Positions 1 through 64,000 of a DNA stretch of 64,000 nt are shown here, in pieces. Within the stretch, counting starts at the first letter, position 1; each line of letters begins with the position of its first letter. The position numbers were made by a program, and so were the translations under genes. This DNA is from Silanimonas sp. GTDB taxonomy: Bacteria > Pseudomonadota > Gammaproteobacteria > Xanthomonadales > Xanthomonadaceae. The notes below the pieces were generated by a model, which made no database searches, had not been told where the DNA came from, and saw only the letters and a program-made list of their open reading frames with translations. Where the stretch lies: assembly GCA_018334015.1 (NCBI GenBank), contig JAGXTI010000020.1:80347-144346 (forward strand), in the 5' to 3' direction.

Positions 1-1
1 G

Positions 2-370
2 CGGGCGATCGGCCAAGCTTTCACCGCCCTCGTGTTCAGCGAGGATGCCCTGCAACTCAACCGCACCATGGCCGCTCAGGCACAGGGCGATGGCCGGCTG
101 GCCGCACTCTACTTCGCCGCCGGCCCCAAACGGCTGCTCGAGGAGATGGAAGGCTTCCTGCGCGGGCAGCAGGCCAGCGGTCAACTCGCCCTCGGCGACC
201 CGCGTGAGGCGGCCGCGCATTTCTTCGTGCTGCTCAAAGGCCTTGAGCATCTGCGCTGCCTGATCGGCCTGTGCCCGCCGCCGTCGCCGGCCCAGCTCGC
301 CGCCCACGTCGAGCGCTGCGTCACGCTGTTCTTGCGCGCCCACGGCGCCCCCTGCCCTCCGTCCCGGTGA
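2..370 (+). CDS. TetR/AcrR-family regulator, C-terminal part (5' truncated by window edge)
   Basis: The reading frame is open from base 2 and ends at a TGA at 368-370, giving about 122 residues of a protein whose N-terminus lies outside the window. The visible part is helical and leucine-rich, with an aromatic/glycine segment (YFAAGPKRLLEEM) followed by a second helix block (AAAHFFVLLKGLEHLRCL). This resembles the ligand-binding and dimerisation domain of AefR-like TetR regulators. The DNA-binding helix-turn-helix would be upstream and is not visible. TetR regulators next to tolC often control efflux, so regulation of the tolC region is plausible but inferred. A GTG at 32 is an internal valine rather than a start, because the family-like sequence continues upstream of it. 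Confidence 0.72.
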   Translation, partial: RAIGQAFTALVFSEDALQLNRTMAAQAQGDGRLAALYFAAGPKRLLEEMEGFLRGQQASGQLALGDPREAAAHFFVLLKGLEHLRCLIGLCPPPSPAQLAAHVERCVTLFLRAHGAPCPPSR

Positions 371-470
371 CCTTCGTCACTGCCCGGACGCGCGCCGCTG
401 GGGCAGTCTGCGGGTCGTGGGGTGCTTGCCCGTAAACTAGTCTGCTTTCGCGCCCCTTGAGGAACCGCCC

Positions 471-1124
471 ATGCCGATCGACTTCAACCAGGCCCGCCAC
501 ACGATGGTGGAGCAGCAGATCCGCCCCTGGGAGGTGCTCGACCGCCGTGTGCTGGAGGCCCTCAGCGCCGTGCCGCGCGAGGATTTCGTGCCGGTCGAGC
601 ACCGCCGTCTGGCGTTCGCCGACCTGCCGCTGCCGCTGCCGCACGGCGAATGGATGTTCAAGCCGGTGGTCGAGGGCCGTCTGCTGCAGGCGCTCGATCT
701 CGCACCCACCGACGAGGTGCTGGAAATCGGTGCCGGCAGCGGCTTCCTGACGGCCTGCCTCGGCCACCTCGCCCACTCGGTGCTGGCGCTCGAACGCCAC
801 GCCGATCTCGCCGCCACCGCCCGCCAGCGGCTCGCCGCCCTCGGCGTCGGCAACGTGCAACTCGACACCGCCCACGCCGACCACTGGGACAGCCCGCGCC
901 GCTTCGACGCCATCCTGCTGGGCGGGGCGGTTGCCGAGCTGCCCGCGCGGTTCATCGGCTGGCTGCGTCCCGGTGGCCGGCTGGTCGCGGTGCGCGGCGA
1001 GGCCCCGGCCCAGGAGGCCATCTGCCTGCGCGCAGGCGCGGACGGCCCGGTGATCGAAAGCCTGTTCGAAACCGAGGTGCCCTACCTCGATGGGCACGCC
1101 CCGCGCGCCCGTTTCCGCCTCTGA
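471..1124 (+). CDS. pcm: protein-L-isoaspartate O-methyltransferase-like protein
   Basis: A 217-residue protein of the Pcm type, which uses S-adenosylmethionine to methylate L-isoaspartyl residues and so starts repair of damaged proteins in the cytoplasm. The N-terminal family block (MVEQQIRPWEVLD near residues 12-24, then VPREDFVP) precedes the SAM-binding motif I EIGAGSGF at residues 85-92. Length is close to the usual 208-220. The start at 471 has a GAGGA ribosome site about ten bases upstream. The glycine-rich substrate loop usually placed around residue 60 reads LPLPHGEWMFKP rather than the textbook form. This branch often sits next to tolC in xanthomonads and its true substrate is less certain than for E. 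coli Pcm. It lies 40 bases before tolC on the same strand and is probably co-transcribed. Confidence 0.8.
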   Translation: MPIDFNQARHTMVEQQIRPWEVLDRRVLEALSAVPREDFVPVEHRRLAFADLPLPLPHGEWMFKPVVEGRLLQALDLAPTDEVLEIGAGSGFLTACLGHLAHSVLALERHADLAATARQRLAALGVGNVQLDTAHADHWDSPRRFDAILLGGAVAELPARFIGWLRPGGRLVAVRGEAPAQEAICLRAGADGPVIESLFETEVPYLDGHAPRARFRL

Positions 1125-1164
1125 CCCCTTCAAGCCTCTTTCGCGCACCTCAAGGACCCTCACC

Positions 1165-2574
1165 ATGCGCTTGCGCCCCCTCGCCCTCGCCCTGCTGTTG
1201 GCCGGTTCCGTTGGCAGCGTCGCCGCCGCCGACCTGATGCAGGCCTTCGAACTGGCCCGCCAAGGCGACCCGCAACTGGCCGCAGCCGAGGCACGCGCCG
1301 CCGCCGCCCGCGCCGGCGTGACCCAGGCCCGGGCCGCGCTGCTGCCGCAGATCGCCGCGCAGGCCAGCCTGAACGACCAGCAGGGCGACAGCACCTCGGT
1401 GGGCACCCAGCCCGACCCGAACAACCCGGGGCAGGTCATTTTCGGCCGCAGCACCGGCAGCTCCGACATCCGCACCCGCAGCCTCGGCGTCAACCTGCAG
1501 CAGTCGATCTACGACCATGCTGATTACCGCCGGCTGGCCGCCGCCCGTGCCCAGGCCGCCGCCGCCGAAAGCGACCGGCTGGCCGCCGAGCAGGCGCTCG
1601 GCGTGCGCGTGGCCACCGCCTACTTCGATGTGCTGACGGCGATCGAAGCCCTGGCCTCGGCGCGCGCCCAGGAGGCCGCCGCCAAGCGCCAGCTCGACCA
1701 GGCCGAGACCCGGCTGGAGGTCGGTTTGGCGCCGATCACCGACGTCCACGAGGCGCGTGCCAGCTTCGACGGTGCCCGCGCCAACGCGATCGCCGCCGGT
1801 ACCCGGCTCGACGACACCCGCGAGGCCCTGACCGAGATCACCGGCGAGCCGCTGGAAGGCCTGCGCGGCCTCGCCGTCGAATTCCAGCCGCGGCTCGACG
1901 ATGCCGAAGGCCTCGAGGCCTGGGTCGAGCGCGCGCTCGCCGGCAACCCGGCCCTGCAGTCGGCCACGCTCCGGCTCGATGCGGCCGGCGCCGGGGTCTC
2001 GGCGGCCCGCGCCGCGCACTATCCGACCCTCAGCCTGGGGGCCGGCTGGAACGATTCGACCACCTGGGGCAACCGCGGCTCGGGCAATTTCAACTTTCCG
2101 GCTGATGGTCAAAGCGACGGCCACAGCATCGGCATCACGCTGAACGTGCCGATCTTCAGCGGCTTCGCCACCCAGGCTGGCGTGCGCCGGGCGGTGGCCG
2201 ACCGCGAACTCGCCGCCGAGCAGCTCGAACAGCAGCGCCGCGGCGTGATCCGGCAGACCCGCAACGCCTACCGTTCGCTGGCCGCCGGGGCCGCCGAGGT
2301 CGAGGCCCGCCGGCTCGCCGTGGTGTCGGCGCGGGCCGCGCTGGAAGCCGGCGAAGCCGGGCTCGAAGTGGGCACCCGCACGGTGGTCGATGTGCTGCTG
2401 GCGCAGCAGGCGCTGTTCGCCGCGCAGACCCAGTTCGCCCAGGCCCGGCATGCTTTCCTGGTCAACCAGCTGGCCCTCAAGCAGGCCGCCGGCGCGCTGG
2501 TGCCCGAGGACATCGCGGCGGTGAACCGCCTGCTCACCGTCGACGCCGAAGCCCCGCTCGACGCCACCCGCTGA
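1165..2574 (+). CDS. tolC: TolC-family outer membrane efflux protein
   Basis: The 469-residue product looks like a TolC channel, the outer-membrane exit duct for Type I secretion and RND/ABC efflux pumps. A signal peptide is visible (MRLRPLALALLLAGSVGS then AAA before the mature DLMQAFELA). Two internally similar halves follow, each with long alanine/glutamine-rich heptad helices and an NVP-type turn (ITLNVPIFSGF near residue 330). The C-terminal half contains the TRTVVDVLLAQQ segment typical of the family. The ATG at 1165 is preferred over an upstream in-frame ATG at 1090 because only 1165 gives a signal peptide next to an AAGGA ribosome site. The gene ends 12 bases from the convergent waaA. 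It could serve the HlyD/FtsX exporter near 21-25 kb, but that is inference. Confidence 0.93.
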   Translation: MRLRPLALALLLAGSVGSVAAADLMQAFELARQGDPQLAAAEARAAAARAGVTQARAALLPQIAAQASLNDQQGDSTSVGTQPDPNNPGQVIFGRSTGSSDIRTRSLGVNLQQSIYDHADYRRLAAARAQAAAAESDRLAAEQALGVRVATAYFDVLTAIEALASARAQEAAAKRQLDQAETRLEVGLAPITDVHEARASFDGARANAIAAGTRLDDTREALTEITGEPLEGLRGLAVEFQPRLDDAEGLEAWVERALAGNPALQSATLRLDAAGAGVSAARAAHYPTLSLGAGWNDSTTWGNRGSGNFNFPADGQSDGHSIGITLNVPIFSGFATQAGVRRAVADRELAAEQLEQQRRGVIRQTRNAYRSLAAGAAEVEARRLAVVSARAALEAGEAGLEVGTRTVVDVLLAQQALFAAQTQFAQARHAFLVNQLALKQAAGALVPEDIAAVNRLLTVDAEAPLDATR

Positions 2575-2586
2575 AGCGGCGCGGGC

Positions 2587-3888
2587 TCAGGCGCCCGGTG
2601 CCAGCACCGCGTCGATCAGGTCGAGCGTGCGGGCGAGCGCGCCGCGCTCGCGGTCGATCCGTTGCCGGCCGGCCCGACCGCGGGCCCGGGCTTGGTCGGG
2701 ATGCCCCCAGAGCCGCGCCACGGCAGCGGCCAGGCTGGCGGCATCGGTCACCGTCTCCAGCGCACCGGCGTGGTCGAGCAGGGCGGCGATCTCGACGAAG
2801 TGGAAGGTGTGCGGGCCGCTCAGCACCGGCACGCCGAGTGCGGCCGGCTCCAGCAGGTTGTGCCCGCCGACCGGGATCAGGCTGCCGCCGACAAAAGCCA
2901 CATCGCCGGCGGCGAGAAAGCCCGGCAGCTCACCGAGGCTGTCGATCAGGAACACCGCGCAGGCCTGGTCGGGGCTGCGCTCGACACTGCGCCGGCACAG
3001 CGCCAAGCCGGCCTCGCGCACCCGCGCGGCCACCGCCTCGAAGCGCTCGGGGTGGCGCGGCGCCCACAGCAACAGGGCCTGCGGATGGCTGGCGCGCAGC
3101 CGCAGCTGTGCCTGCAGCACGGCCTCCTCCTCGTCGGCATGGGTGCTGGCTGCCACCCAGGTCGGCCGCCGCCCATCGGCCTGTCGCCAGGCCAGGGCCT
3201 CCTCGCGGCTGGCCTGCGGCAGCGGCTGGTCGAACTTGAGGTTCCCACTGACCTCGATGCGCACCGCATCGCCGGCCAGCACCCGGAAGCGCGCCGCGTC
3301 CGCCTCCGACTGGGCGGCGACCAGGCGCACGCCGGACAGCGCGAGCCGGATCAGCGGTCCCATCCAGCGATAGCCGCGCAGCGAGCGCTCGGAGAGCCGG
3401 GCATTGGCGATCACCACCGGCACCCCGGCGCGGGCGCAGGCCACGAACAGGTTGGGCCAGAGCTCGGTTTCGATCACCACGGCCAGCGCCGGCCGCACCC
3501 GCTCGAGGAAACGCCGCACCATGCCGTGCAGGTCGTAGGGCAGGTAGACGTGATGGACCGACTCACCCCACAGGGCGCGCACCCGCGCCGAGCCGGTCGG
3601 CGTGATCGTGGTGATGAGCAGCGGCCGTTCCGGGTGGCGCTCGCGCAGGGCGTTGACCAGCGGGATGGCGGCGTTGACCTCGCCCACCGACACCGCATGC
3701 ACCCAGATCGCCCCCGGCGGCAGCTCGGGCAGCACCTCGACCTGGGCGTAGCGTTCGCTCCAGCGCAGCAGGTAGTCGCGCTGGCGCAGGCCGCGCCAGA
3801 CGAGGTGGTAGAGCGTCACCGGCAACAGCAGCCAGAGCAGGGCGGAATAAAGCGCCAGCAGCAGGCGCCGGCCCGGGGTCATCGACAT
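2587..3888 (-). CDS. waaA: 3-deoxy-D-manno-octulosonic acid (Kdo) transferase
   Basis: A 433-residue KdtA/WaaA enzyme, which adds Kdo sugars from CMP-Kdo to lipid IVA at the cytoplasmic face of the inner membrane, the first committed step of LPS core synthesis. A single N-terminal membrane anchor covers residues 12-30. Family blocks include IWVHAVSVGEVNAA (catalytic Glu about residue 70), PLLITTITPTG, HVYLPYD, VVIETELWPN and FVGGSLIPVGGHNLLEPA. Length matches the usual 420-435. The start at 3888 was chosen because it begins just before the membrane anchor, whereas the much longer open frame upstream overlaps the divergent acyltransferase gene. Whether it is mono- or bifunctional cannot be told from sequence alone. 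Confidence 0.95.
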   Translation of the reverse strand: MSMTPGRRLLLALYSALLWLLLPVTLYHLVWRGLRQRDYLLRWSERYAQVEVLPELPPGAIWVHAVSVGEVNAAIPLVNALRERHPERPLLITTITPTGSARVRALWGESVHHVYLPYDLHGMVRRFLERVRPALAVVIETELWPNLFVACARAGVPVVIANARLSERSLRGYRWMGPLIRLALSGVRLVAAQSEADAARFRVLAGDAVRIEVSGNLKFDQPLPQASREEALAWRQADGRRPTWVAASTHADEEEAVLQAQLRLRASHPQALLLWAPRHPERFEAVAARVREAGLALCRRSVERSPDQACAVFLIDSLGELPGFLAAGDVAFVGGSLIPVGGHNLLEPAALGVPVLSGPHTFHFVEIAALLDHAGALETVTDAASLAAAVARLWGHPDQARARGRAGRQRIDRERGALARTLDLIDAVLAPGA

Positions 3889-3954
3889 GGGCAAAGGGTA
3901 GCAGGCCGGCCTGGCGCAACGGTCGCGGGCGGGAGCAGGGGCTAGAATCGGCGC

Positions 3955-4890
3955 ATGAAGAACCGCAGCAGCCCCACCTCGCCCGGCCCGCCGCCACTCG
4001 GTCCCCGCCATTGGCCGGCCTGGCTCGGTCTGGCCTTCGGCTGGTGCGCCGGGCGGATGCCCGAGACCCTGCAACACCGGGTCGGCGCGGCGCTGGGTGG
4101 CCTGCTCTGGCACCTGCTGCCGCGGCGACGGCGGGTGGTCGAGGCCAATCTCGCGCTCTGCTTCCCCGAACTGGACCCCGCCACCCGCCAGCGGGTGGCC
4201 CGGGAAAATCTCCGGCAGACCGGCATCGGCCTGTTCGAATTCGCCCGGGCCTGGTGGGGCCGGGTCAGCGACGGCCAACCGCGCTACACCGTGGCCGGCC
4301 TGCCGCACCTCGAAGCCGCCCAGGCCCGCGGCCGGGGCGTGCTGCTGGTGTCGGCGCATTTCGTCCACCTCGAACTCTGCGCCCGGTTGCTGACCCGGCA
4401 CGGCGCGGTGGCCGGCATGTACCGCCCGCACGGCGGCGCGGCTCTGGAATGGGCGGTCAAGGCCGGCCGGCTGCGCTACGCCAGCGCCATGTTCGGCCGC
4501 GACGAACTGCGCCCGGCGCTCAAGCACCTCAAGGCCGGCGGCGTGCTGTGGTTCGCTCCCGACCAGGAAAGCCGCCGGGGCGAGAGCGTGTTCGTGCCCT
4601 TCTTCGGTCGCCCGGCCTGGAGCCTGACCTCGACCCACCAGCTCGCCCGGCTCTCCGGCGCGACCGTGCTGCCCTTCTTCCACGCCCGCCGCGAGGACGG
4701 CAGCTACCACCTCGAGGTGCTGCCCGCGCTGGAGGGCTTTCCCTCCGCCGACCCGGTGGCCGACACCGCGCGGGTGATGGCGGTGCTGGAAGCGATGATC
4801 CGCCGCGTGCCCGAGCAGTACCTCTGGCTGCACCAGCGCTTCAAAACCCAGCCCGAAGGCGAGCGCGGCAGCGTCTACCGCGAGGGCTGA
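3955..4890 (+). CDS. lipid A biosynthesis (lauroyl-type) acyltransferase
   Basis: The 311-residue protein belongs to the LpxL/LpxM (HtrB/MsbB) family, which transfers a secondary acyl chain from acyl-ACP to the Kdo-lipid A precursor at the inner membrane. The catalytic HX4E motif is HFVHLE with His135 and Glu140. The downstream blocks GGVLWFAPDQESRRGESVFVPFFG and PEQYLWLHQRFK are family signatures. The N-terminus carries a short hydrophobic segment (residues 20-33) instead of a long anchor. It is transcribed divergently from waaA, with 66 bases between the starts, and ends five bases from a convergent methyltransferase gene. A second acyltransferase of the same family lies at 5732-6640, so this genome may make hexa-acylated lipid A with two late acyltransferases. 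Chain-length specificity is not readable. Confidence 0.9.
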   Translation: MKNRSSPTSPGPPPLGPRHWPAWLGLAFGWCAGRMPETLQHRVGAALGGLLWHLLPRRRRVVEANLALCFPELDPATRQRVARENLRQTGIGLFEFARAWWGRVSDGQPRYTVAGLPHLEAAQARGRGVLLVSAHFVHLELCARLLTRHGAVAGMYRPHGGAALEWAVKAGRLRYASAMFGRDELRPALKHLKAGGVLWFAPDQESRRGESVFVPFFGRPAWSLTSTHQLARLSGATVLPFFHARREDGSYHLEVLPALEGFPSADPVADTARVMAVLEAMIRRVPEQYLWLHQRFKTQPEGERGSVYREG

Positions 4891-4895
4891 GGGGC

Positions 4896-5735
4896 TTACG
4901 CCTGTAGCGGCTTGCGAGCGGTGAGCGGCAGCGAGAACAGCTCGGTGTGCAACACCCCGGCCTCGGGAATCGCCTCGGGATGGAATCGCACCGCCTCGAA
5001 ACCGGCCGCCTCCAAGCCGGCCTGCAGGTCGAGGGCGCCGAACAGGCGCATCTCCAGCGTGGCCCCGGGGCCGCCGTGGAACACCGGATCGCTCGCCGGG
5101 TACTCGTCACCCGCAGCCCGGCGCAGCAGCACCCGACCCTCGGAATCGACCCGGTAGCCCGTCGCGTCCGGGTAGTGCTCGCGGGTCCGCGCCGCCGGTA
5201 TGCAGGGCACCGTCAGGACCAGCACACCGCCGGGCTTGAGCAATCGGAAACTGCCCGTGAAAGCCGTTTCAACCGGCGGCAGCACATGCTCGAACACATC
5301 GCTGGAGAGCAGGAAATCGAAGCGGCCCTGCCACTCGACAGGCGGTGCGGCGATGTCGAGTTTGGGTTCGGCGTGGTAGTGCGTGTTGCGGTAATCGCAG
5401 ACCTTGGCGAGCCGGTCCGCGTAACCCGGCCAGTCGCTCAGGCCGAGACCGGCGATGCTCGTGTCGACCGGCCAGGCCGCCAAGGGAAGATCGCCCCGGC
5501 CCAGTGCCCGGCCAAGCAGGGCGATCAGCGACCGGAAGCGCACGGTCGAACCGCAAGCCGGGCAACTGGGCAGCTCGCGGCCCAGTTGCGCGGGCGTGGC
5601 CTGCGCCGGCGTGCCGCAGATGTTGCAGGTGAAGTGCAGCCGGGTCGCTGGCGTTGGTTCGGGTGCTGGAGCGGTGGGTTCAAGCTCCGGCGGCGGTGGC
5701 CGCCGCCAGTGGATCTCCAAAGGTCCGAATTTCAT
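4896..5735 (-). CDS. zinc-ribbon SAM-dependent methyltransferase
   Basis: A 279-residue predicted class I methyltransferase. An N-terminal zinc ribbon is formed by two CxxC pairs (FTCNICGT and SCPACGST, roughly residues 36-60). The methyltransferase core follows: FDFLLSSDVFEHVLPP is the acidic post-motif region, and RLLKPGGVLVLTVPC is the strand-4/5 region with the LKPGG turn. The glycine-rich motif I is degenerate (SIAGLGLSD). The start at 5735 overlaps the stop of the upstream acyltransferase in an ATGA, so the two are translationally coupled. An upstream in-frame ATG at 5801 would lie inside that gene. Co-transcription with lipid A, ligase and glycosyltransferase genes suggests modification of a surface glycan, but the substrate is unknown. 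Confidence 0.75.
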   Translation of the reverse strand: MKFGPLEIHWRRPPPPELEPTAPAPEPTPATRLHFTCNICGTPAQATPAQLGRELPSCPACGSTVRFRSLIALLGRALGRGDLPLAAWPVDTSIAGLGLSDWPGYADRLAKVCDYRNTHYHAEPKLDIAAPPVEWQGRFDFLLSSDVFEHVLPPVETAFTGSFRLLKPGGVLVLTVPCIPAARTREHYPDATGYRVDSEGRVLLRRAAGDEYPASDPVFHGGPGATLEMRLFGALDLQAGLEAAGFEAVRFHPEAIPEAGVLHTELFSLPLTARKPLQA

Positions 5736-6640
5736 CGTTGCAGCTCGTCGTGGGTCGCTGCCTCGCCGGGCGGCCGGGTTTTGAAGCGGCGATGCAGCCA
5801 CAGGTACTGGGCCGGATCGCGCCGCACGGCGGCTTCCAGCAAGGCCATGTAGGCGGCAGCGAAGGCGGTGGTGTCCTGCAGCAGCGGCTCGAGCCCGGTC
5901 GGTTCGATGCGGATGGCGTAGCCACCCGTCGCCTCGCGGTGGACAGCAAGAAACAGAAGCCGCGCCCGGCCGGCGCGCAACAGCTCCGGGATGCCGCTGA
6001 ACGTGGCCGCCGGGATGCCGAAGAATGGCACGAAGGCCGGCGATTCGCGAAAATCCTGATCGGCGAGGTAGACAACCCGGCCGCCCTCGCGCAGGTGGCG
6101 GAGCAGGTGGCGGGTCTCGAACTTGCCAAAGGTCGGCCCGAACCGGGCGCGGCGCGCGCCATCGACCAGCCGCTCGATGCAGGGATGGCGGTCGTGGCGG
6201 CGGATCAGGATGCCGACCGGCGCGGCGAGCGCCTCGACCAAGGCGCGCAGGCCCGGTTCGGTGTGCAGCAGATGACCGCTCAGCAGGAGCACGCCCTGCC
6301 CGGCCGCTTCGGCCTCGCGCAGGTGGTCAAGGCCCTCGATCCGAGCCTCGGCGGCGAGCCGGCCGACGGGCGCGAACCAGGCCCGTGGCAAGTCGAGCAG
6401 GGCCCGCCAGAACGCCCGCCGGTGCTCAGCGAGGCGGGCCGAGGGATCGCCCGGAAAACAGCGCGCCAGATTGACCCTCGCCACCCGCCAGCGACGGCGC
6501 AGCAAGACCCGACCCGGGAACTCCAACAAGCTCGCCAGCAAGTTCCGCAAAGGCCCCGGCAGGCGGGCCAGGCCGCGTAGCAGCAGACCGAGCAGCAGAC
6601 CGCCCGGGCATCCGCGCTGCGGCGGCGGCCGAGGGTTCAC
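5732..6640 (-). CDS. second LpxL/LpxM-family lipid A acyltransferase
   Basis: A 302-residue member of the lysophospholipid acyltransferase family used in late lipid A acylation. The HX4E motif is HLLHTE (His123, Glu128). The later blocks GGRVVYLADQDFRESPAFVPFFG and PAQYLWLHRRFKTRP align by eye with the first acyltransferase at 3955-4890. The start is a GTG at 6640 that overlaps the TGA of the upstream O-antigen ligase (GTGA), which indicates coupling. The longer open frame upstream of it reads through the ligase gene in another frame and is not real. The N-terminus is hydrophobic (CPGGLLLGLLLRGLARLPG), consistent with membrane association. It may be the myristoyl-type partner of the first enzyme or act on another glycolipid. 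Confidence 0.88.
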   Translation of the reverse strand: MNPRPPPQRGCPGGLLLGLLLRGLARLPGPLRNLLASLLEFPGRVLLRRRWRVARVNLARCFPGDPSARLAEHRRAFWRALLDLPRAWFAPVGRLAAEARIEGLDHLREAEAAGQGVLLLSGHLLHTEPGLRALVEALAAPVGILIRRHDRHPCIERLVDGARRARFGPTFGKFETRHLLRHLREGGRVVYLADQDFRESPAFVPFFGIPAATFSGIPELLRAGRARLLFLAVHREATGGYAIRIEPTGLEPLLQDTTAFAAAYMALLEAAVRRDPAQYLWLHRRFKTRPPGEAATHDELQR

Positions 6641-7890
6641 GAGACCGGCCGGGAATCGTCCGGCAGGCCGTCGCGGGCCAGCAGCGCACCGGCGTACAAG
6701 GCCGCCAACAACAGGGTCAGGCCGCCCCAGAAGGTCGAGTAGAAGGCGAGGTGTGTGTTGAGCGGGAAGACCGTCACCGCCAGCGCCAGTGCCGCCGGAT
6801 CGGCCCGGCGTCGGGCCTCGGGTGCGGCGAAACGCCAGGCGCGCAGGGCGATGGCCAGCGCCGCCAGCCACAATAGCAGGCCGACGATGCCGGTCTCGGC
6901 CAGCACCTCGAGCACGATCTGGTGGGCGTGGAAAGCCCCCTGCCGGCCGTGTTCGACGAACTCGTCGCCCTCGGAATAGGCCCGGTAGGCGGCCCGGAAA
7001 TTGTCGGTGCCGACACCGGTCAGCGGGTGCTCGGCGATGATCCGCAGCGTGGTTTCCCAGATCGCCACCCGACCGGAGAGGGCGAAATCCAGCCCGGCGC
7101 TATCGCCTTGCAGCACCGCCAGGCTGCGCTCCAGCCGGGGCCCCAGGAAATCGCTGAACGCGGCGGCCAGGCCCAGGGCCAGCATGCCACCGGCGGCAAG
7201 GCCGAGCGCGGCCCGCCGGAGGCCCCAGGCCTGCCAGGCGCTGTAGGCGAGGACAAGGCCGTAGGTGATCCAGGCCGCTCGAGCGCCGGCCAGCAGGATG
7301 ACCACGCCAACGGCGGTGGCGGCCACCGCCCAAGGCAGGGCCCCAGCACGGGCCGCCGGCAACAGCAGGAAGGGCGAAAGGCTGGCCAACACGAGGCCCA
7401 GCTTGAGGTTGCCGGCCCCGAAGATGCCCGAAAGCCGATCGGCCAGCGCCGGGCCGCCGAGGCTGTGGCCGGTCAGGGCCTGCATGAGCGCATCGGCGGT
7501 CCACAGCCCGACCAGCAGGCCGATGCCAACCCCGACCACACGTCGGCCCCGGGCGGTGGCCATGGCCATGGCCACCAGCCACAGAAAGGGCAGGTAGCGC
7601 AGGTCCTTCAGGGCCTCGGTGGCGCTGTGCAGCGGGTCGAGGGCGAGCGGCACCGAGAAGGCCTGCGGCAGCCAGTAGCCGAGGAACAAGACGGTGGTGA
7701 GCGCCCAAGCCTCATGGCCCATCACCCGCGTGCTGCCGCGGAAGCGGGTGGCCAGCAGCAGAACGAAGCCGAGCACGGCCCCGGTCGACAGCAGGGCCTC
7801 GGCCACCGCGCGCCACGGCCAGCAGGCGACCTGGGCCAGCACCCACCAGGGGGCGAGGCGGGCGAGGCGCTCAATCAGCGAGTCGCGCAT
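6637..7890 (-). CDS. O-antigen ligase family protein (WaaL/Wzy_C domain)
   Basis: A 417-residue polytopic membrane protein with about 11-12 hydrophobic segments. The Wzy_C signature is a large periplasmic loop containing HPLTGVGTDNFRAAY, followed by GAFHAHQIVLEVLAETGIVG. The conserved Arg and His residues in that loop are the ones needed by WaaL-type ligases, which join polymer from undecaprenyl pyrophosphate to lipid A-core in the periplasm. It overlaps the upstream glycosyltransferase by 20 bases and the downstream acyltransferase by 4, so it is the second of four tightly packed minus-strand genes. A polysaccharide polymerase (Wzy) or protein O-oligosaccharyltransferase shares this domain. 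Ligase is the best guess given the waaA and acyltransferase context. Confidence 0.85.
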   Translation of the reverse strand: MRDSLIERLARLAPWWVLAQVACWPWRAVAEALLSTGAVLGFVLLLATRFRGSTRVMGHEAWALTTVLFLGYWLPQAFSVPLALDPLHSATEALKDLRYLPFLWLVAMAMATARGRRVVGVGIGLLVGLWTADALMQALTGHSLGGPALADRLSGIFGAGNLKLGLVLASLSPFLLLPAARAGALPWAVAATAVGVVILLAGARAAWITYGLVLAYSAWQAWGLRRAALGLAAGGMLALGLAAAFSDFLGPRLERSLAVLQGDSAGLDFALSGRVAIWETTLRIIAEHPLTGVGTDNFRAAYRAYSEGDEFVEHGRQGAFHAHQIVLEVLAETGIVGLLLWLAALAIALRAWRFAAPEARRRADPAALALAVTVFPLNTHLAFYSTFWGGLTLLLAALYAGALLARDGLPDDSRPVS

Positions 7891-8971
7891 AAAGCTCGAG
7901 GGTGGCGGATTGCATGGCGCTCAAAGGGTAAGGCAGCACGGCGGGCAAGGGGGGCACGGTGTCGAGCAGGGTACCGGCCCGGCTCGCCAAGGCCTCGGCA
8001 TCGCCCAAGGGCACCGCCCCCTGCGGCCAGCAGCGTTCGAGGATCTCGCCAACGCCGCCATGCGTCCAGCCCAACACCGGCACACCCACCGACAACGCCT
8101 CGAGCACGGTGCGGCCGAAGGCTTCGGGCTGGTCGGAGAGTTGCAGCACCAGATCGGCCCCGGCATAGGCCACGACCACCTCGCTGCGCGGCGCCGAAAG
8201 CCGGAGCCGGTCGCCGACGCCGAGTGCCGCCGCCTCGGCCTGCAGGCTGGCGAGGTAGGCCTCGCGACCGGGTTGTTGCGCCCCCAGCAGCCACAGCGCC
8301 ACATCGCGGCCCTGCCCGCGCAGCGCCGCCAGCAGGCGCACGGCATGGCCGTGGCCCTTGAGCCGGGTGCCGCGCCCCGGCATCAGCAACAGTCGGGTGG
8401 CGGCGTCGAGGCCCAGCTCGGCGCGCACGGCGGCGGCCGCCGCCGTGTCGGGGCGTGGATGACGCGGGAAGCCGGCCGGATCGATGCCGCGCGGAATCAC
8501 CACGAGCCGCCCATCGGCCTCGGGCCAATGCCGTAGCACATGGGCGCGCACCGTCTCCGAAACACCGATCACCGCATCGCCCCGGGTCATCACGCTGCTG
8601 TAGATGCCGGGCGAATTGAGGCCGTGCACGGTGGTGACGAAGGCCGGGCGTGGTTGCAGTCCGCGCAACGCGGTCAAGGCCATCCAGGCCGGCAGCCGCG
8701 AGCGGGCGTGGACGATGTCGGGCCGCAGCTCGCGCAGCAGCCGGCGCAGGGCCGGCAGGCGGAAGGGCGTGGCCAGCGATTTCGCCCCGATCGCCAGCCG
8801 GTGATGGAGGCTGCCGGCAGCCTCCAGAGCCGGCACCAGACGGCCACCGGCGGAGACGACGTGCGAGGCGTGACCGGCCGCCACCAGAGCCTCGGCGATT
8901 TCCAGCGTGGAGCGCTCGACGCCACCGGCGGCCAGGGCCGGCAGGAGCTGCACGACGCGGAGCGGGCGCAC
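7871..8971 (-). CDS. family 4 glycosyltransferase
   Basis: A 366-residue GT-B fold glycosyltransferase (GT4 type). The N-terminal acceptor domain opens with RVVQLLPALAAGGVERSTLE, the usual glycine-rich turn. The C-terminal nucleotide-sugar domain contains LLMPGRGTRLKGHGHAVRLLAAL and the EX7E-type motif in QPEAFGRTVLEALSVGVPVL, then GGVGEIL. It acts in the cytoplasm on a lipid-linked or core saccharide. The start is a GTG at 8971, chosen because the family block begins right there and lies just after the stop of the upstream zinc-finger gene. The ribosome site is weak (GAAGG). Its gene runs into the O-antigen ligase by 20 bases, so it is likely a core or O-antigen sugar transferase. The sugar is unknown. 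Confidence 0.88.
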   Translation of the reverse strand: MRPLRVVQLLPALAAGGVERSTLEIAEALVAAGHASHVVSAGGRLVPALEAAGSLHHRLAIGAKSLATPFRLPALRRLLRELRPDIVHARSRLPAWMALTALRGLQPRPAFVTTVHGLNSPGIYSSVMTRGDAVIGVSETVRAHVLRHWPEADGRLVVIPRGIDPAGFPRHPRPDTAAAAAVRAELGLDAATRLLLMPGRGTRLKGHGHAVRLLAALRGQGRDVALWLLGAQQPGREAYLASLQAEAAALGVGDRLRLSAPRSEVVVAYAGADLVLQLSDQPEAFGRTVLEALSVGVPVLGWTHGGVGEILERCWPQGAVPLGDAEALASRAGTLLDTVPPLPAVLPYPLSAMQSATLELYARLAD

Positions 8972-8985
8972 GCCGGCGCCGGCCT

Positions 8986-9189
8986 TCAGTCGACCAGCCG
9001 GTACTTGGTACCGCAGTAGGGGCAGGTGGACGTCCCGCCCTCGTCCTCGATCGGCAGGTAGATGCGCGGGTGGGCGTTCCAGAGCCGCATGTCCGGCATC
9101 GGGCAACTGAGCGGCAGATCGGCGTGGCGCACCTCGTGGACACGCTGGGTGTTCGCGGGCTTGTGGGCGGGGGCGTCGGTGCGCAGCAT
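8986..9189 (-). CDS. small CHCC-type zinc-finger protein
   Basis: A 67-residue protein with the zf-CHCC pattern: SCPMPDMRLWNAHPRIYLP contributes Cys and His, and TCPYCGTKYRLVD at the C-terminus provides a CxxC pair. Homologues are short, widely conserved in proteobacteria and related to a mitochondrial complex I accessory subunit; their bacterial role is unsettled. The ATG at 9189 gives the full family length. A larger open frame reaching back to 9882 runs antisense through pfkB and is rejected. It sits 14 bases before the glycosyltransferase start and may be the first gene of the minus-strand LPS operon. In xanthomonads this family is commonly found beside LPS glycosyltransferases, which fits here, but no function in LPS is established. 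Confidence 0.8.
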   Translation of the reverse strand: MLRTDAPAHKPANTQRVHEVRHADLPLSCPMPDMRLWNAHPRIYLPIEDEGGTSTCPYCGTKYRLVD

Positions 9190-9287
9190 GGCGAGCGGCT
9201 CGGACTCGGTCGGCGAAGACCGGCATTCTAGCCCGGCATGGCGCGTGGGGCCGCCGCCCACGAAGCACTGAGCCGGGTTGAACCGGT

Positions 9288-10238
9288 TCAGGCGCTCAGG
9301 CGCATCACTCGCACCTGCGTCTGCAAGCGCCGCACGTCTTCGGGTCTGCACAGGGCGGTGCCTGCACTGAGCAGCGTGGCCGAACCGGCCGCGATGCCCC
9401 AGCTGAAGGCCTGCGCCAGGGGCTGGCCCTGCTGCAGAGCCCAGACCAGGCCGCCGACAAAACTGTCGCCCGCGCCCACCGCACTGGCCACCGGGATGTC
9501 CAGCGGCGGTGCGCTCCACATCGCATCGCGGGTGACCAGCAGCGCCCCCAGGTGACCCAGCGTGAGCGCCACCACCTCGGCGCGACCGTCCAGCACCTGC
9601 TGACGTGCGGCGGCCTGCCATTGTTCGGCCGTTTCCAACGGGTGACCCGTGAGCTCGCGCAGCTCCTTCAGGTTGGGTTTGATCAGGTAGACCCCTTCGG
9701 CCAGAGCCACCGCCAGCGGCGGGCCGGAGGTGTCGAGCACCATGCGCGCGCCGCGTGCACGGCACAGGCGGGCCAGCCGGGCGTAGAAGTCCACCGGCAC
9801 GCCCGGTGGCAGGCTGCCGCTCGCCACCAGCAGATCGGGGAATTCCGCGAGGCGTTCGAGATGCAGCAGGCAGGCCTGCCACTCGGCTTCGCTGAGTCGC
9901 GGGCCGGGCATCACGAATCGGTATTCAGCGCCGGTGCTGTGCTCGTGCACCGTGAAACTCAGGCGGGTTTCCCCGGCGATGGGCAGGAACACCGCCGCAA
10001 GCCCTTCCTCGCGCATGCGCCGCTCCAGCCAGTGACCGGGCGAGCCACCGGTGGGACAGAGCGCGGTGCACTGACCTCCCAGGCGGGTGAGCACACGCGC
10101 CACGTTGACGCCGCCGCCGCCCGCGTCGTGCAGCGTGTCGCCGCAGCGCAGCTTGTGCGTGGGCACCACGCGTTCGGTCGCGGTCGCCAGATCGACCGAC
10201 GGGTTCATGGTGAGGCAGAGGACGCGTGCGGTTGTCAT
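9288..10238 (-). CDS. pfkB: 6-phosphofructokinase II (PfkB family)
   Basis: A 316-residue ribokinase-fold sugar kinase that aligns by eye with E. coli PfkB along its whole length: LTMNPSVDLATATERVVP, LRCGD, DAGGGGVNVARVL, VASGSLPPGVP, IKPNLKEL and the anion-hole/catalytic motif SAVGAGDSFVGG with catalytic Asp258. PfkB phosphorylates fructose 6-phosphate with ATP in glycolysis; close paralogues use tagatose 6-phosphate or fructose 1-phosphate. The match of the YRFVMPGPRLSEAEW block to PfkB rather than FruK supports the 6-phosphofructokinase call. It follows the pirin-like gene by 15 bases on the same strand and may be co-transcribed with it. Confidence 0.9.
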   Translation of the reverse strand: MTTARVLCLTMNPSVDLATATERVVPTHKLRCGDTLHDAGGGGVNVARVLTRLGGQCTALCPTGGSPGHWLERRMREEGLAAVFLPIAGETRLSFTVHEHSTGAEYRFVMPGPRLSEAEWQACLLHLERLAEFPDLLVASGSLPPGVPVDFYARLARLCRARGARMVLDTSGPPLAVALAEGVYLIKPNLKELRELTGHPLETAEQWQAAARQQVLDGRAEVVALTLGHLGALLVTRDAMWSAPPLDIPVASAVGAGDSFVGGLVWALQQGQPLAQAFSWGIAAGSATLLSAGTALCRPEDVRRLQTQVRVMRLSA

Positions 10239-10253
10239 GGTGGGAGGGCCGCC

Positions 10254-10955
10254 TCAGCCCGGCAGTTCGAGCAGCAGCAGCTCGGCACCGAAGGACGAAA
10301 CCAGGGCAAAGCCGGCCTCGTCGGCCACGCCCAAGCCATCGCCGCCGCGCAGCTGGGCGAGCCCTGCCGCGCCCGGGCCGCGGAAGGCCAGCTCGCCGGC
10401 GATGACGTCGACCCAGCAGGCCGCAGCCGGCGTGGCCGGCACGGCAAAAGTGGCACCGGGCGCCAGACTCAGGCGGCGCAGGGTGGCGGCCAGGTCCCAG
10501 TGCAGCAGGGCATCGGTGGGGGCTGCGATGCGTGTGTCGCCAGCACCCGGCACGGCCACAGCCTGCTGCGGTGGCGCATTGCTGTGGGCCGGCTGCAGCC
10601 AGAGTTGCAGCAGGCGCAGCGGCGCGTCGGGATCGAGGTTCTGCTCGAGCACATCGACCCCGGCCCCGGCGGCGAGCCGATGCCATTGCCCGGCCTTCAG
10701 CGGTCCGGAATCGCCGGCCTGCGAACTCACCCGGTAGTGGCCTTCGAGGACGAGGGTGAGCACCTCCATGTTGGCCCGCCGCGCGGCGGGTAGCCGCGCC
10801 CCCGGCGCCAGTTCGACGCGATTGAGCACGCGCAGCGCATGAAAACCCAACCAGTGGCGATCGAAGGCCTCGCCATGGCTGAAGGCAGCGACCCCGGTCA
10901 GGCCGGGGTCGGTGAAACGGCCGCGCTGGGCGGCAGGGCGGAGAATAACGGGCAT
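10254..10955 (-). CDS. pirin-family protein lacking the metal-binding histidines
   Basis: A 233-residue bicupin of the pirin/YhhW type. The N-terminal FDRHWLGFHALRVLNRVELAPG block, the NMEVLTLVLEG strand and the C-terminal YhhW_C-like region are recognisable. In characterised pirins the metal site comes from an HPHxxxE segment and an HSE segment. Here the first reads ARRANME and the second VDVLEQN, so three of four expected ligands are replaced and only glutamates remain. The protein is therefore unlikely to be a metal-dependent quercetinase and may be a structural or regulatory paralogue. It is encoded just upstream of pfkB on the same strand and 44 bases downstream of the YceI gene. Confidence 0.78.
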   Translation of the reverse strand: MPVILRPAAQRGRFTDPGLTGVAAFSHGEAFDRHWLGFHALRVLNRVELAPGARLPAARRANMEVLTLVLEGHYRVSSQAGDSGPLKAGQWHRLAAGAGVDVLEQNLDPDAPLRLLQLWLQPAHSNAPPQQAVAVPGAGDTRIAAPTDALLHWDLAATLRRLSLAPGATFAVPATPAAACWVDVIAGELAFRGPGAAGLAQLRGGDGLGVADEAGFALVSSFGAELLLLELPG

Positions 10956-10999
10956 GCCCCGATTGTGCCCGCCCCGCGCCGGCCCGGCGAGCCTTGGGC

Positions 11000-11584
11000 T
11001 CAGCGCGCCGCCAGCTCGCGGTTGAACTCGGCCTCGATGCGGATCTCGACCTCGGTGCCCACCGCCGGGGCGTACTTGCCCATGCCGAAGGCGGTGCGGT
11101 CGATCGTGGTGGTGGCCGAGAAGCCCGCCACCTCGATGTTGGGACGGAACGGATGCGTGGCGACACGATTGAGGCGGGTGTCGAGCACCACCGGCCGGGT
11201 GGTGCCGAGCAGGCTGAGATCGCCGGTGACCTTGAGCCGGCCCTCGCCCAGATCCTCGACCCGGGTGCTGCGGAAGGTCATGGCCGGGTGCTGGGCGACA
11301 TTGAAGAAATCGGCCGAGCGCAGGTGCTCGTCGAAATCCGGCTGGTCGGTGTCGATGCTGGCGGTGTCGATGCTGACCTCGATCGAGGAACGGCTCAGGT
11401 CTTCGCGGTCGAGCTTGAGCGTACCGTCGAAGCGCAGGAACTCGCCCAGGGTCTTGGCGAAACCGAGGTGGTCGATGGCGAAGCCGATGTAGGTGTGGCT
11501 GGCGTCAAACTTGAAGGCGTCGGCGGCCAATGCCGGCGTGGTGAAGCCGGTCGCGAGCGCAAAAGCGAGCAGGGTTTTCTTCAT
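11000..11584 (-). CDS. YceI-family periplasmic lipid-binding protein
   Basis: A 194-residue secreted protein with a signal peptide (residues 1-21, MKKTLLAFALATGFTTPALA before ADAF). The mature part has the YceI lipocalin-like pattern: FKFDASHTYIGFAIDHLG, SIEVSIDTASIDTDQPDFDEHLRSADFF, ATHPFRPN and TAFGMGKYAPAVGTEVEIRIEAE. Family members bind polyisoprenoid-type lipids in a beta-barrel in the periplasm. Length and domain coverage are normal. The start at 11584 has a GGAGC ribosome site and begins the signal peptide; the longer open frame to 11803 runs into the nitroreductase gene. A role in isoprenoid quinone handling or stress is known for some relatives but not shown here. Confidence 0.92.
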   Translation of the reverse strand: MKKTLLAFALATGFTTPALAADAFKFDASHTYIGFAIDHLGFAKTLGEFLRFDGTLKLDREDLSRSSIEVSIDTASIDTDQPDFDEHLRSADFFNVAQHPAMTFRSTRVEDLGEGRLKVTGDLSLLGTTRPVVLDTRLNRVATHPFRPNIEVAGFSATTTIDRTAFGMGKYAPAVGTEVEIRIEAEFNRELAAR

Positions 11585-11642
11585 GGCGGTGCTCCGGTCG
11601 GGCGGCGGCACGGCCGGTGGCCGTGCTCGGGGAAGGGCAAGA

Positions 11643-12233
11643 TCAGGCGATCCGCGCGGCCTCGTCGAAGGCCAGCCGCGGCGAGCGCGGGAACAGGCCC
11701 GCCGGATCACCGTAGCCCAGGTTGATGAGGAAATTCGAGCGGATGCGGGTGCCGGCAAAGAAATCGGCATCGACCCGGGCGGCATCGAAACCGGACATGG
11801 CACCGGTGTCGAGGCCGAGCGCGCGCGCCGCGAGGATCAGGTAGGCCCCCTGCAGCGAGGCGTTGCGGAAGGCCGTGCTCTCGATCAGCGCGTCGTTGCC
11901 GACGAACCAGCTGCGCGCATCGGCGTGCGGGAACAGCTTCGGCAGCGTGTCGGGGAAGGCCAGGTCCTGGCCGACGATGACGGTGACCGGAGCGGCCATG
12001 GTCTTCTCGACATTGCCCGGCGCCAGCGCCGCCTTCAGCTTGGCCTTGGCCTCGGCCGACTTGACGAACACGAAGCGCGCCGGCGAGCAATTGGCGCTGG
12101 TCGGTGCCCACTTCAGCAGATCGTAGAGCTGGTGCAGCAGGGCATCGGGCACGTCCTTGGCCTGCCAGGCGTTGTGGGTGCGGGCGCTGCGGAAGAGCTG
12201 GTCGAGGGTGGTGGCATCGAGAGCGTGGTGCAT
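11643..12233 (-). CDS. malonic semialdehyde reductase RutE-like nitroreductase
   Basis: A 196-residue FMN-dependent nitroreductase. It matches E. coli RutE (also 196 residues) in many blocks: [81 protein letters not shown] and [10 protein letters not shown]. RutE reduces malonic semialdehyde to 3-hydroxypropionate in pyrimidine breakdown. No other rut genes are nearby, so the in vivo role may be general aldehyde or quinone reduction. The start at 12233 gives the family length. An upstream in-frame ATG at 12341 adds unrelated sequence and is rejected. It is divergent from the ELM1-like gene, with 119 bases between the starts. Confidence 0.87.
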
Positions 12234-12352
12234 GGTGGGACTCCGGTCGCGGGAAACGAGGCTCAGTATCGCGACCAGCCCTCGCGGGGCCATGCCCTGC
12301 AACGCAACACCCCGTTGTGAGCCGGGCAACGACCGGGCCACACTGCCGAACC

Positions 12353-13375
12353 ATGCCCAGCCCCCTGCCCGCCGACTTGCCCGCCGTGCTGCTGCTCCAC
12401 GACGGTGCCGCCGGCAACCAGCGGCAGGTCAGCGCGCTGGCCGGGGCGCTCGGCCTGCCGGCCACCGAGTTGCCGCTGCTTGCCCGTCGGCCCTGGGCCT
12501 GGGCCGCACCTCGGCGCTGGCCGGGCAGTCGCCTGGCCTTCGGAGCGGCCTTCGCTGCCTTGCTCGACACGCCCCCGGCGCTGGCCTTTGGCTGCGGCCG
12601 CCAGGCGGCCCTGGCCACCCGGCTGCTGCGCGAACGTGGCACGCGGGTGGTGCAGGTGCTCGACCCGCGACTGCCGCCGCGGCATTGGGATCTGCTGGTG
12701 GCCCCGCACCACGACGGCCTCTGCGCCGCCAATGTGCTGAACCTGCACGGCAGCCTCCACCCGGTCGATACCGCCTGGCTGGTGGCAACCCGCGCGGCCT
12801 GGCCGCTGGGAGGCGCGGCAGCGGCACCGCGCCGGGCCTTGCTGGTCGGCGCGCCGACCCGCGCCTGCCGCTGGGACGCCACGAGCCTCGACGCCGCCCT
12901 TGACCGCCTGCGCGAGGCCCAGAGCCGCGAGGGCGGCACCGTCTGGGCGACCGCCTCGCGGCGCACCCCGCCGGAACTGGTGGCTCTGTTGCGGCAGCGA
13001 CTGGCCGGCTGGGGCCAGGTCTGGGCGGCGACCAGCGACGGCCCCAACCCCTACCCCGGCTGGCTGGCCTGGGCCGATGCCCTGGTGGTCACGCCGGATT
13101 CCGCCAACCTGCTGAGCGAAGCCGCCGCCACCGCGGCACCGCTGTGGATCATCGCGCCGGAGCAGGCCGGTGGACGACTGCGCGGCCTGATCGACCAACT
13201 GCTGAGCAGCGGCCGGGCGCGGCCGCTGGCGGCCCTGCTGCCGCCCTGGCCGGTGCAGCCCTGGAACGAAACCGCGCGACTGGCGGCGGCACTGGCGACG
13301 CGGCTGGGGCTTCAGCCGCCCGAAGGCAGCGCCGCCCACGCTGCCGCGATCGCGGCGGCGGCCTCCTCGACCTGA
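12353..13375 (+). CDS. ELM1-like (mitochondrial fission ELM1 family) protein
   Basis: A 340-residue protein of the bacterial ELM1/DUF1022 family. Visible blocks are [21 protein letters not shown] at the N-terminus, [53 protein letters not shown] and [18 protein letters not shown] near the C-terminus. The fold resembles GT-B glycosyltransferases, with the last block in the nucleotide-sugar site position, so the bacterial proteins may be glycosyltransferases. Function is unproven. The ATG at 12353 is the first in-frame start outside the divergent gene's region. Its last 64 bases overlap, tail to tail, the 3' end of glnE. Confidence 0.8.
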
Positions 13376-16107
13376 GGCAGGTCGCGCGGCACGCGCCGCG
13401 GCCGGCGGTCCAGGGTGCAGCCGAGGCTGGCCTCGACCAGGGCGGCGTGGGCCCGCCGCAGCCGCTCGGCCGTCGAGGCATCGAGCACGCCGGCACGGGC
13501 GAGCGCCTGCAGCAGGGCGTGGCTGTGGCGCGGCGCGCACAGCGCCGGGTGGCTTGCGGCATGGCGCAGCACGGCGTGCTGCAGCAGGAACTCCAGATCG
13601 ACCAACCCGCCCTCGCCCTGCTTGAGGTCGAAACGCGCCGGGTCGCTGCGGTCGTGCTCGCGGCGCATCCGTTCGCGCATCGTCCGCACTTCGCCACACA
13701 GGATGGCGGGATCACGCGGGCGACCGAGGACCTCGCCGCGCAGGGCATCGAGGCGCGCCAGCAGGGCGGCATCGCCGGCCAGCGGGCGCATCCGCACCAG
13801 GGCCTGGTGCTCCCAGGTCCAGGCGCGCTCGCGCTGGTAGCCGGCGAAGCTCTCGAAGTTGACGACCAGCAGGCCCTTGGCACCGTCCGGGCGCAGCCGC
13901 ACATCGACCTCGTAGAGTTTGCCGGCGGCGGTCGCGGTGTCGAGCAGGGCAACCAGCTTCTGGGCAAGGCGCAGGTACCAGCGGCCGGCGTCCAGCGGCC
14001 GGGCACCGTCGGACTGCGCCTGCGGGTCGGCGCCGTGGACGAACACCAGGTCGAGATCGGAGGCGAAGCCCAGCTCCTGCGCACCGATGCTGCCGTAGCC
14101 CAGCACCGCGAAGCCGCCCTCCGGCAGCCGGCCATGCAGGCGCTCGACCTCGCCGATGGCAAGCGGCAGCACGGCCCGCAGTACCGCCTCGGCGACCGCG
14201 GCCAGGGCCTGCGTCGCCGCCACCGCATCGAGCCGGCCAGCCCGCCAGGCCAACCCGATCCGGAAGGCCAGGCTGTGGCGGTGCTCGACCAGAGCCTGCA
14301 AGGCCGACTCGGTGTCGAGCTCGGCGGCGGCCAGCGCGGCGATGCCGCTGGCGATGCCGGCCGGTTCGGGCAAAGGGCCGGCGGCACGCACATCGAGCAA
14401 CTCATCGAGCAGCAGGGGTTGCTCGGTCAGCCGTTCGGCGAGCAGCGCGCTGCCGGCGCAGACCTCGGCCAGACGCTCCAGCGCCGCCGGTTGTTCGGCC
14501 AGCAGGGCGAAGTAACTGCTGCGCCGGCCCACCGCGTTGAGCAGGGCGATGGCGCGGGCCAGGCTGGCGTCCGGGGCGGCGCTGGCGGCCGCTCGCGCCA
14601 CCAGCGCCGGCACGATCCGGTCGAGCCAACCGGCGGCACGCGGCGAAAGGCCGCGCCGCAGGGCCGAAGCCGCCAAGCGGCGCAGGCTGTCGTGCGCGCC
14701 TTCGGCGTCGCTGAAACCGGCTTCGGCCAGCACACGGGCCTCGCCACCCTCGGGCAACACGGCCCAGTGCGCACTCAGCGCGGCGATCCTGCCCTCGTCC
14801 GCCGTGCCCGACCGTGCTGACCCTGTGCCCGGCCCGGGGCCCAACACGGCGGCAAACTCGGCCGCCACCACCTCGCGATGCCCGCGCAGGGTCGCGTCGA
14901 GGGCTGCCGCATCGGCGAAACCCAAACCCCGCGCGATGCGCAAACGATCGAGCGGATCGGTTGGCAGGGCGTACTCCTGAGCATCGCGCAGCATCTGCAC
15001 GCGGTTCTCGACCCGGCGCAGGAAGCGGTAAGCGTCGGCCAGCCGCTCGGCCGTGGCTTCGGGCAGATGGCCCGCTGCGGCCAGCGCCGAGAGGGCGGGC
15101 AGCAGGCCGGTCTGGCGCAGGCCGGGTTCACGGCCGGCACGGATCAACTGCAGGGCCTGCACCAGGAATTCGACTTCGCGGATACCACCGGGGCCGCGCT
15201 TGAGGTCGTCGGCCAGATCGCGACGCGCGACCTCGGCTTCGATCATCGCCTTCATCGCCCGCAGCGAATCGAGCGCGGTGAAATCGAGGTAACGCCGGTA
15301 GACGAAGGGCTGCAGCCCCTCCAGAAACGCCGCACCAGCGGCGAGCTCACCGGCCACCGGCCGCGCCTTCAGCCAGGCGTAGCGCTCCCAGTCGCGGCCC
15401 TCGCGCTGGAAATAGGCCTCCATGGCCGCGAAGGACCAGGCCAGTCGGCCGCTGTCGCCGAAAGGGCGCAGGCGCAGATCGACGCGATGGCTGAAACCGT
15501 CGACGGTCGGCTCGCCCAGCAGTTGCGCGAGGCGCTGGCCCAGGCGCACGAAGTAGGGCTCGGCTTCGAGCGGGCGCGGGCCGTCGCTGGTGCCGTTGCC
15601 GGCGTAGGCGTAGACGAGGTCGATGTCGGAACTGAAGTTGAGCTCGCACCCTCCCAACTTGCCGAGCGCGAACACCACGAGGCGATGGGGTCGGCCCTCG
15701 GCATCGATGACGCGACCGAAGCGCGGAGTGAACTCGGCCTCGGCCTGCGCCAGAGCGAGTTGCAGGGCGGTCTCGGCGATGCCGGTGCTGCCGGCCAGGG
15801 TCGCCTCCACCGCATCGAGACCATCGACATCGCGGGCGACCAGCACCATCGAGGCGGCGGCCCGCCAGCGCCGCAACCGGCCCATGGCGGCCTCGGGCGC
15901 TGCCGGATCGAGCACCGGCGGGGCCGGCGGCGTGTGGCGTTGCGCCAGCCGTTCCGGCTGTCGGCGCAGCACCTCGAGAGCGAAATCGGAGGCCACCGCC
16001 AGCGGCACGAGCGCGGCGCGAAGGCCGGCATCGAGCGGCCGCACGGCTTCGAGCGCGTCCAGACGACGCTCGACCAGCAGGCCCAAGGCGGCATCGGCGT
16101 TCTGCAC
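13312..16107 (-). CDS. glnE: bifunctional glutamine synthetase adenylyltransferase/adenylyl-removing enzyme
   Basis: A 931-residue GlnE protein (E. coli: 946) that adds and removes AMP on glutamine synthetase in response to PII, tuning nitrogen assimilation in the cytoplasm. Two nucleotidyltransferase domains are clear: the N-terminal deadenylylase core has LGGCELNFSSDIDLVYAY at about residues 151-168, and the C-terminal adenylylase core has GSIGAQELGFASDLDLVFVHG at about 670-690. Both keep the paired acidic residues. The start is a GTG at 16107 in the family context. The C-terminus overlaps the convergent ELM1-like gene by 64 bases. A strong terminator upstream (16135-16165) separates it from the S9 peptidase, so it should have its own promoter in the short gap. 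Confidence 0.95.
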   Translation of the reverse strand: MQNADAALGLLVERRLDALEAVRPLDAGLRAALVPLAVASDFALEVLRRQPERLAQRHTPPAPPVLDPAAPEAAMGRLRRWRAAASMVLVARDVDGLDAVEATLAGSTGIAETALQLALAQAEAEFTPRFGRVIDAEGRPHRLVVFALGKLGGCELNFSSDIDLVYAYAGNGTSDGPRPLEAEPYFVRLGQRLAQLLGEPTVDGFSHRVDLRLRPFGDSGRLAWSFAAMEAYFQREGRDWERYAWLKARPVAGELAAGAAFLEGLQPFVYRRYLDFTALDSLRAMKAMIEAEVARRDLADDLKRGPGGIREVEFLVQALQLIRAGREPGLRQTGLLPALSALAAAGHLPEATAERLADAYRFLRRVENRVQMLRDAQEYALPTDPLDRLRIARGLGFADAAALDATLRGHREVVAAEFAAVLGPGPGTGSARSGTADEGRIAALSAHWAVLPEGGEARVLAEAGFSDAEGAHDSLRRLAASALRRGLSPRAAGWLDRIVPALVARAAASAAPDASLARAIALLNAVGRRSSYFALLAEQPAALERLAEVCAGSALLAERLTEQPLLLDELLDVRAAGPLPEPAGIASGIAALAAAELDTESALQALVEHRHSLAFRIGLAWRAGRLDAVAATQALAAVAEAVLRAVLPLAIGEVERLHGRLPEGGFAVLGYGSIGAQELGFASDLDLVFVHGADPQAQSDGARPLDAGRWYLRLAQKLVALLDTATAAGKLYEVDVRLRPDGAKGLLVVNFESFAGYQRERAWTWEHQALVRMRPLAGDAALLARLDALRGEVLGRPRDPAILCGEVRTMRERMRREHDRSDPARFDLKQGEGGLVDLEFLLQHAVLRHAASHPALCAPRHSHALLQALARAGVLDASTAERLRRAHAALVEASLGCTLDRRPRRVPRDLPQVEEAAAAIAAAWAALPSGG

Positions 16108-16134
16108 AGCCCCAGCCTGCCCGAGCGCGGGGCG

Positions 16135-16165
16135 AAAAAAAACCCGCCGGCGAACCGGCGGGTTT
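16135..16165 (-). terminator. rho-independent terminator of the AbgT/S9 peptidase transcript
   Basis: On the minus strand a perfect stem (CCCGCCGG, four-base loop, CCGGCGGG, with flanking A-T pairs) is followed directly by eight T residues. It lies between the S9 peptidase stop and the glnE start. Confidence 0.9.
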
Positions 16166-16199
16166 CGAAGCGTACCCCGCTGCGTGCGGGATCGATGCC

Positions 16200-18269
16200 T
16201 TACGGCGTCTGGCGCGGCGCGTTGTGCTCCTGGAACCAGCGATAGACCTGCTGGTACCAGAACACCGAGTTCTGCGGCCGCAGGATCCAGTGGTTCTCGT
16301 TCGGGAAGTAGATGAAACGGGTCGGCACGCCCTTCATCAGCAAGGTCTGGTAGAGCTCTTTGGCGTGGTTGACCGGCACCCGGTAGTCGAGCTGGCCGTG
16401 GATCACGAGGGTCGGCGTGTCGAAGTTGGCGGCATGGTAGTGCGGCGAGATCCGCTGCAGCATCTCGCGGTTCTGCGGCTCCCAGAAACCGCCGAAGCGC
16501 GGGATCTCGGTGGCGAAATCGGCACCGTACTGGGTGTAGAGGTTGTAGACCTTGGCGTGCGCCACCAGCGCCCGGAACGGGTGCTCGCGACCGAGGATGA
16601 TGGTGGCGAGGTAGCCGCCGTAGCTGCCGCCGCCGGCGACCATGCGGTCACGGTCGATCCAGGGCTGCTGGGCGAACCACTCGGCGGCCTTGATGATGTC
16701 CTCGTAGGGCTTGTCGGCCCAGTTCGGGTTGATCGAATCGGTGAAGGCCTGGCCGAAACCCGAGCTGCCGTGGAAGTTCGACCATGCGGTGACGTAACCC
16801 CAGCTGCCGAAGACCTGGGCGTTCCAGCGGAAGGCCATGCCGTTGGTGATGGCGTTGTGCGGGCCGCCATGGATCAGCTTGAACAGCGGGTAGCGCTTGC
16901 TGGGGTCGAAGCCCGGCGGGTAGTTGACCCACATCTGGATCGGCTGGCCGTTGGCACCGGTGTAGGTGACCGACTCGAAGGTGCCGAAATCGGTGTTGGC
17001 GAGCAGCTCGTCGTTGATGGTCGAGAGCTTGGTGGTGGTGCCGTTGCGGGTGTTGACGCGGACCAGCGTGGGCGGCTCGATGAAAGTCTGGCGCAGGCCG
17101 ACCAGGGTGCCGTTGCCGGCCAGCGCGAGGTTGGCGACCGAGGCGGCCTCGCCGGTGACATCGCGCGGGTTGCCGTTGATCGGCAGCTCGTAGACGCGCA
17201 CCGTGCCGGCGCTGTCGATCGCGCCCCAGAGACGGCGGCTGTCATTGCCCCAGACCAGGCCGTTGGCGCTGCGGTCCCAGTCGGTGAACTGCTCGGTGAT
17301 GCTGCCGTTGCGGCGGTCCTTCAGCATCACCCGCTCCTTGTCGGCGTAGAAGCCGCGGATGCGCTGCTGGACGAAGGCCAGGTAGCGGCCGTCCGGGCTG
17401 TAGAGCGGGTTGCCGTCGCCGGCCTGGTTGGCCTCGGTGTGGTTGGTGGCCTCACGGCCGCCCACCGGCACGGTGAAAACGTCGTTGTTGGTGAAGTTCG
17501 CCGCCGGGTTGGAATCGGCGACGAAGGCCAGCTCGCGGCCGTCCGGCGAGATCGCGAACAGCGAATCGGTGCCCTGCACCGCGTTGCGCGGCAGTTCGAG
17601 ACCGGTCGGCTGGGTCAGCGGCTGGACATCGCCACCGGCGAAGGGCACGGCGAAGACATGGAACTCGCGCTCATCGACGAACTGGTCCCAGGCGGTGACC
17701 GGGGCACGGTCCCAGACGCGGGCGGTCATCTTGCTCTCGGCGCGCTCCTCGAGCCGCTTGCCCTGCTCGGCCAGCGGCAGGTCGTCGAACACCCGCGAGA
17801 CGAAGGCCAGACGCGAGCCGTCGGCGAACCACTTCGGGCTCTGCACGCCGGTGGCCAGGTTGGTGAGGCGGCGCGCTTCGCCACCATCGACGGCGATGAC
17901 GTAGAGCTGCGGGGCCTTGTCGTTCTCGCGCTGGGCGATGAAGGCAATGAAGCGACCGTCCGGGCTGAACACCGGCGAGCTGTCGTTGCTGGCATGGGTG
18001 GTGAAGGCGCGCTGGCCGCTGCCGTCGGCGTTCCAGATCCAGAGGTCGGTGAAGCCGCGGTCCTGCTCCATGTCGAAGCGGGTGACCGGGGCGACGATGC
18101 GCGAGCCATCCGGCGAAATGGTCGGTTGGCCGATGCGCTGGATCTGCCAGCTGCGTTCGATGGTGAAGGGCTGCTTGCCCGTGGTGGCGGGCGTGGCGGC
18201 CGCGGTGGATTGCGCGGCCAGCGGGGCGCAGGCCGCGAGCAGGGCGAGGGCGAGGACGGAGCGGATCAT
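16200..18269 (-). CDS. exported S9 family peptidase (acylaminoacyl/dipeptidyl peptidase type)
   Basis: A 689-residue prolyl-oligopeptidase-family serine peptidase with a signal peptide (MIRSVLALALLAACAPLAAQ). The N-terminal half is a beta-propeller with repeated SPDG motifs (TISPDGSRI, FSPDGRFIAF, SPDGRELAF, YSPDGRYLAF). The C-terminal alpha/beta hydrolase holds the catalytic triad: Ser in GGGSYGGY (about residue 548), Asp in IHGQLDYRVPV (about 626) and His in PNENHWIL (about 658). It trims short peptides in the periplasm or outside the cell. The start at 18269 has a GGAG site; the longer frame adds 17 residues before the signal peptide. The gene lies 51 bases downstream of an AbgT transporter on the same strand, suggesting linked peptide breakdown and uptake. 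Confidence 0.92.
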   Translation of the reverse strand: MIRSVLALALLAACAPLAAQSTAAATPATTGKQPFTIERSWQIQRIGQPTISPDGSRIVAPVTRFDMEQDRGFTDLWIWNADGSGQRAFTTHASNDSSPVFSPDGRFIAFIAQRENDKAPQLYVIAVDGGEARRLTNLATGVQSPKWFADGSRLAFVSRVFDDLPLAEQGKRLEERAESKMTARVWDRAPVTAWDQFVDEREFHVFAVPFAGGDVQPLTQPTGLELPRNAVQGTDSLFAISPDGRELAFVADSNPAANFTNNDVFTVPVGGREATNHTEANQAGDGNPLYSPDGRYLAFVQQRIRGFYADKERVMLKDRRNGSITEQFTDWDRSANGLVWGNDSRRLWGAIDSAGTVRVYELPINGNPRDVTGEAASVANLALAGNGTLVGLRQTFIEPPTLVRVNTRNGTTTKLSTINDELLANTDFGTFESVTYTGANGQPIQMWVNYPPGFDPSKRYPLFKLIHGGPHNAITNGMAFRWNAQVFGSWGYVTAWSNFHGSSGFGQAFTDSINPNWADKPYEDIIKAAEWFAQQPWIDRDRMVAGGGSYGGYLATIILGREHPFRALVAHAKVYNLYTQYGADFATEIPRFGGFWEPQNREMLQRISPHYHAANFDTPTLVIHGQLDYRVPVNHAKELYQTLLMKGVPTRFIYFPNENHWILRPQNSVFWYQQVYRWFQEHNAPRQTP

Positions 18270-18320
18270 CGGGACTCCAGAGGTTGGGCGGTGGGACGGA
18301 GGGAACGGGAAAACCGGCAC

Positions 18321-19850
18321 TCAGAAACCGAGCGGAATGCCGAACAGGAAGAACACCATCAGCAGCAGCGTCCAGGACACGAGGAAGCACAGCGAGTAGG
18401 GCACCATCATCAGGATCTGGTCGCCGATGGTGAGGTCGGGCCGGTAGCGGCGCATGAAAGCCAACACGATACCGGCATAGGCCATCATCGGTGTCACGAT
18501 GTTGGTCGAGGAATCGGCCACGCGGTAGGCGGCCGCGACCAGGTCCGGGGTCAGTTGCGGGTTCACGTGGTAGAGCATCGGCACGAAGATCGGCCCGAGC
18601 AGCAGCCACTTCGAGGTCAGCCCGCCGACGAACAGGTTGATGAGGGCGGTGGTCAGGATGAAACCGATCAGCAGCAGCATCGGGTTGTCGGCAAGACCGA
18701 GGCCCAGCAAGCCCTGCGCGCCGAGGTGGGTGATGTAAGCACCAAGGCCGCTGTAGGTCAGCAGGCCGAGGAAATTGTAGGAGAAGAAGGTCAGCACCAG
18801 GATGTAGCCGGTGGTGTTGGCCTGCTTCGTCATCGCCTCGACCACATCGACGAGCCGGCTGAACTTGCCGCTGGCGAAGCCGAAAGCCATGCCGACCGCG
18901 ACGAAGTAGAACGAGATCAGCAGGATCACGTTGTTGAGGAAGGGATGCACCTCGCGGCCGTCCGGGCCGGTGAACGAGGCAAGCGGCCCCAGCGCGAAGC
19001 CCGCGATCACCAGCAAGGCCAGCGGCGTGGTCCAGGCGGCTGCCCGCAGACCGCGGCGCTCGGCGGCGTTCAGTTCGAATTCGCCGAAATCGAGGTCGGC
19101 GGGCTTGGTCCAGGGCTGCGCGGCGAGCCGCGGTGCGACAAAGCGCTTCGTCACCCAGGCGCCGACCACGGTCAGCAGCAGGGTCGAGGCGACCATGAAG
19201 AAATAGTTCATCGTCGCTGCGTTCAGGGGCACGCCTTCGGCATTGGCGAAAGGCACGCCTTGGGCCTCGGCGAAGATCTTGGCGTTCAAACCCACAATCA
19301 CATCGGGCGGCGTGGCCGGGATCAGGTTGGCGCTGAAACCGGCCGAGACCCCGGCGAAGGCGGCGGCCATGCCGATCAGCGGGTTGTGGCCGAGTGCGGC
19401 ATAGAGCAGGCCGGCCAGCGGGATCAGCACGAGGTAGCCGGCGTCGGTGGCCAGCGAACTCATGATGCCGAGGAAGACCAGCAGCAGCGGCATCCAGCGC
19501 ATCGGCACCTTGCGGCCGGCTTTCTTGATGAGCGCACCCAGCAGCCCGGCATGCTCGGCCACGCCGATCGCCAGCGTGACCACCAGGATCACGCCCAGCA
19601 CGCCGTTGCCGAAACCCAGCCAGTTGGCCAGCAGGGCGTTGTCGAAAATCCAGCGGATGTTCTCGCCCTCGAGCATCGAGCGCACGCTCTGCTCGACCGG
19701 CCCGGCCGGCCCCTGCGAAACGAAGGTGGTGCCGCCGAGCAGGGCCGTTGCCGCCAACGCGATCAGGTAGAAGCCGATGAACAGCAGCACCGGGTCGGGG
19801 ATCGAGCGGGCGATGCGTTCGACGAGGGAGGCGGGACGGGGCTGGTTCAC
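18321..19850 (-). CDS. AbgT-family transporter
   Basis: A 509-residue inner-membrane protein with about 11-13 hydrophobic segments and AbgT-family blocks: IPDPVLLFIGFYLIAL, IGVAEHAGLLGALIKKAGRKVP, MSSLATDAGYLVLIPLAGLLYA, AGFSANLIPATPPDV, NTTGYILVLTFFSYNFLGLL and VADSSTNIVTPMMAYAGIVLAF. Family members import p-aminobenzoyl-glutamate or export sulfonamides using the proton gradient. Its partner here is an exported peptidase, not an aminobenzoyl-glutamate hydrolase, so a peptide-derived substrate is possible. The start is a GTG at 19850. It is divergent from the porin gene (194 bases apart) and probably shares a transcript with the S9 peptidase, ending at the terminator near 16150. Confidence 0.92.
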   Translation of the reverse strand: MNQPRPASLVERIARSIPDPVLLFIGFYLIALAATALLGGTTFVSQGPAGPVEQSVRSMLEGENIRWIFDNALLANWLGFGNGVLGVILVVTLAIGVAEHAGLLGALIKKAGRKVPMRWMPLLLVFLGIMSSLATDAGYLVLIPLAGLLYAALGHNPLIGMAAAFAGVSAGFSANLIPATPPDVIVGLNAKIFAEAQGVPFANAEGVPLNAATMNYFFMVASTLLLTVVGAWVTKRFVAPRLAAQPWTKPADLDFGEFELNAAERRGLRAAAWTTPLALLVIAGFALGPLASFTGPDGREVHPFLNNVILLISFYFVAVGMAFGFASGKFSRLVDVVEAMTKQANTTGYILVLTFFSYNFLGLLTYSGLGAYITHLGAQGLLGLGLADNPMLLLIGFILTTALINLFVGGLTSKWLLLGPIFVPMLYHVNPQLTPDLVAAAYRVADSSTNIVTPMMAYAGIVLAFMRRYRPDLTIGDQILMMVPYSLCFLVSWTLLLMVFFLFGIPLGF

Positions 19851-20044
19851 AGGACGATGACGGCAAGCAAAGAGCTTGAACGTGCCCCGCCGCGTGTGAA
19901 GATCAAGCCAAGGCCGGAGGCCGCCCGGCAGGCTGGTGCAACACCCAGCCTGAACAGAACCCTGCGCAAAGGCAGCCTCGGGCGCGGATCAGCGTTAAAA
20001 ATCCTTCACAATCCGCCCCCGTTTTCACTGCCGAGGAGTCGTCC

Positions 20045-20725
20045 ATGACCCGCAAGACCCTGCTCGTTGGCGCACTGATCGCCATCCTGCCGACCGCCGC
20101 CCTCGCCGAGGGCTTCAGCTGGAACGCCACCCTGGCCTCCGACTACATCTACCGCGGCATCGACCAGAACGATGACCAGCCGGCCCTGCAGCTCGGCGCC
20201 GACTTCGGCTTCGCCAATGGCTTCTACGTCGGTGCCTGGGGCTCGAACGTCGACTTCGGCGACAGCACCAACATCGAGATCGACACCTACGTGGGCTGGG
20301 CCGGTGCCCTCGGTGACAGCAGCACCCTCGACGTCAAGCTGACCCGCTACAACTACCTGAACGAACCGACCGGCGTTGACTACGCCTACAACGAGCTGAT
20401 CACCACGGTCGGTCTGGGCGAGACCTACAGCTTCACCCTGGCCTACACCAACGATTACCTCAACGCCGACCTTGACAGCGTCTACGCTGGCGTGGCCGGA
20501 AGCTGGGCGCTCAACCAGACCTACACGCTGAACGCCAACGCCGGTTGGACCAGCATCGCCGGTCCGCTGGAGAACTACTTCGACTACGGCATCTCGCTGA
20601 GCCGCAGCTTCGGTCCGGCCACCGTCTCGCTGGGCTACGTGGCGAGCAGCAGTGGCGCCGAATCCAACTTCGGCCGCGACGCCGCCGAAGACAAGGTGCT
20701 GCTCACCATCGGCTTCGGCGGCTGA
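20045..20725 (+). CDS. TorF-family putative outer membrane porin
   Basis: A 226-residue secreted beta-barrel protein. The signal peptide spans residues 1-21 (ending ALAEG). The mature part has the TorF/TIGR02001 start FSWNATLASDYIYRGI, alternating amphipathic strands, and a C-terminal strand ending KVLLTIGFGG. The family is common in gammaproteobacteria; a role as a small porin is predicted, with no known substrate. A GAGGAG ribosome site sits 8 bases before the ATG. The gene stands alone, with its own terminator downstream (20743-20794) and the AbgT gene diverging upstream. Codon choice is strongly biased toward C-ending codons, consistent with high expression. Confidence 0.88.
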   Translation: MTRKTLLVGALIAILPTAALAEGFSWNATLASDYIYRGIDQNDDQPALQLGADFGFANGFYVGAWGSNVDFGDSTNIEIDTYVGWAGALGDSSTLDVKLTRYNYLNEPTGVDYAYNELITTVGLGETYSFTLAYTNDYLNADLDSVYAGVAGSWALNQTYTLNANAGWTSIAGPLENYFDYGISLSRSFGPATVSLGYVASSSGAESNFGRDAAEDKVLLTIGFGG

Positions 20726-20742
20726 TTCCGCTCGCCTTCGAC

Positions 20743-20794
20743 CACAACCCCCGTCGGTCGCCCCATAGGGCGCTCGGCGGGGGTTGTGTGTTTT
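20743..20794 (+). terminator. terminator after the TorF-type porin
   Basis: A long hairpin with ten-base arms (CACAACCCCC and GGGGGTTGTG), extended by partly paired inner bases around an ATAG loop, is followed by TGTTTT. It also lies between the porin and the convergent ABC exporter operon, so it may work in both directions. Confidence 0.8.
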
Positions 20795-20806
20795 ATGAAG
20801 CGGCCC

Positions 20807-21508
20807 TCAGGCGGCTCCGCAATCTGGCACGGCGGGCAACAAGCGGCCGTCGTGCATCCGCAGGGTCCGGTCGGCCACCCGGGACAGCGCCTCGTCATGC
20901 GTGACCATCACCACCGTGGTGCCCTGCTGGCGGAGTGCCCGCAGGATCCCGACTACATCGGCACCGGTGGCGGAGTCCAGGTTGCCCGTCGGCTCGTCGG
21001 CGAAGATGATCGGCGGCCGGGCGACCACGGCCCGTGCGATGGCGACGCGTTGCTGCTGCCCCCCGGACAACTGGCTGGGATGGTGATCGGCCCTGTGGTC
21101 CAGACCGACCCCCTCCAGCGCCTCCAGAGCGCGTCGCTGGCACGCCTGGACACCGCCGGGCATGCCTGCGAAGCGCAGGGGCAGAAGCACGTTATCGAGG
21201 GCGGTCAATTCGCCGATCAGGTTGAAGGTCTGGAAGACGAAGCCCATTTGCGTGGCACGGACCTGCGCGCGCTGCGAAGCAGTGAACGTTCGGGTCGGGC
21301 GATCGAGGAAGAACAATTCGCCATCGGTGGGGAGATCGAGCAGACCCATGATGTAGAGAAGCGTCGACTTGCCCGAGCCCGACTTGCCCAGGATCGAAAC
21401 GAACTCGCCCCGGGCGATCTCCAGTGAAACCTCCTGGAGGGCATGGGTGTGCACATGCCGGGCCTCGAACACCCGGCCGACGTTCTCCAGGCGGATGATG
21501 GAGTTCAT
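20807..21508 (-). CDS. ABC transporter ATP-binding subunit (LolD/MacB type)
   Basis: A 233-residue ATPase with every ABC motif: Walker A GKSGSGKST (residues 41-49), Q-loop FQTFNL, signature LSGGQQQ (148-154), Walker B IIFADEP (168-174) and the H-loop Thr-His-Asp-Glu. The spacing and the MGLLDLPT block put it in the MacB/LolD/YbbA group, which powers FtsX-type permeases moving lipids, peptides or proteins across the periplasm instead of importing solutes. It is the last gene of a five-gene minus-strand operon; its ATG overlaps the stop of the HlyD-type adaptor (ATGA). It should energise the permease encoded at 22737-24914. Base composition (low 60s % GC) is slightly below the neighbourhood. 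Confidence 0.93.
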   Translation of the reverse strand: MNSIIRLENVGRVFEARHVHTHALQEVSLEIARGEFVSILGKSGSGKSTLLYIMGLLDLPTDGELFFLDRPTRTFTASQRAQVRATQMGFVFQTFNLIGELTALDNVLLPLRFAGMPGGVQACQRRALEALEGVGLDHRADHHPSQLSGGQQQRVAIARAVVARPPIIFADEPTGNLDSATGADVVGILRALRQQGTTVVMVTHDEALSRVADRTLRMHDGRLLPAVPDCGAA

Positions 21509-22731
21509 GGCGTAGTGCCCTCGACCGGATCAAGGACGAGCAGAAGCCGCTCGCCCTGCACGGCACCGGATCGGACGACGATGCGATCTCCCAGCCTTGC
21601 TCCGAGCACGATGTCGCGAGTCTCACCCTGCGCACCCTGCGAAACAGCCACCATACGAACCCGTTGGCCCGGCCTGATCCCGGGCTGGTAGGGAATCGAG
21701 AGCGTCCCATCCTCGGCCCGGGCGCGGAGAGTGGCGCGCAGGCTCGTCTGGTCGGCAAAGGCCCCGAGCTTCGAAAGATCGTCTTCGATGGCGATCTCGA
21801 CGGACCGGAAGCCCTGATCCACCACCGGGTTCACCCGCGCCACGCTGCCACCGAGCACTTCCGAGCCCACGTCCAGACGGGCGGGTGTTCCGACACCGAT
21901 CATGGGCGCGAGGTCTTCGGGCACCCGGACCAGGGCGATGAATCCCTTGGGCTCGATCACCCGTCCGATCTTCGTCCCGGCCACGAGGGCCTGACCCACT
22001 TCCAGTTCCAGGGCACTCAGCACCCCCGCAACCGGTGCGGTAATCGTCAACCGCGATGACAGGTAACGCAGGCGCTCCAGACTGTCCTCGGCACTCCGTC
22101 GCGCCTCCGCCTCCACTGCGACGCGGGCGTTCCGCAGGCGCTCTCCGGTCGCCAAGCGCAACTGCGCGGCCCGGTGGTCGGCTTTGGCCATCTCCAGTCT
22201 CGCCAGCGACTCCTCGAGCGACAGGCGTGAAATGACCCCTTTCTCGAACGATGCCCTGCGCGCCGCGTGTTCCGATTCCGCGAAACGCAGCGCCGCCTTG
22301 GAACGGGCGAACGCCGCCTGCTCATCGACCGCCTGGGCTTCGGCGGTGGCTTCGGCCACCGTGTGCTGCGCCTCGGCTTGGAGAAACCAGGAACGTGCCG
22401 CTTCCGCATCGGCCAACAGCCGCTCGTTGGCGAGGACGGCAATGCGCTGTCCCTTGGCAACACGATCTCCGGGTGATGCTGAAATGGTCCGGACGGTACC
22501 GTCCACTTCCAGCGCCAACACCACCACGCTCCGGGGCTGGAGCGAGCCCAGGGCCTCGATCGGGAAATCGATGGCTTGCCGCTCCACGACCAGTTCCACA
22601 CGGCGCTCGGGCTCGTCCCCCCGCAGGAGCAACCAGCCCAGCATGGCCGCGACGGCCAACAGGATGGCGACGGCGATGATCCACCGGCGGTGATCCATCG
22701 CGAAATGACGCCGGGGCTTCGGCACATCCAT
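21505..22731 (-). CDS. HlyD/MacA-type periplasmic adaptor
   Basis: A 408-residue membrane-fusion protein. One N-terminal transmembrane segment (about residues 17-36, WIIAVAILLAVAAMLGWLLL) is followed by a biotinyl-lipoyl-like domain (SVVVLALEVDGTVRTISASPGDRVAKG), a long coiled-coil hairpin (about residues 95-235, rich in Ala, Glu and Arg), the returning lipoyl half (TITAPVAGVLSALELEVGQALVAGT) and beta-barrel regions (VRVPEDLAPMIGVGTPARLDV). Such proteins bridge an inner-membrane exporter and a TolC channel. The ATG at 22731 has a GAGGA site that overlaps the end of the permease gene, five bases upstream. A second ATG twelve residues on is a possible alternative. It completes a tripartite exporter with the genes on either side. 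Confidence 0.92.
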   Translation of the reverse strand: MDVPKPRRHFAMDHRRWIIAVAILLAVAAMLGWLLLRGDEPERRVELVVERQAIDFPIEALGSLQPRSVVVLALEVDGTVRTISASPGDRVAKGQRIAVLANERLLADAEAARSWFLQAEAQHTVAEATAEAQAVDEQAAFARSKAALRFAESEHAARRASFEKGVISRLSLEESLARLEMAKADHRAAQLRLATGERLRNARVAVEAEARRSAEDSLERLRYLSSRLTITAPVAGVLSALELEVGQALVAGTKIGRVIEPKGFIALVRVPEDLAPMIGVGTPARLDVGSEVLGGSVARVNPVVDQGFRSVEIAIEDDLSKLGAFADQTSLRATLRARAEDGTLSIPYQPGIRPGQRVRMVAVSQGAQGETRDIVLGARLGDRIVVRSGAVQGERLLLVLDPVEGTTP

Positions 22732-22736
22732 CCGTT

Positions 22737-24914
22737 TCAGTCCTCTCGAAGCAGCGAAGCCAGGGGCAGGCGTCCGACCATCCAAAGACACGACGCGAAC
22801 ACGCCGAGGAAAGCAGCAAGTGCGACCAAGGGCAACACCAGCAATGCCTCGGCAAAAGCCTGGGTATCGGCCCGCGGCAAAGCCGCCTCGATGCCACTCC
22901 GTGCGGCCAGGGCAAGCAGCACCCCCAGCAAGGATCCCGTGCCGATCCAGACCAGCGACTGGCCCGCCATCCGCCATGCTGCGGCTCTTGGTCTTTCACC
23001 GATCGCCAAGCGGATGGCCAGAACACGGCGCGCGAAACGGGCGTATGCGGTGGCGATCATCACACTGGCCACACCGAGCACGGTCATCCCGACCAGAAGC
23101 AAGGCAAGCGCCGCATCCCTGAGCAGCAGCAGGTTCCGCCGCTGGGCATCGATCACATCGACAACCCGCAAGGGACGAGAAAGACGGTATTCCCGCAGGC
23201 TGTCGCCGATCCGCAGCGCCTGATCCCTCGCGCCAAGAGCCCCACTGCTGCGGAACACGATGCTCGCTGTGGATCCCTGGCAACCGCCAGTATCAAGAGC
23301 GCGGAACATCACGAAACGCAATTCCGGGGCCGATGCTCCCACACGAAAGCCCGAGAACAGACCGACCGGATCCGAGATCATCTCGGCAACCCGGCGATTT
23401 GCCGGCACCAAGGCCTGCACGAGACTGACCCGAGCGTTGCCCATATCGGCCAGACTGAAATCCCTTCCATCGAGCCGCAAACCCAGGACCTGCGCGATCC
23501 CCGCCGTTGCGAGAAACATCGTACCGCTGGCTCCTTCGGCTGCCGGCATCCGGCCGTCCATCCAGGGCTCGCTGCAAATCATCGCGGCTCCAGCCTCGGC
23601 CCTCTCCAAACGCTCCGCGACGGAGCGTGCATGACCCGGCAAGCCGGTGGCTCCAGCCGTCGGTGCGGCGCGCACCACCCAGAGCTGGTCCGCCTGATAA
23701 CCAAGGTAGAGTCCACGCAAAGCCCGCAGTTCCGCGGTGGCAAGCCAGGCGAAGGAGGAAAACGGACCGATCAAGGCGATCATGCCCGCAAGCGAGGCTC
23801 CCGCCAGCCTGGCGTTCCAGATCCCCTGCGTGGCGGTGGTCCGCAGCGCCAGCCGCGAGTCGATCCGCCAGAGTCCGACGACGAAGAAGCCGAGAAGAAA
23901 AGCAGCCAGACCGGCAACGAACAGAAGCAGTGCGTAAGCCAGGGCAAGGGCAGCGGATTGCGGGGTGGTGCTCCATCCGATCCAGCAGGCGACCGCGACC
24001 AAGCCGAGCAGTGCCGGCAGCAGTGCGCTCGCCGCTCGACGCAGATACCGAAAGCCGATGAAGCCGAGCGAAGCACCGAGTGCCCGTTGAATCTCCATCT
24101 CCCGCAGGCTTGTCGCCGCGAGGAAAATACCGAACGCGAACAGGACGCCGACCTTGAGCGAGGCGACCATCGGGCGCAAGCGCTCAATCCAGGCCAAGCG
24201 ACCCTCAAGATGCCGAGCAAGCCTGGCCGACAGGGTTTCAGCCTCGAACAGGGATCGGCCGAATACCGAATCGGCCAGTGCCAGATCCTGCAAGCGCTCC
24301 TGCACCCGGCGAAACGTCGCTCCCGAATCGGCCAAGGCGGGCACGACCACGACCTCGGTCGAATCGAACCACTCACCACCGGTGCAAACCAGCAGGACCG
24401 GGGCAGCCTCGGTTCCGGCCAGTTCCCGGATCAATGCCGCCTGCGGTGCCGGTCTCACCAGTAAGCCAAGATCCCCGTGACGGACGATGCCCACCGGCGG
24501 GGCGTTCCCCACCCAGTAACCGATATCCGGATTGCATTCCGAACTCCGGGACAGGAATTCGCCCAGTCGCCTGGACACCTCGAGCAAGGCGACACGCTCA
24601 ACGCTGCCATCAGGCAGTGCGACATGGGCGGCGCTCCGGCGCACCGAGCCCACCGCACTGGTGTCCGCCGCATCGGCCAGTACCTTGCGCACCGTCGAAA
24701 AATCAAGCGTTCGGGGAACCACGATCCGCTCGCCCAGGGCACCATCCAGCGCGACCGAACGGCTGAGCGTGAAAACACCGCGTTCATGCAGGGCATCGAC
24801 CACGTGCTGGTAGCGGGCGGTGACCGCTTGGGCGATCGAAAGCAGCACGGCCAGAAGCAGCAGGGTGGCCGCCGCCGCCAACCAGCGCCAATCCAACCGG
24901 AGGCTCTGCAGCAT
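22737..24914 (-). CDS. FtsX-type permease with two fused modules
   Basis: A 725-residue inner-membrane permease. An N-terminal membrane helix (residues 10-30) is followed by a large periplasmic domain (about 35-245). A first set of helices starts at SLKVGVLFAFGIFLAATSL and carries the coupling motif EIQRALGAS. A second periplasmic domain (about 395-585) precedes a second set (ALALLLVGMTVLGVASVMI onward) with the matching motif AIRLAIGERPRA. Two FtsX modules in one chain would give a complete permease without dimerisation. Both periplasmic domains contain cysteines (SSECNPD, LLVCTGG, MICSEP, GGCQGS). It lies seven bases after the CxxC-protein gene and five before the adaptor. It probably moves the secreted peptide, or hands it to the TolC route, but the substrate is inferred from the operon only. 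Confidence 0.85.
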   Translation of the reverse strand: MLQSLRLDWRWLAAAATLLLLAVLLSIAQAVTARYQHVVDALHERGVFTLSRSVALDGALGERIVVPRTLDFSTVRKVLADAADTSAVGSVRRSAAHVALPDGSVERVALLEVSRRLGEFLSRSSECNPDIGYWVGNAPPVGIVRHGDLGLLVRPAPQAALIRELAGTEAAPVLLVCTGGEWFDSTEVVVVPALADSGATFRRVQERLQDLALADSVFGRSLFEAETLSARLARHLEGRLAWIERLRPMVASLKVGVLFAFGIFLAATSLREMEIQRALGASLGFIGFRYLRRAASALLPALLGLVAVACWIGWSTTPQSAALALAYALLLFVAGLAAFLLGFFVVGLWRIDSRLALRTTATQGIWNARLAGASLAGMIALIGPFSSFAWLATAELRALRGLYLGYQADQLWVVRAAPTAGATGLPGHARSVAERLERAEAGAAMICSEPWMDGRMPAAEGASGTMFLATAGIAQVLGLRLDGRDFSLADMGNARVSLVQALVPANRRVAEMISDPVGLFSGFRVGASAPELRFVMFRALDTGGCQGSTASIVFRSSGALGARDQALRIGDSLREYRLSRPLRVVDVIDAQRRNLLLLRDAALALLLVGMTVLGVASVMIATAYARFARRVLAIRLAIGERPRAAAWRMAGQSLVWIGTGSLLGVLLALAARSGIEAALPRADTQAFAEALLVLPLVALAAFLGVFASCLWMVGRLPLASLLRED

Positions 24915-24921
24915 GGAAGGC

Positions 24922-25416
24922 TTACTTGGGTTGCTGCGGCGCGGGCCCGGACGGCAGGATCACCGTATAGATCGACGCATCGATGGCCGGCCTTGACTCC
25001 AACCCTCCGGTAAGCGCCTGCCGGAAGTCGGCGCAGCTTCGACAAAAATCCTCCCGCATCGTTACCAGGATGACGCGCTCCCGCAGAGGCTTGTCGGCAT
25101 CGTGATCCTGCGACCCGGGAAATTCGGCCGAGCGACGGATCGCACAAGCCTCGACCCCGGCAGCCAGAGCCGCGTCCACGGCCGGCCACAGGTCTGCAGC
25201 AGCCGTTTCCGGGGGCGTCAGTACACCCACGCAGCGGCCGTCGGTTGCGAAGACGAACACCTTGGGCAATACACCTCGCGGCCCCTGGTCGACGTACAAA
25301 GCCCTGTAGACCTCCAGCCGGATGTCGGCTTCGGTGAGGCGTTCGGCATGGGCCGACGACATGCCGAAGGCCGCAGCAAGAACCAGCAGGAAAGCGGACA
25401 GGCGATTGATCGGCAT
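24922..25416 (-). CDS. exported CxxC protein of unknown function, exporter-linked
   Basis: A 164-residue protein with a signal peptide (MPINRLSAFLLVLAAAFG, cleavage near SAHA). The mature part has four cysteines: Cys62 (DGRCVGVL), Cys91 (EACAIRR) and a CRSC pair at 125-128. The strand-then-CxxC arrangement (RVILVTMREDFCRSCADF) recalls the start of a thioredoxin-like active site, but the rest is not recognisable. The ATG at 25416 is chosen because it starts the signal peptide and follows an AGGATCAGAAG stretch. It sits 84 bases after the cysteine-rich peptide gene and seven before the permease, so it belongs to the exporter operon. A role as thiol oxidoreductase, chaperone or substrate adaptor for the peptide is an inference. 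Confidence 0.7.
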   Translation of the reverse strand: MPINRLSAFLLVLAAAFGMSSAHAERLTEADIRLEVYRALYVDQGPRGVLPKVFVFATDGRCVGVLTPPETAAADLWPAVDAALAAGVEACAIRRSAEFPGSQDHDADKPLRERVILVTMREDFCRSCADFRQALTGGLESRPAIDASIYTVILPSGPAPQQPK

Positions 25417-25500
25417 TCTTCTGATCCTAAAAAGTTCAAAACCCTGACTTTGGACGGCCAGAAGTGATCCCAACACACCTTCCATCAAAATGACCTTACA

Positions 25501-25671
25501 TCAAAGGACTACGCAGCTGCCATCACTCCCACAGCGGACGCAAAAGTTACTATTGCAATGATAGCAGACAGTCTCGTCGCAAATGCTAACCCACTCAGAA
25601 GCAGCAACTAAGCCAGGCAAAATAAAGGCAACTGAGAAAACAACATAAGCAGCCAATTTGTTCTTTTTCAT
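25501..25671 (-). CDS. secreted six-cysteine micropeptide
   Basis: A 56-residue precursor, preceded by a good GAGGT ribosome site six bases before its ATG. The N-terminus is a classical signal peptide (MKKNK, hydrophobic core, cleavage predicted after LVAA at about residue 24). The mature 32 residues contain six cysteines (31, 36, 39, 44, 47, 53) spaced C-x4-C-x2-C-x4-C-x2-C-x5-C, two of them as CxxC pairs, with few charges. The gene is about 43% GC in a region near 65-70%, a sign of separate origin. It is first in an operon with a CxxC protein and an FtsX/HlyD/ABC exporter. It may be a disulfide-bonded secreted peptide (toxin, signal or bacteriocin-like) or a metal-binding one. No known family was recognised. 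Confidence 0.7.
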   Translation of the reverse strand: MKKNKLAAYVVFSVAFILPGLVAASEWVSICDETVCYHCNSNFCVRCGSDGSCVVL

Positions 25672-25769
25672 ATTGACCTCTTCAGTGAAGGATTGGTGAA
25701 TGAACAGAAGATGAAGCATCACAACCCTGCACTAGGCGGTGTCATGAAAATGTGAATGATATCAGCTGG

Positions 25770-25800
25770 TTGACCGTAGTCTCGTTGCAGAGACTATAGA
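25770..25800 (+). promoter_or_regulatory. MerR-type promoter with internal operator dyad, driving the BLUF gene
   Basis: A TTGACC -35 box (25770-25775) and a TATAGA -10 box (25795-25800) are separated by 19 bases, longer than the usual 17. The spacer is filled by the dyad TAGTCTC-N6-GAGACTA (25777-25796). This layout is the hallmark of promoters controlled by MerR-family activators, which untwist an over-long spacer. The boxes point to the BLUF gene 87 bases downstream. No MerR-type regulator gene is visible in the window. Confidence 0.62.
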
Positions 25801-25886
25801 ACGCACACGCCGCACTCACGCGATGCTCAGCCTAACTTGACCAGCCAAGCTCGATACTGTGTGTTGTCTTGCAATAAGCGCCCTCC

Positions 25887-26414
25887 ATGACCCTGTTCCG
25901 TCTCGTCTACGCCAGCCGCGCCGCCGACGCCCTGACACCGAGCGACCACGACCAGATCCTCGTCAGTTCGCGGCGCAACAACGGCAAGGCCGGCGTCACC
26001 GGGTTGCTGGCCTTCAGTGCCCGCGAGTTCCTGCAATGTCTCGAAGGCTCGCGCGAGGCGGTCAGCACCACCTACGGCCGCATCCTTGCCGATCCCCGCC
26101 ATCAGGATGTGCAGCTGATCGATTGCCGTGCGGCCGATGTGCGCTGGTTCGGCGAATGGGGCATGCACGGTCTGCCGCCCTCCAAACTGACGCGGCAACG
26201 TGTGTTGCGCTACAGCGAGCGCGAACTGTTCACCCCCACGCGGATGAGCAGCGGCAACGTGCTGGCCCTGCTCGCCGATCTTGCCCAGGAGCTCGACGCC
26301 GAGCAGAAAGCCACGGCACCGCTGGAACCCGCCGTCACCAGCAGCATCCGGCCGAGTTCCGAGGCACCGCGCGAGGGCCTGTTGGCGAAGATCGGGCTGA
26401 AGCGCGAGAACTGA
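25887..26414 (+). CDS. BLUF-domain blue-light sensor protein
   Basis: A 175-residue short BLUF protein. The N-terminal flavin-binding domain has the photocycle tyrosine (RLVYAS, Tyr8), the flavin-contacting asparagine region RRNNGKAGVTGLL (Asn31/32), the key glutamine in EFLQCLEGS (Gln50) and the Trp/Met pair in FGEWGMHG (Trp91, Met93). Blue light shifts hydrogen bonds around FAD and signals through the C-terminal helices (about residues 110-175, variable here, with no enzymatic output domain). Short BLUF proteins often act by binding a partner; E. coli BluF antagonises the MerR-type repressor BluR. The MerR-like promoter upstream (25770-25800) makes a similar pairing attractive but unproven. 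The ATG at 25887 begins the family block. Confidence 0.93.
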   Translation: MTLFRLVYASRAADALTPSDHDQILVSSRRNNGKAGVTGLLAFSAREFLQCLEGSREAVSTTYGRILADPRHQDVQLIDCRAADVRWFGEWGMHGLPPSKLTRQRVLRYSERELFTPTRMSSGNVLALLADLAQELDAEQKATAPLEPAVTSSIRPSSEAPREGLLAKIGLKREN

Positions 26415-26419
26415 ACCGG

Positions 26420-27025
26420 TCAGCCCTGGTCGAGGGCGTGGTGGATCAACACCACGCACTGCGAGGCGAACAGCATCCGCGGGCCGAGTGAGAGCTTCGT
26501 TGCACCGAGACGCTCCAGGCTGCCGAAGGTCTTCTTCGGCATCGGGATGTGGTCGGTGAGCAGGAAGCAGGGTTGGTCGGCGAAGGTCTGCACACTGATC
26601 GGCGTGCCCTTGCGGTCGAGCACGAAGAGCTGATGGTCCACGGCCAACTGCTGCACCAGCCGCTCGAAACTGATCGTCTGCACCGTCACGCCGGGTTCAA
26701 CCGGTCGCGTTTCCTCCTTGCCCATGCCGCGCGAGGTGTCGAGTGCCTTCGCCACTTTCGCCAGCAACGCGCGCTCGTCGAAGCCCCCGAGTTCATGCAT
26801 GGCCCGCGGCTCGAAGCGCAACGTGCGCGAGTAATCCGCGGTGCTCTCCAGCACGAGGTATACGACGACATCATCGCGGTGCGACTGCGCGACGAAGATC
26901 GCGTTCATCAGCACATGGGCGAGGATCTCGGGGTGCGCATCGGTGCCGATCGAGGCCAGCAGCTTGCCGCTGTCGACGGGCGCGGCGCGGGCGCGGAGGA
27001 CGAAGGTGCGCATGGGTTCGATCAT
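26420..27025 (-). CDS. TrmY-like (DUF358) SPOUT RNA methyltransferase
   Basis: A 201-residue protein of the TrmY family. It starts MRTFVLRARAAPVDSGKLLASIG and shows TDAHPEILAHVLMNAIFVAQSHRDD, FERLVQQLAVDHQLFVLD and CFLLTDHIPMPKKT near the C-terminus, the expected SAM-binding knot region of SPOUT enzymes. In archaea TrmY methylates pseudouridine 54 of tRNA. Bacteria do not usually carry that modification, and the function of bacterial members is unclear. The ATG at 27025 follows a GAGA stretch; the ATG at 27013 is an alternative that starts directly at the family block. It ends five bases from the convergent BLUF gene. Downstream of the broken glycosyltransferase on the same strand, it is one of several transfer-prone genes here. 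Confidence 0.78.
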   Translation of the reverse strand: MIEPMRTFVLRARAAPVDSGKLLASIGTDAHPEILAHVLMNAIFVAQSHRDDVVVYLVLESTADYSRTLRFEPRAMHELGGFDERALLAKVAKALDTSRGMGKEETRPVEPGVTVQTISFERLVQQLAVDHQLFVLDRKGTPISVQTFADQPCFLLTDHIPMPKKTFGSLERLGATKLSLGPRMLFASQCVVLIHHALDQG

Positions 27026-27095
27026 CGGGTTTCTCGTGCGAGGCGTTGTTCGATGGCCATTGCGACGGCCTCGCAGCATGCGATCAGGTCGCGGA

Positions 27096-27254
27096 TCAGG
27101 CGTTCTTCCACATCCACATGGCCTTCGAGACCTGCACCTTCCTGGTGCGGCCGAGGTCCTTGATGGTCGCCTTGTCGAGCTGCAGGCCGACCTCTTCCGA
27201 GATCACCGTGCCGCCGAAGCGCAGCACCGGCATCGAGATGGGGGTGGAAGTCAT
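27096..27254 (-). CDS. short ORF built around a 31-codon GroEL fragment
   Basis: A 52-codon open frame whose ATG overlaps the stop of the upstream broken gene (ATGA). Codons 14-44 encode [10 protein letters not shown]...VQVSK, which matches residues 297-327 of the GroEL encoded at 33033-34676. The DNA match runs 27123-27215 against 33696-33788: 93 bases, no gaps, five differences by my count. The flanking codons ([13 protein letters not shown] and AMWMWKNA) are unrelated to GroEL. The fragment comes from the apical domain and cannot fold as a chaperonin. It may be a decayed duplicate captured during rearrangement, or a small chimeric gene kept in frame. It is adjacent to a frameshifted gene and a transposase remnant, which favours debris, but the intact frame is notable. 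Confidence 0.5.
27123..27215 (-). repeat. dispersed repeat: internal groEL segment
   Basis: This 93-base stretch is about 95% identical to 33696-33788 inside groEL, in the same orientation, with no indels. Identity stops abruptly at both ends. Confidence 0.85.
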
Positions 27255-28199
27255 GCCAGCAATCCCTCCAGGCGGCTGAGGTGCTGCTGGATCGACCAGC
27301 GCGCGGCCAGGCGGCGGTCGGATTCGATGGTGAGAAACCAGATGTTGCGGTCGGCGAAAGCGTCCTGAATCAGGGTCTCGGCATTGCGGCGCTGCTCGAC
27401 ATTGCCGATGCGGCGCACATGAGGATTCTCCTGAAAGCTCAAGCGCGAGCGGTCGCCATGACGGCGCGCGAACGAGGCATAGGTGGCGAACTCCGACCAG
27501 GTGACCGGCGTGCGCTGCAACAGGCGCTGCGTCCAGTCGCCGACCTCGCGGTCAAAGTGTTTCAGCATCGCCAGCACCGTCGCGCGGTCGAACACGTAGG
27601 GCGTGCCGACATAACCGTTGACCTTGCCTTCGACGCCGGGCAGCGGGAGGCCCCCTCAAAGAAGCTCTCGGCGGTGGCATGCCAGGTCCGCTGCTGGCGC
27701 GTCGCCTGCGCGGGCTGCAGCCATTTCTCGAACACGACGCTGTTGTCGCCGGTGCCGAAGAGTGCGAAGTCGGGGTTAGCGCAGATCACCACGTCGGAAT
27801 CGAGAATCACGTAGCGCTTGCAGTCGAGGTAACGCGACAGCGCCAGCTTGGTCAGCTGCTGCGTCTGCCAGCCCTCGCAGCGCATGAAGGGCACCAGGCT
27901 CACGCGCTTTCCAGGCTCATCAGCCAGACCGCGGCACGGCGACCCAGGCGGCGGCGCACGGCGGCGGCGCGCAGGCGGTTGGCCTCGATCTGCGGCGGCA
28001 GCACATCCGCGGTGGTGTGCAGCTTCATGCCGCCATCCACCAGCGGCAGGAACAGGTCGCGGTCTTCGGTATGTACCACGACGTGATGCGGAATGTCGCC
28101 GAGGCCAAAGCGCTTGAGGCTGCGGCGCAGCAGGCGGAAATGGTCGATATCCCCCCGGTAGGAGGCCGAAGCCAGGACGGTGTCAGGCGAGGTGGACAC
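27251..28199 (-). pseudogene. DUF6492-like glycosyltransferase-type gene broken by two frameshifts
   Basis: Three consecutive minus-strand frames make one recognisable protein of about 313 residues. Frame 1 (28199-27900) gives MSTSPDTVLASASYRGDIDH to a stop after LMSLESA. Frame 2 (27903-27650) continues VSLVPFMRCEGWQTQQLTKL with the DxD-like LDSDVVI motif. Frame 3 (from about 27650 to 27251) gives GLPLPGVEGKVNGYVGTPYV to RLEGLLA. The second break lies in a run of five G bases at about 27650; one extra G would join frames 2 and 3 (FFE to GGLPLPG). The first break also needs one extra base. Proteins of this kind resemble polysaccharide-related glycosyltransferases. It may be a true pseudogene, a phase-variable gene, or two single-base sequencing errors. 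It lies between a transposase remnant and the GroEL-fragment ORF. Confidence 0.7.
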
Positions 28200-28514
28200 G
28201 GGGAAAGTATAGGAAATTCAAGGCGCTGTTCGCGTTGATGGTGGCCGGTTCGGTTCGCTGCACAGCACCGCATCGGGCGTCACGGCGGTCGGCAGGTCGG
28301 TGTCGCGGGCGGGCCGCCAGAAATCGATGCCGCCAACGAAAGGCCGTGGTCCAGTGCGCGCCCATGCGCGCCGCGGCCTTGCGGACACTCAAGCCGGCGT
28401 CCATGACCTCGGCCTGCCGACCTGGCGCATCGTGAAGCGCGACGCGCCACCCTCCAACCCGTCAGCCGAACCGAAGCACTGAGTCGGCGCGCTTGGCGTG
28501 GCGCTCGCGGTGCT
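28200..28514. other. 315-base gap holding transposase debris
   Basis: There is no intact gene here. On the minus strand it contains a transposase-like fragment (28315-28456). A different frame closer to the broken glycosyltransferase reads GGIDFWRPARDTDLPTAVTP before a stop, which looks like a scrap of another protein truncated at the same junction. I see no clear promoter or terminator. Confidence 0.55.
28315..28456 (-). mobile_element. remnant of an IS1595/ISXO2-type transposase N-terminus
   Basis: About 47 codons without a stop encode WRVALHDAPGRQAEVMDAG followed by LSVRKAAARMGAHWTTAFRW and RHRFL. The VRKAA...TTAFRWRHRFL block is characteristic of the helix-turn-helix segment of ISXO2-like transposases. 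The zinc-ribbon upstream and the catalytic domain downstream are absent, and no terminal inverted repeats are visible, so this is a decayed fragment. It marks the border between the broken glycosyltransferase and the nucleotide-sugar pair. Confidence 0.6.
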
Positions 28515-29642
28515 TCAGCATGTGACGTAGCCGCGCACGGCCGCGATCACCTGCTCGACCTCGGTCGCGCTCAGGTAGGGGTGCAGCGGCAGGCACAGCA
28601 GCGTCGCCGCCCAGGCTTCGGTCGCAGGCAGGCCGGCGGGGTCGCAGGGGTAGGCGGCGTAGCCCGGCTGCCGGTGTGTCGGCACCCGGTAGTAGGCGAC
28701 CGAGGGCACGCCCTGCGCGGCCAGATGCGCGGCCAGCGCGTCGCGCGCGGCGTGCCGGATCGCGTAGTAGGACCAGCAGGGCAGGTCGCCCGCGCGGTAC
28801 GCGGGCAGCGTGACCCGCTCGCGCAGGGCCTGGGCGTAGCGCGCGCCGATGCGTCGGCGCGCGGCCAGCTCGGCGTCGTAGATGGCGAGCTTCTCGAGCA
28901 GCACCGCCGCCTGCAGCGTGTCGAGGCGCGAGTTGGTGCCGACTCGCACATGCTGGCGCTGGCCGCCCTCGGTGCCGTGATGCGCGATCGAGCGGGCGGC
29001 CGCGGCCAGCGCGGGGTCGCGGATGAACATCGCCCCGCCGTCGCCCCAGCAGCCCAGCGCCTTCGACGGGTAGAACGAGGTCGCCGCGCCGTCGCCGAAG
29101 GTGCCGCACCAGGCACCCTGCGACTGCGAGCCCAGCGAATGCGCGGCATCGGTGAAGAGCTTAAGCCCCTCGGCCGCGCACAGCGCGCCCAGCCGCGCAT
29201 GGTCGGCCGGCACCGCGAAGAGGTCGACGGCGATCACCGCGCGCGGCCGCAGGTGCCCGGCGGCGCGCACCCTCGCCAGCGTGCGGGCCACGCTGTCGGG
29301 GCAGATCACGCCAGTGGCCGGCTCGACGTCGCAGAACACCGGCGTGGCCCCGGCCAGCGCCACCGCCCCGGCCGTGGCGGCGAAGGTCAGCGAGGGCACC
29401 AGCACCGCGTCGCCGGTGCCGATCCCGGCCGCGCGCACGAGGATCTGGAGCGCATCGGTGCCGTTGGCGCAGGCGATGGTGTGGATGCCGCCGCCCAGCC
29501 ATGCCGAGAGCCGCGCCTCCAGCGCCTGGACCGCCGGCCCGTCGACGAATGCGCCCGCGGCCAGGACCGCGGCGATCGCCGCCGACACGCCGGGCTCGAG
29601 CGCATCGCGCTGCCGGCCGAGGTCGACCATGCGGATCGTCAC
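28515..29642 (-). CDS. DegT/DnrJ/EryC1/StrS-family sugar aminotransferase
   Basis: A 375-residue PLP-dependent aminotransferase that acts on keto-sugar nucleotides. Family blocks: MVDLGRQRDALEPGVSAAI, GAFVDGPAVQALE, CANGTDALQILVRAAGIGTGD, PVFCDVEPATG, LFTDAAHSLGSQ and the Schiff-base lysine in TSFYPSKALGCWGDGG (Lys194). The GTG at 29642 overlaps the stop of the upstream dehydrogenase (GTGA); an ATG at 29630 four codons on is an alternative. Together with the Gfo/Idh/MocA dehydrogenase it resembles WbpB-WbpE or WlbA-WlbC pairs, which make 3-amino sugars for surface polysaccharides. The acetyltransferase and epimerase expected in a full pathway are not in the window. No intact glycan gene follows it downstream, only the transposase remnant. 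Confidence 0.88.
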   Translation of the reverse strand: MTIRMVDLGRQRDALEPGVSAAIAAVLAAGAFVDGPAVQALEARLSAWLGGGIHTIACANGTDALQILVRAAGIGTGDAVLVPSLTFAATAGAVALAGATPVFCDVEPATGVICPDSVARTLARVRAAGHLRPRAVIAVDLFAVPADHARLGALCAAEGLKLFTDAAHSLGSQSQGAWCGTFGDGAATSFYPSKALGCWGDGGAMFIRDPALAAAARSIAHHGTEGGQRQHVRVGTNSRLDTLQAAVLLEKLAIYDAELAARRRIGARYAQALRERVTLPAYRAGDLPCWSYYAIRHAARDALAAHLAAQGVPSVAYYRVPTHRQPGYAAYPCDPAGLPATEAWAATLLCLPLHPYLSATEVEQVIAAVRGYVTC

Positions 29643-30622
29643 TGGAGGCTTCGCGGTGCGTCGGCCAGTTGCCGGCGCTGGCCGTCCACGGCGGCCAGCA
29701 CCCGCAGCACGTCGAGGCCCTCGGCGACGCTCGCGCGCGGGGCGGTGCGAGTGGCGATGCAGTCGATGAAGTGGCGCTGCTCGGCCATCAGCGGCGGCAT
29801 CTCGGCGACCGCGATGTAGTCGGGCTCGACGCCCTCGACGCGGATCGCGCCGTCCCGGTTCAGGATGCGGTGGCGGTAGAGCGCGAGCTTGCGCGGCCAG
29901 GGCTCGAGGTCGTCGTAGACCGCCATGCCGCCGTCGCCGATCACGGTGAAGCGCCGGTCGCGCCGCGGCGACAGCCGGCTGATGAAGCTGTGCGAGCGCA
30001 CGCCGTCGGGGAAGGTCAGGTGCAGGTGCGCGAAATCGGGCGCCTCGGTCAGCATCGCCGCCCCCTCCAGGTGGACCCGCACCGGCAGCGCGCCGGTGAT
30101 CGCGATCAGCATCGACAGGTCGTGCGGGGCGATGTCCCACAGCGCGTCGGTCTGGGCGAAGAACTTGCCCAGCCCGATGCGGGTGGTGTGGATGTAGCGC
30201 AGCCGGCCGAGCACGCCGTCGCGCACCAGCGCCTCGAGGGCCTCGAAGGCGGGGTGAAAGCGCAGCAGGTGCCCGGTCATCGCCACCGCGCCGCTCGCCC
30301 GCGCGGCCGCGACGATCGCCTCGGCGCCCGCCATGTCGAGCGACATCGGCTTCTCGACCAGCAGGTGCTTGCCCGCCGCCAGCACCTCGAGCGCCGCCGC
30401 CGCATGCCGGTGCGGCGGCAGGGCGAGGATCACGCCGTCGATGTCGCTGCGGGCGAGCAGCTTGTCGGGCGTCAAGGGCTCGGTGCCGACCGCGGCCGCG
30501 GCGACGGCGGCGCGCCGGGGGTCGGCGTCGGCGACGGCTGCCAGCGCCCCCAGCGAGGACGCGGTGCCGATGTGGTTACGCCCCCAGTCGCCGCAGCCGA
30601 TGATGCCGATCCGCACGCTCAT
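29639..30622 (-). CDS. Gfo/Idh/MocA-family oxidoreductase
   Basis: A 327-residue NAD(P)-dependent dehydrogenase. The N-terminal Rossmann motif is RIGIIGCGDWGRNH (residues 4-17). The catalytic-lysine motif is LLVEKPMSLD (EKP at 90-92), and DALWDIAPHDLSML carries the substrate-binding His/Asp pattern. The C-terminal domain matches the alpha/beta fold with a FIDCIATRTAPRASVAEGL helix. The start at 30622 follows a GGAGCG site; the longer frame adds low-complexity sequence. Coupled by a GTGA overlap to the DegT aminotransferase, it likely oxidises a UDP-sugar at C3 before transamination. It could equally act on another sugar acid, as the family is broad. Confidence 0.87.
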   Translation of the reverse strand: MSVRIGIIGCGDWGRNHIGTASSLGALAAVADADPRRAAVAAAAVGTEPLTPDKLLARSDIDGVILALPPHRHAAAALEVLAAGKHLLVEKPMSLDMAGAEAIVAAARASGAVAMTGHLLRFHPAFEALEALVRDGVLGRLRYIHTTRIGLGKFFAQTDALWDIAPHDLSMLIAITGALPVRVHLEGAAMLTEAPDFAHLHLTFPDGVRSHSFISRLSPRRDRRFTVIGDGGMAVYDDLEPWPRKLALYRHRILNRDGAIRVEGVEPDYIAVAEMPPLMAEQRHFIDCIATRTAPRASVAEGLDVLRVLAAVDGQRRQLADAPRSLQ

Positions 30623-30713
30623 GTCACGCTCCGCTCGTGCCGTCCGGCACCCTGGCCCGCAGCCTGCCCATCGCGCCAGGACGCGCCGAGGGGAGGTACA
30701 TCGGTTTGAAACA

Positions 30714-30749
30714 CAATGCGCTGTCCGGTTCCAATGCGCTGTCCGGTTC
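30714..30749. repeat. 18-base perfect tandem duplication
   Basis: The unit CAATGCGCTGTCCGGTTC occurs twice head to tail with no mismatch, between the divergent dehydrogenase and hsp20 genes. It could be a duplicated protein-binding site or a chance slippage product. Confidence 0.9.
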
Positions 30750-30883
30750 CCCGTCGCCCGGCAGCCGCTGCCGGCCCCGGATCGGCGGGAGTATACGGAT
30801 TTCCCGCCGTACCCCGCGCCAGGGGCCACGAGATCATCGAGCCCGGCGAGGACCCCGCCCCGCCCGCCCCCGCCGCGGCACCC

Positions 30884-30911
30884 CTTGAATCATCGGGGTG
30901 GCGCCCCTATT
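30884..30911 (+). promoter_or_regulatory. sigma-32 (heat-shock) type promoter for the hsp20 pair
   Basis: CTTGAA (30884-30889) and CCCCTATT (30904-30911) are separated by 14 bases. This fits the heat-shock promoter pattern CTTGAAA - 13 to 14 bases - CCCCATNT, with small deviations. It lies about 75 bases before the hsp20 start codon. Confidence 0.62.
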
Positions 30912-30985
30912 CCTCGCCTCGCGGAAGGGTCGGCCCCCGACGCCCGCCCTTCCGGCCCACCGCCAACGAAGGAGGAGAGAGAACG

Positions 30986-31423
30986 ATGCTCCACCGCAGC
31001 CTGTTCCCACGCGACGTCTTCGCCGAGCTGGACCGCCTGCAACGCGACGTGCAGGACCTGTTCGGCCTCAGCCCCAGCATCCGCGGCAGTGCCCGCGGCG
31101 GCTTCCCGGCGCTGAACATCGGCGGCACTCCGCGCTCGGTCGAGGTCTACGCCTTCGCTCCGGGCATCGACCCGGCCACGCTCGAGCTCACGCTCGACCG
31201 CACGGTGCTCACCCTCTCGGGCGAGCGCAAGGCCACCGAGGCGCCGGCCGAAGGCACCACCACCCACGTGCAGGAGCGCTTCGCCGGTCGTTTCCGGCGG
31301 GTGGTGAACCTGCCCGATGACATCGACCCCGACGCGGTTACGGCCGACTACCGCGACGGCGTGCTGCACGTGAGCGTGCAGCGCCGCGCCACCGCCCTGC
31401 CGCGGCGTATCGAAGTGCACTGA
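30986..31423 (+). CDS. Hsp20/alpha-crystallin small heat shock protein (first)
   Basis: A 145-residue ATP-independent holdase chaperone that binds unfolding proteins in the cytoplasm. The N-terminal arm MLHRSLFPRDVFAELDRLQR is followed by the alpha-crystallin domain (about residues 45-140: VEVYAFAPGIDPATLELTLD, LTLSGERK, ERFAGRFRRVVNLPDDIDPD and YRDGVLHVSVQRR). The usual C-terminal I-x-I oligomerisation motif appears as RRIEVH. A strong GGAGGAG ribosome site precedes the ATG at 30986; the longer upstream frame is rejected for that reason. It lies 18 bases before a second hsp20 gene and behind a sigma-32-like promoter, so heat induction is expected. Confidence 0.93.
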   Translation: MLHRSLFPRDVFAELDRLQRDVQDLFGLSPSIRGSARGGFPALNIGGTPRSVEVYAFAPGIDPATLELTLDRTVLTLSGERKATEAPAEGTTTHVQERFAGRFRRVVNLPDDIDPDAVTADYRDGVLHVSVQRRATALPRRIEVH

Positions 31424-31441
31424 AGACTGGAGGACTCCGCC

Positions 31442-31855
31442 ATGAACGCCGTGACCCATCCGACGCCCCAACAGGACACCCCGGCCCCGGCCCAAACCCG
31501 CGAAACGCCCGCGCTGCGCCCCCGCGTCGATATCCGCGAGGACGGCACCGGCATCACTTTGGTTGCCGACCTGCCAGGCGTGCCGAAGGACCGCCTCGAA
31601 CTGCGCGTGGAAGGCGACCAGCTCGCCATCGACGCCGAGATGGCGATCCCCGCGCCCGAGGACATGGAATCGGTGCACGGGGAAGTGTCGGTGCCGCGCT
31701 ACCGCCGGGTGTTCACTTTGAGCAAGGAACTCGATCCGGACGGCATCAGCGCCGACCTGCAGCAGGGCGTGCTGACGCTCCGCATCCCCAAGGCGCGCCA
31801 TGCCCAGCCCCGCCGGATCGCCGTCCAGGTGGGAAGCATGCCCTCGCCGGCATAG
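31442..31855 (+). CDS. Hsp20/alpha-crystallin small heat shock protein (second)
   Basis: A 137-residue small heat-shock protein paralogous to the one just upstream. A Pro/Thr-rich N-terminus (about 25 residues) precedes the alpha-crystallin domain: RPRVDIREDGTGITLVADLPGVPKDRLELRVEG, then VPRYRRVFTLSKELDPDGISADLQQGVLTLRIPK. The C-terminal IxV motif reads RRIAVQV. An ACTGGAGGACT ribosome site is present. The pair is probably co-transcribed from the promoter near 30900; two different sHsps often co-assemble. The closest matches by eye are xanthomonad Hsp20 proteins with the ADLPGV block. Confidence 0.92.
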   Translation: MNAVTHPTPQQDTPAPAQTRETPALRPRVDIREDGTGITLVADLPGVPKDRLELRVEGDQLAIDAEMAIPAPEDMESVHGEVSVPRYRRVFTLSKELDPDGISADLQQGVLTLRIPKARHAQPRRIAVQVGSMPSPA

Positions 31856-31979
31856 GCAGCAGCCTGGGCTTGGGCGTGCCCTCGGCCGGGTCGGGCGCCG
31901 CGTGTCCAGCCATCATTCGCGTCGCCGTCCTCGAAGTCGAACAGAGTGGGCCGATCAGGGGCGGTGGCGCCGGATCGGA

Positions 31980-32798
31980 TCAGTAGACGATCGCGCGCGC
32001 CTGCACGAATGCATAGAAGAACACCGCGTTCGGGTCGTTCTGCACCGTCTGCATCTCGCGGTGCATGCCCTCGACGGTGGCGCGGTCGACCTTGCTGGCC
32101 TCGATCAGCTGGTCGGCGGCCGACATCAGCAGCTCTTCCCAGAACGCGATCGTCTGCTTCCGGCGCGCCGGCTCGCGGTTGTCGAAGTGGAAGATCTTGA
32201 TCCCGGTCGTGACGTCGCGGTAGCCGTTGGCCATCAGCAGGTTGCCGAGCTTGGCACCGATGAACGGGTCGCCGCCCATGTCGATCTGGTAGTCGTTGAA
32301 CGCCATCCAGTAGCGCCAGGTGTTGGGCGAATACGGATCGAGCAGGAACGAGGCGTTCATCACCTCGGTGATGTAGATGACCGAGCCCGGTGCCAGCACG
32401 CGGCGCACTTCGCTGAGCACGCGCGCGGGCGAGGGCACGTGCTCGAGCACCCAGCACAGGAAGGCGGCGTCGAAGCTGCGCGGCTCGAACGGCAGATCGG
32501 TGGCGTCGGCCTGCTGAAGGGCGTAGCGGCCTTCGAACCAGGGCATCGCGCCGAGGTTGCGCCGTGCCGCCTCGATCTGCTTCTGCGCGAGCTCGACGCA
32601 AGTGACGTACAGTTCCGGGAAGCGTCGCAGCAGGATCTCGGTCTGTGCGCCGACGCCGCTGCCGACCTCCAGCAGGCGGCGCGCGCCGGTGTAGTCGATG
32701 TTGCGGAAGATGGTCGATTCCGCCAGGCGCGCCTGCTTGACCAGGCGCGCCTGTTCGGTTCCGGAGAAGCCGTGCAGGTAGGGGAAATCCTTGGACAT
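31980..32798 (-). CDS. class I SAM-dependent methyltransferase
   Basis: A 272-residue methyltransferase. Motif I is RRLLEVGSGVGAQTEILLRR (residues 41-60), the acidic loop is VTCVELAQKQIE, and motif II/III regions are FEPRSFDAAFLCWVLEHVPSP and VLAPGSVIYITEV. The C-terminal third (LDPYSPNTWRYWMAFNDYQ onward) is specific to a subgroup I do not recognise functionally. The start at 32798 begins at the subgroup's MSKDFPYLHGF and has only a weak ribosome site. It lies alone on the minus strand between convergent hsp20 genes and the groEL terminator. The substrate is unknown; small-molecule or polyketide-like methylation is possible. Confidence 0.85.
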   Translation of the reverse strand: MSKDFPYLHGFSGTEQARLVKQARLAESTIFRNIDYTGARRLLEVGSGVGAQTEILLRRFPELYVTCVELAQKQIEAARRNLGAMPWFEGRYALQQADATDLPFEPRSFDAAFLCWVLEHVPSPARVLSEVRRVLAPGSVIYITEVMNASFLLDPYSPNTWRYWMAFNDYQIDMGGDPFIGAKLGNLLMANGYRDVTTGIKIFHFDNREPARRKQTIAFWEELLMSAADQLIEASKVDRATVEGMHREMQTVQNDPNAVFFYAFVQARAIVY

Positions 32799-32969
32799 AC
32801 CGGTGCCCGGTAGGTGTCGGCTACCTTTTCGCACAGTCTGGCGAGTAGGCAGCGGCCGCGCAAGCGCCGTTTGTTTTGGGCACGCCCCGGACGTTCGAAA
32901 CGGGGATTGATTCCGCTGCCGAACACGCGCTCGAGATGCCGGCCGGCACGCGCACCACGGCCTGCGGAA

Positions 32970-33000
32970 AGAACGAAAGCCCCGCACAAAGCGGGGCTTC
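32970..33000 (-). terminator. terminator of the groES-groEL transcript
   Basis: On the minus strand a perfect eight-base stem (AAGCCCCGC with GCGGGGCTT, five-base loop) lies about 33 bases after the groEL stop and is followed by a T-rich stretch. Confidence 0.8.
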
Positions 33001-33032
33001 TGTTTGACGCGTGAGGCTTGGAGAGACCGAAC

Positions 33033-34694
<1,662 letters not shown>

Positions 34695-34748
34695 TCAATG
34701 CGTGAGAAAGGGGTTCGCGGCGGACGCCTGCGATCGACCCGGGATGAA

Positions 34749-35033
34749 TCAGAGGATCGCGAAGATGTCGTCTTCGCGGACGACCAGGTACTCGGTGCCG
34801 TCGAGCTTGACCTCGGTGCCGGCGTACTTGCCGAACAGCACCTTGTCGCCGGGCTTCACGGCCGGGGCGCGCGTGCTGCCGTTGTCCAGCGCCTTGCCGG
34901 CGCCGACGGCGATAACCTCGCCCTTGATCGGCTTCTCGGTGGCCGAATCGGGGATGACGATGCCACCCGCGGAGACCTTTTCTTCTTCCATGCGCTTGAT
35001 GACCACGCGGTCGAACAGCGGTTTGATGCTCAT
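34749..35033 (-). CDS. groES: co-chaperonin GroES (10 kDa)
   Basis: The 94-residue GroES forms the heptameric lid of the GroEL cage. Its sequence starts [20 protein letters not shown] and carries the mobile-loop segment [15 protein letters not shown], then [10 protein letters not shown] and [15 protein letters not shown]. The ATG at 35033 has a GAGGTG ribosome site; the longer frame to 35129 passes through the CIRCE operator and is not coding. It is the first gene of the groESL operon. Confidence 0.98.
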
Positions 35034-35089
35034 GAGGGACACCTCTTTACCTTGATGATCAATGGGTTGTGTTGGGCGGCCCGGCGCTG

Positions 35090-35116
35090 GCAGCACTCGA
35101 ACGGGCCGAGTGCCAA
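35090..35116 (-). promoter_or_regulatory. CIRCE operator (HrcA-binding site) upstream of groES
   Basis: The dyad GCACTC-N9-GAGTGC (core 35093-35113), with extra TTG/CAG flanks, matches the CIRCE consensus TTAGCACTC-N9-GAGTGCTAA closely. It lies about 57 bases before the groES start, in the leader between promoter and gene. HrcA binding here would repress groESL at normal temperature. The hrcA gene is not in the window. Confidence 0.85.
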
Positions 35117-35163
35117 TTCCAGCACACAACGATGACCAAAAAAGCCATCGGGGCGCAGACCGG

Positions 35164-35191
35164 AGATGGGGCGGGCTTTGCGGCTTTCAAG
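35164..35191 (-). promoter_or_regulatory. sigma-32 promoter of groES-groEL
   Basis: On the minus strand CTTGAAA (35191-35185) and CCCCATCT (35171-35164) are separated by exactly 13 bases, a full match to the sigma-32 consensus. The first transcribed base would fall near 35157, so the transcript includes the CIRCE element. The site overlaps the leader of the divergent cutA gene. Confidence 0.88.
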
Positions 35192-35231
35192 GGGGTCGCC
35201 CGAAACGCGGGCTTGGACGCACAATCGGGCC

Positions 35232-35567
35232 ATGTCCGCCCTGATCGTCTTTTGCACCCTGCCGGCCGATGCCGCCGACCGCCTCGCCCGCCTGCTGGTG
35301 GAGCAGCGCCTCGCCGCCTGCGTGCAGGCCCTGCCGGGCCTGCGCAGCACCTACCGCTGGGCCGGCAGCGTCACGCAGGCCGACGAAACCCTGCTGCTGA
35401 TCAAGACCAGCGCCGCCCGCTACGCCGCCCTGGAACGCACGCTGGCCGCCCACCACCCCTACGAACTGCCCGAGATTCTGGCGGTGGACGCCAGTGCCGG
35501 CCTGCCGGCCTACCTGCGCTGGCTGGCCGAGGAAAGCGCCGCCGGCGAAACCGGCGACGCCGATTGA
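35232..35567 (+). CDS. cutA: divalent-cation tolerance protein CutA
   Basis: The 111-residue CutA1-family protein forms a trimer with a PII-like ferredoxin fold. Blocks: VFCTLPADAADRLARLLVEQRLAACVQALPG, STYRWAGSVTQADETLLLIKTS and HPYELPEILAVDA near the C-terminus. E. coli CutA affects copper tolerance, but the family's biochemical role is debated. The ATG at 35232 is chosen by homology; the longer frame from 35166 would start inside the groES promoter. It is divergent from groES, whose sigma-32 promoter lies 41 bases upstream of this start. Close packing of cutA with groESL and dsbD is common in proteobacteria. Confidence 0.92.
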   Translation: MSALIVFCTLPADAADRLARLLVEQRLAACVQALPGLRSTYRWAGSVTQADETLLLIKTSAARYAALERTLAAHHPYELPEILAVDASAGLPAYLRWLAEESAAGETGDAD

Positions 35568-35585
35568 AGCCCGACCCGCGCTCGC

Positions 35586-36218
35586 TCAGGGCGCGCGCGG
35601 CGGCGTTTCGCCGTTGTGGATGAACTTCTCGAACACCCGGCTGTAGTCGCGGGTGGTGTGGCGGTCGAGCATGGCGGCGTTGAGGTTGTCGAGCACGGCA
35701 TTGAAATGCGCCACCACGGCGGCCTCGCCCTGCACGCCGCCGAGCTTGAGCATGCCGCCCATCGCCTCCAGCGTGCGCAGCGCGTTGTCGCGGCCGGTGG
35801 CGTCACGCGACTGCTGGCGACCGATGGCGATCAGTGCCTTGTAGATGTCTTTGACCTGCTCGATGAAGCTCTTCTTGACGTCGATGCTGAAGGCGGTCTC
35901 GCCGATCGAGAACTTCAGCTCCACGTCCATGTCGAGGTTGCCGGCGGTCTCGATGGCGCAGAAGCCGATGCGGCTGCTGGCGAACTCGTAACGCTTGACC
36001 ATGCGCTTGGTCGAAACGGCCGAGTCGCCATCGACATGGATCAGCGCGAGGTTGGTGAAGCAGTACTCGTCCTTCTTCGACTTGATCAGGAAGAAGATGC
36101 GCTCGGCGTCCTCGTGGAACAGGTAGTCGTCGGCGTCGACCTTGTGGAAATCGGAGGGCGGGACGATGACGCCGATGTCACTGATGCCGAAGGCCTCGGC
36201 GGCGAGTTTGCCGAACAT
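35586..36218 (-). CDS. bacterial PH-domain protein (YvbH type)
   Basis: A 210-residue cytoplasmic protein. The first ~125 residues match the YvbH-like pleckstrin-homology domain: MFGKLAAEAFGISDIGVIVPP, DADDYLFHEDAERIFFLIKSKKDEYCFTNLALIHVDG, KRMVKRYEF and DVELKFSIGETAFSIDVKKSFIEQVKDIYKALIAI. The remaining C-terminal part is helical. Bacterial PH domains form ring-like oligomers of unknown purpose. The start at 36218 begins the family block; the long upstream frame is antisense to dsbD. The gene ends 18 bases from the convergent cutA gene and is divergent from dsbD. Confidence 0.82.
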   Translation of the reverse strand: MFGKLAAEAFGISDIGVIVPPSDFHKVDADDYLFHEDAERIFFLIKSKKDEYCFTNLALIHVDGDSAVSTKRMVKRYEFASSRIGFCAIETAGNLDMDVELKFSIGETAFSIDVKKSFIEQVKDIYKALIAIGRQQSRDATGRDNALRTLEAMGGMLKLGGVQGEAAVVAHFNAVLDNLNAAMLDRHTTRDYSRVFEKFIHNGETPPRAP

Positions 36219-36358
36219 GCTGGAACCCCTTGCGTTGTAAGAGGCTGTGAGCCTAGCCCGACCGTTGTTACGCGGCGGTGGAGCGCCGACGACCTCACCG
36301 TGACGGCAAACGACAGTGGCGCGGCGATAATGGCCGCCGCCCCGCCACCGAGTCGCCG

Positions 36359-38119
36359 ATGCCCACGCTGCGCCTGTTCTCCCTCTTCGCCTTGCTGCTG
36401 GGCCTGTGGCTGCCGGTCGCGGCGGCCAGCGACCTGCTCGGCACGGCACCGCGCAGCAGCACCCTGCTCGGCGGCCCGGCCGTTGCCGGGGGGGTCGGCC
36501 CGCCGCTGCCCGAGGCCCAGGCCTTCCGGGTCGATCTGGCCGCCGAGAGCGCGGAGCGGCTGCTGCTGCGCTTCCAGATCGCGCCCGGCTACTACGTCTA
36601 CCGCGACAAGATCCGCATCAGCGTGCTGCGCCCGGCCGGGCTTGCCGTGGCGGTCGAGCACTGGCCCGAGGCCCGGACCCACAGTGACCCCTTCTTTGGC
36701 GAACAGGCGGTTTATTTCGATGAAGCCACCCTGCCCCTGCGGCTGAACCCGGCGGCCGGCGGCGCCCTTCTGCGCCTGCAGATCGATTTCATGGCCTGCC
36801 AGGACGGCGGCATCTGCTACCCGCCCCTGCAACGCCAGCTGGAGGTGCAGACCCCCGCCGCCGCCGCAGGGCGCGGGTTCGACGGCCTGCTGCTGGCGCT
36901 GGGGCTGGCCTTGCTGGGCGGCCTGATCCTCAACCTGATGCCCTGCGTGCTGCCGATCCTCTCGCTCAAGGTGCTGAGCCTGAGCGGCAGTCCCGATCCC
37001 GCGGCCTCGCGCCGCACCGCGCTGGGCTACACCGCCGGCGTGGTGCTGGGCTTTGCCGCACTCGGCGCGCTCGCCTTCTTCCTGCGCGAGCTGGGGCTGG
37101 CGTTGGGCTGGGGCTTCCAATTGCAGCAACCGGCCGTGGTGGCCGGGCTGGCGCTGTTGATGCTGGCCATCGGCCTCGCCCTGTCGGGTCTGTTCACCCT
37201 GGGCGGTAGCGCCACCGGGCTGGGCGATGCCCTGAGCCGACGCTCCGGCACCACCGGCGATTTCTTCACCGGCCTGCTGGCGGTGCTGGTGGCCGCGCCC
37301 TGCACGGCCCCGTTCATGGGCGCCGCTCTGGCCTATGCCTTCGCCGCGCCGCCAGCGGCCGGCTTCGGCGTGTTCATCGCACTCGGCCTGGGCCTCGCCC
37401 TGCCGTTTTTGCTGATCGGTTTCGTTCCGGCGCTGGCCCGATGCCTGCCCCGGCCCGGCGCCTGGATGGCGACCTTCAAGCAGGCGCTGGCCTTTCCGAT
37501 GTACCTGACCGCCGCCTGGCTGGCCTGGGTGCTGGCCCAGCAGCGCGGCGCCGATGCCATCGGCTGGCTGCTGGGCGGCGCGGTGGTGCTGGCCTTCGGC
37601 CTGTGGGCCGGCGAGCGCCTGCGGTTCCATGCCGGTGTTTGGCGCTGGCTGGCCGGCGCGGTGGTGCTGGCCGGGCTGGCCGTGCTCGGGCCGATCCACC
37701 ATCTCGATCGCCCGGCCTCCCGCCCGGCCGAGATCATCGCCACCCCAGCCGCGGCCGACGGCAGCGAGCCCTGGAGCATGGCGCGGCTGGCTGAACTGCG
37801 TGCCGAAGGTCGGCCGGTGTTCGTCAACATGACCGCCGACTGGTGCATCACCTGCAAAGCCAACGAGCGCACCGTACTGGCCTCCGAGCGCTTCCACACC
37901 GCCCTGCGCACCACCGGCGCGGCCTACCTCAAGGGCGACTGGACCGGGGTCGATCCCGCCATCACCGCCTACCTGCAAAGCCACGGCGCGATCGGCGTGC
38001 CCTTCTATGCGGTCTACCCGGCCGACGGCGGCCCAGCACGCCGGTTGCCCGAACTTCTGAGCCCCGGCCTGGTCGAACAGGCCCTGCATGATGCAGCCCC
38101 AAACGGAGTCCCACGATGA
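36359..38119 (+). CDS. dsbD: thiol:disulfide interchange protein DsbD
   Basis: A 586-residue three-domain electron shuttle that carries reducing power from cytoplasmic thioredoxin to periplasmic DsbC, DsbG and cytochrome-assembly thioredoxins. A signal peptide (1-23) precedes the alpha domain with its cysteine pair ACQDGGICYPP (Cys147, Cys153). The eight-helix membrane domain has the redox cysteines in LMPCVLPILSLK (Cys196) and APCTAPFMG (Cys315). The C-terminal thioredoxin domain has WCITC (Cys496, Cys499). All six catalytic cysteines are present. The ATG at 36359 starts the signal peptide. Its stop overlaps the start of the TlpA-like gene (ATGA). Confidence 0.95.
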   Translation: MPTLRLFSLFALLLGLWLPVAAASDLLGTAPRSSTLLGGPAVAGGVGPPLPEAQAFRVDLAAESAERLLLRFQIAPGYYVYRDKIRISVLRPAGLAVAVEHWPEARTHSDPFFGEQAVYFDEATLPLRLNPAAGGALLRLQIDFMACQDGGICYPPLQRQLEVQTPAAAAGRGFDGLLLALGLALLGGLILNLMPCVLPILSLKVLSLSGSPDPAASRRTALGYTAGVVLGFAALGALAFFLRELGLALGWGFQLQQPAVVAGLALLMLAIGLALSGLFTLGGSATGLGDALSRRSGTTGDFFTGLLAVLVAAPCTAPFMGAALAYAFAAPPAAGFGVFIALGLGLALPFLLIGFVPALARCLPRPGAWMATFKQALAFPMYLTAAWLAWVLAQQRGADAIGWLLGGAVVLAFGLWAGERLRFHAGVWRWLAGAVVLAGLAVLGPIHHLDRPASRPAEIIATPAAADGSEPWSMARLAELRAEGRPVFVNMTADWCITCKANERTVLASERFHTALRTTGAAYLKGDWTGVDPAITAYLQSHGAIGVPFYAVYPADGGPARRLPELLSPGLVEQALHDAAPNGVPR

Positions 38120-38685
38120 AACCCGCCCTGCAATGGACCCTGATCGCCGCGTTCGCGCTCGGCAGCCTCGGCCTCGGCCTGTGGCTGCGCGAAGCCATGG
38201 ACCAGGCCAACACACCGCCGCCACCGCCCGGCCTGAACGTGGTCGCGCTCGGCGAATCGGCCGAGCCCTTGCTTGGCACCACGCTGGACGGGGTCAACCA
38301 ACCCCTGCCCGGTGACGGCCGCTGGCGGCTGATCAATTTCTGGGCGAGCTGGTGCCCGCCCTGCGTCAAGGAGATGCCGGTGCTCGATGCTTACTACCAG
38401 GCCCAGGGCAGCACCGGCGTACAGGTGATTGGCATCGCCTTGGAAGATGCCGCCGACGCCTACGCGTTTCTGCAGCGGGTGCCGGTGGACTTTCCCATTT
38501 TCGCCGAACCCAACACCCGCACCGACAGCTCGGTGCGGCTGGGCAACACCCGGGGCGTGCTGCCCTACACCGTGCTGATCGACCCGCAGGGGCGGCTGGT
38601 CGCCCGGCACGAGCGGCCCTTTCCCGATGTTGCGGCGGTGGCGGACTGGGTCGAGGAGGGCATCGCGGCGGCGGGCAGGGATTGA
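38116..38685 (+). CDS. TlpA-family membrane-anchored thioredoxin
   Basis: A 189-residue periplasmic thioredoxin-like protein. One N-terminal membrane anchor (residues 8-24) is followed by the TlpA/ResA-like fold with the active site FWASWCPPCVKEMPVLDAYY (Cys80, Cys83) and the cis-proline block GVLPYTVLIDPQGRL. Such proteins reduce apocytochrome c or other periplasmic disulfides and take electrons from DsbD-type proteins. It overlaps dsbD by four bases (ATGA), which supports a donor-acceptor pair. A long perfect hairpin follows the stop. Confidence 0.92.
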   Translation: MKPALQWTLIAAFALGSLGLGLWLREAMDQANTPPPPPGLNVVALGESAEPLLGTTLDGVNQPLPGDGRWRLINFWASWCPPCVKEMPVLDAYYQAQGSTGVQVIGIALEDAADAYAFLQRVPVDFPIFAEPNTRTDSSVRLGNTRGVLPYTVLIDPQGRLVARHERPFPDVAAVADWVEEGIAAAGRD

Positions 38686-38739
38686 AGCAATCTGCGCGCT
38701 CAACCCCTTCGGGGTTGAGCGCGCAGGCAAATGCTTCAA
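38682..38739. repeat. nested perfect inverted repeat (15-base stem inside an 8-base outer stem)
   Basis: The inner stem TGCGCGCTCAACCCC / GGGGTTGAGCGCGCA (38693-38725) closes on a TTC loop. It is flanked by an outer pair TTGAAGCA / TGCTTCAA. No T-run follows, so it may be a REP-like element, an mRNA-stabilising hairpin for dsbD-tlpA, or a boundary of the AT-rich cassette next to it. Confidence 0.8.
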
Positions 38740-38799
38740 TTCTTCGGCTATACGCTTTGACGGCTGGCCAGCCCATCGTGGGCTTTCCGCCCACACGAC

Positions 38800-39002
38800 T
38801 CAATTCATGTATATAAAAACAGCCAACAGCACGACAGTTGAGACTGTCGCAATCGTGAAGCCGATATTGACAAGCCGCTCGTGCCGATCCGGGCTTTCTT
38901 TTTTGATTTTTCTTAAAATCAAGTTCCAGACCAAGAAAGACATCACAAGAACAACGATGGGCAGGATAGACCACGGTATGAAATCACCATGGAGAACAGC
39001 GT

Positions 39003-39006
<4 letters not shown>
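38800..39006 (-). CDS. small two-helix membrane protein of unknown function
   Basis: A 68-residue protein with two strongly hydrophobic segments: WSILPIVVLVMSFLVWNLIL (about residues 12-31) and FTIATVSTVVLLAVFIYM (about 50-67). They are joined by a short charged loop (RKIKKESPDRHERL). Its ATG overlaps the stop of the upstream exported-protein gene (ATGA), so the two are coupled. Base composition is about 46% GC. Small membrane proteins immediately downstream of secreted proteins are sometimes immunity proteins for membrane-active toxins, but there is no direct evidence for that here. No family was recognised. Confidence 0.62.
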
Positions 39007-39974
<968 letters not shown>

Positions 39975-40186
39975 GGAAGACCTCCTCGGGCAGGGACTGC
40001 GGGCTACGCCTTCAGACTCTATTCACACTCCCGGTCAAGAAAAAGTGAAGTCGCATCGTCGATGGCGGCTGGTTGGCGCGCTAAGCAATCAGCAGGGAGG
40101 TGGTGAGCCGAATTCAAACGGCTTCGATCTGCCCCCCAACGGCCGCGAACGACTGGACTCTTTGCTCGATTCGCGGCAGGCTGTGC

Positions 40187-40210
40187 GCCCTTGCCCTTGC
40201 CCTTGCCCTT
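40187..40210. repeat. four hexanucleotide tandem repeats in the aroQ leader
   Basis: The unit GCCCTT occurs four times perfectly, ending 14 bases before the aroQ start codon. Slippage would change leader length by six bases and could alter spacing to the ribosome site. Confidence 0.85.
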
Positions 40211-40224
40211 GCAGCCGCAGCCCG

Positions 40225-40689
40225 ATGGCCTCGATCCTGGTCCTGCACGGCCCCAACCTCAACCTGCTCGGCCACCGCGAGCCGGCGGTCTACGGCCACG
40301 ACACGCTGGAGGCGATCAACACCCGGCTGGCCCTGCGCGCCAGCGCCGCCGGGCACGAACTGCTGGCCTTCCAGAGCAATGCCGAGCATGCGCTGGTCGA
40401 GCGCGTGCAGGCCACCCGCCTCGACGGCACCGCCTTCGTGCTGATCAACCCGGCGGCCTACACCCACACCTCGGTGGCCCTGCGCGACGCTTTCGCCGCG
40501 GTGGGCACGCCCTTCATCGAGGTGCACCTCTCCAATCCGCACGCCCGCGAGCCCTTCCGCCACCACAGCCACCTGGCCGACCTGGCCGTGGGCGTGGTCT
40601 GCGGCTTCGGCGCGCAGAGCTACCTGCTGGCACTGGAAGCCGCCATCGCCCGGCTGGATGCCGCCCGCCGCGACACCGCGGCGCGCTGA
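40225..40689 (+). CDS. aroQ: type II 3-dehydroquinate dehydratase
   Basis: The 154-residue enzyme converts 3-dehydroquinate to 3-dehydroshikimate, the third step of aromatic amino-acid synthesis, as a dodecamer in the cytoplasm. Active-site blocks: [17 protein letters not shown], the catalytic loop with Arg/Tyr, [31 protein letters not shown] and [17 protein letters not shown]. Length is typical. The ATG at 40225 is chosen by homology; the longer frame upstream runs through repeats. The ribosome site is poor. It stands just before accB-accC, an arrangement common in gammaproteobacteria. Confidence 0.96.
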
Positions 40690-40747
40690 ACCCCCGCGCC
40701 ACTGGCCCTTTCGCCTCCCTTTCCTCTCACCGCCCGCGAGCCCACCC

Positions 40748-41233
40748 ATGGATCTCCGCAAAATCAAGGCGCTGATCGACCTGCTCGAGAAGTCCAACCT
40801 CACCGAAATCGAGATCAAGGAGGGCGAGGAATCCGTCCGCCTCTCGCGCGCCAGCCGCGCCGCACCGGCTCCCGCCTACGTCCATGCCGCCCCGGCCGAA
40901 CCGGCTCAGGCCCCGCTCAGCCACGCCGCCCCGGTCAAGGCCCCGGCCGCCGAGCACGCCAGCGAGTCGCACGGCAAGGCCGCCAAGGAGCTGCCGGACG
41001 GCCACACCATCCGCTCGCCGATGGTCGGCACCTTCTACGCCAGCCCCAACCCCGACGCGCCGGCCTTCGTCAAAGTCGGCCAGGTGGTGAAGGCCGGCGA
41101 CACGCTCGGCATCATCGAGGCGATGAAAATGTTCAACCCGATCGAGGCCGACGTCAGCGGTACGGTACGGGCGATTCTGGTCAAAAGCGGCCAGCCGATC
41201 GAATTCGACGAACCGATGTTCGTGATCGCCTGA
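40748..41233 (+). CDS. accB: acetyl-CoA carboxylase biotin carboxyl carrier protein
   Basis: The 161-residue BCCP carries the biotin that moves CO2 between the AccC and AccAD subunits in fatty-acid synthesis. An N-terminal helical region ([20 protein letters not shown]) is followed by an Ala/Pro-rich linker (about 35-80) and the biotinyl domain with the modified lysine in EAMKMFN (Lys127). It precedes accC by ten bases on the same strand, the usual accBC operon. Confidence 0.96.
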
Positions 41234-41243
41234 GCGCACCCTC

Positions 41244-42611
41244 ATGTTGAAGAAAGTCGTCATCGCCAACCGCGGCGAAATCGCTCTGCGCATCATGCGT
41301 GCCTGCCACGCGCTGGGCATCCAGACCGTGGCCGTGCACAGCACCGTCGATCGCAACCTCAAGCACGTGGCGATGGCCGACGAATCCGTCTGCATCGGCC
41401 CCGCACCCTCGGCCGAGAGCTACCTCAACATCCCGGCGATCATCGCCGCCGCGGAAGTGACCGACGCCGACGGCATCCATCCGGGTTACGGCTTCCTCTC
41501 CGAGAACGCCACCTTCGCCGAGCGCGTCGAGGCCTCGGGCTTCGTCTTCATCGGCCCCACCGCGGAGGTCATCCGCATGATGGGCGACAAGGTCGAGGCG
41601 ATCCGCGCCATGAAAGAGGCCGGCGTGCCCTGCGTGCCCGGCTCCGGCGGCCCGCTCACCGAGGACGAGGACGAATGCCTGCGGATGGGCCGTGAGATCG
41701 GCTACCCGGTCATCATCAAGGCGGCGGGCGGCGGCGGCGGCCGCGGCATGCGGGTGGTGCGCGAGGAGGGCGCGCTGATCAGCGCCATCGCCACCACCCA
41801 GGCCGAGGCCAAGGCCGCCTTCGGCAACGGCATGGTCTACATGGAGAAGTTCCTCGAGAACCCGCGCCATGTCGAGATCCAGGTGCTGGCCGACGGCCAG
41901 GGCAACGCCATCCATCTGGGCGAGCGCGACTGCTCGATGCAGCGCCGCCACCAGAAAGTGGTCGAAGAAGCCCCCGCCCCCGGCCTCAGCGAGCAGCAGC
42001 GCGCCGAGATCGGCAAGGTCTGCGTCGATGCCTGCCTGCGCATCGGTTACCGCGGTGCGGGCACTTTCGAGTTCCTCTACGAGAACGGCCGCTTCTACTT
42101 CATCGAGATGAACACCCGCATCCAAGTCGAGCATCCGGTGACGGAGATGGTCACCGGTATCGATCTGGTGCGCGAACAGCTGCTGATCGCCGGCGGCCAG
42201 AAGCTCACGATCAAGCAGCAGGATGTGGTGCTGCGCGGCCACGCCATCGAATGCCGGATCAATGCCGAAGACCCCGAGACCTTCACGCCCTGCCCCGGCC
42301 TGATCAAGCACTTCCACGCCGCCGGCGGCCCCGGCGTGCGGGTCGATTCGCACATCTACGAAGGCTACAAGGTGCCGCCGAACTACGACTCGATGATCGG
42401 CAAGCTGATCGTGCATGGCGCCACCCGCGCCCAGGCGATTGCGCGGATGCGCGTGGCGCTGGCCGAGATGATCGTCGACGGCATCAAGACCAACATCCCG
42501 CTGCAGCAGCGCATCATGGCCGACATCGGCTTCCAGCAGGGCGGCACCAACATCCATTACCTGGAAAAGCGGCTGGCCGAGCGCCGGGAAAAGAGCTTCG
42601 GGCTGGGCTGA
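41244..42611 (+). CDS. accC: acetyl-CoA carboxylase biotin carboxylase subunit
   Basis: The 455-residue enzyme uses ATP and bicarbonate to carboxylate biotin on AccB. It has the N-terminal block [20 protein letters not shown], the glycine-rich ATP lid [38 protein letters not shown], and the active-site block [20 protein letters not shown]. Length matches the 445-455 norm. It forms an operon with accB. Confidence 0.97.
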
Positions 42612-42681
42612 GGCAGGTCCACCGACGGGCCTGCCGGGTCTAAGGCCGATCGCCCTTGCGAGCGCGTGCGACAATCGCGGC

Positions 42682-44055
<1,374 letters not shown>

Positions 44056-44064
44056 AAGCGCCCT

Positions 44065-44508
44065 TCAATGCAGGTGGGGACCGGGCGCGGCGGCCACCGA
44101 AGCCGCGCGCTTCTTCTCGGCATGTTCGGCGCGCTCGGCTTCGAGCAGGGCCAGCCATTCGTCCAGCGTGTGGCCGCCCTCGGCGGCTTCCTCGGTGGCG
44201 GCACGTTCCAGAACGGGGGAGAGCCGCAGCGTGGTGGCGCGCCCTTCTGAGCGGCAGCGCGCGGCGGTGTGGTGGAGCATGGCGATCAGCAGGCCCGGGC
44301 TGTCGATGCCCTCGAGCGCACGACCGGCGACCACCATCACCCATTCGCTGCCGTGCAAGCCGCCGGCCGCGACCAGCGTGCCGGCCTCATCGAGCAATTG
44401 CGCATGCGCCACGAAAGGGGTCCCCGTGCGCCGTGGGCTGGTCGCGCCCGCGGCCTTCGCCTCGCGCTTTTTGCGGGCGGCGCGTTTGGCTTGGGAGTTT
44501 CTGGACAT
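44065..44508 (-). CDS. hypothetical cytoplasmic protein
   Basis: A 147-residue protein, basic at the N-terminus (MSRNSQAKRAARKKREAKAA), with a central mixed beta region (HGSEWVMVVAGRALEGIDSPGLLIAMLHHTAARC) and an acidic helical tail rich in Glu/Ala. It resembles small hypothetical proteins of xanthomonads by composition only; I cannot name a family. It is convergent with dbpA, nine bases away. The ATG at 44508 is the only in-frame start upstream of the central region. Confidence 0.6.
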   Translation of the reverse strand: MSRNSQAKRAARKKREAKAAGATSPRRTGTPFVAHAQLLDEAGTLVAAGGLHGSEWVMVVAGRALEGIDSPGLLIAMLHHTAARCRSEGRATTLRLSPVLERAATEEAAEGGHTLDEWLALLEAERAEHAEKKRAASVAAAPGPHLH

Positions 44509-44652
44509 GGCGGACGGTTGGTCGGGAGCGGTGTGGCAAGAATATCGGCAGAGGCGGTCAGGCCGCGTGCCGGACGAGACGATGATCGGGCAGCTTCGCC
44601 GGCTCCGGCTGGCGCAGGCGCTTGAGCAGCTTGGCGGTGCAGCGCAGAACGG

Positions 44653-47286
44653 TCATGGTATGCCTGCTGAAGCCAAGGCGGCACGGATCATCGACCACTC
44701 GCGCTGCTTGGGCATCACGAAGCGATACCGCTCGCCGGCGCGCCGCGCCCAGAGCTCGCCGATGCGCCGCTTCTCGATCTGCTCGGGCTGGTCGTAGCGG
44801 TCCGCGCCCTTGTATTCGACGACGAGGATGCGGCCATCCGTCATGCGCACGAGGAAATCCGGATAGAACCGGTACCTCGACGTCGGCAACGAGAACGAAC
44901 CGGGCTTGCGCTCGACATTCCGCACCCAGTCCCTCACGCCCTCGAGCGTGTTGGCGATGAAGTTGGCGCACTCGAACTCCTCGCCCTGCGCCTTGAGGTT
45001 TCCGATCTGCGGGAAGAAGTGCTTCGGCAGGGTGATGAAGCCGTTGTACTGCCAGTCCCAGGCGTAGCGGCCTGCCCGGAAGACGCACTGCAGGCGATCG
45101 GTGGCGGTCAGCCGGGCCTCGTCACCCAGCAGGGCAAGGAAGCGCTGCCGATGGCCCTCGGCGCGGGCTTTTCCAATGCGCTCGGCAAGCGCATCCGACA
45201 GGCGCGACTTCCGATAGACCAACTCTTCACTGGAGAGCTTGCGGTCTTCGGTCAGGAATCGAAGCGCCGTCGACAACCAAGCGGCCAGTTCCTCCGGGTC
45301 AATGTCTGGGGCGGAAAGCCGTCGCTCCAAGGTCCACTGGAGATCCTCGAGGCTGGCGGATTCCCTCAGGTTGAACAGCCCCAACTGGACATCGAGCCGC
45401 TCCAAGGGATCAAGGCGCAGCTTGCCGGCATCGCCAAGGCCCAAGCGCGCGCGCTGCAAGGTCTCGACCTGAAGCGGGAACGCCGAAAGGTCCAATTTCG
45501 CGTCGACGTCCGCAAGCTCGAGGGTTCCCTCCAGCGGCGGTGCGCTCCCGAGGTCGCACAGCCAATCGCCCTGTTGCCACGCCAGCAACGGCAACGCGAA
45601 CGACTCACCCCGCTCCGCGGGCGTGAGCACCGGAACTTCGAAGGGCGCGGCGAGCCGTGCGAAGGCACGCTCGATCGCTTCGCGCGCCGAATCGCTTGGC
45701 GCAACACTCTTGAGGGCCTGCTGGTCGCGCGGGCTCCACTCGCCGCGAATGGTGAAACTTCCGGTTTCAGGCGACAGCTCGATCCGGCTCTCGAAGCGCT
45801 TCCGCGTCGCTTCCGGAAGCGTGGAAAAGTCCGGCAGCACCACTCTGCCCTCGTCAGTAGGCAACGGTACGCTGACGCTGGCGTTCTGGCGGAACAGATC
45901 TTCTGCCGGAACCGTCAAGGGGCCCGTACGCACAAGCTCGTTCACATCCTGCCGCTCGAAACCGGACTGGACGAGGCCATCGCGCAGCGTAGCCGCGACG
46001 TGCGCAAGGTTGTCCGACACCGCAAACGCGTAGGCCTGGTTCAATGCCGGGCGGACCTTCTTCGTCACCTGCGGCATCCGCAGCACGCGGCCAAGAATCT
46101 GTTCCAGCGCCACCTGTGTACTGCTGCCCCGGAAACTCAGCAGCACGTAGGCCGCGGGCCAGTCCCAGCCTTCCCGCAGCTTGTCGGCAGTGATGACGAA
46201 GCGCAGCGTGGCCGGATCGGCCGCGGCCAGCTCATCGATACCGCTCGCCGAGCGCGCGATCTGCGCCTCGGGCACGCTGAATTGCTCGATCAATGCCGAC
46301 CGAACCCGATCCGCCGTCATCGCGTCCGGGTTGTCCTGCTGCTGCCGCTCGGCCTGCAGCAGCATGATCGGGCGAAGCACTTCACCGGTCGTCGCGCGCT
46401 CTTGGTCGGCGTCGGCCTGCAAGGCATCGAGCTTGGCGATCGCCTCACGCAGCGCGATGCGCCAATCGGCATGCACCGCCATCTCGATGGGCAACTTGAT
46501 CATGTCCTCGCCCTGCAGGGTCGAGGCCGAGATCGACACCAGCACATTGGAGGGCTGGTGCAGGCGGTCGGGTGTGGCCGTCATTTCGAGCACGGCACAG
46601 GGCTTGAGCCGCGCCAGGGTATCGAAGGCCAGCGCGGTGCCCTGGTTGTGCGCTTCGTCCACCACGATGAACGGGCGTCGAAGCGCGAGCGCCTCAACCA
46701 GCGACCAGCCACTGCCTTCGACGCCGCGGAAGTGGTCCATCAGGGCCCCATTGGGTTTGTAGACCGAAAGCCGCTCCGTATCGGCCTGCTTGAAGGCCTG
46801 CATGGTCGCCACGATGATCGTGTCATGGCTGTCGAGCACGGCCGGCGACACGGAAAGCGCCTCGTCGAGATCGAGCACCGCGACCTCCCCCAGCAGGGTG
46901 CGCAACTCGTCGTGGAGCAATTCGCCGGGCGTGCGCAGCGCCTTCAGCGTCTGCGCACGGATCGGGTCGGTCGGCACGAGCCAGACCGTGAGGGTGTTGA
47001 CTGACCCCACGAAGGCGCGCTTCAGTCGCTCGATCGCATGGCCGCCGATCAGTGTCTTGCCGCCTCCGGTGGGCACGCGCAGGCACACGACGGGCACATC
47101 GTCCTCGGCCAACGGTGCGGGCGCGTGGTAGGGCACACGGACCTTGAAGGTCTCCAGCGTGCAAGCTTCGAAGGCGCGGCGACTAGCCTCGCGGTTGCCC
47201 GGCTGGGCTTCTGCTTCGTGTCGCCAGCGGCGCAGGAAGTCCTCGAACCGATCGAGCACCTCGCCTTGGTAGGTCTTGAGCTTCAT
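44653..47286 (-). CDS. Type III restriction enzyme, Res (helicase/endonuclease) subunit
   Basis: An 877-residue superfamily 2 helicase-nuclease. Motif I is RVPTGGGKT (Walker A, about residues 71-78), motif II is FIVVDEAHNQ (about 210), motif III is LEMTATP, and motif VI is QILGRVLRMPQ. The C-terminal PD-(D/E)XK nuclease core reads FYPDFLVRMTDGRILVVEYKG (Asp then Glu and Lys at about 810-827). With the Mod subunit it would cut DNA between two head-to-head unmethylated sites after ATP hydrolysis. It overlaps the upstream rhuM-like gene by an ATGA. All catalytic residues needed for ATPase and nuclease seem present, so the system may be active. Confidence 0.92.
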   Translation of the reverse strand: MKLKTYQGEVLDRFEDFLRRWRHEAEAQPGNREASRRAFEACTLETFKVRVPYHAPAPLAEDDVPVVCLRVPTGGGKTLIGGHAIERLKRAFVGSVNTLTVWLVPTDPIRAQTLKALRTPGELLHDELRTLLGEVAVLDLDEALSVSPAVLDSHDTIIVATMQAFKQADTERLSVYKPNGALMDHFRGVEGSGWSLVEALALRRPFIVVDEAHNQGTALAFDTLARLKPCAVLEMTATPDRLHQPSNVLVSISASTLQGEDMIKLPIEMAVHADWRIALREAIAKLDALQADADQERATTGEVLRPIMLLQAERQQQDNPDAMTADRVRSALIEQFSVPEAQIARSASGIDELAAADPATLRFVITADKLREGWDWPAAYVLLSFRGSSTQVALEQILGRVLRMPQVTKKVRPALNQAYAFAVSDNLAHVAATLRDGLVQSGFERQDVNELVRTGPLTVPAEDLFRQNASVSVPLPTDEGRVVLPDFSTLPEATRKRFESRIELSPETGSFTIRGEWSPRDQQALKSVAPSDSAREAIERAFARLAAPFEVPVLTPAERGESFALPLLAWQQGDWLCDLGSAPPLEGTLELADVDAKLDLSAFPLQVETLQRARLGLGDAGKLRLDPLERLDVQLGLFNLRESASLEDLQWTLERRLSAPDIDPEELAAWLSTALRFLTEDRKLSSEELVYRKSRLSDALAERIGKARAEGHRQRFLALLGDEARLTATDRLQCVFRAGRYAWDWQYNGFITLPKHFFPQIGNLKAQGEEFECANFIANTLEGVRDWVRNVERKPGSFSLPTSRYRFYPDFLVRMTDGRILVVEYKGADRYDQPEQIEKRRIGELWARRAGERYRFVMPKQREWSMIRAALASAGIP

Positions 47287-48344
47287 GCGTCCTTGTCCTT
47301 CGAATCCAAACGGCGCCCGCCGGCCGTCGATGATCGGGCCTTGGCCTTGGGCAAGGCCTTCGCTGCCGCCTCAAACGCCTTCTCGACCGGCGATGGCATG
47401 GCCACCTGCTGCTGACGATGCAGGGCGTACTGCTGCTCGGCATGGCTCACCGCCGAGTCGTGGCTCACCGACCCCGCATGCGTCAACACCTCGCGCCCGC
47501 CCAACCGAAGGAAATCGTCCAGTTTGGCGATCCAGTCGGCCATGGCCATCGCGCGACGGTTCAGCGCCTGAAGCTCGGCGAACTCGAGGTAGGCCGTCAC
47601 GATGCGGTTCAGCGTGTCCAGCTCGTCGGCGCCCAGATAGTTCTTGGCGATGCTGACGTCCTGCTTGCGCGGCGCGCTGCCGCTCCATCCCGTGAGGCCC
47701 ATGTGGGGGCGGGAAGCATCGGCACGCGCCTTGACCACTTCGGCCGCCGTGTGGCCGTGGGCCGCAAAGTGCATCTTGTTCTGCACCGTCTGGAAGAAGC
47801 GCTGGCTGGCCTCCGCCGAGGGGTCGTAGTCGATGCTGGTGGCGTAGATGTCCAGCACCTTGCGCCAGAACATCCGTTCCGACGAGCGGATGTCGCGGAT
47901 ACGCGCCAGCAGTTCTTCGAAGTACCCGTCGTCCGGACCGCGCTTGAGCCGTTCGTCATCCATGGCGAAGCCCTTGACGAGATACTCGGACAGGCGCTCG
48001 GTGGCCCACTGGCGGAACTGCGTGCCGCGCGCGGAGCGCACCCGGTAGCCCACGGCCAGAATGGCCGGCAGGGCGTAGTGGTCCACCAGCCGGCGCACGT
48101 CGCGGCCCCCCTCCACTTGAACGATTCGGAATTTCCGAATGGTTCGTTCAGGTTCCAGCTCGCCATCTCCGAACGCTGCGGCCAAGTGCTCGTTGACGGT
48201 GGGCACGGACACGTCGTACAGCGCGGCGATCTGCCGCTGTGACAGCCACACCGAATCGCCGCTCAGGCGCACTTCCAGCCGGGTGCGCTCGTCCTGGCCG
48301 CGGTAGAGCAGCAGTTCGGACGGCGGCGGCGTCTCGTCGCTCAT
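47283..48344 (-). CDS. RhuM-family protein embedded in the Type III R-M operon
   Basis: A 353-residue protein of the RhuM (virulence RhuM) family. Recognisable blocks: VWLSQRQIAALYDVSVPTVNEHLA (helix-turn-helix-like), ERTIRKFRIVQVEGGRDVRR, YALPAILAVGYRVRSARGTQFRQWA and TNLMHFAA-type segment QNKMHFAAHGHTAAE, with AKNYLGADELDTLNRIVTAYLEFAE near the C-terminus. RhuM genes often lie inside restriction-modification and other defence islands, but their biochemical role is not settled. It overlaps mod and res by four bases each, so it is expressed with them. It may be an accessory defence factor or anti-phage effector. Confidence 0.86.
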   Translation of the reverse strand: MSDETPPPSELLLYRGQDERTRLEVRLSGDSVWLSQRQIAALYDVSVPTVNEHLAAAFGDGELEPERTIRKFRIVQVEGGRDVRRLVDHYALPAILAVGYRVRSARGTQFRQWATERLSEYLVKGFAMDDERLKRGPDDGYFEELLARIRDIRSSERMFWRKVLDIYATSIDYDPSAEASQRFFQTVQNKMHFAAHGHTAAEVVKARADASRPHMGLTGWSGSAPRKQDVSIAKNYLGADELDTLNRIVTAYLEFAELQALNRRAMAMADWIAKLDDFLRLGGREVLTHAGSVSHDSAVSHAEQQYALHRQQQVAMPSPVEKAFEAAAKALPKAKARSSTAGGRRLDSKDKDA

Positions 48345-50008
48345 GGCGCCAACCGCAGGTGGTAAGGCAGCTGCTTGAACACGATGCCCAGCGCGCGCAG
48401 ACGCTCCGGCCCGATGGCGCAGCGGGCACCGTAGACCACGCGGGGCCCGTCGTGCGCGGGCAAGTGTTCCAACAGCGGGGTGGTCAGCACGTTGCCGCCA
48501 TCGATGCGGCGGTCTTTCAGGATGCCGTTGTACAGCAGGTACACCGCCCGGCCCTCGTGCACGCCCAGCAGCGGGCTGGCGGTGTCGGCCGCCTTGCGGC
48601 TGGCGCGGGCGGCGGGCAGGCCCATGCCGGTTTCCATGAACCAGACAAAGCGGGCCAGTTCGGCGAAGCGCACGTCGTTGTTGATATGGCCGCGCGCGTC
48701 GAACAGCGGCTTGCCCAGCGTGCAGAACTGGAAGCCGCCGCCGAGGCCGGGCACGGCCTCACCTTTCGCGTTGGTGTAGCCCTGCGCCACGCGACGCACG
48801 CGCTCGGCGGTGACGTTGCGGGCGATGCCTTCATCCATTTCGACAAGGATGAAGCGGCGGTTGCCGCCGTCTTCGGCATTCTGCTTCAGGACGGCATGGG
48901 CGGTGGTGCCTGAGCCGCCGAAGCTGTCCAGAACAAGCGAATCCTTTTCAACGAGCATGTTCGCCAAATAGCGAACCAAATTCACAGGCTTTGGATAATC
49001 AAAAACGGCATCGCCACGAAAGATCCCCGCAAGTTCCGCTGTTGCGTCCTCATTTGTGCTGCTGTCGATGTCCGAATCGATCAGATTGGCAGGCACGCTG
49101 GCTTCATACTCGCTTCTCTCGTAGGCAGGAGAGAGCTTTTCCGTTGGGATCAGAATTGTGTACGAAGGGTCACGGAAGGCCTCATCGAGTACTGGCTGAG
49201 ACCACTTGAACCTTGCCTTCAAGGCGAACTCGCCTACAAAAAGACCACCCCTAACTTCCACATCATTCAACAGCTCAACTTCGTACTTTTGGGTTTTCTG
49301 GACTCGCGCCCTCTGAATTCCATCAGGGATCTTTGTACGAACAACACCTGCAGGGAATCGAAGAACCTTGATCTCATTAGGCTGATTCAACAAGCCGTTT
49401 GATGAACTTGACGTAGTTCGGAGACCTACGAGGCGTCCAATTTTCTTAGCATTCCCGTAAGCGACGACGTACTCAACTTTCTTCTTCGTCGTACTAGAAA
49501 GATTCGATGGCGTCTCAGTTTTCACGCGAGAGAAAATCTCGATGAAGTTTCGCTCACCAAAAACTTCATCCATCAGCAGCCGCAAGTTGGCGACCTCGTT
49601 ATCGTCAATTGAAACGAAGATTGCGCCGTCGTCGCGCAGGAACTGCTTCAGCAGCATCAGCCGCGGGTACATCATGCACAGCCAGCGGTCGTGGCGATCC
49701 AGCGTCTCGCCTTCCTTGCCCACCACCTCGCCCAACCAGCGCCGGATCTCCGGGCTGTTGACGTTGTCGTTGTATCTCCACTCTTCAATGCCCGTGTTGT
49801 ACGGCGGGTCGATGTAGATGCACTTCACCTGCCCCGCGTAGCGCGGCAGCAGCGCCTTGAGCGCCAGCAGGTTGTCGCCCTGCACGATGAGGTTGCCGCT
49901 GTCCGGCTCACCGCAGGAGAGCGCGGGCACCGGCTCCAGCAAGCGGAACGGCACGTCCTTGTGGTGTTTGACAACGGCGTCTTTGCCGATCCAATTCAGC
50001 GTGGGCAT
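48341..50008 (-). CDS. Type III DNA methyltransferase, Mod subunit
   Basis: A 555-residue adenine-N6 DNA methyltransferase. The catalytic DPPY motif lies in CIYIDPPYNTG (residues 67-70) and the SAM-binding motif is DSFGGSGTTAHAV (about 355-367), so the order is beta class with the target-recognition domain between them. That central region (about residues 150-350; roughly 48960-49560) is clearly AT-richer than the rest, showing domain exchange typical of Mod genes. It protects host DNA and determines the site that Res cuts. It is the first gene of the mod-rhuM-res operon, and a target sequence cannot be predicted by eye. Confidence 0.93.
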   Translation of the reverse strand: MPTLNWIGKDAVVKHHKDVPFRLLEPVPALSCGEPDSGNLIVQGDNLLALKALLPRYAGQVKCIYIDPPYNTGIEEWRYNDNVNSPEIRRWLGEVVGKEGETLDRHDRWLCMMYPRLMLLKQFLRDDGAIFVSIDDNEVANLRLLMDEVFGERNFIEIFSRVKTETPSNLSSTTKKKVEYVVAYGNAKKIGRLVGLRTTSSSSNGLLNQPNEIKVLRFPAGVVRTKIPDGIQRARVQKTQKYEVELLNDVEVRGGLFVGEFALKARFKWSQPVLDEAFRDPSYTILIPTEKLSPAYERSEYEASVPANLIDSDIDSSTNEDATAELAGIFRGDAVFDYPKPVNLVRYLANMLVEKDSLVLDSFGGSGTTAHAVLKQNAEDGGNRRFILVEMDEGIARNVTAERVRRVAQGYTNAKGEAVPGLGGGFQFCTLGKPLFDARGHINNDVRFAELARFVWFMETGMGLPAARASRKAADTASPLLGVHEGRAVYLLYNGILKDRRIDGGNVLTTPLLEHLPAHDGPRVVYGARCAIGPERLRALGIVFKQLPYHLRLAP

Positions 50009-50081
50009 TCAGCGCTCTTCCCGATTCCCGTGGACCATCAAGGCTGTCCAGCATGCGTCGCACTTCCTGCGACGCGATGCC

Positions 50082-50222
50082 TCATTCTTCAGCGGCATCC
50101 AACCCATTCAACACGTCCTCGGCATCCCGCCAAGCACCGGCATCCAGCTCACGGGCACCAAGAGCCAGAACGGCGAGCAGCGCCGACGTTTGGGCACTCA
50201 CCGATGGTGCCGAGGCGTCCAC
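50082..50222 (-). CDS. possible small antitoxin-like ORF
   Basis: A 46-codon frame begins with GTG immediately after the acnD stop and ends at 50082. The sequence (SALLAVLALGARELDAGAWR, then DAEDVLNGLDAAEE) resembles the C-terminal tail of Phd/RelB-type antitoxins, but no DNA-binding N-terminus and no toxin gene are visible. It could be a fragment or random. The rest of the 214-base gap to mod holds nothing else I can identify. Confidence 0.3.
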   Translation of the reverse strand: MDASAPSVSAQTSALLAVLALGARELDAGAWRDAEDVLNGLDAAEE

Positions 50223-52850
50223 TCACGCCACCTTGGTCGCTTCGAGGAAATCCTGGGCGAAGCGCTGCAACACACCGCCGGCCTCGTAGATGGCGAGTTC
50301 TTCCGCGGTGTCGATGCGGCAGCGCACCGGCACCTCGAAGCTGCTGCCGTTCTTGCGATGCACGACCAGCATCAGCGCAGCACCCGGCGTGCGGGCACCA
50401 ACGACGTCGTAGGTCTCGGTGCCATCGAGGCCCAGCGTGAGCCGCGTGGTGCCGGCTTCGAACTCGCAGGGCAGCACGCCCATGCCGATCAGGTTGGTGC
50501 GGTGGATGCGCTCGAAACCCTCGGCAACGATCGCCTCGACGCCGGCAAGGCGCACACCCTTGGCGGCCCAGTCGCGTGAGCTGCCTTGGCCGTAATCGGC
50601 GCCGGCGATGATGATCAGCGGCTGGCCGCGCTGCATGTAGGTCTCGATCGCCTCCCACATGCGCAAGGTCTGGCCTTCAGGCTCGACGCGGGCCAGCGAG
50701 CCTCTGCGCACACGACCTTCAGCATCACGCACCATCTCGTTCTGCAGCGTCGGGTTGGCGAAGGTGGCGCGCAGCGCGGTGAGGTGGTCGCCGCGGTGTG
50801 TGGCGTAGGAATTGAAGTCCTCTTCCGGCAGGCCCATCTTCGCGAGGTATTCGCCGGCCGCGCTGTCGAGCAGGATCGCGTTCGAGGGCGAGAGATGATC
50901 GGTGGTGATGTTGTCGCCGAGGATCGCCAGCGGCCGAAGCCCTCTGAGCGTGCGCGGCTTGGCGAGCGCGCCTTCCCAGTAGGGCGGGCGACGGATGTAG
51001 GTGCTCATCGGACGCCAGTCGTAGAGCGGCTTGACCGCCTCGCCGTGCTCGACCACCGCCCGGAACATCGGCTCGTAGACCCGGCGGAACTGCTCCGGCT
51101 TGACCGCCTGCTTCACCACGGCGTCGATCTCGGCGTCAGACGGCCACAGGTCTTTCAGCAGGATCGGCGTGCCATCGCCGCGATGGCCGAGTGCGTCGCG
51201 CTCGATGTCGAAGCGGATGGTGCCGGCGATGGCGTAGGCCACCACCAGCGGCGGCGAGGCCAGGAAGGCCTGCTTCGCGTAGGGGTGGATGCGGCCGTCG
51301 AAGTTGCGGTTGCCGGAAAGCACGGCGGTGGCGTACAGGTCGCGGTCGATGATTTCTTTCTGGATAGCCGGGTCGAGCGCGCCGCTCATGCCGTTGCAGG
51401 TGGTGCAGGCGAAGCCGACGATGCCGAAGCCCAGCGCCTCGAGTTCCGTCTTGAGACCGGCTTCTTCGAGGTAGAGCTGCACGGCCTTCGAGCCGGGCGC
51501 CAGCGAGGTCTTCACCCAGGGCTTGCGCACCAGGCCCAACGCGTTCGCCTTCTTCGCCAGCAGGCCGGCGGCGATGACGTTACGCGGGTTCGAGGTGTTC
51601 GTGCACGACGTGATCGCGGCGATGATCACCGCGCCATCCGGCATGAGCCCTTGCGCTTCCTGCTCGCGTGCGGCGGCGAGGTTGCCGGCAATGCCCTTGG
51701 CGGCCAGCTCACTCGTCGCGACGCGCGCATGCGGGTTCGAGGGGCCGGCCATGGTGCGCACCACGGTGCTTAGATCGAAATGCAGCGTGCGCTCGTACTC
51801 GGCGGTCTTCAGATCATCCGCCCAGAGGCCAAGCGTCTTCGCATAGGTCTCGACCAGCGCCACCTGCTCATCCGTGCGGCCGGTCAGGCGCAGGTAGTCG
51901 AGCGTGTTGTGATCGATGAAGAACATCGCCGCCGTCGCGCCGTATTCGGGCGCCATGTTCGAGATGGTGGCGCGATCACCCAGCGTGAGCGCTGCGGCAC
52001 CCTCGCCGCGGAACTCGAGGTAGGCACCGACCACCTTGGCCTTGCGCAAAAAGGCGGTGAGCGAGAGCACCACGTCGGTGGCGGTGATGCCGGGCTGCGG
52101 CTTGCCCGTGAGCTCGACGGCGATGATGTCGGGCAGGCGCATCCACGAGGCGCGGCCGAGCATCACGTTCTCGGCCTCGAGACCCCCCACACCGATGGCG
52201 ATGACACCCAGCGCATCGACATGCGGCGTGTGCGAATCGGTGCCGACACAGGTGTCGGGGTAGGCCACGCTGCGGCCATCGGAGGCGCGCTCCACGCCAA
52301 TGACCGGCGACATTTTCTCCAGGTTGATCTGGTGCATGATCCCGTTGCCCGGCGGGATCACCTCGACGTTCTTGAAGGCGCGCTTGGTCCAGTCGATGAA
52401 GTGGAAGCGGTCCTCGTTGCGGCGGTCCTCGATGGCGCGATTTTTTTCAAAAGCTTTCGCATCGAAGCCGCCGCACTCGACGGCCAAGGAGTGGTCGACA
52501 ATGAGTTGCACCGGAACGACCGGGTTCACCTGCGCCGGGTCGCCGCCCGCTTCGGCGATGGCATCGCGCAGGCCGGCCAGATCGACCAGCGCCGTCTGGC
52601 CGAGGATGTCGTGGCAGACCACCCGCGCCGGAAACCACGGAAAATCGAGATCGCGCCGGCGCTCGATGAACTGCCGCAGGTAGTCCGGCACGCGCGAAGG
52701 CTCGGCACGGCGGACGATGTTCTCGGCATGCACGCGCGCCGTGTACGGAAGCCCGGCCCAGGCCCCGGGCCGGATCGCATCGACCGCCTCGCGGGCATCG
52801 AAGTAGTCGAGGCGGGTGCCGGGCAGCGGCTTGCGGTGGGCGGTGTTCAT
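50223..52850 (-). CDS. acnD: Fe/S-dependent 2-methylisocitrate dehydratase AcnD (aconitase family)
   Basis: An 875-residue aconitase-superfamily enzyme of the AcnD type. The start MNTAHRKPLPGTRLDYFDAR and blocks RDLDFPWFPARVVCHDILGQ, HQINLEKMSPVIGVERA, GTDSHTPHVDALGVIAIGVGGLEAE match AcnD. The 4Fe-4S cysteines appear in AAITSCTNTSNPRN and FACTTCNGMSG; the swivelling domain holds GADYGQGSSRDWAAKG. In the methylcitrate cycle AcnD works with PrpF to form 2-methyl-cis-aconitate during propionate breakdown. Here no prpB, prpC or prpF neighbour is present, so it may act as a housekeeping aconitase or be part of a dispersed pathway. It is upstream of the R-M island. Confidence 0.88.
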   Translation of the reverse strand: MNTAHRKPLPGTRLDYFDAREAVDAIRPGAWAGLPYTARVHAENIVRRAEPSRVPDYLRQFIERRRDLDFPWFPARVVCHDILGQTALVDLAGLRDAIAEAGGDPAQVNPVVPVQLIVDHSLAVECGGFDAKAFEKNRAIEDRRNEDRFHFIDWTKRAFKNVEVIPPGNGIMHQINLEKMSPVIGVERASDGRSVAYPDTCVGTDSHTPHVDALGVIAIGVGGLEAENVMLGRASWMRLPDIIAVELTGKPQPGITATDVVLSLTAFLRKAKVVGAYLEFRGEGAAALTLGDRATISNMAPEYGATAAMFFIDHNTLDYLRLTGRTDEQVALVETYAKTLGLWADDLKTAEYERTLHFDLSTVVRTMAGPSNPHARVATSELAAKGIAGNLAAAREQEAQGLMPDGAVIIAAITSCTNTSNPRNVIAAGLLAKKANALGLVRKPWVKTSLAPGSKAVQLYLEEAGLKTELEALGFGIVGFACTTCNGMSGALDPAIQKEIIDRDLYATAVLSGNRNFDGRIHPYAKQAFLASPPLVVAYAIAGTIRFDIERDALGHRGDGTPILLKDLWPSDAEIDAVVKQAVKPEQFRRVYEPMFRAVVEHGEAVKPLYDWRPMSTYIRRPPYWEGALAKPRTLRGLRPLAILGDNITTDHLSPSNAILLDSAAGEYLAKMGLPEEDFNSYATHRGDHLTALRATFANPTLQNEMVRDAEGRVRRGSLARVEPEGQTLRMWEAIETYMQRGQPLIIIAGADYGQGSSRDWAAKGVRLAGVEAIVAEGFERIHRTNLIGMGVLPCEFEAGTTRLTLGLDGTETYDVVGARTPGAALMLVVHRKNGSSFEVPVRCRIDTAEELAIYEAGGVLQRFAQDFLEATKVA

Positions 52851-52958
52851 GGCGGGCGTCGGCTCGGGCGTAGCCCGGCATTATCCGCCATCCGGCGCAG
52901 GGCTTCAGCCTCGCCGGTTGACGCCCGGCAAAGCGCCATGGACAATGGGCGGCTCTGT

Positions 52959-53035
52959 GGCTATGTAGCTCAGCCGGTTAGAGCGTGGCACTCATAATGC
53001 CGAGGTCGGTGGTTCGAGTCCACCCATAGCCACCA
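52959..53035 (+). tRNA. tRNA-Met (elongator, anticodon CAT)
   Basis: A 77-base cloverleaf: acceptor GGCTATG paired with CATAGCC and an encoded ACCA tail, D-arm GCTCAGCCGGTTAGAGC, anticodon loop CTCATAA (anticodon CAT), T-loop GGTTCGAGTCC. The sequence closely follows E. coli elongator tRNA-Met, but a tRNA-Ile2 with a modified CAT anticodon cannot be fully excluded. Confidence 0.93.
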
Positions 53036-53040
53036 CAGCC

Positions 53041-53066
53041 AACCCCGCGATTCTGCGGGGTTTTTT
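53041..53066 (+). terminator. terminator after tRNA-Met
   Basis: The hairpin CCCCGC - GATTCT - GCGGGG is followed by six T residues, starting six bases after the tRNA CCA end. Confidence 0.9.
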
Positions 53067-53255
53067 GTTTCTGGCGGATCGTTTCTGCGACACCAGCCAG
53101 CACGCCTCGCCCCCTAACCCCGCCCCTCTTTCAGGCGTCGCGTGCACTGCCGTGGCGATTCAGGGCGGCGGCCATCGTTGGCCACAACCGCCCAGAGCCG
53201 AGGATGCCTACCGCGCCCATGTTGGCGTGTGGCACCGCGCCCCCCCCGGAAACGA

Positions 53256-53281
53256 CGACGCCCGCTTGCAGGCGGGCGTCG
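53256..53281 (-). terminator. probable terminator of rpmB-rpmG
   Basis: A ten-base stem (CGACGCCCGC with GCGGGCGTCG) lies about 30 bases downstream of the rpmG stop. The T-run that should follow on the minus strand is weak (GTCGTTTCC). Confidence 0.5.
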
Positions 53282-53310
53282 GGCGTGGAGCGGATCGAGC
53301 AGCGCGAGGC

Positions 53311-53475
53311 TTACTTGATCTTCGCTTCCTTGTAGACAACGTGCTTGCGGATGGTCGGATCGTATTTCTTGATCTCGAACTTGCCGGTCATCGTCTTCTT
53401 GTTCTTGTCGGTGGTGTAGAAGTGGCCGGTACCGGCCGTCGACACCAGACGGATCTTGTCGCGCTTCGAAGCCAT
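53311..53475 (-). CDS. rpmG: 50S ribosomal protein L33
   Basis: A 54-residue ribosomal protein, starting [20 protein letters not shown] and ending YKEAKIK. It has the lysine-rich [20 protein letters not shown] centre typical of L33. The form lacks the zinc-binding cysteine pairs, so it is the Zn-independent type. It follows rpmB by 12 bases on the same strand, the standard rpmBG order. GGGAGAA upstream of the ATG serves as ribosome site. Confidence 0.97.
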
Positions 53476-53487
53476 GTTCGTTCTCCC

Positions 53488-53724
53488 TTAGACCTTGACG
53501 CCGGAAGCGCGGAGTTCGGCGAGCACGGCGTCGATGCCGTTCTTGTCGATCGTGCGCAGGGCGTTCGCCGAAATCTTGAGCTTCACCCAGCGGTTCTCGC
53601 TGGCAACCCAGAAGCGGCGCTCGTGGATGTTCGCCGAAAAGGTACGGCGGGTCTTGTTGTTGGCGTGCGAGACATGGTTGCCCGACATCACGCTTTTGCC
53701 GGTCAGCTGACACTTGCGGCCCAT
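53488..53724 (-). CDS. rpmB: 50S ribosomal protein L28
   Basis: A 78-residue L28 protein: [20 protein letters not shown] at the start, then [21 protein letters not shown] and [19 protein letters not shown]. Length matches E. coli. It is the first gene of the rpmB-rpmG operon and has an AGGAGGG ribosome site. Confidence 0.98.
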
Positions 53725-54002
53725 ATGGCCCTCCTGGGTGCTGCGTGGGTGCCGCCCATTGCCTGGGTGGCTTCGGCCCGTCCCGCCGGCCGGAGCCGGG
53801 CCCTTGCGGGCTGGGAGCGGAAGGTCCCGCGTGGGCGGGACGGTGCATCCCCCTCACGGCCGACGGTCGGACACGAGGAAGCCGCCCATTGTGCCAGCGG
53901 TCGGGGCTGTGGACAAGTCCGGGCGGGCGGCGTTCAGGTGCCGGCCGTTGCCTCGCCCACCGCTTCCCCGCGACACTCGGGCATCCCTACCAGGAGCGCG
54001 GC

Positions 54003-54758
54003 ATGATCGTGACGGTGGCCAACCACAAGGGCGGCGTGGGCAAGACCGCGCTGGCCGCGCATCTGGCCTTCCGGGCCGCCGAACGCGGCAACCGGGTGCT
54101 GGCAGTCGACTTCGACGCCCAAGGCAACCTCACCGGCACCCTGGTCGACCGCAGCCGTGCCCTCAAGGCCGACGGCGCCGAACGTCTGTTCCACCCCGAT
54201 GCCGTGCCGGTGCCGATGCCGGGCCTGGAACCGAACCTGCACGTGCTTCCCGCCAGCGCCGCACTGAACGCCACCGACCGGGGCGCGCTCTCGCAGGCCT
54301 TCACCGCCATCGGCCACCTGAAGACGCTCAGCAAGGATTTCGGCTTCATCGTCATCGACACCGCACCCGCCATCGGCCTGCGCCTGACGACCGCACTCGC
54401 CGCTTCGCGGCATCTGGTGGTGCCCCTGCAGCTCGAAAGCTACGCCGTCGACGGCGTGGCCTCACTGCTGGCCGAGGCCGTCTCGATCAGCGAGCACATG
54501 AACCCGGGTTTGGCGCCGGCCGAATTCGTCATCAATGCGATCAACCCGCGTGCGAAGCAACATGCCAGCACAGCAAAACGGCTGAGCGCACAGTTCAGGG
54601 TGCGCACGCCCCACCTGCGCCGCGCCATCGCCGTGGCCGACGCGCTGGCGGCCAAGAAGCCGGTCTGGCGCAACCCGAGCAACAGCGCTGTGGCCAACGA
54701 GTGGGCGGTGCTCTGCGACGAACTGCTCGACACCTTCGGCGTGGTCGACTGGCGCTGA
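54003..54758 (+). CDS. orphan ParA-family ATPase
   Basis: A 251-residue deviant Walker-A ATPase. The N-terminal VTVANHKGGVGKTALAAHLA (KGGVGKT at 9-15) and DFDAQGNLTGTL (Walker A') are clear, and FIVIDTAPAIGLRL is the Walker B. The C-terminal part (EFVINAINPRAKQHASTAKR onward) resembles Soj/ParA proteins of plasmid or chromosomal partition systems. No ParB gene adjoins it, and the true chromosomal parAB lies at 55909-57584. A role in positioning another cargo (chemoreceptor arrays, plasmid or phage remnant) is possible. The ATG at 54003 follows a CAGGAGC site. Confidence 0.85.
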   Translation: MIVTVANHKGGVGKTALAAHLAFRAAERGNRVLAVDFDAQGNLTGTLVDRSRALKADGAERLFHPDAVPVPMPGLEPNLHVLPASAALNATDRGALSQAFTAIGHLKTLSKDFGFIVIDTAPAIGLRLTTALAASRHLVVPLQLESYAVDGVASLLAEAVSISEHMNPGLAPAEFVINAINPRAKQHASTAKRLSAQFRVRTPHLRRAIAVADALAAKKPVWRNPSNSAVANEWAVLCDELLDTFGVVDWR

Positions 54759-54765
54759 TGCCCGC

Positions 54766-55143
54766 TCAGTGCCGCTCGGGCAGCGGCTCCGGCTCTTCGC
54801 CCACGGTGGGGGACATGCCGTGGTCGGCGCGGGTCTTGTCCCAACCGCGATGCTTGATATCGAGGCGCAGGCTGTAGAGCGCGGCGAAGGTGGGGAACAG
54901 GTTCTGCAGCACCCCGACCGAATCCTGCTTGGCCGAGAAGCCGAAGTAGCTGAGGAGCATCAGGCTGCCGACGATGCTCATGTACCAGAACAGGCGCGGG
55001 ATCACCGGCCGCCCCTTGCGGCGGCTGGCGACGAACTGCACCAGCCAGCGGGCGCCGAACATCAAGGCGCCGACGTAGCCGATCAGTTTCCAGGGGGTGA
55101 CGTGCAGGCCGGTCCAGTCCAGCCAGAGGAGTTCTTCGTTCAT
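54766..55143 (-). CDS. lipid A biosynthesis-like LAB_N-domain membrane protein
   Basis: A 125-residue membrane protein with three hydrophobic segments (LIGYVGALMFGARWLVQFV, RLFWYMSIVGSLMLLSYF and LFPTFAALYSL). It has the LAB_N signature ARWLVQFVASRRKGRPVIPR. This domain is also found at the N-terminus of some LpxB proteins; stand-alone forms occur with GT2 polyprenyl-phosphate sugar transferases, perhaps as a flippase-like partner. The start at 55143 overlaps the glycosyltransferase stop (ATGA), so they act together. The C-terminal 45 residues are polar. Confidence 0.85.
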   Translation of the reverse strand: MNEELLWLDWTGLHVTPWKLIGYVGALMFGARWLVQFVASRRKGRPVIPRLFWYMSIVGSLMLLSYFGFSAKQDSVGVLQNLFPTFAALYSLRLDIKHRGWDKTRADHGMSPTVGEEPEPLPERH

Positions 55144-55883
55144 GGCGTTGGCCCTTCGGCCGGATGCTCGCGGACGGCCGTGCGCTGGTTGCGGCGGATC
55201 AGCCAGGCCACACCCTGGAGGTCGGCGAACGCGACCAGGAGGCGACCGAGGTTGGTGTATTTCGAAGCCCCGGCAGCGCGTGGCCGGTGGTTGACCGGCA
55301 CGCTCAGGGTGCGCCAGCCGGCCCGCTGCATCAGGGCCGGGATGTAGCGGTGCATGTGGTCGAACCAGGGCAGGTCGAGGAAGGCGGCGCGCTCGAACAG
55401 CTTGAGGCCGCAGCCGGTGTCCGGCGTGGCATCGCGCAGCAGGCGCGAGCGCACGGCATTGGCCACCTGCGAACCGATGCGCTTGCTCGCGACATCGCAG
55501 CGGGTGGTGCGCCAGCCGGCGAAACACTTCACGTCGGCGGGCGCCTTGCCGCGCTCGGCCAGCAGCCTGGGGATATCGGCCGGATCGTTCTGGCCGTCGC
55601 CATCGAGGGTGGCGATCCACGCCCCGCGCGCGGCCCGGATGCCGCTGCGCAGCGCCGTGCTCTGACCGCTCTGGCGCAGATGCTCCAGCACGCGCAGTTC
55701 CGGATGGCGCGCCTGCGCCGCCTGCAGTTCGACCAGGGTGCCGTCCTGCGAGCCGTCATCGACGACGATGATCTCGAAGGCGATGCGGCCGTGCAGCACG
55801 CCAGCGATTTCATCGACCAGACGGCCGGCGTTGCCGGCCTCGTTGAAGGCCGGAACAACCACGGAAAGTTCAGGAAAATTCAT
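55140..55883 (-). CDS. family 2 glycosyltransferase (polyprenyl-phosphate sugar transferase type)
   Basis: A 247-residue GT-A enzyme. It has SVVVPAFNEAGNAGRLVDEI, EIIVVDDGSQDGT (DDG), TLDGDGQNDPADIPRLL (catalytic DGDGQNDP) and the KYTNLGRLLVAFADLQGVAWL tail close to dolichol-phosphate mannosyltransferases and ArnC. It probably transfers a sugar from a nucleotide to undecaprenyl phosphate at the inner membrane. The ATG at 55883 starts the domain; the longer frame overlaps parB. Coupled by ATGA to the LAB_N protein, it may supply sugar donors for periplasmic lipid A or wall modification. The sugar is unknown. Confidence 0.88.
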   Translation of the reverse strand: MNFPELSVVVPAFNEAGNAGRLVDEIAGVLHGRIAFEIIVVDDGSQDGTLVELQAAQARHPELRVLEHLRQSGQSTALRSGIRAARGAWIATLDGDGQNDPADIPRLLAERGKAPADVKCFAGWRTTRCDVASKRIGSQVANAVRSRLLRDATPDTGCGLKLFERAAFLDLPWFDHMHRYIPALMQRAGWRTLSVPVNHRPRAAGASKYTNLGRLLVAFADLQGVAWLIRRNQRTAVREHPAEGPTP

Positions 55884-55908
55884 CGTCACGATCGGCGCAA
55901 GGCCGTGG

Positions 55909-56802
55909 TCAGTGCTGCGGTCCACGCAGGCGATCGAGCAGGCCATCGAGGGTGTCGTGGCCGTGGTAATGCAGCACCAGCTTGCCCTTGCCGCCGCGAC
56001 CGGGTTGCAGCTCGACACGGGTGCCAAGCCGCTCGCCCAGCTCACGCTCGAGCTGCACCACGTCGGCGTCGCGCTTCAGCGCCGGCTTCTTGCCGGGCTT
56101 CGTCTCTGGCAACTTGCCGGCGGCGAGCTCATGAGCACGACGCTCGACCTCGCGCACGCTCCAGCCCTCGGCGGCAGCCTGCTGGGCGAGTGCGACGGCG
56201 GTCTGCGGCGCGAGGGTCAGCAGGGCGCGGGCATGGCCCATCTCCAGTCGCTGCTCGGCCAGCAGCAGGCGAATCGGCTCCGGCAACTCGAGCAGGCGCA
56301 GCAGGTTGGAAACCGCCGCCCGCGAGCGACCCACCGCCTCGGCGGCCTGCTGGTGGGTCAGGGCGAACTCGTCGATCAGCCGCGCTAGGGCCTGAGCTTC
56401 TTCGAGCGGGTTGAGGTCTTCGCGCTGGATGTTCTCGATCAGCGCCATGGCGATGACGGCGCGGTCATCAACCTTGCGCAGCACGACCGGCACCTCGGCC
56501 AGACCGGCGCGCGCGGCGGCGCGCCAGCGGCGCTCGCCGGCGATGATCTCGTAGCGGTCCTTGGCGATGGTGCGGACCAGAATGGGCTGGATCACACCCT
56601 GCGCCCGGATCGACTCGGCCAGTTCGTCGAGCTTGTCGCCGTCAAAGACCTGACGCGGCTGGTAGCGGCCGGCCTGGATCTGCTCGATGGGCAGGCTACG
56701 CAGCACATCACCGGGCGCCGGATCTTCGACCTTCGCTCCCTTGTTGCCGGTGCCCAACAGGGCGTCGAGGCCGCGGCCCAGGCCGCGCGCTTTGCTGTTC
56801 AT
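55909..56802 (-). CDS. parB: chromosome partitioning protein ParB
   Basis: A 297-residue ParB/Spo0J protein that binds parS sites, slides on CTP and directs chromosome segregation. Landmarks: SKARGLGRGLDALLG at the N-terminus (ParA-interaction), the CTPase motif IIAGERRWRAAARAG, VVLRKVDDRAVIAMALIENIQREDLNPLEEA, the helix-turn-helix TQQAAEAVGRSRAAVSNLLR-like segment and the C-terminal dimer domain. It overlaps parA by an ATGA. parS sites (consensus TGTTTCACGTGAAACA) were not seen in this window. Confidence 0.96.
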   Translation of the reverse strand: MNSKARGLGRGLDALLGTGNKGAKVEDPAPGDVLRSLPIEQIQAGRYQPRQVFDGDKLDELAESIRAQGVIQPILVRTIAKDRYEIIAGERRWRAAARAGLAEVPVVLRKVDDRAVIAMALIENIQREDLNPLEEAQALARLIDEFALTHQQAAEAVGRSRAAVSNLLRLLELPEPIRLLLAEQRLEMGHARALLTLAPQTAVALAQQAAAEGWSVREVERRAHELAAGKLPETKPGKKPALKRDADVVQLERELGERLGTRVELQPGRGGKGKLVLHYHGHDTLDGLLDRLRGPQH

Positions 56803-57584
56803 CGTGTGGCCCCCCTGGCCGGCTTCTTCTCGTGGCGGATGATCTCGCCGGCGAGGCCCAGGTAGGCAATGCCACCCCGCGAGGCGCGGTCATAGCCGAT
56901 GATGCTCTTGCCGTGCGAGGGCGCCTCGGCGAGGCGCACATTGCGCGGCACGATCGAGCGAAACACCTTGTCGCCGAAATGCTCGGTGAGCTCGTTCGAC
57001 ACGGCGCTGGCGAGATTGTTGCGCACGTCGTACATGGTGCGGACGATACCGGCGATCTCGAGCTGCGGATTGAGCTTCTGCTTGAGCGCGTCGATGGTGT
57101 TGACCAGCGCCGAGAGGCCTTCGAGCGCAAAGTACTCGCACTGCATCGGCACGATCACGCCGTCGGCCGCGGCCAGCGCGTTCAGGGTGAGCAGTGAGAG
57201 CGAGGGCGGGCAGTCGATCAGCACGTAATCGTAGCGGGCGCTGACGGTGGCCAGCGCCTCCTTCAGGCGCTGTTCGCGACGCGGCTCGTCCATCAGCCGG
57301 ATTTCCGCCGCGGTCAGATCGAGGTTGGTCGGCAGCAGGTCGTAGCCTTCGGCGGTGGCGAGGATGGTCGCCGCCGCCTCGCTCTCTCCGAACAGCACCT
57401 CGCACATCGAAGTGGCCAACTCGCGCTTGTCCACGCCCGAGGCCATGGTCGCGTTGCCCTGCGGATCGAGGTCGACCAGCAGCACGCGGCGCGGCGTGAC
57501 GGCCAGCGCAGCGGCGAGGTTGACGGCCGTCGTGGTCTTGCCGACGCCGCCTTTCTGGTTGGCGATTGCGAGGATGCGGGCCAT
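56799..57584 (-). CDS. parA: chromosome partitioning ATPase ParA (Soj)
   Basis: A 261-residue ParA ATPase. It has AIANQKGGVGKTTTAVNLAAALA (Walker A), LVDLDPQGNATMASGV (Walker A'), YVLIDCPPSLSLLTLNAL (Walker B) and the C-terminal MYDVRNNLASAVSNELTEHF. With ParB it segregates newly replicated origins; its DNA-bound gradient moves the partition complex. The order rsmG-parA-parB is the usual origin-proximal arrangement in proteobacteria, so the replication origin may be near this end of the window. The start at 57584 is 97 bases after the rsmG stop. Confidence 0.97.
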   Translation of the reverse strand: MARILAIANQKGGVGKTTTAVNLAAALAVTPRRVLLVDLDPQGNATMASGVDKRELATSMCEVLFGESEAAATILATAEGYDLLPTNLDLTAAEIRLMDEPRREQRLKEALATVSARYDYVLIDCPPSLSLLTLNALAAADGVIVPMQCEYFALEGLSALVNTIDALKQKLNPQLEIAGIVRTMYDVRNNLASAVSNELTEHFGDKVFRSIVPRNVRLAEAPSHGKSIIGYDRASRGGIAYLGLAGEIIRHEKKPARGATR

Positions 57585-57681
57585 GCGGAGGTGGGTTCCG
57601 GGCGGCCGGCGCGTGGACCGGCAAGGGCGAAGATGATGCCACAGCCCCGGCGAGCCCCGGCTCGACCGGTTGGCGGGCCGA

Positions 57682-58374
57682 TCAGTGGCGGTGCAGTTCG
57701 ACCAGATGGCGCTCGCCGATGAGGCCGGGCACCGTCAGCCGATGCACCGCCGCGAGTGCCCAGCCGGGCGGCAGTTCGGCCAGCTCGTCGGCGGGGTGCT
57801 GGCCCTTCATCGCCAGCAGGCGGCCGTCGGCCGCGAGCAAATGGCCGCCGACCCGGACGATGCCAGCCAGGCGGTCGAGTGCGCGGGCGGTGATGGCTTC
57901 GAACGCCCCCGGCTCGGCCACCGCCTCGGCGCGGCTCTCCAGCACGCGCACCCGCGGCGCCAGCCCGAGCTGGCGCACCGCCTCGCGCAGGAAACGCGCT
58001 TTCTTGCCGTTGCTTTCGACCAGGGCCACGGCAAGGCCGGGGGTGGCGAGCGCCAGCGGGATGCCGGGCAGACCGGGGCCGGTGCCGAGGTCGGCCAGGC
58101 GGCTCAGGCCGCGCACCTGCGGGGCCATGGCGAGCGAATCAAGCAGGTGCTTGGTGAGCATCTCGCGCGGCTCGCGGATGGCCGTCAGGTTGTAGGTGGC
58201 GTTCCAGCGCAGCAGCAGGGCGAGGTAGGCGATCAGCGCACCGGCCAAGGTACCGTCGTCGCCGGCCACGACGGTGGCGCGCTCGACCGGCGCATGGGGA
58301 TCGAGGCCAAGGGCGATCAGACCCCGGGCCAGTTCGGGTCGCAGCAGGGCGGGGTCGAAGACGGGAGCGGGCAT
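57682..58374 (-). CDS. rsmG: 16S rRNA (guanine-527 N7) methyltransferase
   Basis: A 230-residue RsmG (GidB) enzyme that methylates G527 of 16S rRNA. Key blocks: [26 protein letters not shown], motif [47 protein letters not shown] and [15 protein letters not shown]. It lies just upstream of parA on the same strand, as in many bacteria, although mnmG is not adjacent here. Loss of the enzyme in other bacteria causes low-level streptomycin resistance. Confidence 0.94.
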
Positions 58375-58407
58375 GCGCGCATTGTCGCCGAAGCCGGCGG
58401 GTCGGGC

Positions 58408-61257
58408 TCAGTTACCGCTGCCGCGCAGGGCCTGCGACCGCCAGTGCCCGAGCGGGGCCGGTCGGCCGAAAAAATAGCCCTGGCCGTGGCCGAGGCCCAG
58501 AGCGCGCAACTGTTGGCTTTGATTTTCGGTCTCGATGCCCTCGCCGACCACTTCGAGCCCCAGCGAACCGGCCATCGCCAGGATGGCCCGCACGATGACC
58601 ACCGAACCACCGCGCTTCGCATCGCCATCGAGCGCAGCGGCGAAGCTGCGGTCGATCTTCAGCCCATGCAGCGGGAAGGCCTGCAGGTAGGACAGCGCCG
58701 AGTACCCGGTGCCGAAATCGTCAAGCAGAACGCGCACGCCGGCGCGATGCAGGTGCTCCAGTGCGGCACGGGCGAGGTCGGTGCGGTCGATCAGGGCGCC
58801 CTCGGTGACCTCGACACAGACCTGCGAGGGCCGCGCCCCCTGGGCTTCGACGAGGGCGAGAAAGCGTTCGGCGAAATCCGGTGCCAGCAGATGGCGTGGC
58901 GAAAGGTTGACCGAGACATAGGCCGATGCCGGCACGATCTCGGCGAGATCGCGCAGGGCCATCGCGTACATCCGCCAATCGATCGACTCGATCAGGCCGG
59001 TTTCCTCGGCGAGTCCGAGGAACTGCCCCGGCAGGCGCAGCTCACCATCGCCGGTGCGCCAACGCAGCAGGGCCTCGAAACCGAGCACGACGCCAGTGTC
59101 GAGATCGATGATCGGCTGGTAATGCGGCTCGAACTCGTGGCGCACGAGGCCCCGGCGCAGCTCACCCTCGAGATCGAGGCGCTGCTGGGCGAACTGGCGC
59201 AGGCGCTCATCGAACAAGGCGTAACGCTTGCGGCCCTCGGCCTTGGCCCGGTACATGGCGGCATCGGCGTCGCGCAGCACTTCCTCGGCCGAGCCGTAGT
59301 GCGGCTGGGCGAGCGCGATGCCGACGCTGGCCGAGCTGTGCAGTTCACGACCACCGATCATGAAGGGCGATTCCAGCGCCTGCAGGATGCGTTCGGCCAC
59401 CTGCACGGCATCCTCGACACCACGGATGTGCTCCAGCAGCACGGCGAACTCATCGCCGCCCAGGCGGGCCAGGGTGTCGGGCGAACGCACGCAGTCGCCG
59501 ATCCGGCGGGCCGCTTCGCGCAGCAGCTGGTCGCCAACCAGGTGGCCTTCCGAGTCGTTGATGACCTTGAAGCGGTCGATGTCGAGGAACAAAACGGCGT
59601 AGAGCCGATCGCCCTGCGCCCGTTGCCGGGCCATCGCCGCCACCAGCCGGTCGAGCAGGTACTGGCGGTTCGGCAATCCAGTCAGGCCATCGTGCAGGGT
59701 CTGGTGCTTGAGCTGCTGCTCGACGCCTTCGCGGGCACGGATCTGCTGGCGCAGGGTCGCGTTGGCAAGGCCCAGTTCGCGGGTGCGCTCGGCGACTCGC
59801 CGCTCCAGCTCGAGGTAGGCCTCGCGAAGGGCCAGACCGGAGCGGCGACGGCCGATCGCGGTGGCAAGGTGGGTGGCGGCAAAGCTCAGCAACTCGAGGT
59901 CGCGACCGGTGAGCCGCTGATCGCGCCGGTAGCTCTGCACGCCGATCATCCCGACCGGCGTGTCGCCGACCCGCAGTGGCATGCCAATCCAGGATTCGGC
60001 GGCCTTGCCGATCAGTTCGACCGTGCCGGTGGCCTCCAGTTCGCGCATCAGCGGGCCATCGGCCAGCAGGGGCTCGCCGCGGTGGATCACGTACTCGGTG
60101 AGCCCGCGACCGCCGATGCGGCTCGGCATCCGGGTGTGGTGCTCGTCGGCGATGTAGGGGAAGTGCACCTCGTCGCGATCGGCGTCGTAATGGGCCACGT
60201 AGAGGTTGCGCGCGGCGATGATCTCGGCCAGCACGGCGTGCACCTCGGCGTAAAAGCGGCCCTCGTCGTCCTCGACCTCGTGGCGGGCGGCCAGCGCGGT
60301 GATCCGGTAGAGCGCCGATTGCACGCGCTCGCCACGCTCGCGCTCGACGATCTCGGCCTGCAAAGCCTCGGTGCGCTGCGCCACTCGGCGCTCCAGCTCG
60401 CGGGTGTTTTCGCGGCGTTCGAGCGCCGTGGTGATGTGGGCAGCGACGTAAGCCAGCAGATGCTCCTCGTCGATGCCGTAGCGGTGTTCCGGGCGGTAGC
60501 TCTGCACCACCACCGCGCCGACCGCCACGCCCTCGTGGACCATCGGTACACCCAGCCAGTCCTCGCATTCGGGGCCCTCATGGTAGCCGCCGACGCCGAC
60601 CTGCTGGGCCAACAGCTCGGAGGGGCCGCGCAGGGCATGACCGCAGCGGATCACCTGCAGGGTCAGGCTGCCGGGGATCTCGTCCTCGGCCAGTTCGGCA
60701 TCCGGCGCAATGCCGGTAGGATCCGCGTTGTCGGCGTAGTAGAGGAACCGCAGGCTGCGTCGCTGCGGGTCGTGGCGGGCGATGAAAAAGTTCTCGGCGT
60801 ACATCAGCCCGCCAACGATGCGATGCATTTCGCTCAGCACCTCGCGGGTCGGGCGGGTCGAACTCGCCAACTCGGAGATGGCGAACAAGGCGGCCTGCAG
60901 GCGATGGTTGCGTTCGTTGCGCTGGGCCTGCTCGCGCAGTCGTTCGAGTTCGAGCAGCAGACCGCAGGTCGCCTCAAGGCTAGGCACCAGGCTGTCGGCG
61001 GCCTCAGGGCTCCAGGGCCGGGCGGCGCAAAGCCAGGCTTCGCCGGATGGGCCGGCATGCAGCAGCAGATCGCCGGGAGCCGGCCCCTCGCCCTTGGCCT
61101 CGGCGTGCCGCCAGCGCAGCCGTGCTCCGGGCATGGCCCAGGCCCCATGCAATTGCGGCTCCAGCCGGGACGCCAGTTCCGCCATCGAGCTCGGCGGCGG
61201 ATCGCCACGCAGGTCGAAGTCCGGGGCGAGCCGGCGGGCGGCAGAGAGCGGAATCAT
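58408..61257 (-). CDS. GAF-GAF-GGDEF-EAL cyclic di-GMP protein
   Basis: A 949-residue cytoplasmic signalling protein. Two GAF-type sensor regions (about residues 115-270 and 310-460, each with a LGVP/IGMPL...GAVVVQSYR/GMIGVQSYR pattern) are joined by coiled coils and followed by a GGDEF domain (LARLGGDEFAVLLEHI) with an upstream inhibitory-site RxxD (RSPD, five residues before GGDEF). The EAL domain has FEALLRWRTGDGE, VSVNLSPRHLL, VEVTEGALI, LLDDFGTGYSALSYL and LEVVGEGIET, the residues needed for phosphodiesterase activity. The protein could make and break c-di-GMP. It has no membrane segment. The start at 61257 precedes the divergent hemB by 100 bases; the long upstream frame is rejected. 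Ligands of the GAF domains are unknown. Confidence 0.9.
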   Translation of the reverse strand: MIPLSAARRLAPDFDLRGDPPPSSMAELASRLEPQLHGAWAMPGARLRWRHAEAKGEGPAPGDLLLHAGPSGEAWLCAARPWSPEAADSLVPSLEATCGLLLELERLREQAQRNERNHRLQAALFAISELASSTRPTREVLSEMHRIVGGLMYAENFFIARHDPQRRSLRFLYYADNADPTGIAPDAELAEDEIPGSLTLQVIRCGHALRGPSELLAQQVGVGGYHEGPECEDWLGVPMVHEGVAVGAVVVQSYRPEHRYGIDEEHLLAYVAAHITTALERRENTRELERRVAQRTEALQAEIVERERGERVQSALYRITALAARHEVEDDEGRFYAEVHAVLAEIIAARNLYVAHYDADRDEVHFPYIADEHHTRMPSRIGGRGLTEYVIHRGEPLLADGPLMRELEATGTVELIGKAAESWIGMPLRVGDTPVGMIGVQSYRRDQRLTGRDLELLSFAATHLATAIGRRRSGLALREAYLELERRVAERTRELGLANATLRQQIRAREGVEQQLKHQTLHDGLTGLPNRQYLLDRLVAAMARQRAQGDRLYAVLFLDIDRFKVINDSEGHLVGDQLLREAARRIGDCVRSPDTLARLGGDEFAVLLEHIRGVEDAVQVAERILQALESPFMIGGRELHSSASVGIALAQPHYGSAEEVLRDADAAMYRAKAEGRKRYALFDERLRQFAQQRLDLEGELRRGLVRHEFEPHYQPIIDLDTGVVLGFEALLRWRTGDGELRLPGQFLGLAEETGLIESIDWRMYAMALRDLAEIVPASAYVSVNLSPRHLLAPDFAERFLALVEAQGARPSQVCVEVTEGALIDRTDLARAALEHLHRAGVRVLLDDFGTGYSALSYLQAFPLHGLKIDRSFAAALDGDAKRGGSVVIVRAILAMAGSLGLEVVGEGIETENQSQQLRALGLGHGQGYFFGRPAPLGHWRSQALRGSGN

Positions 61258-61330
61258 CCGGCGATCATACGGACCCGCGGCGCCGATGCCAGCGACCCGA
61301 GCGAGGCTGACAACCGGCGGCGTACCATGA

Positions 61331-62347
<1,017 letters not shown>

Positions 62348-62381
62348 ACCCGAAACCCGCCCCAGTTCCCGGACACCCGTC

Positions 62382-63224
62382 ATGACCGAACGCTATGCCC
62401 TGATCGGCCATCCCGTCGCCCATTCGCTCTCGCCGCGCATCCATGCGGCTTTCGGAGAACAGATCGGCCTGCCGCTGCACTACGGTCTGATCGATGCCAG
62501 CCCGGCGGCGTTCGCCGGTGCAGTCGCCGCTTTCGCCGAGCAGGGCGGACTCGGGCTCAATGTCACCGTGCCGCACAAGCAGGCTGCGCATGCGCTGTGC
62601 GCCACGCTGTCGCCGCGGGCCCGGCGCTGCGGCGTGGTCAACACCCTGATCCGCGACGGCAAAGGCTGGCACGGTGACAACACCGACGGCGTGGGCCTGG
62701 TCCGCGACCTGACCGAACGCCATCGCCTCGATCTGCGCGCCCGCCGCGTGCTGCTGCTCGGTGCCGGCGGGGCCGCCCACGGCGTGGCGCCGGCCCTGCT
62801 CGATGCCGGTGTCGAATCGCTGTGGATCGTCAACCGCACGCCCGAACGCGCCGATGCCCTGTCCGATCTGCTCGGCGAACCCGGCCGCGTCCACACCCGC
62901 TACTGGGCCGATCTCGGCGGCCTTGGCGCCTTCGACATGGTGGTCGACGCCACCGCATCCAGCAGCGACGGCGGCATGCTTGCCCTGCCCTCCAGTCTGG
63001 TCGCCACACGCACCCTCGCGGTCGATCTGAGCTACGGCGAGGCCGCCATCGCCTTCCTCAGCTGGGCCCGCGCCGCCGGCTGCCGAACCGCGCTCGATGG
63101 CTTGGGCATGCTGGTCGAGCAGGCCGCCGAGGCGTTCCGGCTCTGGCACGGCCAGCGGCCCGACACCGATCCGGTCTACGCCATGCTCGCCGCCGAACGG
63201 GTCGCCCTGCACAACGCCGAGTGA
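62382..63224 (+). CDS. aroE: shikimate dehydrogenase
   Basis: The 280-residue NADPH-dependent enzyme reduces 3-dehydroshikimate to shikimate. Residues: the substrate site [16 protein letters not shown] and [11 protein letters not shown] (catalytic Lys), NTDGVG (catalytic Asp), the nucleotide site [14 protein letters not shown] and [10 protein letters not shown], and the C-terminal [13 protein letters not shown]. Length is typical. It is convergent with the gamma-carbonic-anhydrase gene 18 bases away, the same aroE-yrdA neighbourhood seen in E. coli. Confidence 0.96.
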
Positions 63225-63242
63225 GCCCGGCCGGCCTGCCGT

Positions 63243-63785
63243 TCAAGCCGGCGGCAGGCCGAGGTAGGCGTCCTTCAGCCGCACGTAGTGCTTGGCCGAG
63301 TAGTAGAGCTGCTCGATCTCGCGGTCGCTCAAACGCCGCACCGGCTTGGCCGGGTTGCCGAGCCAGAGCTCGCCGCTCTCCACCACCTTGCCGGGCGGCA
63401 CCACCGCACCGGCACCGACGAAACCGTGCTGGCGCACCACCGCGCCGTCGAGCAGCAGGGCCTTCATGCCGATCAGGCAGGCGTCCTCGATGGTGCAGGC
63501 GTGGATGCAGGCGGCGTGGCCGATGGTGACGTCCGCGCCGATGAGCGTCGCGAAGCCCTCCGGCCGGGTGTACGGGCCCTCGTGGGTGACGTGGATGATG
63601 GTGCCGTCCTGCACGTTGGTGCGGGCGCCGATGCGAATAAAGTTCACGTCGCCGCGCACCACCACGCCCGGCCACAGCGAGGCGTCATCGCCCAGCACCA
63701 CGTCGCCGATCAGGTGTGCGCCTTCGTCGACGTAGCAGCGTTCACCGAGCACCGGGGTCTTGTCGCGGAAAGGGCGGATCGGCAT
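63243..63785 (-). CDS. gamma-carbonic anhydrase family protein (YrdA type)
   Basis: A 180-residue left-handed parallel beta-helix protein built from hexapeptide repeats (LIGDVVLGDDASLWPGVVVRG, RIGARTNVQDGTIIHV, TLIGADVTIGHAACIHA). The three metal-binding histidines of the gamma-CA fold seem present: IIHVTHE-type and IGHAACIHA positions. E. coli YrdA binds zinc, but carbonic anhydrase activity is not established for this branch. The C-terminal helix (LSDREIEQLYYSAKHYVRLK) packs on the trimer. The start at 63785 begins the family block. Confidence 0.93.
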   Translation of the reverse strand: MPIRPFRDKTPVLGERCYVDEGAHLIGDVVLGDDASLWPGVVVRGDVNFIRIGARTNVQDGTIIHVTHEGPYTRPEGFATLIGADVTIGHAACIHACTIEDACLIGMKALLLDGAVVRQHGFVGAGAVVPPGKVVESGELWLGNPAKPVRRLSDREIEQLYYSAKHYVRLKDAYLGLPPA

Positions 63786-63867
63786 GGCGGCGACTTATGG
63801 ATGAACACTCGAATGAGTGTAACGCGGTAGATGTGGAGCAGCGGCGTGAAACACATTCATGATCAGG

Positions 63868-63896
63868 AGGCTCGGCTGAGAGCCTGAGAGTTTTTC
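63868..63896 (+). terminator. possible small hairpin with T-tract
   Basis: AGGCTC - GGCTGA - GAGCCT is followed by GAGAG and five T residues. It lies between the yrdA-type gene and the ORF that begins at 63941. It could be a terminator, an attenuator or chance. Confidence 0.35.
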
Positions 63897-63940
63897 TCGA
63901 CCCTCTGAAATGGGCATGGAGTCTGGCATGCTCTTTGTCC

Positions 63941-64000
63941 ATGACGATGCCTACTGAACGCGATATCGAGTCCGCTGAGGCGAGCTTGTTTGTGGACTTG
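63941..64000 (+). CDS. start of an unidentified gene, cut by the window edge
   Basis: Twenty codons (MTMPTERDIESAEASLFVDL) run open to the last base. No domain can be recognised from this length, and the ribosome site upstream is not obvious. The base composition of the leader is AT-richer than the average. Confidence 0.35.
   Translation, partial: MTMPTERDIESAEASLFVDL

Follow-up and report, generated by a model that had tools for sequence, protein, structure and literature searches.

A five-gene operon of Silanimonas sp. encodes a predicted six-cysteine peptide together with a CxxC protein, a permease, a periplasmic adaptor and an ABC ATPase, and we put at an even chance the reading that this small operon is dedicated to secreting the peptide. 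A distant relative keeps the order of peptide, helper and permease, so that the locus looks like a real peptide-secretion system.

Organization of the operon

The operon spans positions 20807–25671 of the window, by which we mean the whole stretch of 64,000 nucleotides that was analysed, and consists of five minus-strand genes which read, 5′ to 3′, peptide, CxxC protein, permease, HlyD and ABC ATPase. The peptide gene (25501–25671, minus strand) runs from an ATG start, with AGAGGT ahead of it, to a TGA stop and encodes a 56-residue precursor. It is followed by the gene for the CxxC protein (24922–25416, minus strand), which is 164 residues long from the chosen ATG and has an alternative, longer frame with a TTG start at 25488, and by that for the FtsX/MacB-type permease (22737–24914, minus strand; 725 residues). 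The HlyD/MacA-type periplasmic adaptor, assigned by its Pfam families, is encoded at 21505–22731 on the minus strand, using the ATG at 22731 in an open frame that reaches 22977, and the ABC ATPase, of the LolD/MacB/DarD type and 233 residues long, at 20807–21508 on the same strand. With these starts the first four genes are 84, 7 and 5 bases apart and the HlyD and ATPase genes overlap by 4 bases, reproducing the tight packing described in the original prediction.

The peptide gene had also been called far AT-richer than the rest, and its G+C content is indeed 0.446 against 0.653–0.673 in the other four genes. Low values (0.42–0.51 in 200-base windows) extend from about 25400 to about 25900 and take in upstream non-coding DNA, and the low G+C is therefore not limited to the peptide codons. 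This non-coding DNA separates the peptide gene from a divergent BLUF gene at 25887; a Gcw_chp gene is another neighbour outside the operon. No Rfam model matches between 20000 and 26500, the gap between the peptide and CxxC genes gives an RNA-structure z of 0.16, and scans returned no promoters (0.5 in shuffles) and three terminators (5.1 in shuffles).

Relatives and the conserved unit

Two narrow patterns scanned over 84,980 species genomes returned 48 stretches, which yielded two relatives, Pseudomarimonas arenosa CAU 1598 and the Lysobacterales metagenome-assembled genome UBA5700. P. arenosa belongs to the Lysobacteraceae (NCBI taxonomy), as does the window genome by kinship. It carries peptide, CxxC and permease genes in the order and on the strand seen in the window, with gaps of 75 and 12 bases where the window has 84 and 7 (ATG starts chosen). 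Directly upstream of its peptide gene, on the same strand, are an AcrB-type RND transporter and that transporter's own HlyD-family adaptor, which matches PF13437 and PF16576; downstream of the unit are genes for an HD-domain protein and an alpha/beta hydrolase. The order in UBA5700 is a 130-residue hydrophobic protein, the CxxC protein and the permease, flanked by a Na/Ca exchanger and a homogentisate dioxygenase; no pump genes are linked to it, and no peptide was detected there. Using tblastn at E 0.01, the window ATPase finds no match in the 19 kb around either relative's unit, and in the same stretches the sole match to the window HlyD is the RND adaptor of P. arenosa.

As far as sequence comparison goes, the conserved unit is thus peptide, CxxC protein and permease, and this linkage is shown in two genera. 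The original prediction had given the peptide its own FtsX/HlyD/ABC exporter; the association with the permease stands, with its order kept in P. arenosa and conservation at the protein level, whereas a share of HlyD and the ABC ATPase is suggested by their tight packing in the window, the ATPase being unlinked in both relatives. The suggestion that a small cysteine-rich ORF should be sought at homologous loci is borne out in P. arenosa and not in UBA5700, and homologous exporters therefore do not consistently lack one, with support from one of the two relatives. In addition, genome G288 has permease, HlyD and ABC genes ordered as in the window and yields no match to the CxxC profile and no peptide-like ORF, showing that exporters of such a layout occur without the peptide as well.

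The neighbourhood in P. arenosa raises the question as to whether the permease, HlyD and ABC proteins are instead a self-protection or detoxification (immunity) pump, with the Sec-exported peptide leaving the cell by some other way, which in P. arenosa might be the RND pump. FtsX-type pumps can confer peptide resistance, and the position of the AcrB-type pump and its adaptor next to the peptide gene fits such an arrangement. P. arenosa nonetheless retains the permease with the peptide yet has no linked ATPase, Pfam and NCBIfam show no immunity family among the five operon proteins, and we consider an immunity pump improbable.

The peptide

Reading of the ORF confirms the precursor as originally described: a Sec-like signal peptide (assigned by eye) is followed by a mature part of about 32 residues with six cysteines spaced C-x4-C-x2-C-x4-C-x2-C-x5-C. 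The P. arenosa homologue is a 61-residue ORF whose six cysteines all align with those of the window peptide, and the two precursors match at 41% over 49 positions with an E-value of 1e-8 (BLASTP, single comparison). Local alignment of the mature peptides scores 81, a value reached in 0 of 5000 full residue shuffles (maximum 59) and in 0 of 5000 shuffles with the cysteines fixed (maximum 73). Among 242 ORFs of 20–150 residues in the 19 kb around the P. arenosa unit, the peptide scores 93 and the next best 35. The two peptides have the same residue at 17 of 30 aligned mature codons, with the same codon at only 6 of the 17, and identity at codon positions 1, 2 and 3 is.67,.67 and.33; although only two sequences are involved, this pattern and the mostly different codons match protein-level selection. 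An absence of purifying selection on the peptide codons had been put forward as grounds for doubting the prediction, and the P. arenosa pair instead shows conservation at the protein level. Judged by its alignments, the peptide gene is a real gene, with a homologue at the same place in another genus. We accordingly find it very hard to credit that the small ORF is non-functional and the exporter alone matters; the ORF is short and AT-rich and the peptide is undetected in UBA5700, but the homologue in P. arenosa and its protein-level conservation speak against this.

NCBIfam gives no match to the peptide, and a search of the PDB with the peptide profile gives one, at E 1.1. In Pfam, nothing but two zinc-binding models matches the peptide at E up to 1, IBR (17.6 bits, cut-off 24.3) and FYVE_CARP1-2 (13.4 bits, cut-off 27), both sub-threshold. 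They are in keeping with the main rival to dedicated export, a periplasmic redox or metal module in which the peptide, with its two CxxC pairs, binds zinc or copper or senses redox state, the CxxC protein and permease belong to the same module, the permease acts as a sensor of the peptide or moves it inside the envelope, and HlyD and the ABC ATPase are merely joined to it in the window. That the conserved unit lacks a linked ABC ATPase in both relatives favours this possibility as well. Against it, a 5-base gap and the 4-base overlap bind HlyD and the ABC ATPase to the window permease, and such cysteines are normally oxidised in the periplasm; we regard it as unlikely, but as the alternative that deserves most attention.

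Permease, adaptor, ATPase and candidate outer-membrane factors

Hydropathy shows eight hydrophobic segments in the permease, grouped 1+3+1+3 and separated by two long regions, and the helices of a low-confidence AF2 model (pLDDT 44.4) follow the same layout. In Pfam it reaches 15.1 bits against FtsX, below the cut-off of 25.5, and has no MacB_PCD match; NCBIfam gives no match up to E 1. The UBA5700 homologue scores 27.4 bits against FtsX, above the same cut-off. Of four PDB matches to the permease profile at E up to 1, three are MacB (E 0.0011–0.01) and the fourth is a chance match. The protein is probably a fused pair of MacB-type modules, and the two-module FtsX permease of the original prediction is favoured by the segment layout and the MacB matches, with the window protein itself under the FtsX cut-off. 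The HlyD-type adaptor and ABC ATPase are as predicted, with all three families above their cut-offs: PF13437 (50.5 bits) and PF16576 (44.7 bits) in the adaptor, and PF00005 (109.9 bits, cut-off 25) in the ATPase. The best NCBIfam matches of the ATPase are DarD, LolD (two models) and MacB, all under the equivalog cut-offs.

Four TolC-like ORFs are present across the genome, none of them inside the operon; the one at 1090–2574 on the plus strand, unlinked to the operon, is a candidate exit duct. A second permease/HlyD/ABC set lies elsewhere in the genome, within a radical-SAM peptide cluster; its HlyD and ATPase are 28% and 51% identical to those of the operon. Further loci carry window-like ATPases at 49–51% identity, so that the ATPase could be of a shared type. 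No maturase for the peptide of the sort that a RiPP cluster would carry, radical-SAM maturases included, was found with Pfam and NCBIfam among the five operon proteins, in a scan that also took in the BLUF and Gcw_chp neighbours.

The CxxC protein

The description of this protein as an exported CxxC protein agrees with its N-terminus, which is signal-like by eye, and with an FCxxC motif that is invariant in the three aligned sequences; cysteines 62, 91, 125 and 128 are all invariant, two of the four lying within the motif. The C-terminal half resembles the strand-CxxC-helix of thioredoxin and scores 25.4 against 30 thioredoxins with hhalign, where 200 shuffled versions have a mean of 12.3, a standard deviation of 3.2 and a maximum of 24.1. 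Pfam has no family match to the protein, and no thioredoxin model matches in its native order; a single NCBIfam model is reached at 12.7 bits, under the cut-off of 33. Four of the five PDB matches to the unrotated query are thioredoxin or thioredoxin-related, the best at E 0.93, and an AF2 model is of low confidence (pLDDT 51.7, pTM 0.40).

The order of elements (Pro51, a strand pair and a helix, then strand-CxxC-helix) pointed to circular permutation of a thioredoxin fold, a reading that we reject. A rotated query does match thioredoxin or disulfide isomerase in 22 of 23 PDB matches (21 named thioredoxin; best E 0.04), its hhalign score to thioredoxins is 37.8 against 25.8 unrotated, and one of three rotated members matches thioredoxin-type Pfam models (E 0.096–0.24). 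The control for rotation failed, however: the original alignment cut at 25 points never scores above 28.4 and mostly about 25.4, the value of 37.8 being seen only with re-aligned rotated rows, and when the N-terminal half is shuffled 238 of 300 versions equal or beat the real rotated score.

Rarity of the locus

With the window genome counted, the CxxC protein is found in 3 of 395 genomes of the family and the peptide in 2 of 395. The permease matches five of the 395, its own genome included, and in G288 and G020 only by C-terminal parts; seven other genomes of the window genus contain neither a permease match nor a CxxC-profile match. At E up to 0.05 the CxxC profile matches 14 of the 395 family genomes, of which three are strong (<1e-60) and are the members of the profile; the other 11 (E 0.015–0.048, partial) were dismissed. 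Across the class, 4 of 321 genomes match the CxxC protein at E up to 0.01, one being the window genome. Another of these matches (0.005) is by eye a thioredoxin-like secreted protein, and the remaining two were inspected and dismissed. In the genera of the relatives, one of four genomes (P. arenosa) and one of one (UBA5700) match, in each case the relative itself, and a weak single-sequence match in a further genome (8.3e-4) is not recovered by the profile.

The peptide profile, with at most 16 candidates scored per genome, matches 276 of the 395 genomes at E up to 10; among the matches listed the only strong ones (5.8e-32 and 4.1e-36) are the two sequences from which the profile was built. 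Five loci (L019, L020, L021, L025 and L027) were inspected and judged to be chance matches, and the remaining weak matches were set aside on E-value alone. In genome G426 (3.9e-4) there is no peptide-like ORF among those listed at the place. Plasmids contain no match for the permease, CxxC protein or peptide, and 73 pattern matches in viral contigs include no relative. Judged by titles and the openings of abstracts, none of the open-licence papers listed on cysteine-rich peptides with MacAB/FtsX, on disulfide bacteriocins of the Lysobacteraceae and on P. arenosa describes this operon.

Comparison with known systems and a possible route of export

In E. coli, MacAB-TolC carries out of the periplasm a peptide that arrived there through Sec and was oxidised by Dsb; MacB seemingly does not move substrate across the inner membrane, and MacAB homologues are present in some toxin biosynthesis operons (PMC5985334). 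The best-known substrates of such pumps are drugs, siderophores and toxins. The operon resembles this system in its probable MacB-type permease, ABC ATPase and HlyD/MacA-type adaptor, with TolC-like candidates available in the genome, and the peptide too would be a periplasmic substrate first, reached via Sec and with disulfides. It differs in having the ATPase as a separate gene, a two-module permease, and the added cysteine-rich peptide and CxxC protein.

The pediocin PA-1 operon pedABCD also combines a small cysteine-containing peptide, a secreted CxxC accessory and ABC export genes; co-production of the accessory, PedC, a putative oxidoreductase, raises pediocin potency (PMC4919988). Pediocin PA-1 is served by a dedicated ABC transporter of its own and comes with an immunity gene, whereas the window precursor has a Sec-like signal, a MacAB-like pump and no recognised immunity gene. 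As in darobactin DarBCD (NF038007, NF038008, NF038010), permease, adaptor and ATPase are each encoded by their own gene, but the scores lie under the curated cut-offs (DarD 230.3 bits, cut-off 375, the best NCBIfam match of the ATPase; DarC 32.7, cut-off 450), no operon protein matches DarB, the five proteins contain no radical-SAM maturase match, and the peptide is cysteine-rich with a Sec-like signal. The ATPase is also related to that of lactococcin 972-type loci (TIGR03608; 188.8 bits, below the cut-off of 254.85), from which the operon differs by its periplasmic adaptor and CxxC protein.

If the operon is dedicated to export, the precursor would cross the inner membrane by Sec and have its signal cleaved, and in the periplasm its six cysteines would pair into three disulfides, perhaps with the CxxC protein of the operon serving as oxidase, isomerase or carrier. 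The two-module permease and LolD-like ATPase would make up a MacB-type mechanotransmission pump, and the folded peptide would be expelled across the outer membrane via the HlyD adaptor and a TolC from another locus. Once released it would most likely act on other cells, and bacteriocin-like use seems somewhat likelier than signalling. We infer the export, the disulfides and the role of the peptide, be it bacteriocin, signal or metal binder. The unit kept in P. arenosa, the protein-level conservation of the peptide pair, the families of ATPase and adaptor, the MacB matches of the permease, the TolC candidates, the second permease/HlyD/ABC set of the radical-SAM peptide cluster and the precedents of MacAB and PedC count for this reading; the unlinked ATPase in both relatives, the RND pump beside the P. 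arenosa unit, which could itself be the exporter there, the lack of a detected peptide in UBA5700, the layout of G288, the knowledge of only two peptides and the low support for the fold of the CxxC protein count against it.

The peptide locus is genuine, rare and of a recognisable kind, probably a form of MacAB-like peptide export that brings its own redox-type partner. A wider proposal, to which we give slightly less than even weight, is that it belongs to an undescribed family, in the Lysobacteraceae and relatives, of six-cysteine peptides exported by Sec, with a CxxC protein of the periplasm and a two-module MacB-type permease both dedicated to them; a single operon would then provide the whole route for folded disulfide peptides, through Sec, oxidation and expulsion across the outer membrane. 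If the operon does join a MacAB-like pump to a disulfide peptide and a redox-type partner of its own, it would provide a clean system for testing periplasmic loading of folded peptides, along with a new family of peptides whose antibacterial, signalling or metal-binding activities could be screened for.

Exporter genes in other settings

The permease-HlyD-ABC order also occurs in a family genome of a different genus (locus L016, G288:C1:645000-664000), where the operon extends across 6564-11422. It is preceded by a secreted-looking protein of 150 aa, for which a Pfam search returned no matches, and farther upstream lies a large ORF that we take to be RHS-like.

The window genome itself carries a second set of exporter genes on a different contig, in a RiPP-like cluster at 1908-15510 of locus L075 (G000:C6:4000-19788), all of whose NCBIfam matches fall under the cut-offs. 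The cluster encodes a radical-SAM protein closest to cyclophane-forming maturases (199/445 bits in NCBIfam, below cut-off), a 2OG-Fe(II) oxygenase and a short precursor candidate. Its transport genes code for an ADOP-like permease and a DarC-like adaptor, along with an ABC ATPase and an ABC exporter of the peptidase type. Transposase-like ORFs were noted by eye within it.

Neighbors of the peptide and CxxC genes, and a probable shadow ORF

In the window the peptide gene and a BLUF blue-light sensor gene (25887-26414, plus strand; PF04940, 95 bits) are oriented divergently, and the sensor gene adjoins the AT-rich region upstream of the peptide gene. The 1274-aa open frame at 16224-20048 on the plus strand, antisense to two long minus-strand ORFs that by eye are peptidase-like and transporter-like, is probably a high-GC shadow ORF.

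The site preceding the CxxC gene in the Lysobacterales MAG UBA5700 is occupied by a 130-aa hydrophobic protein (L009, 10314-10706), without matches in Pfam or NCBIfam, whose ORF shares a 4-base overlap with the longest CxxC ORF. In Pseudomarimonas arenosa, an AcrB-type RND transporter (PF00873) and its HlyD-family adaptor (L015, 11997-16274; G144:C53) lie immediately upstream of the peptide gene, on its strand and 224 bases away, and this pair might serve the peptide there.
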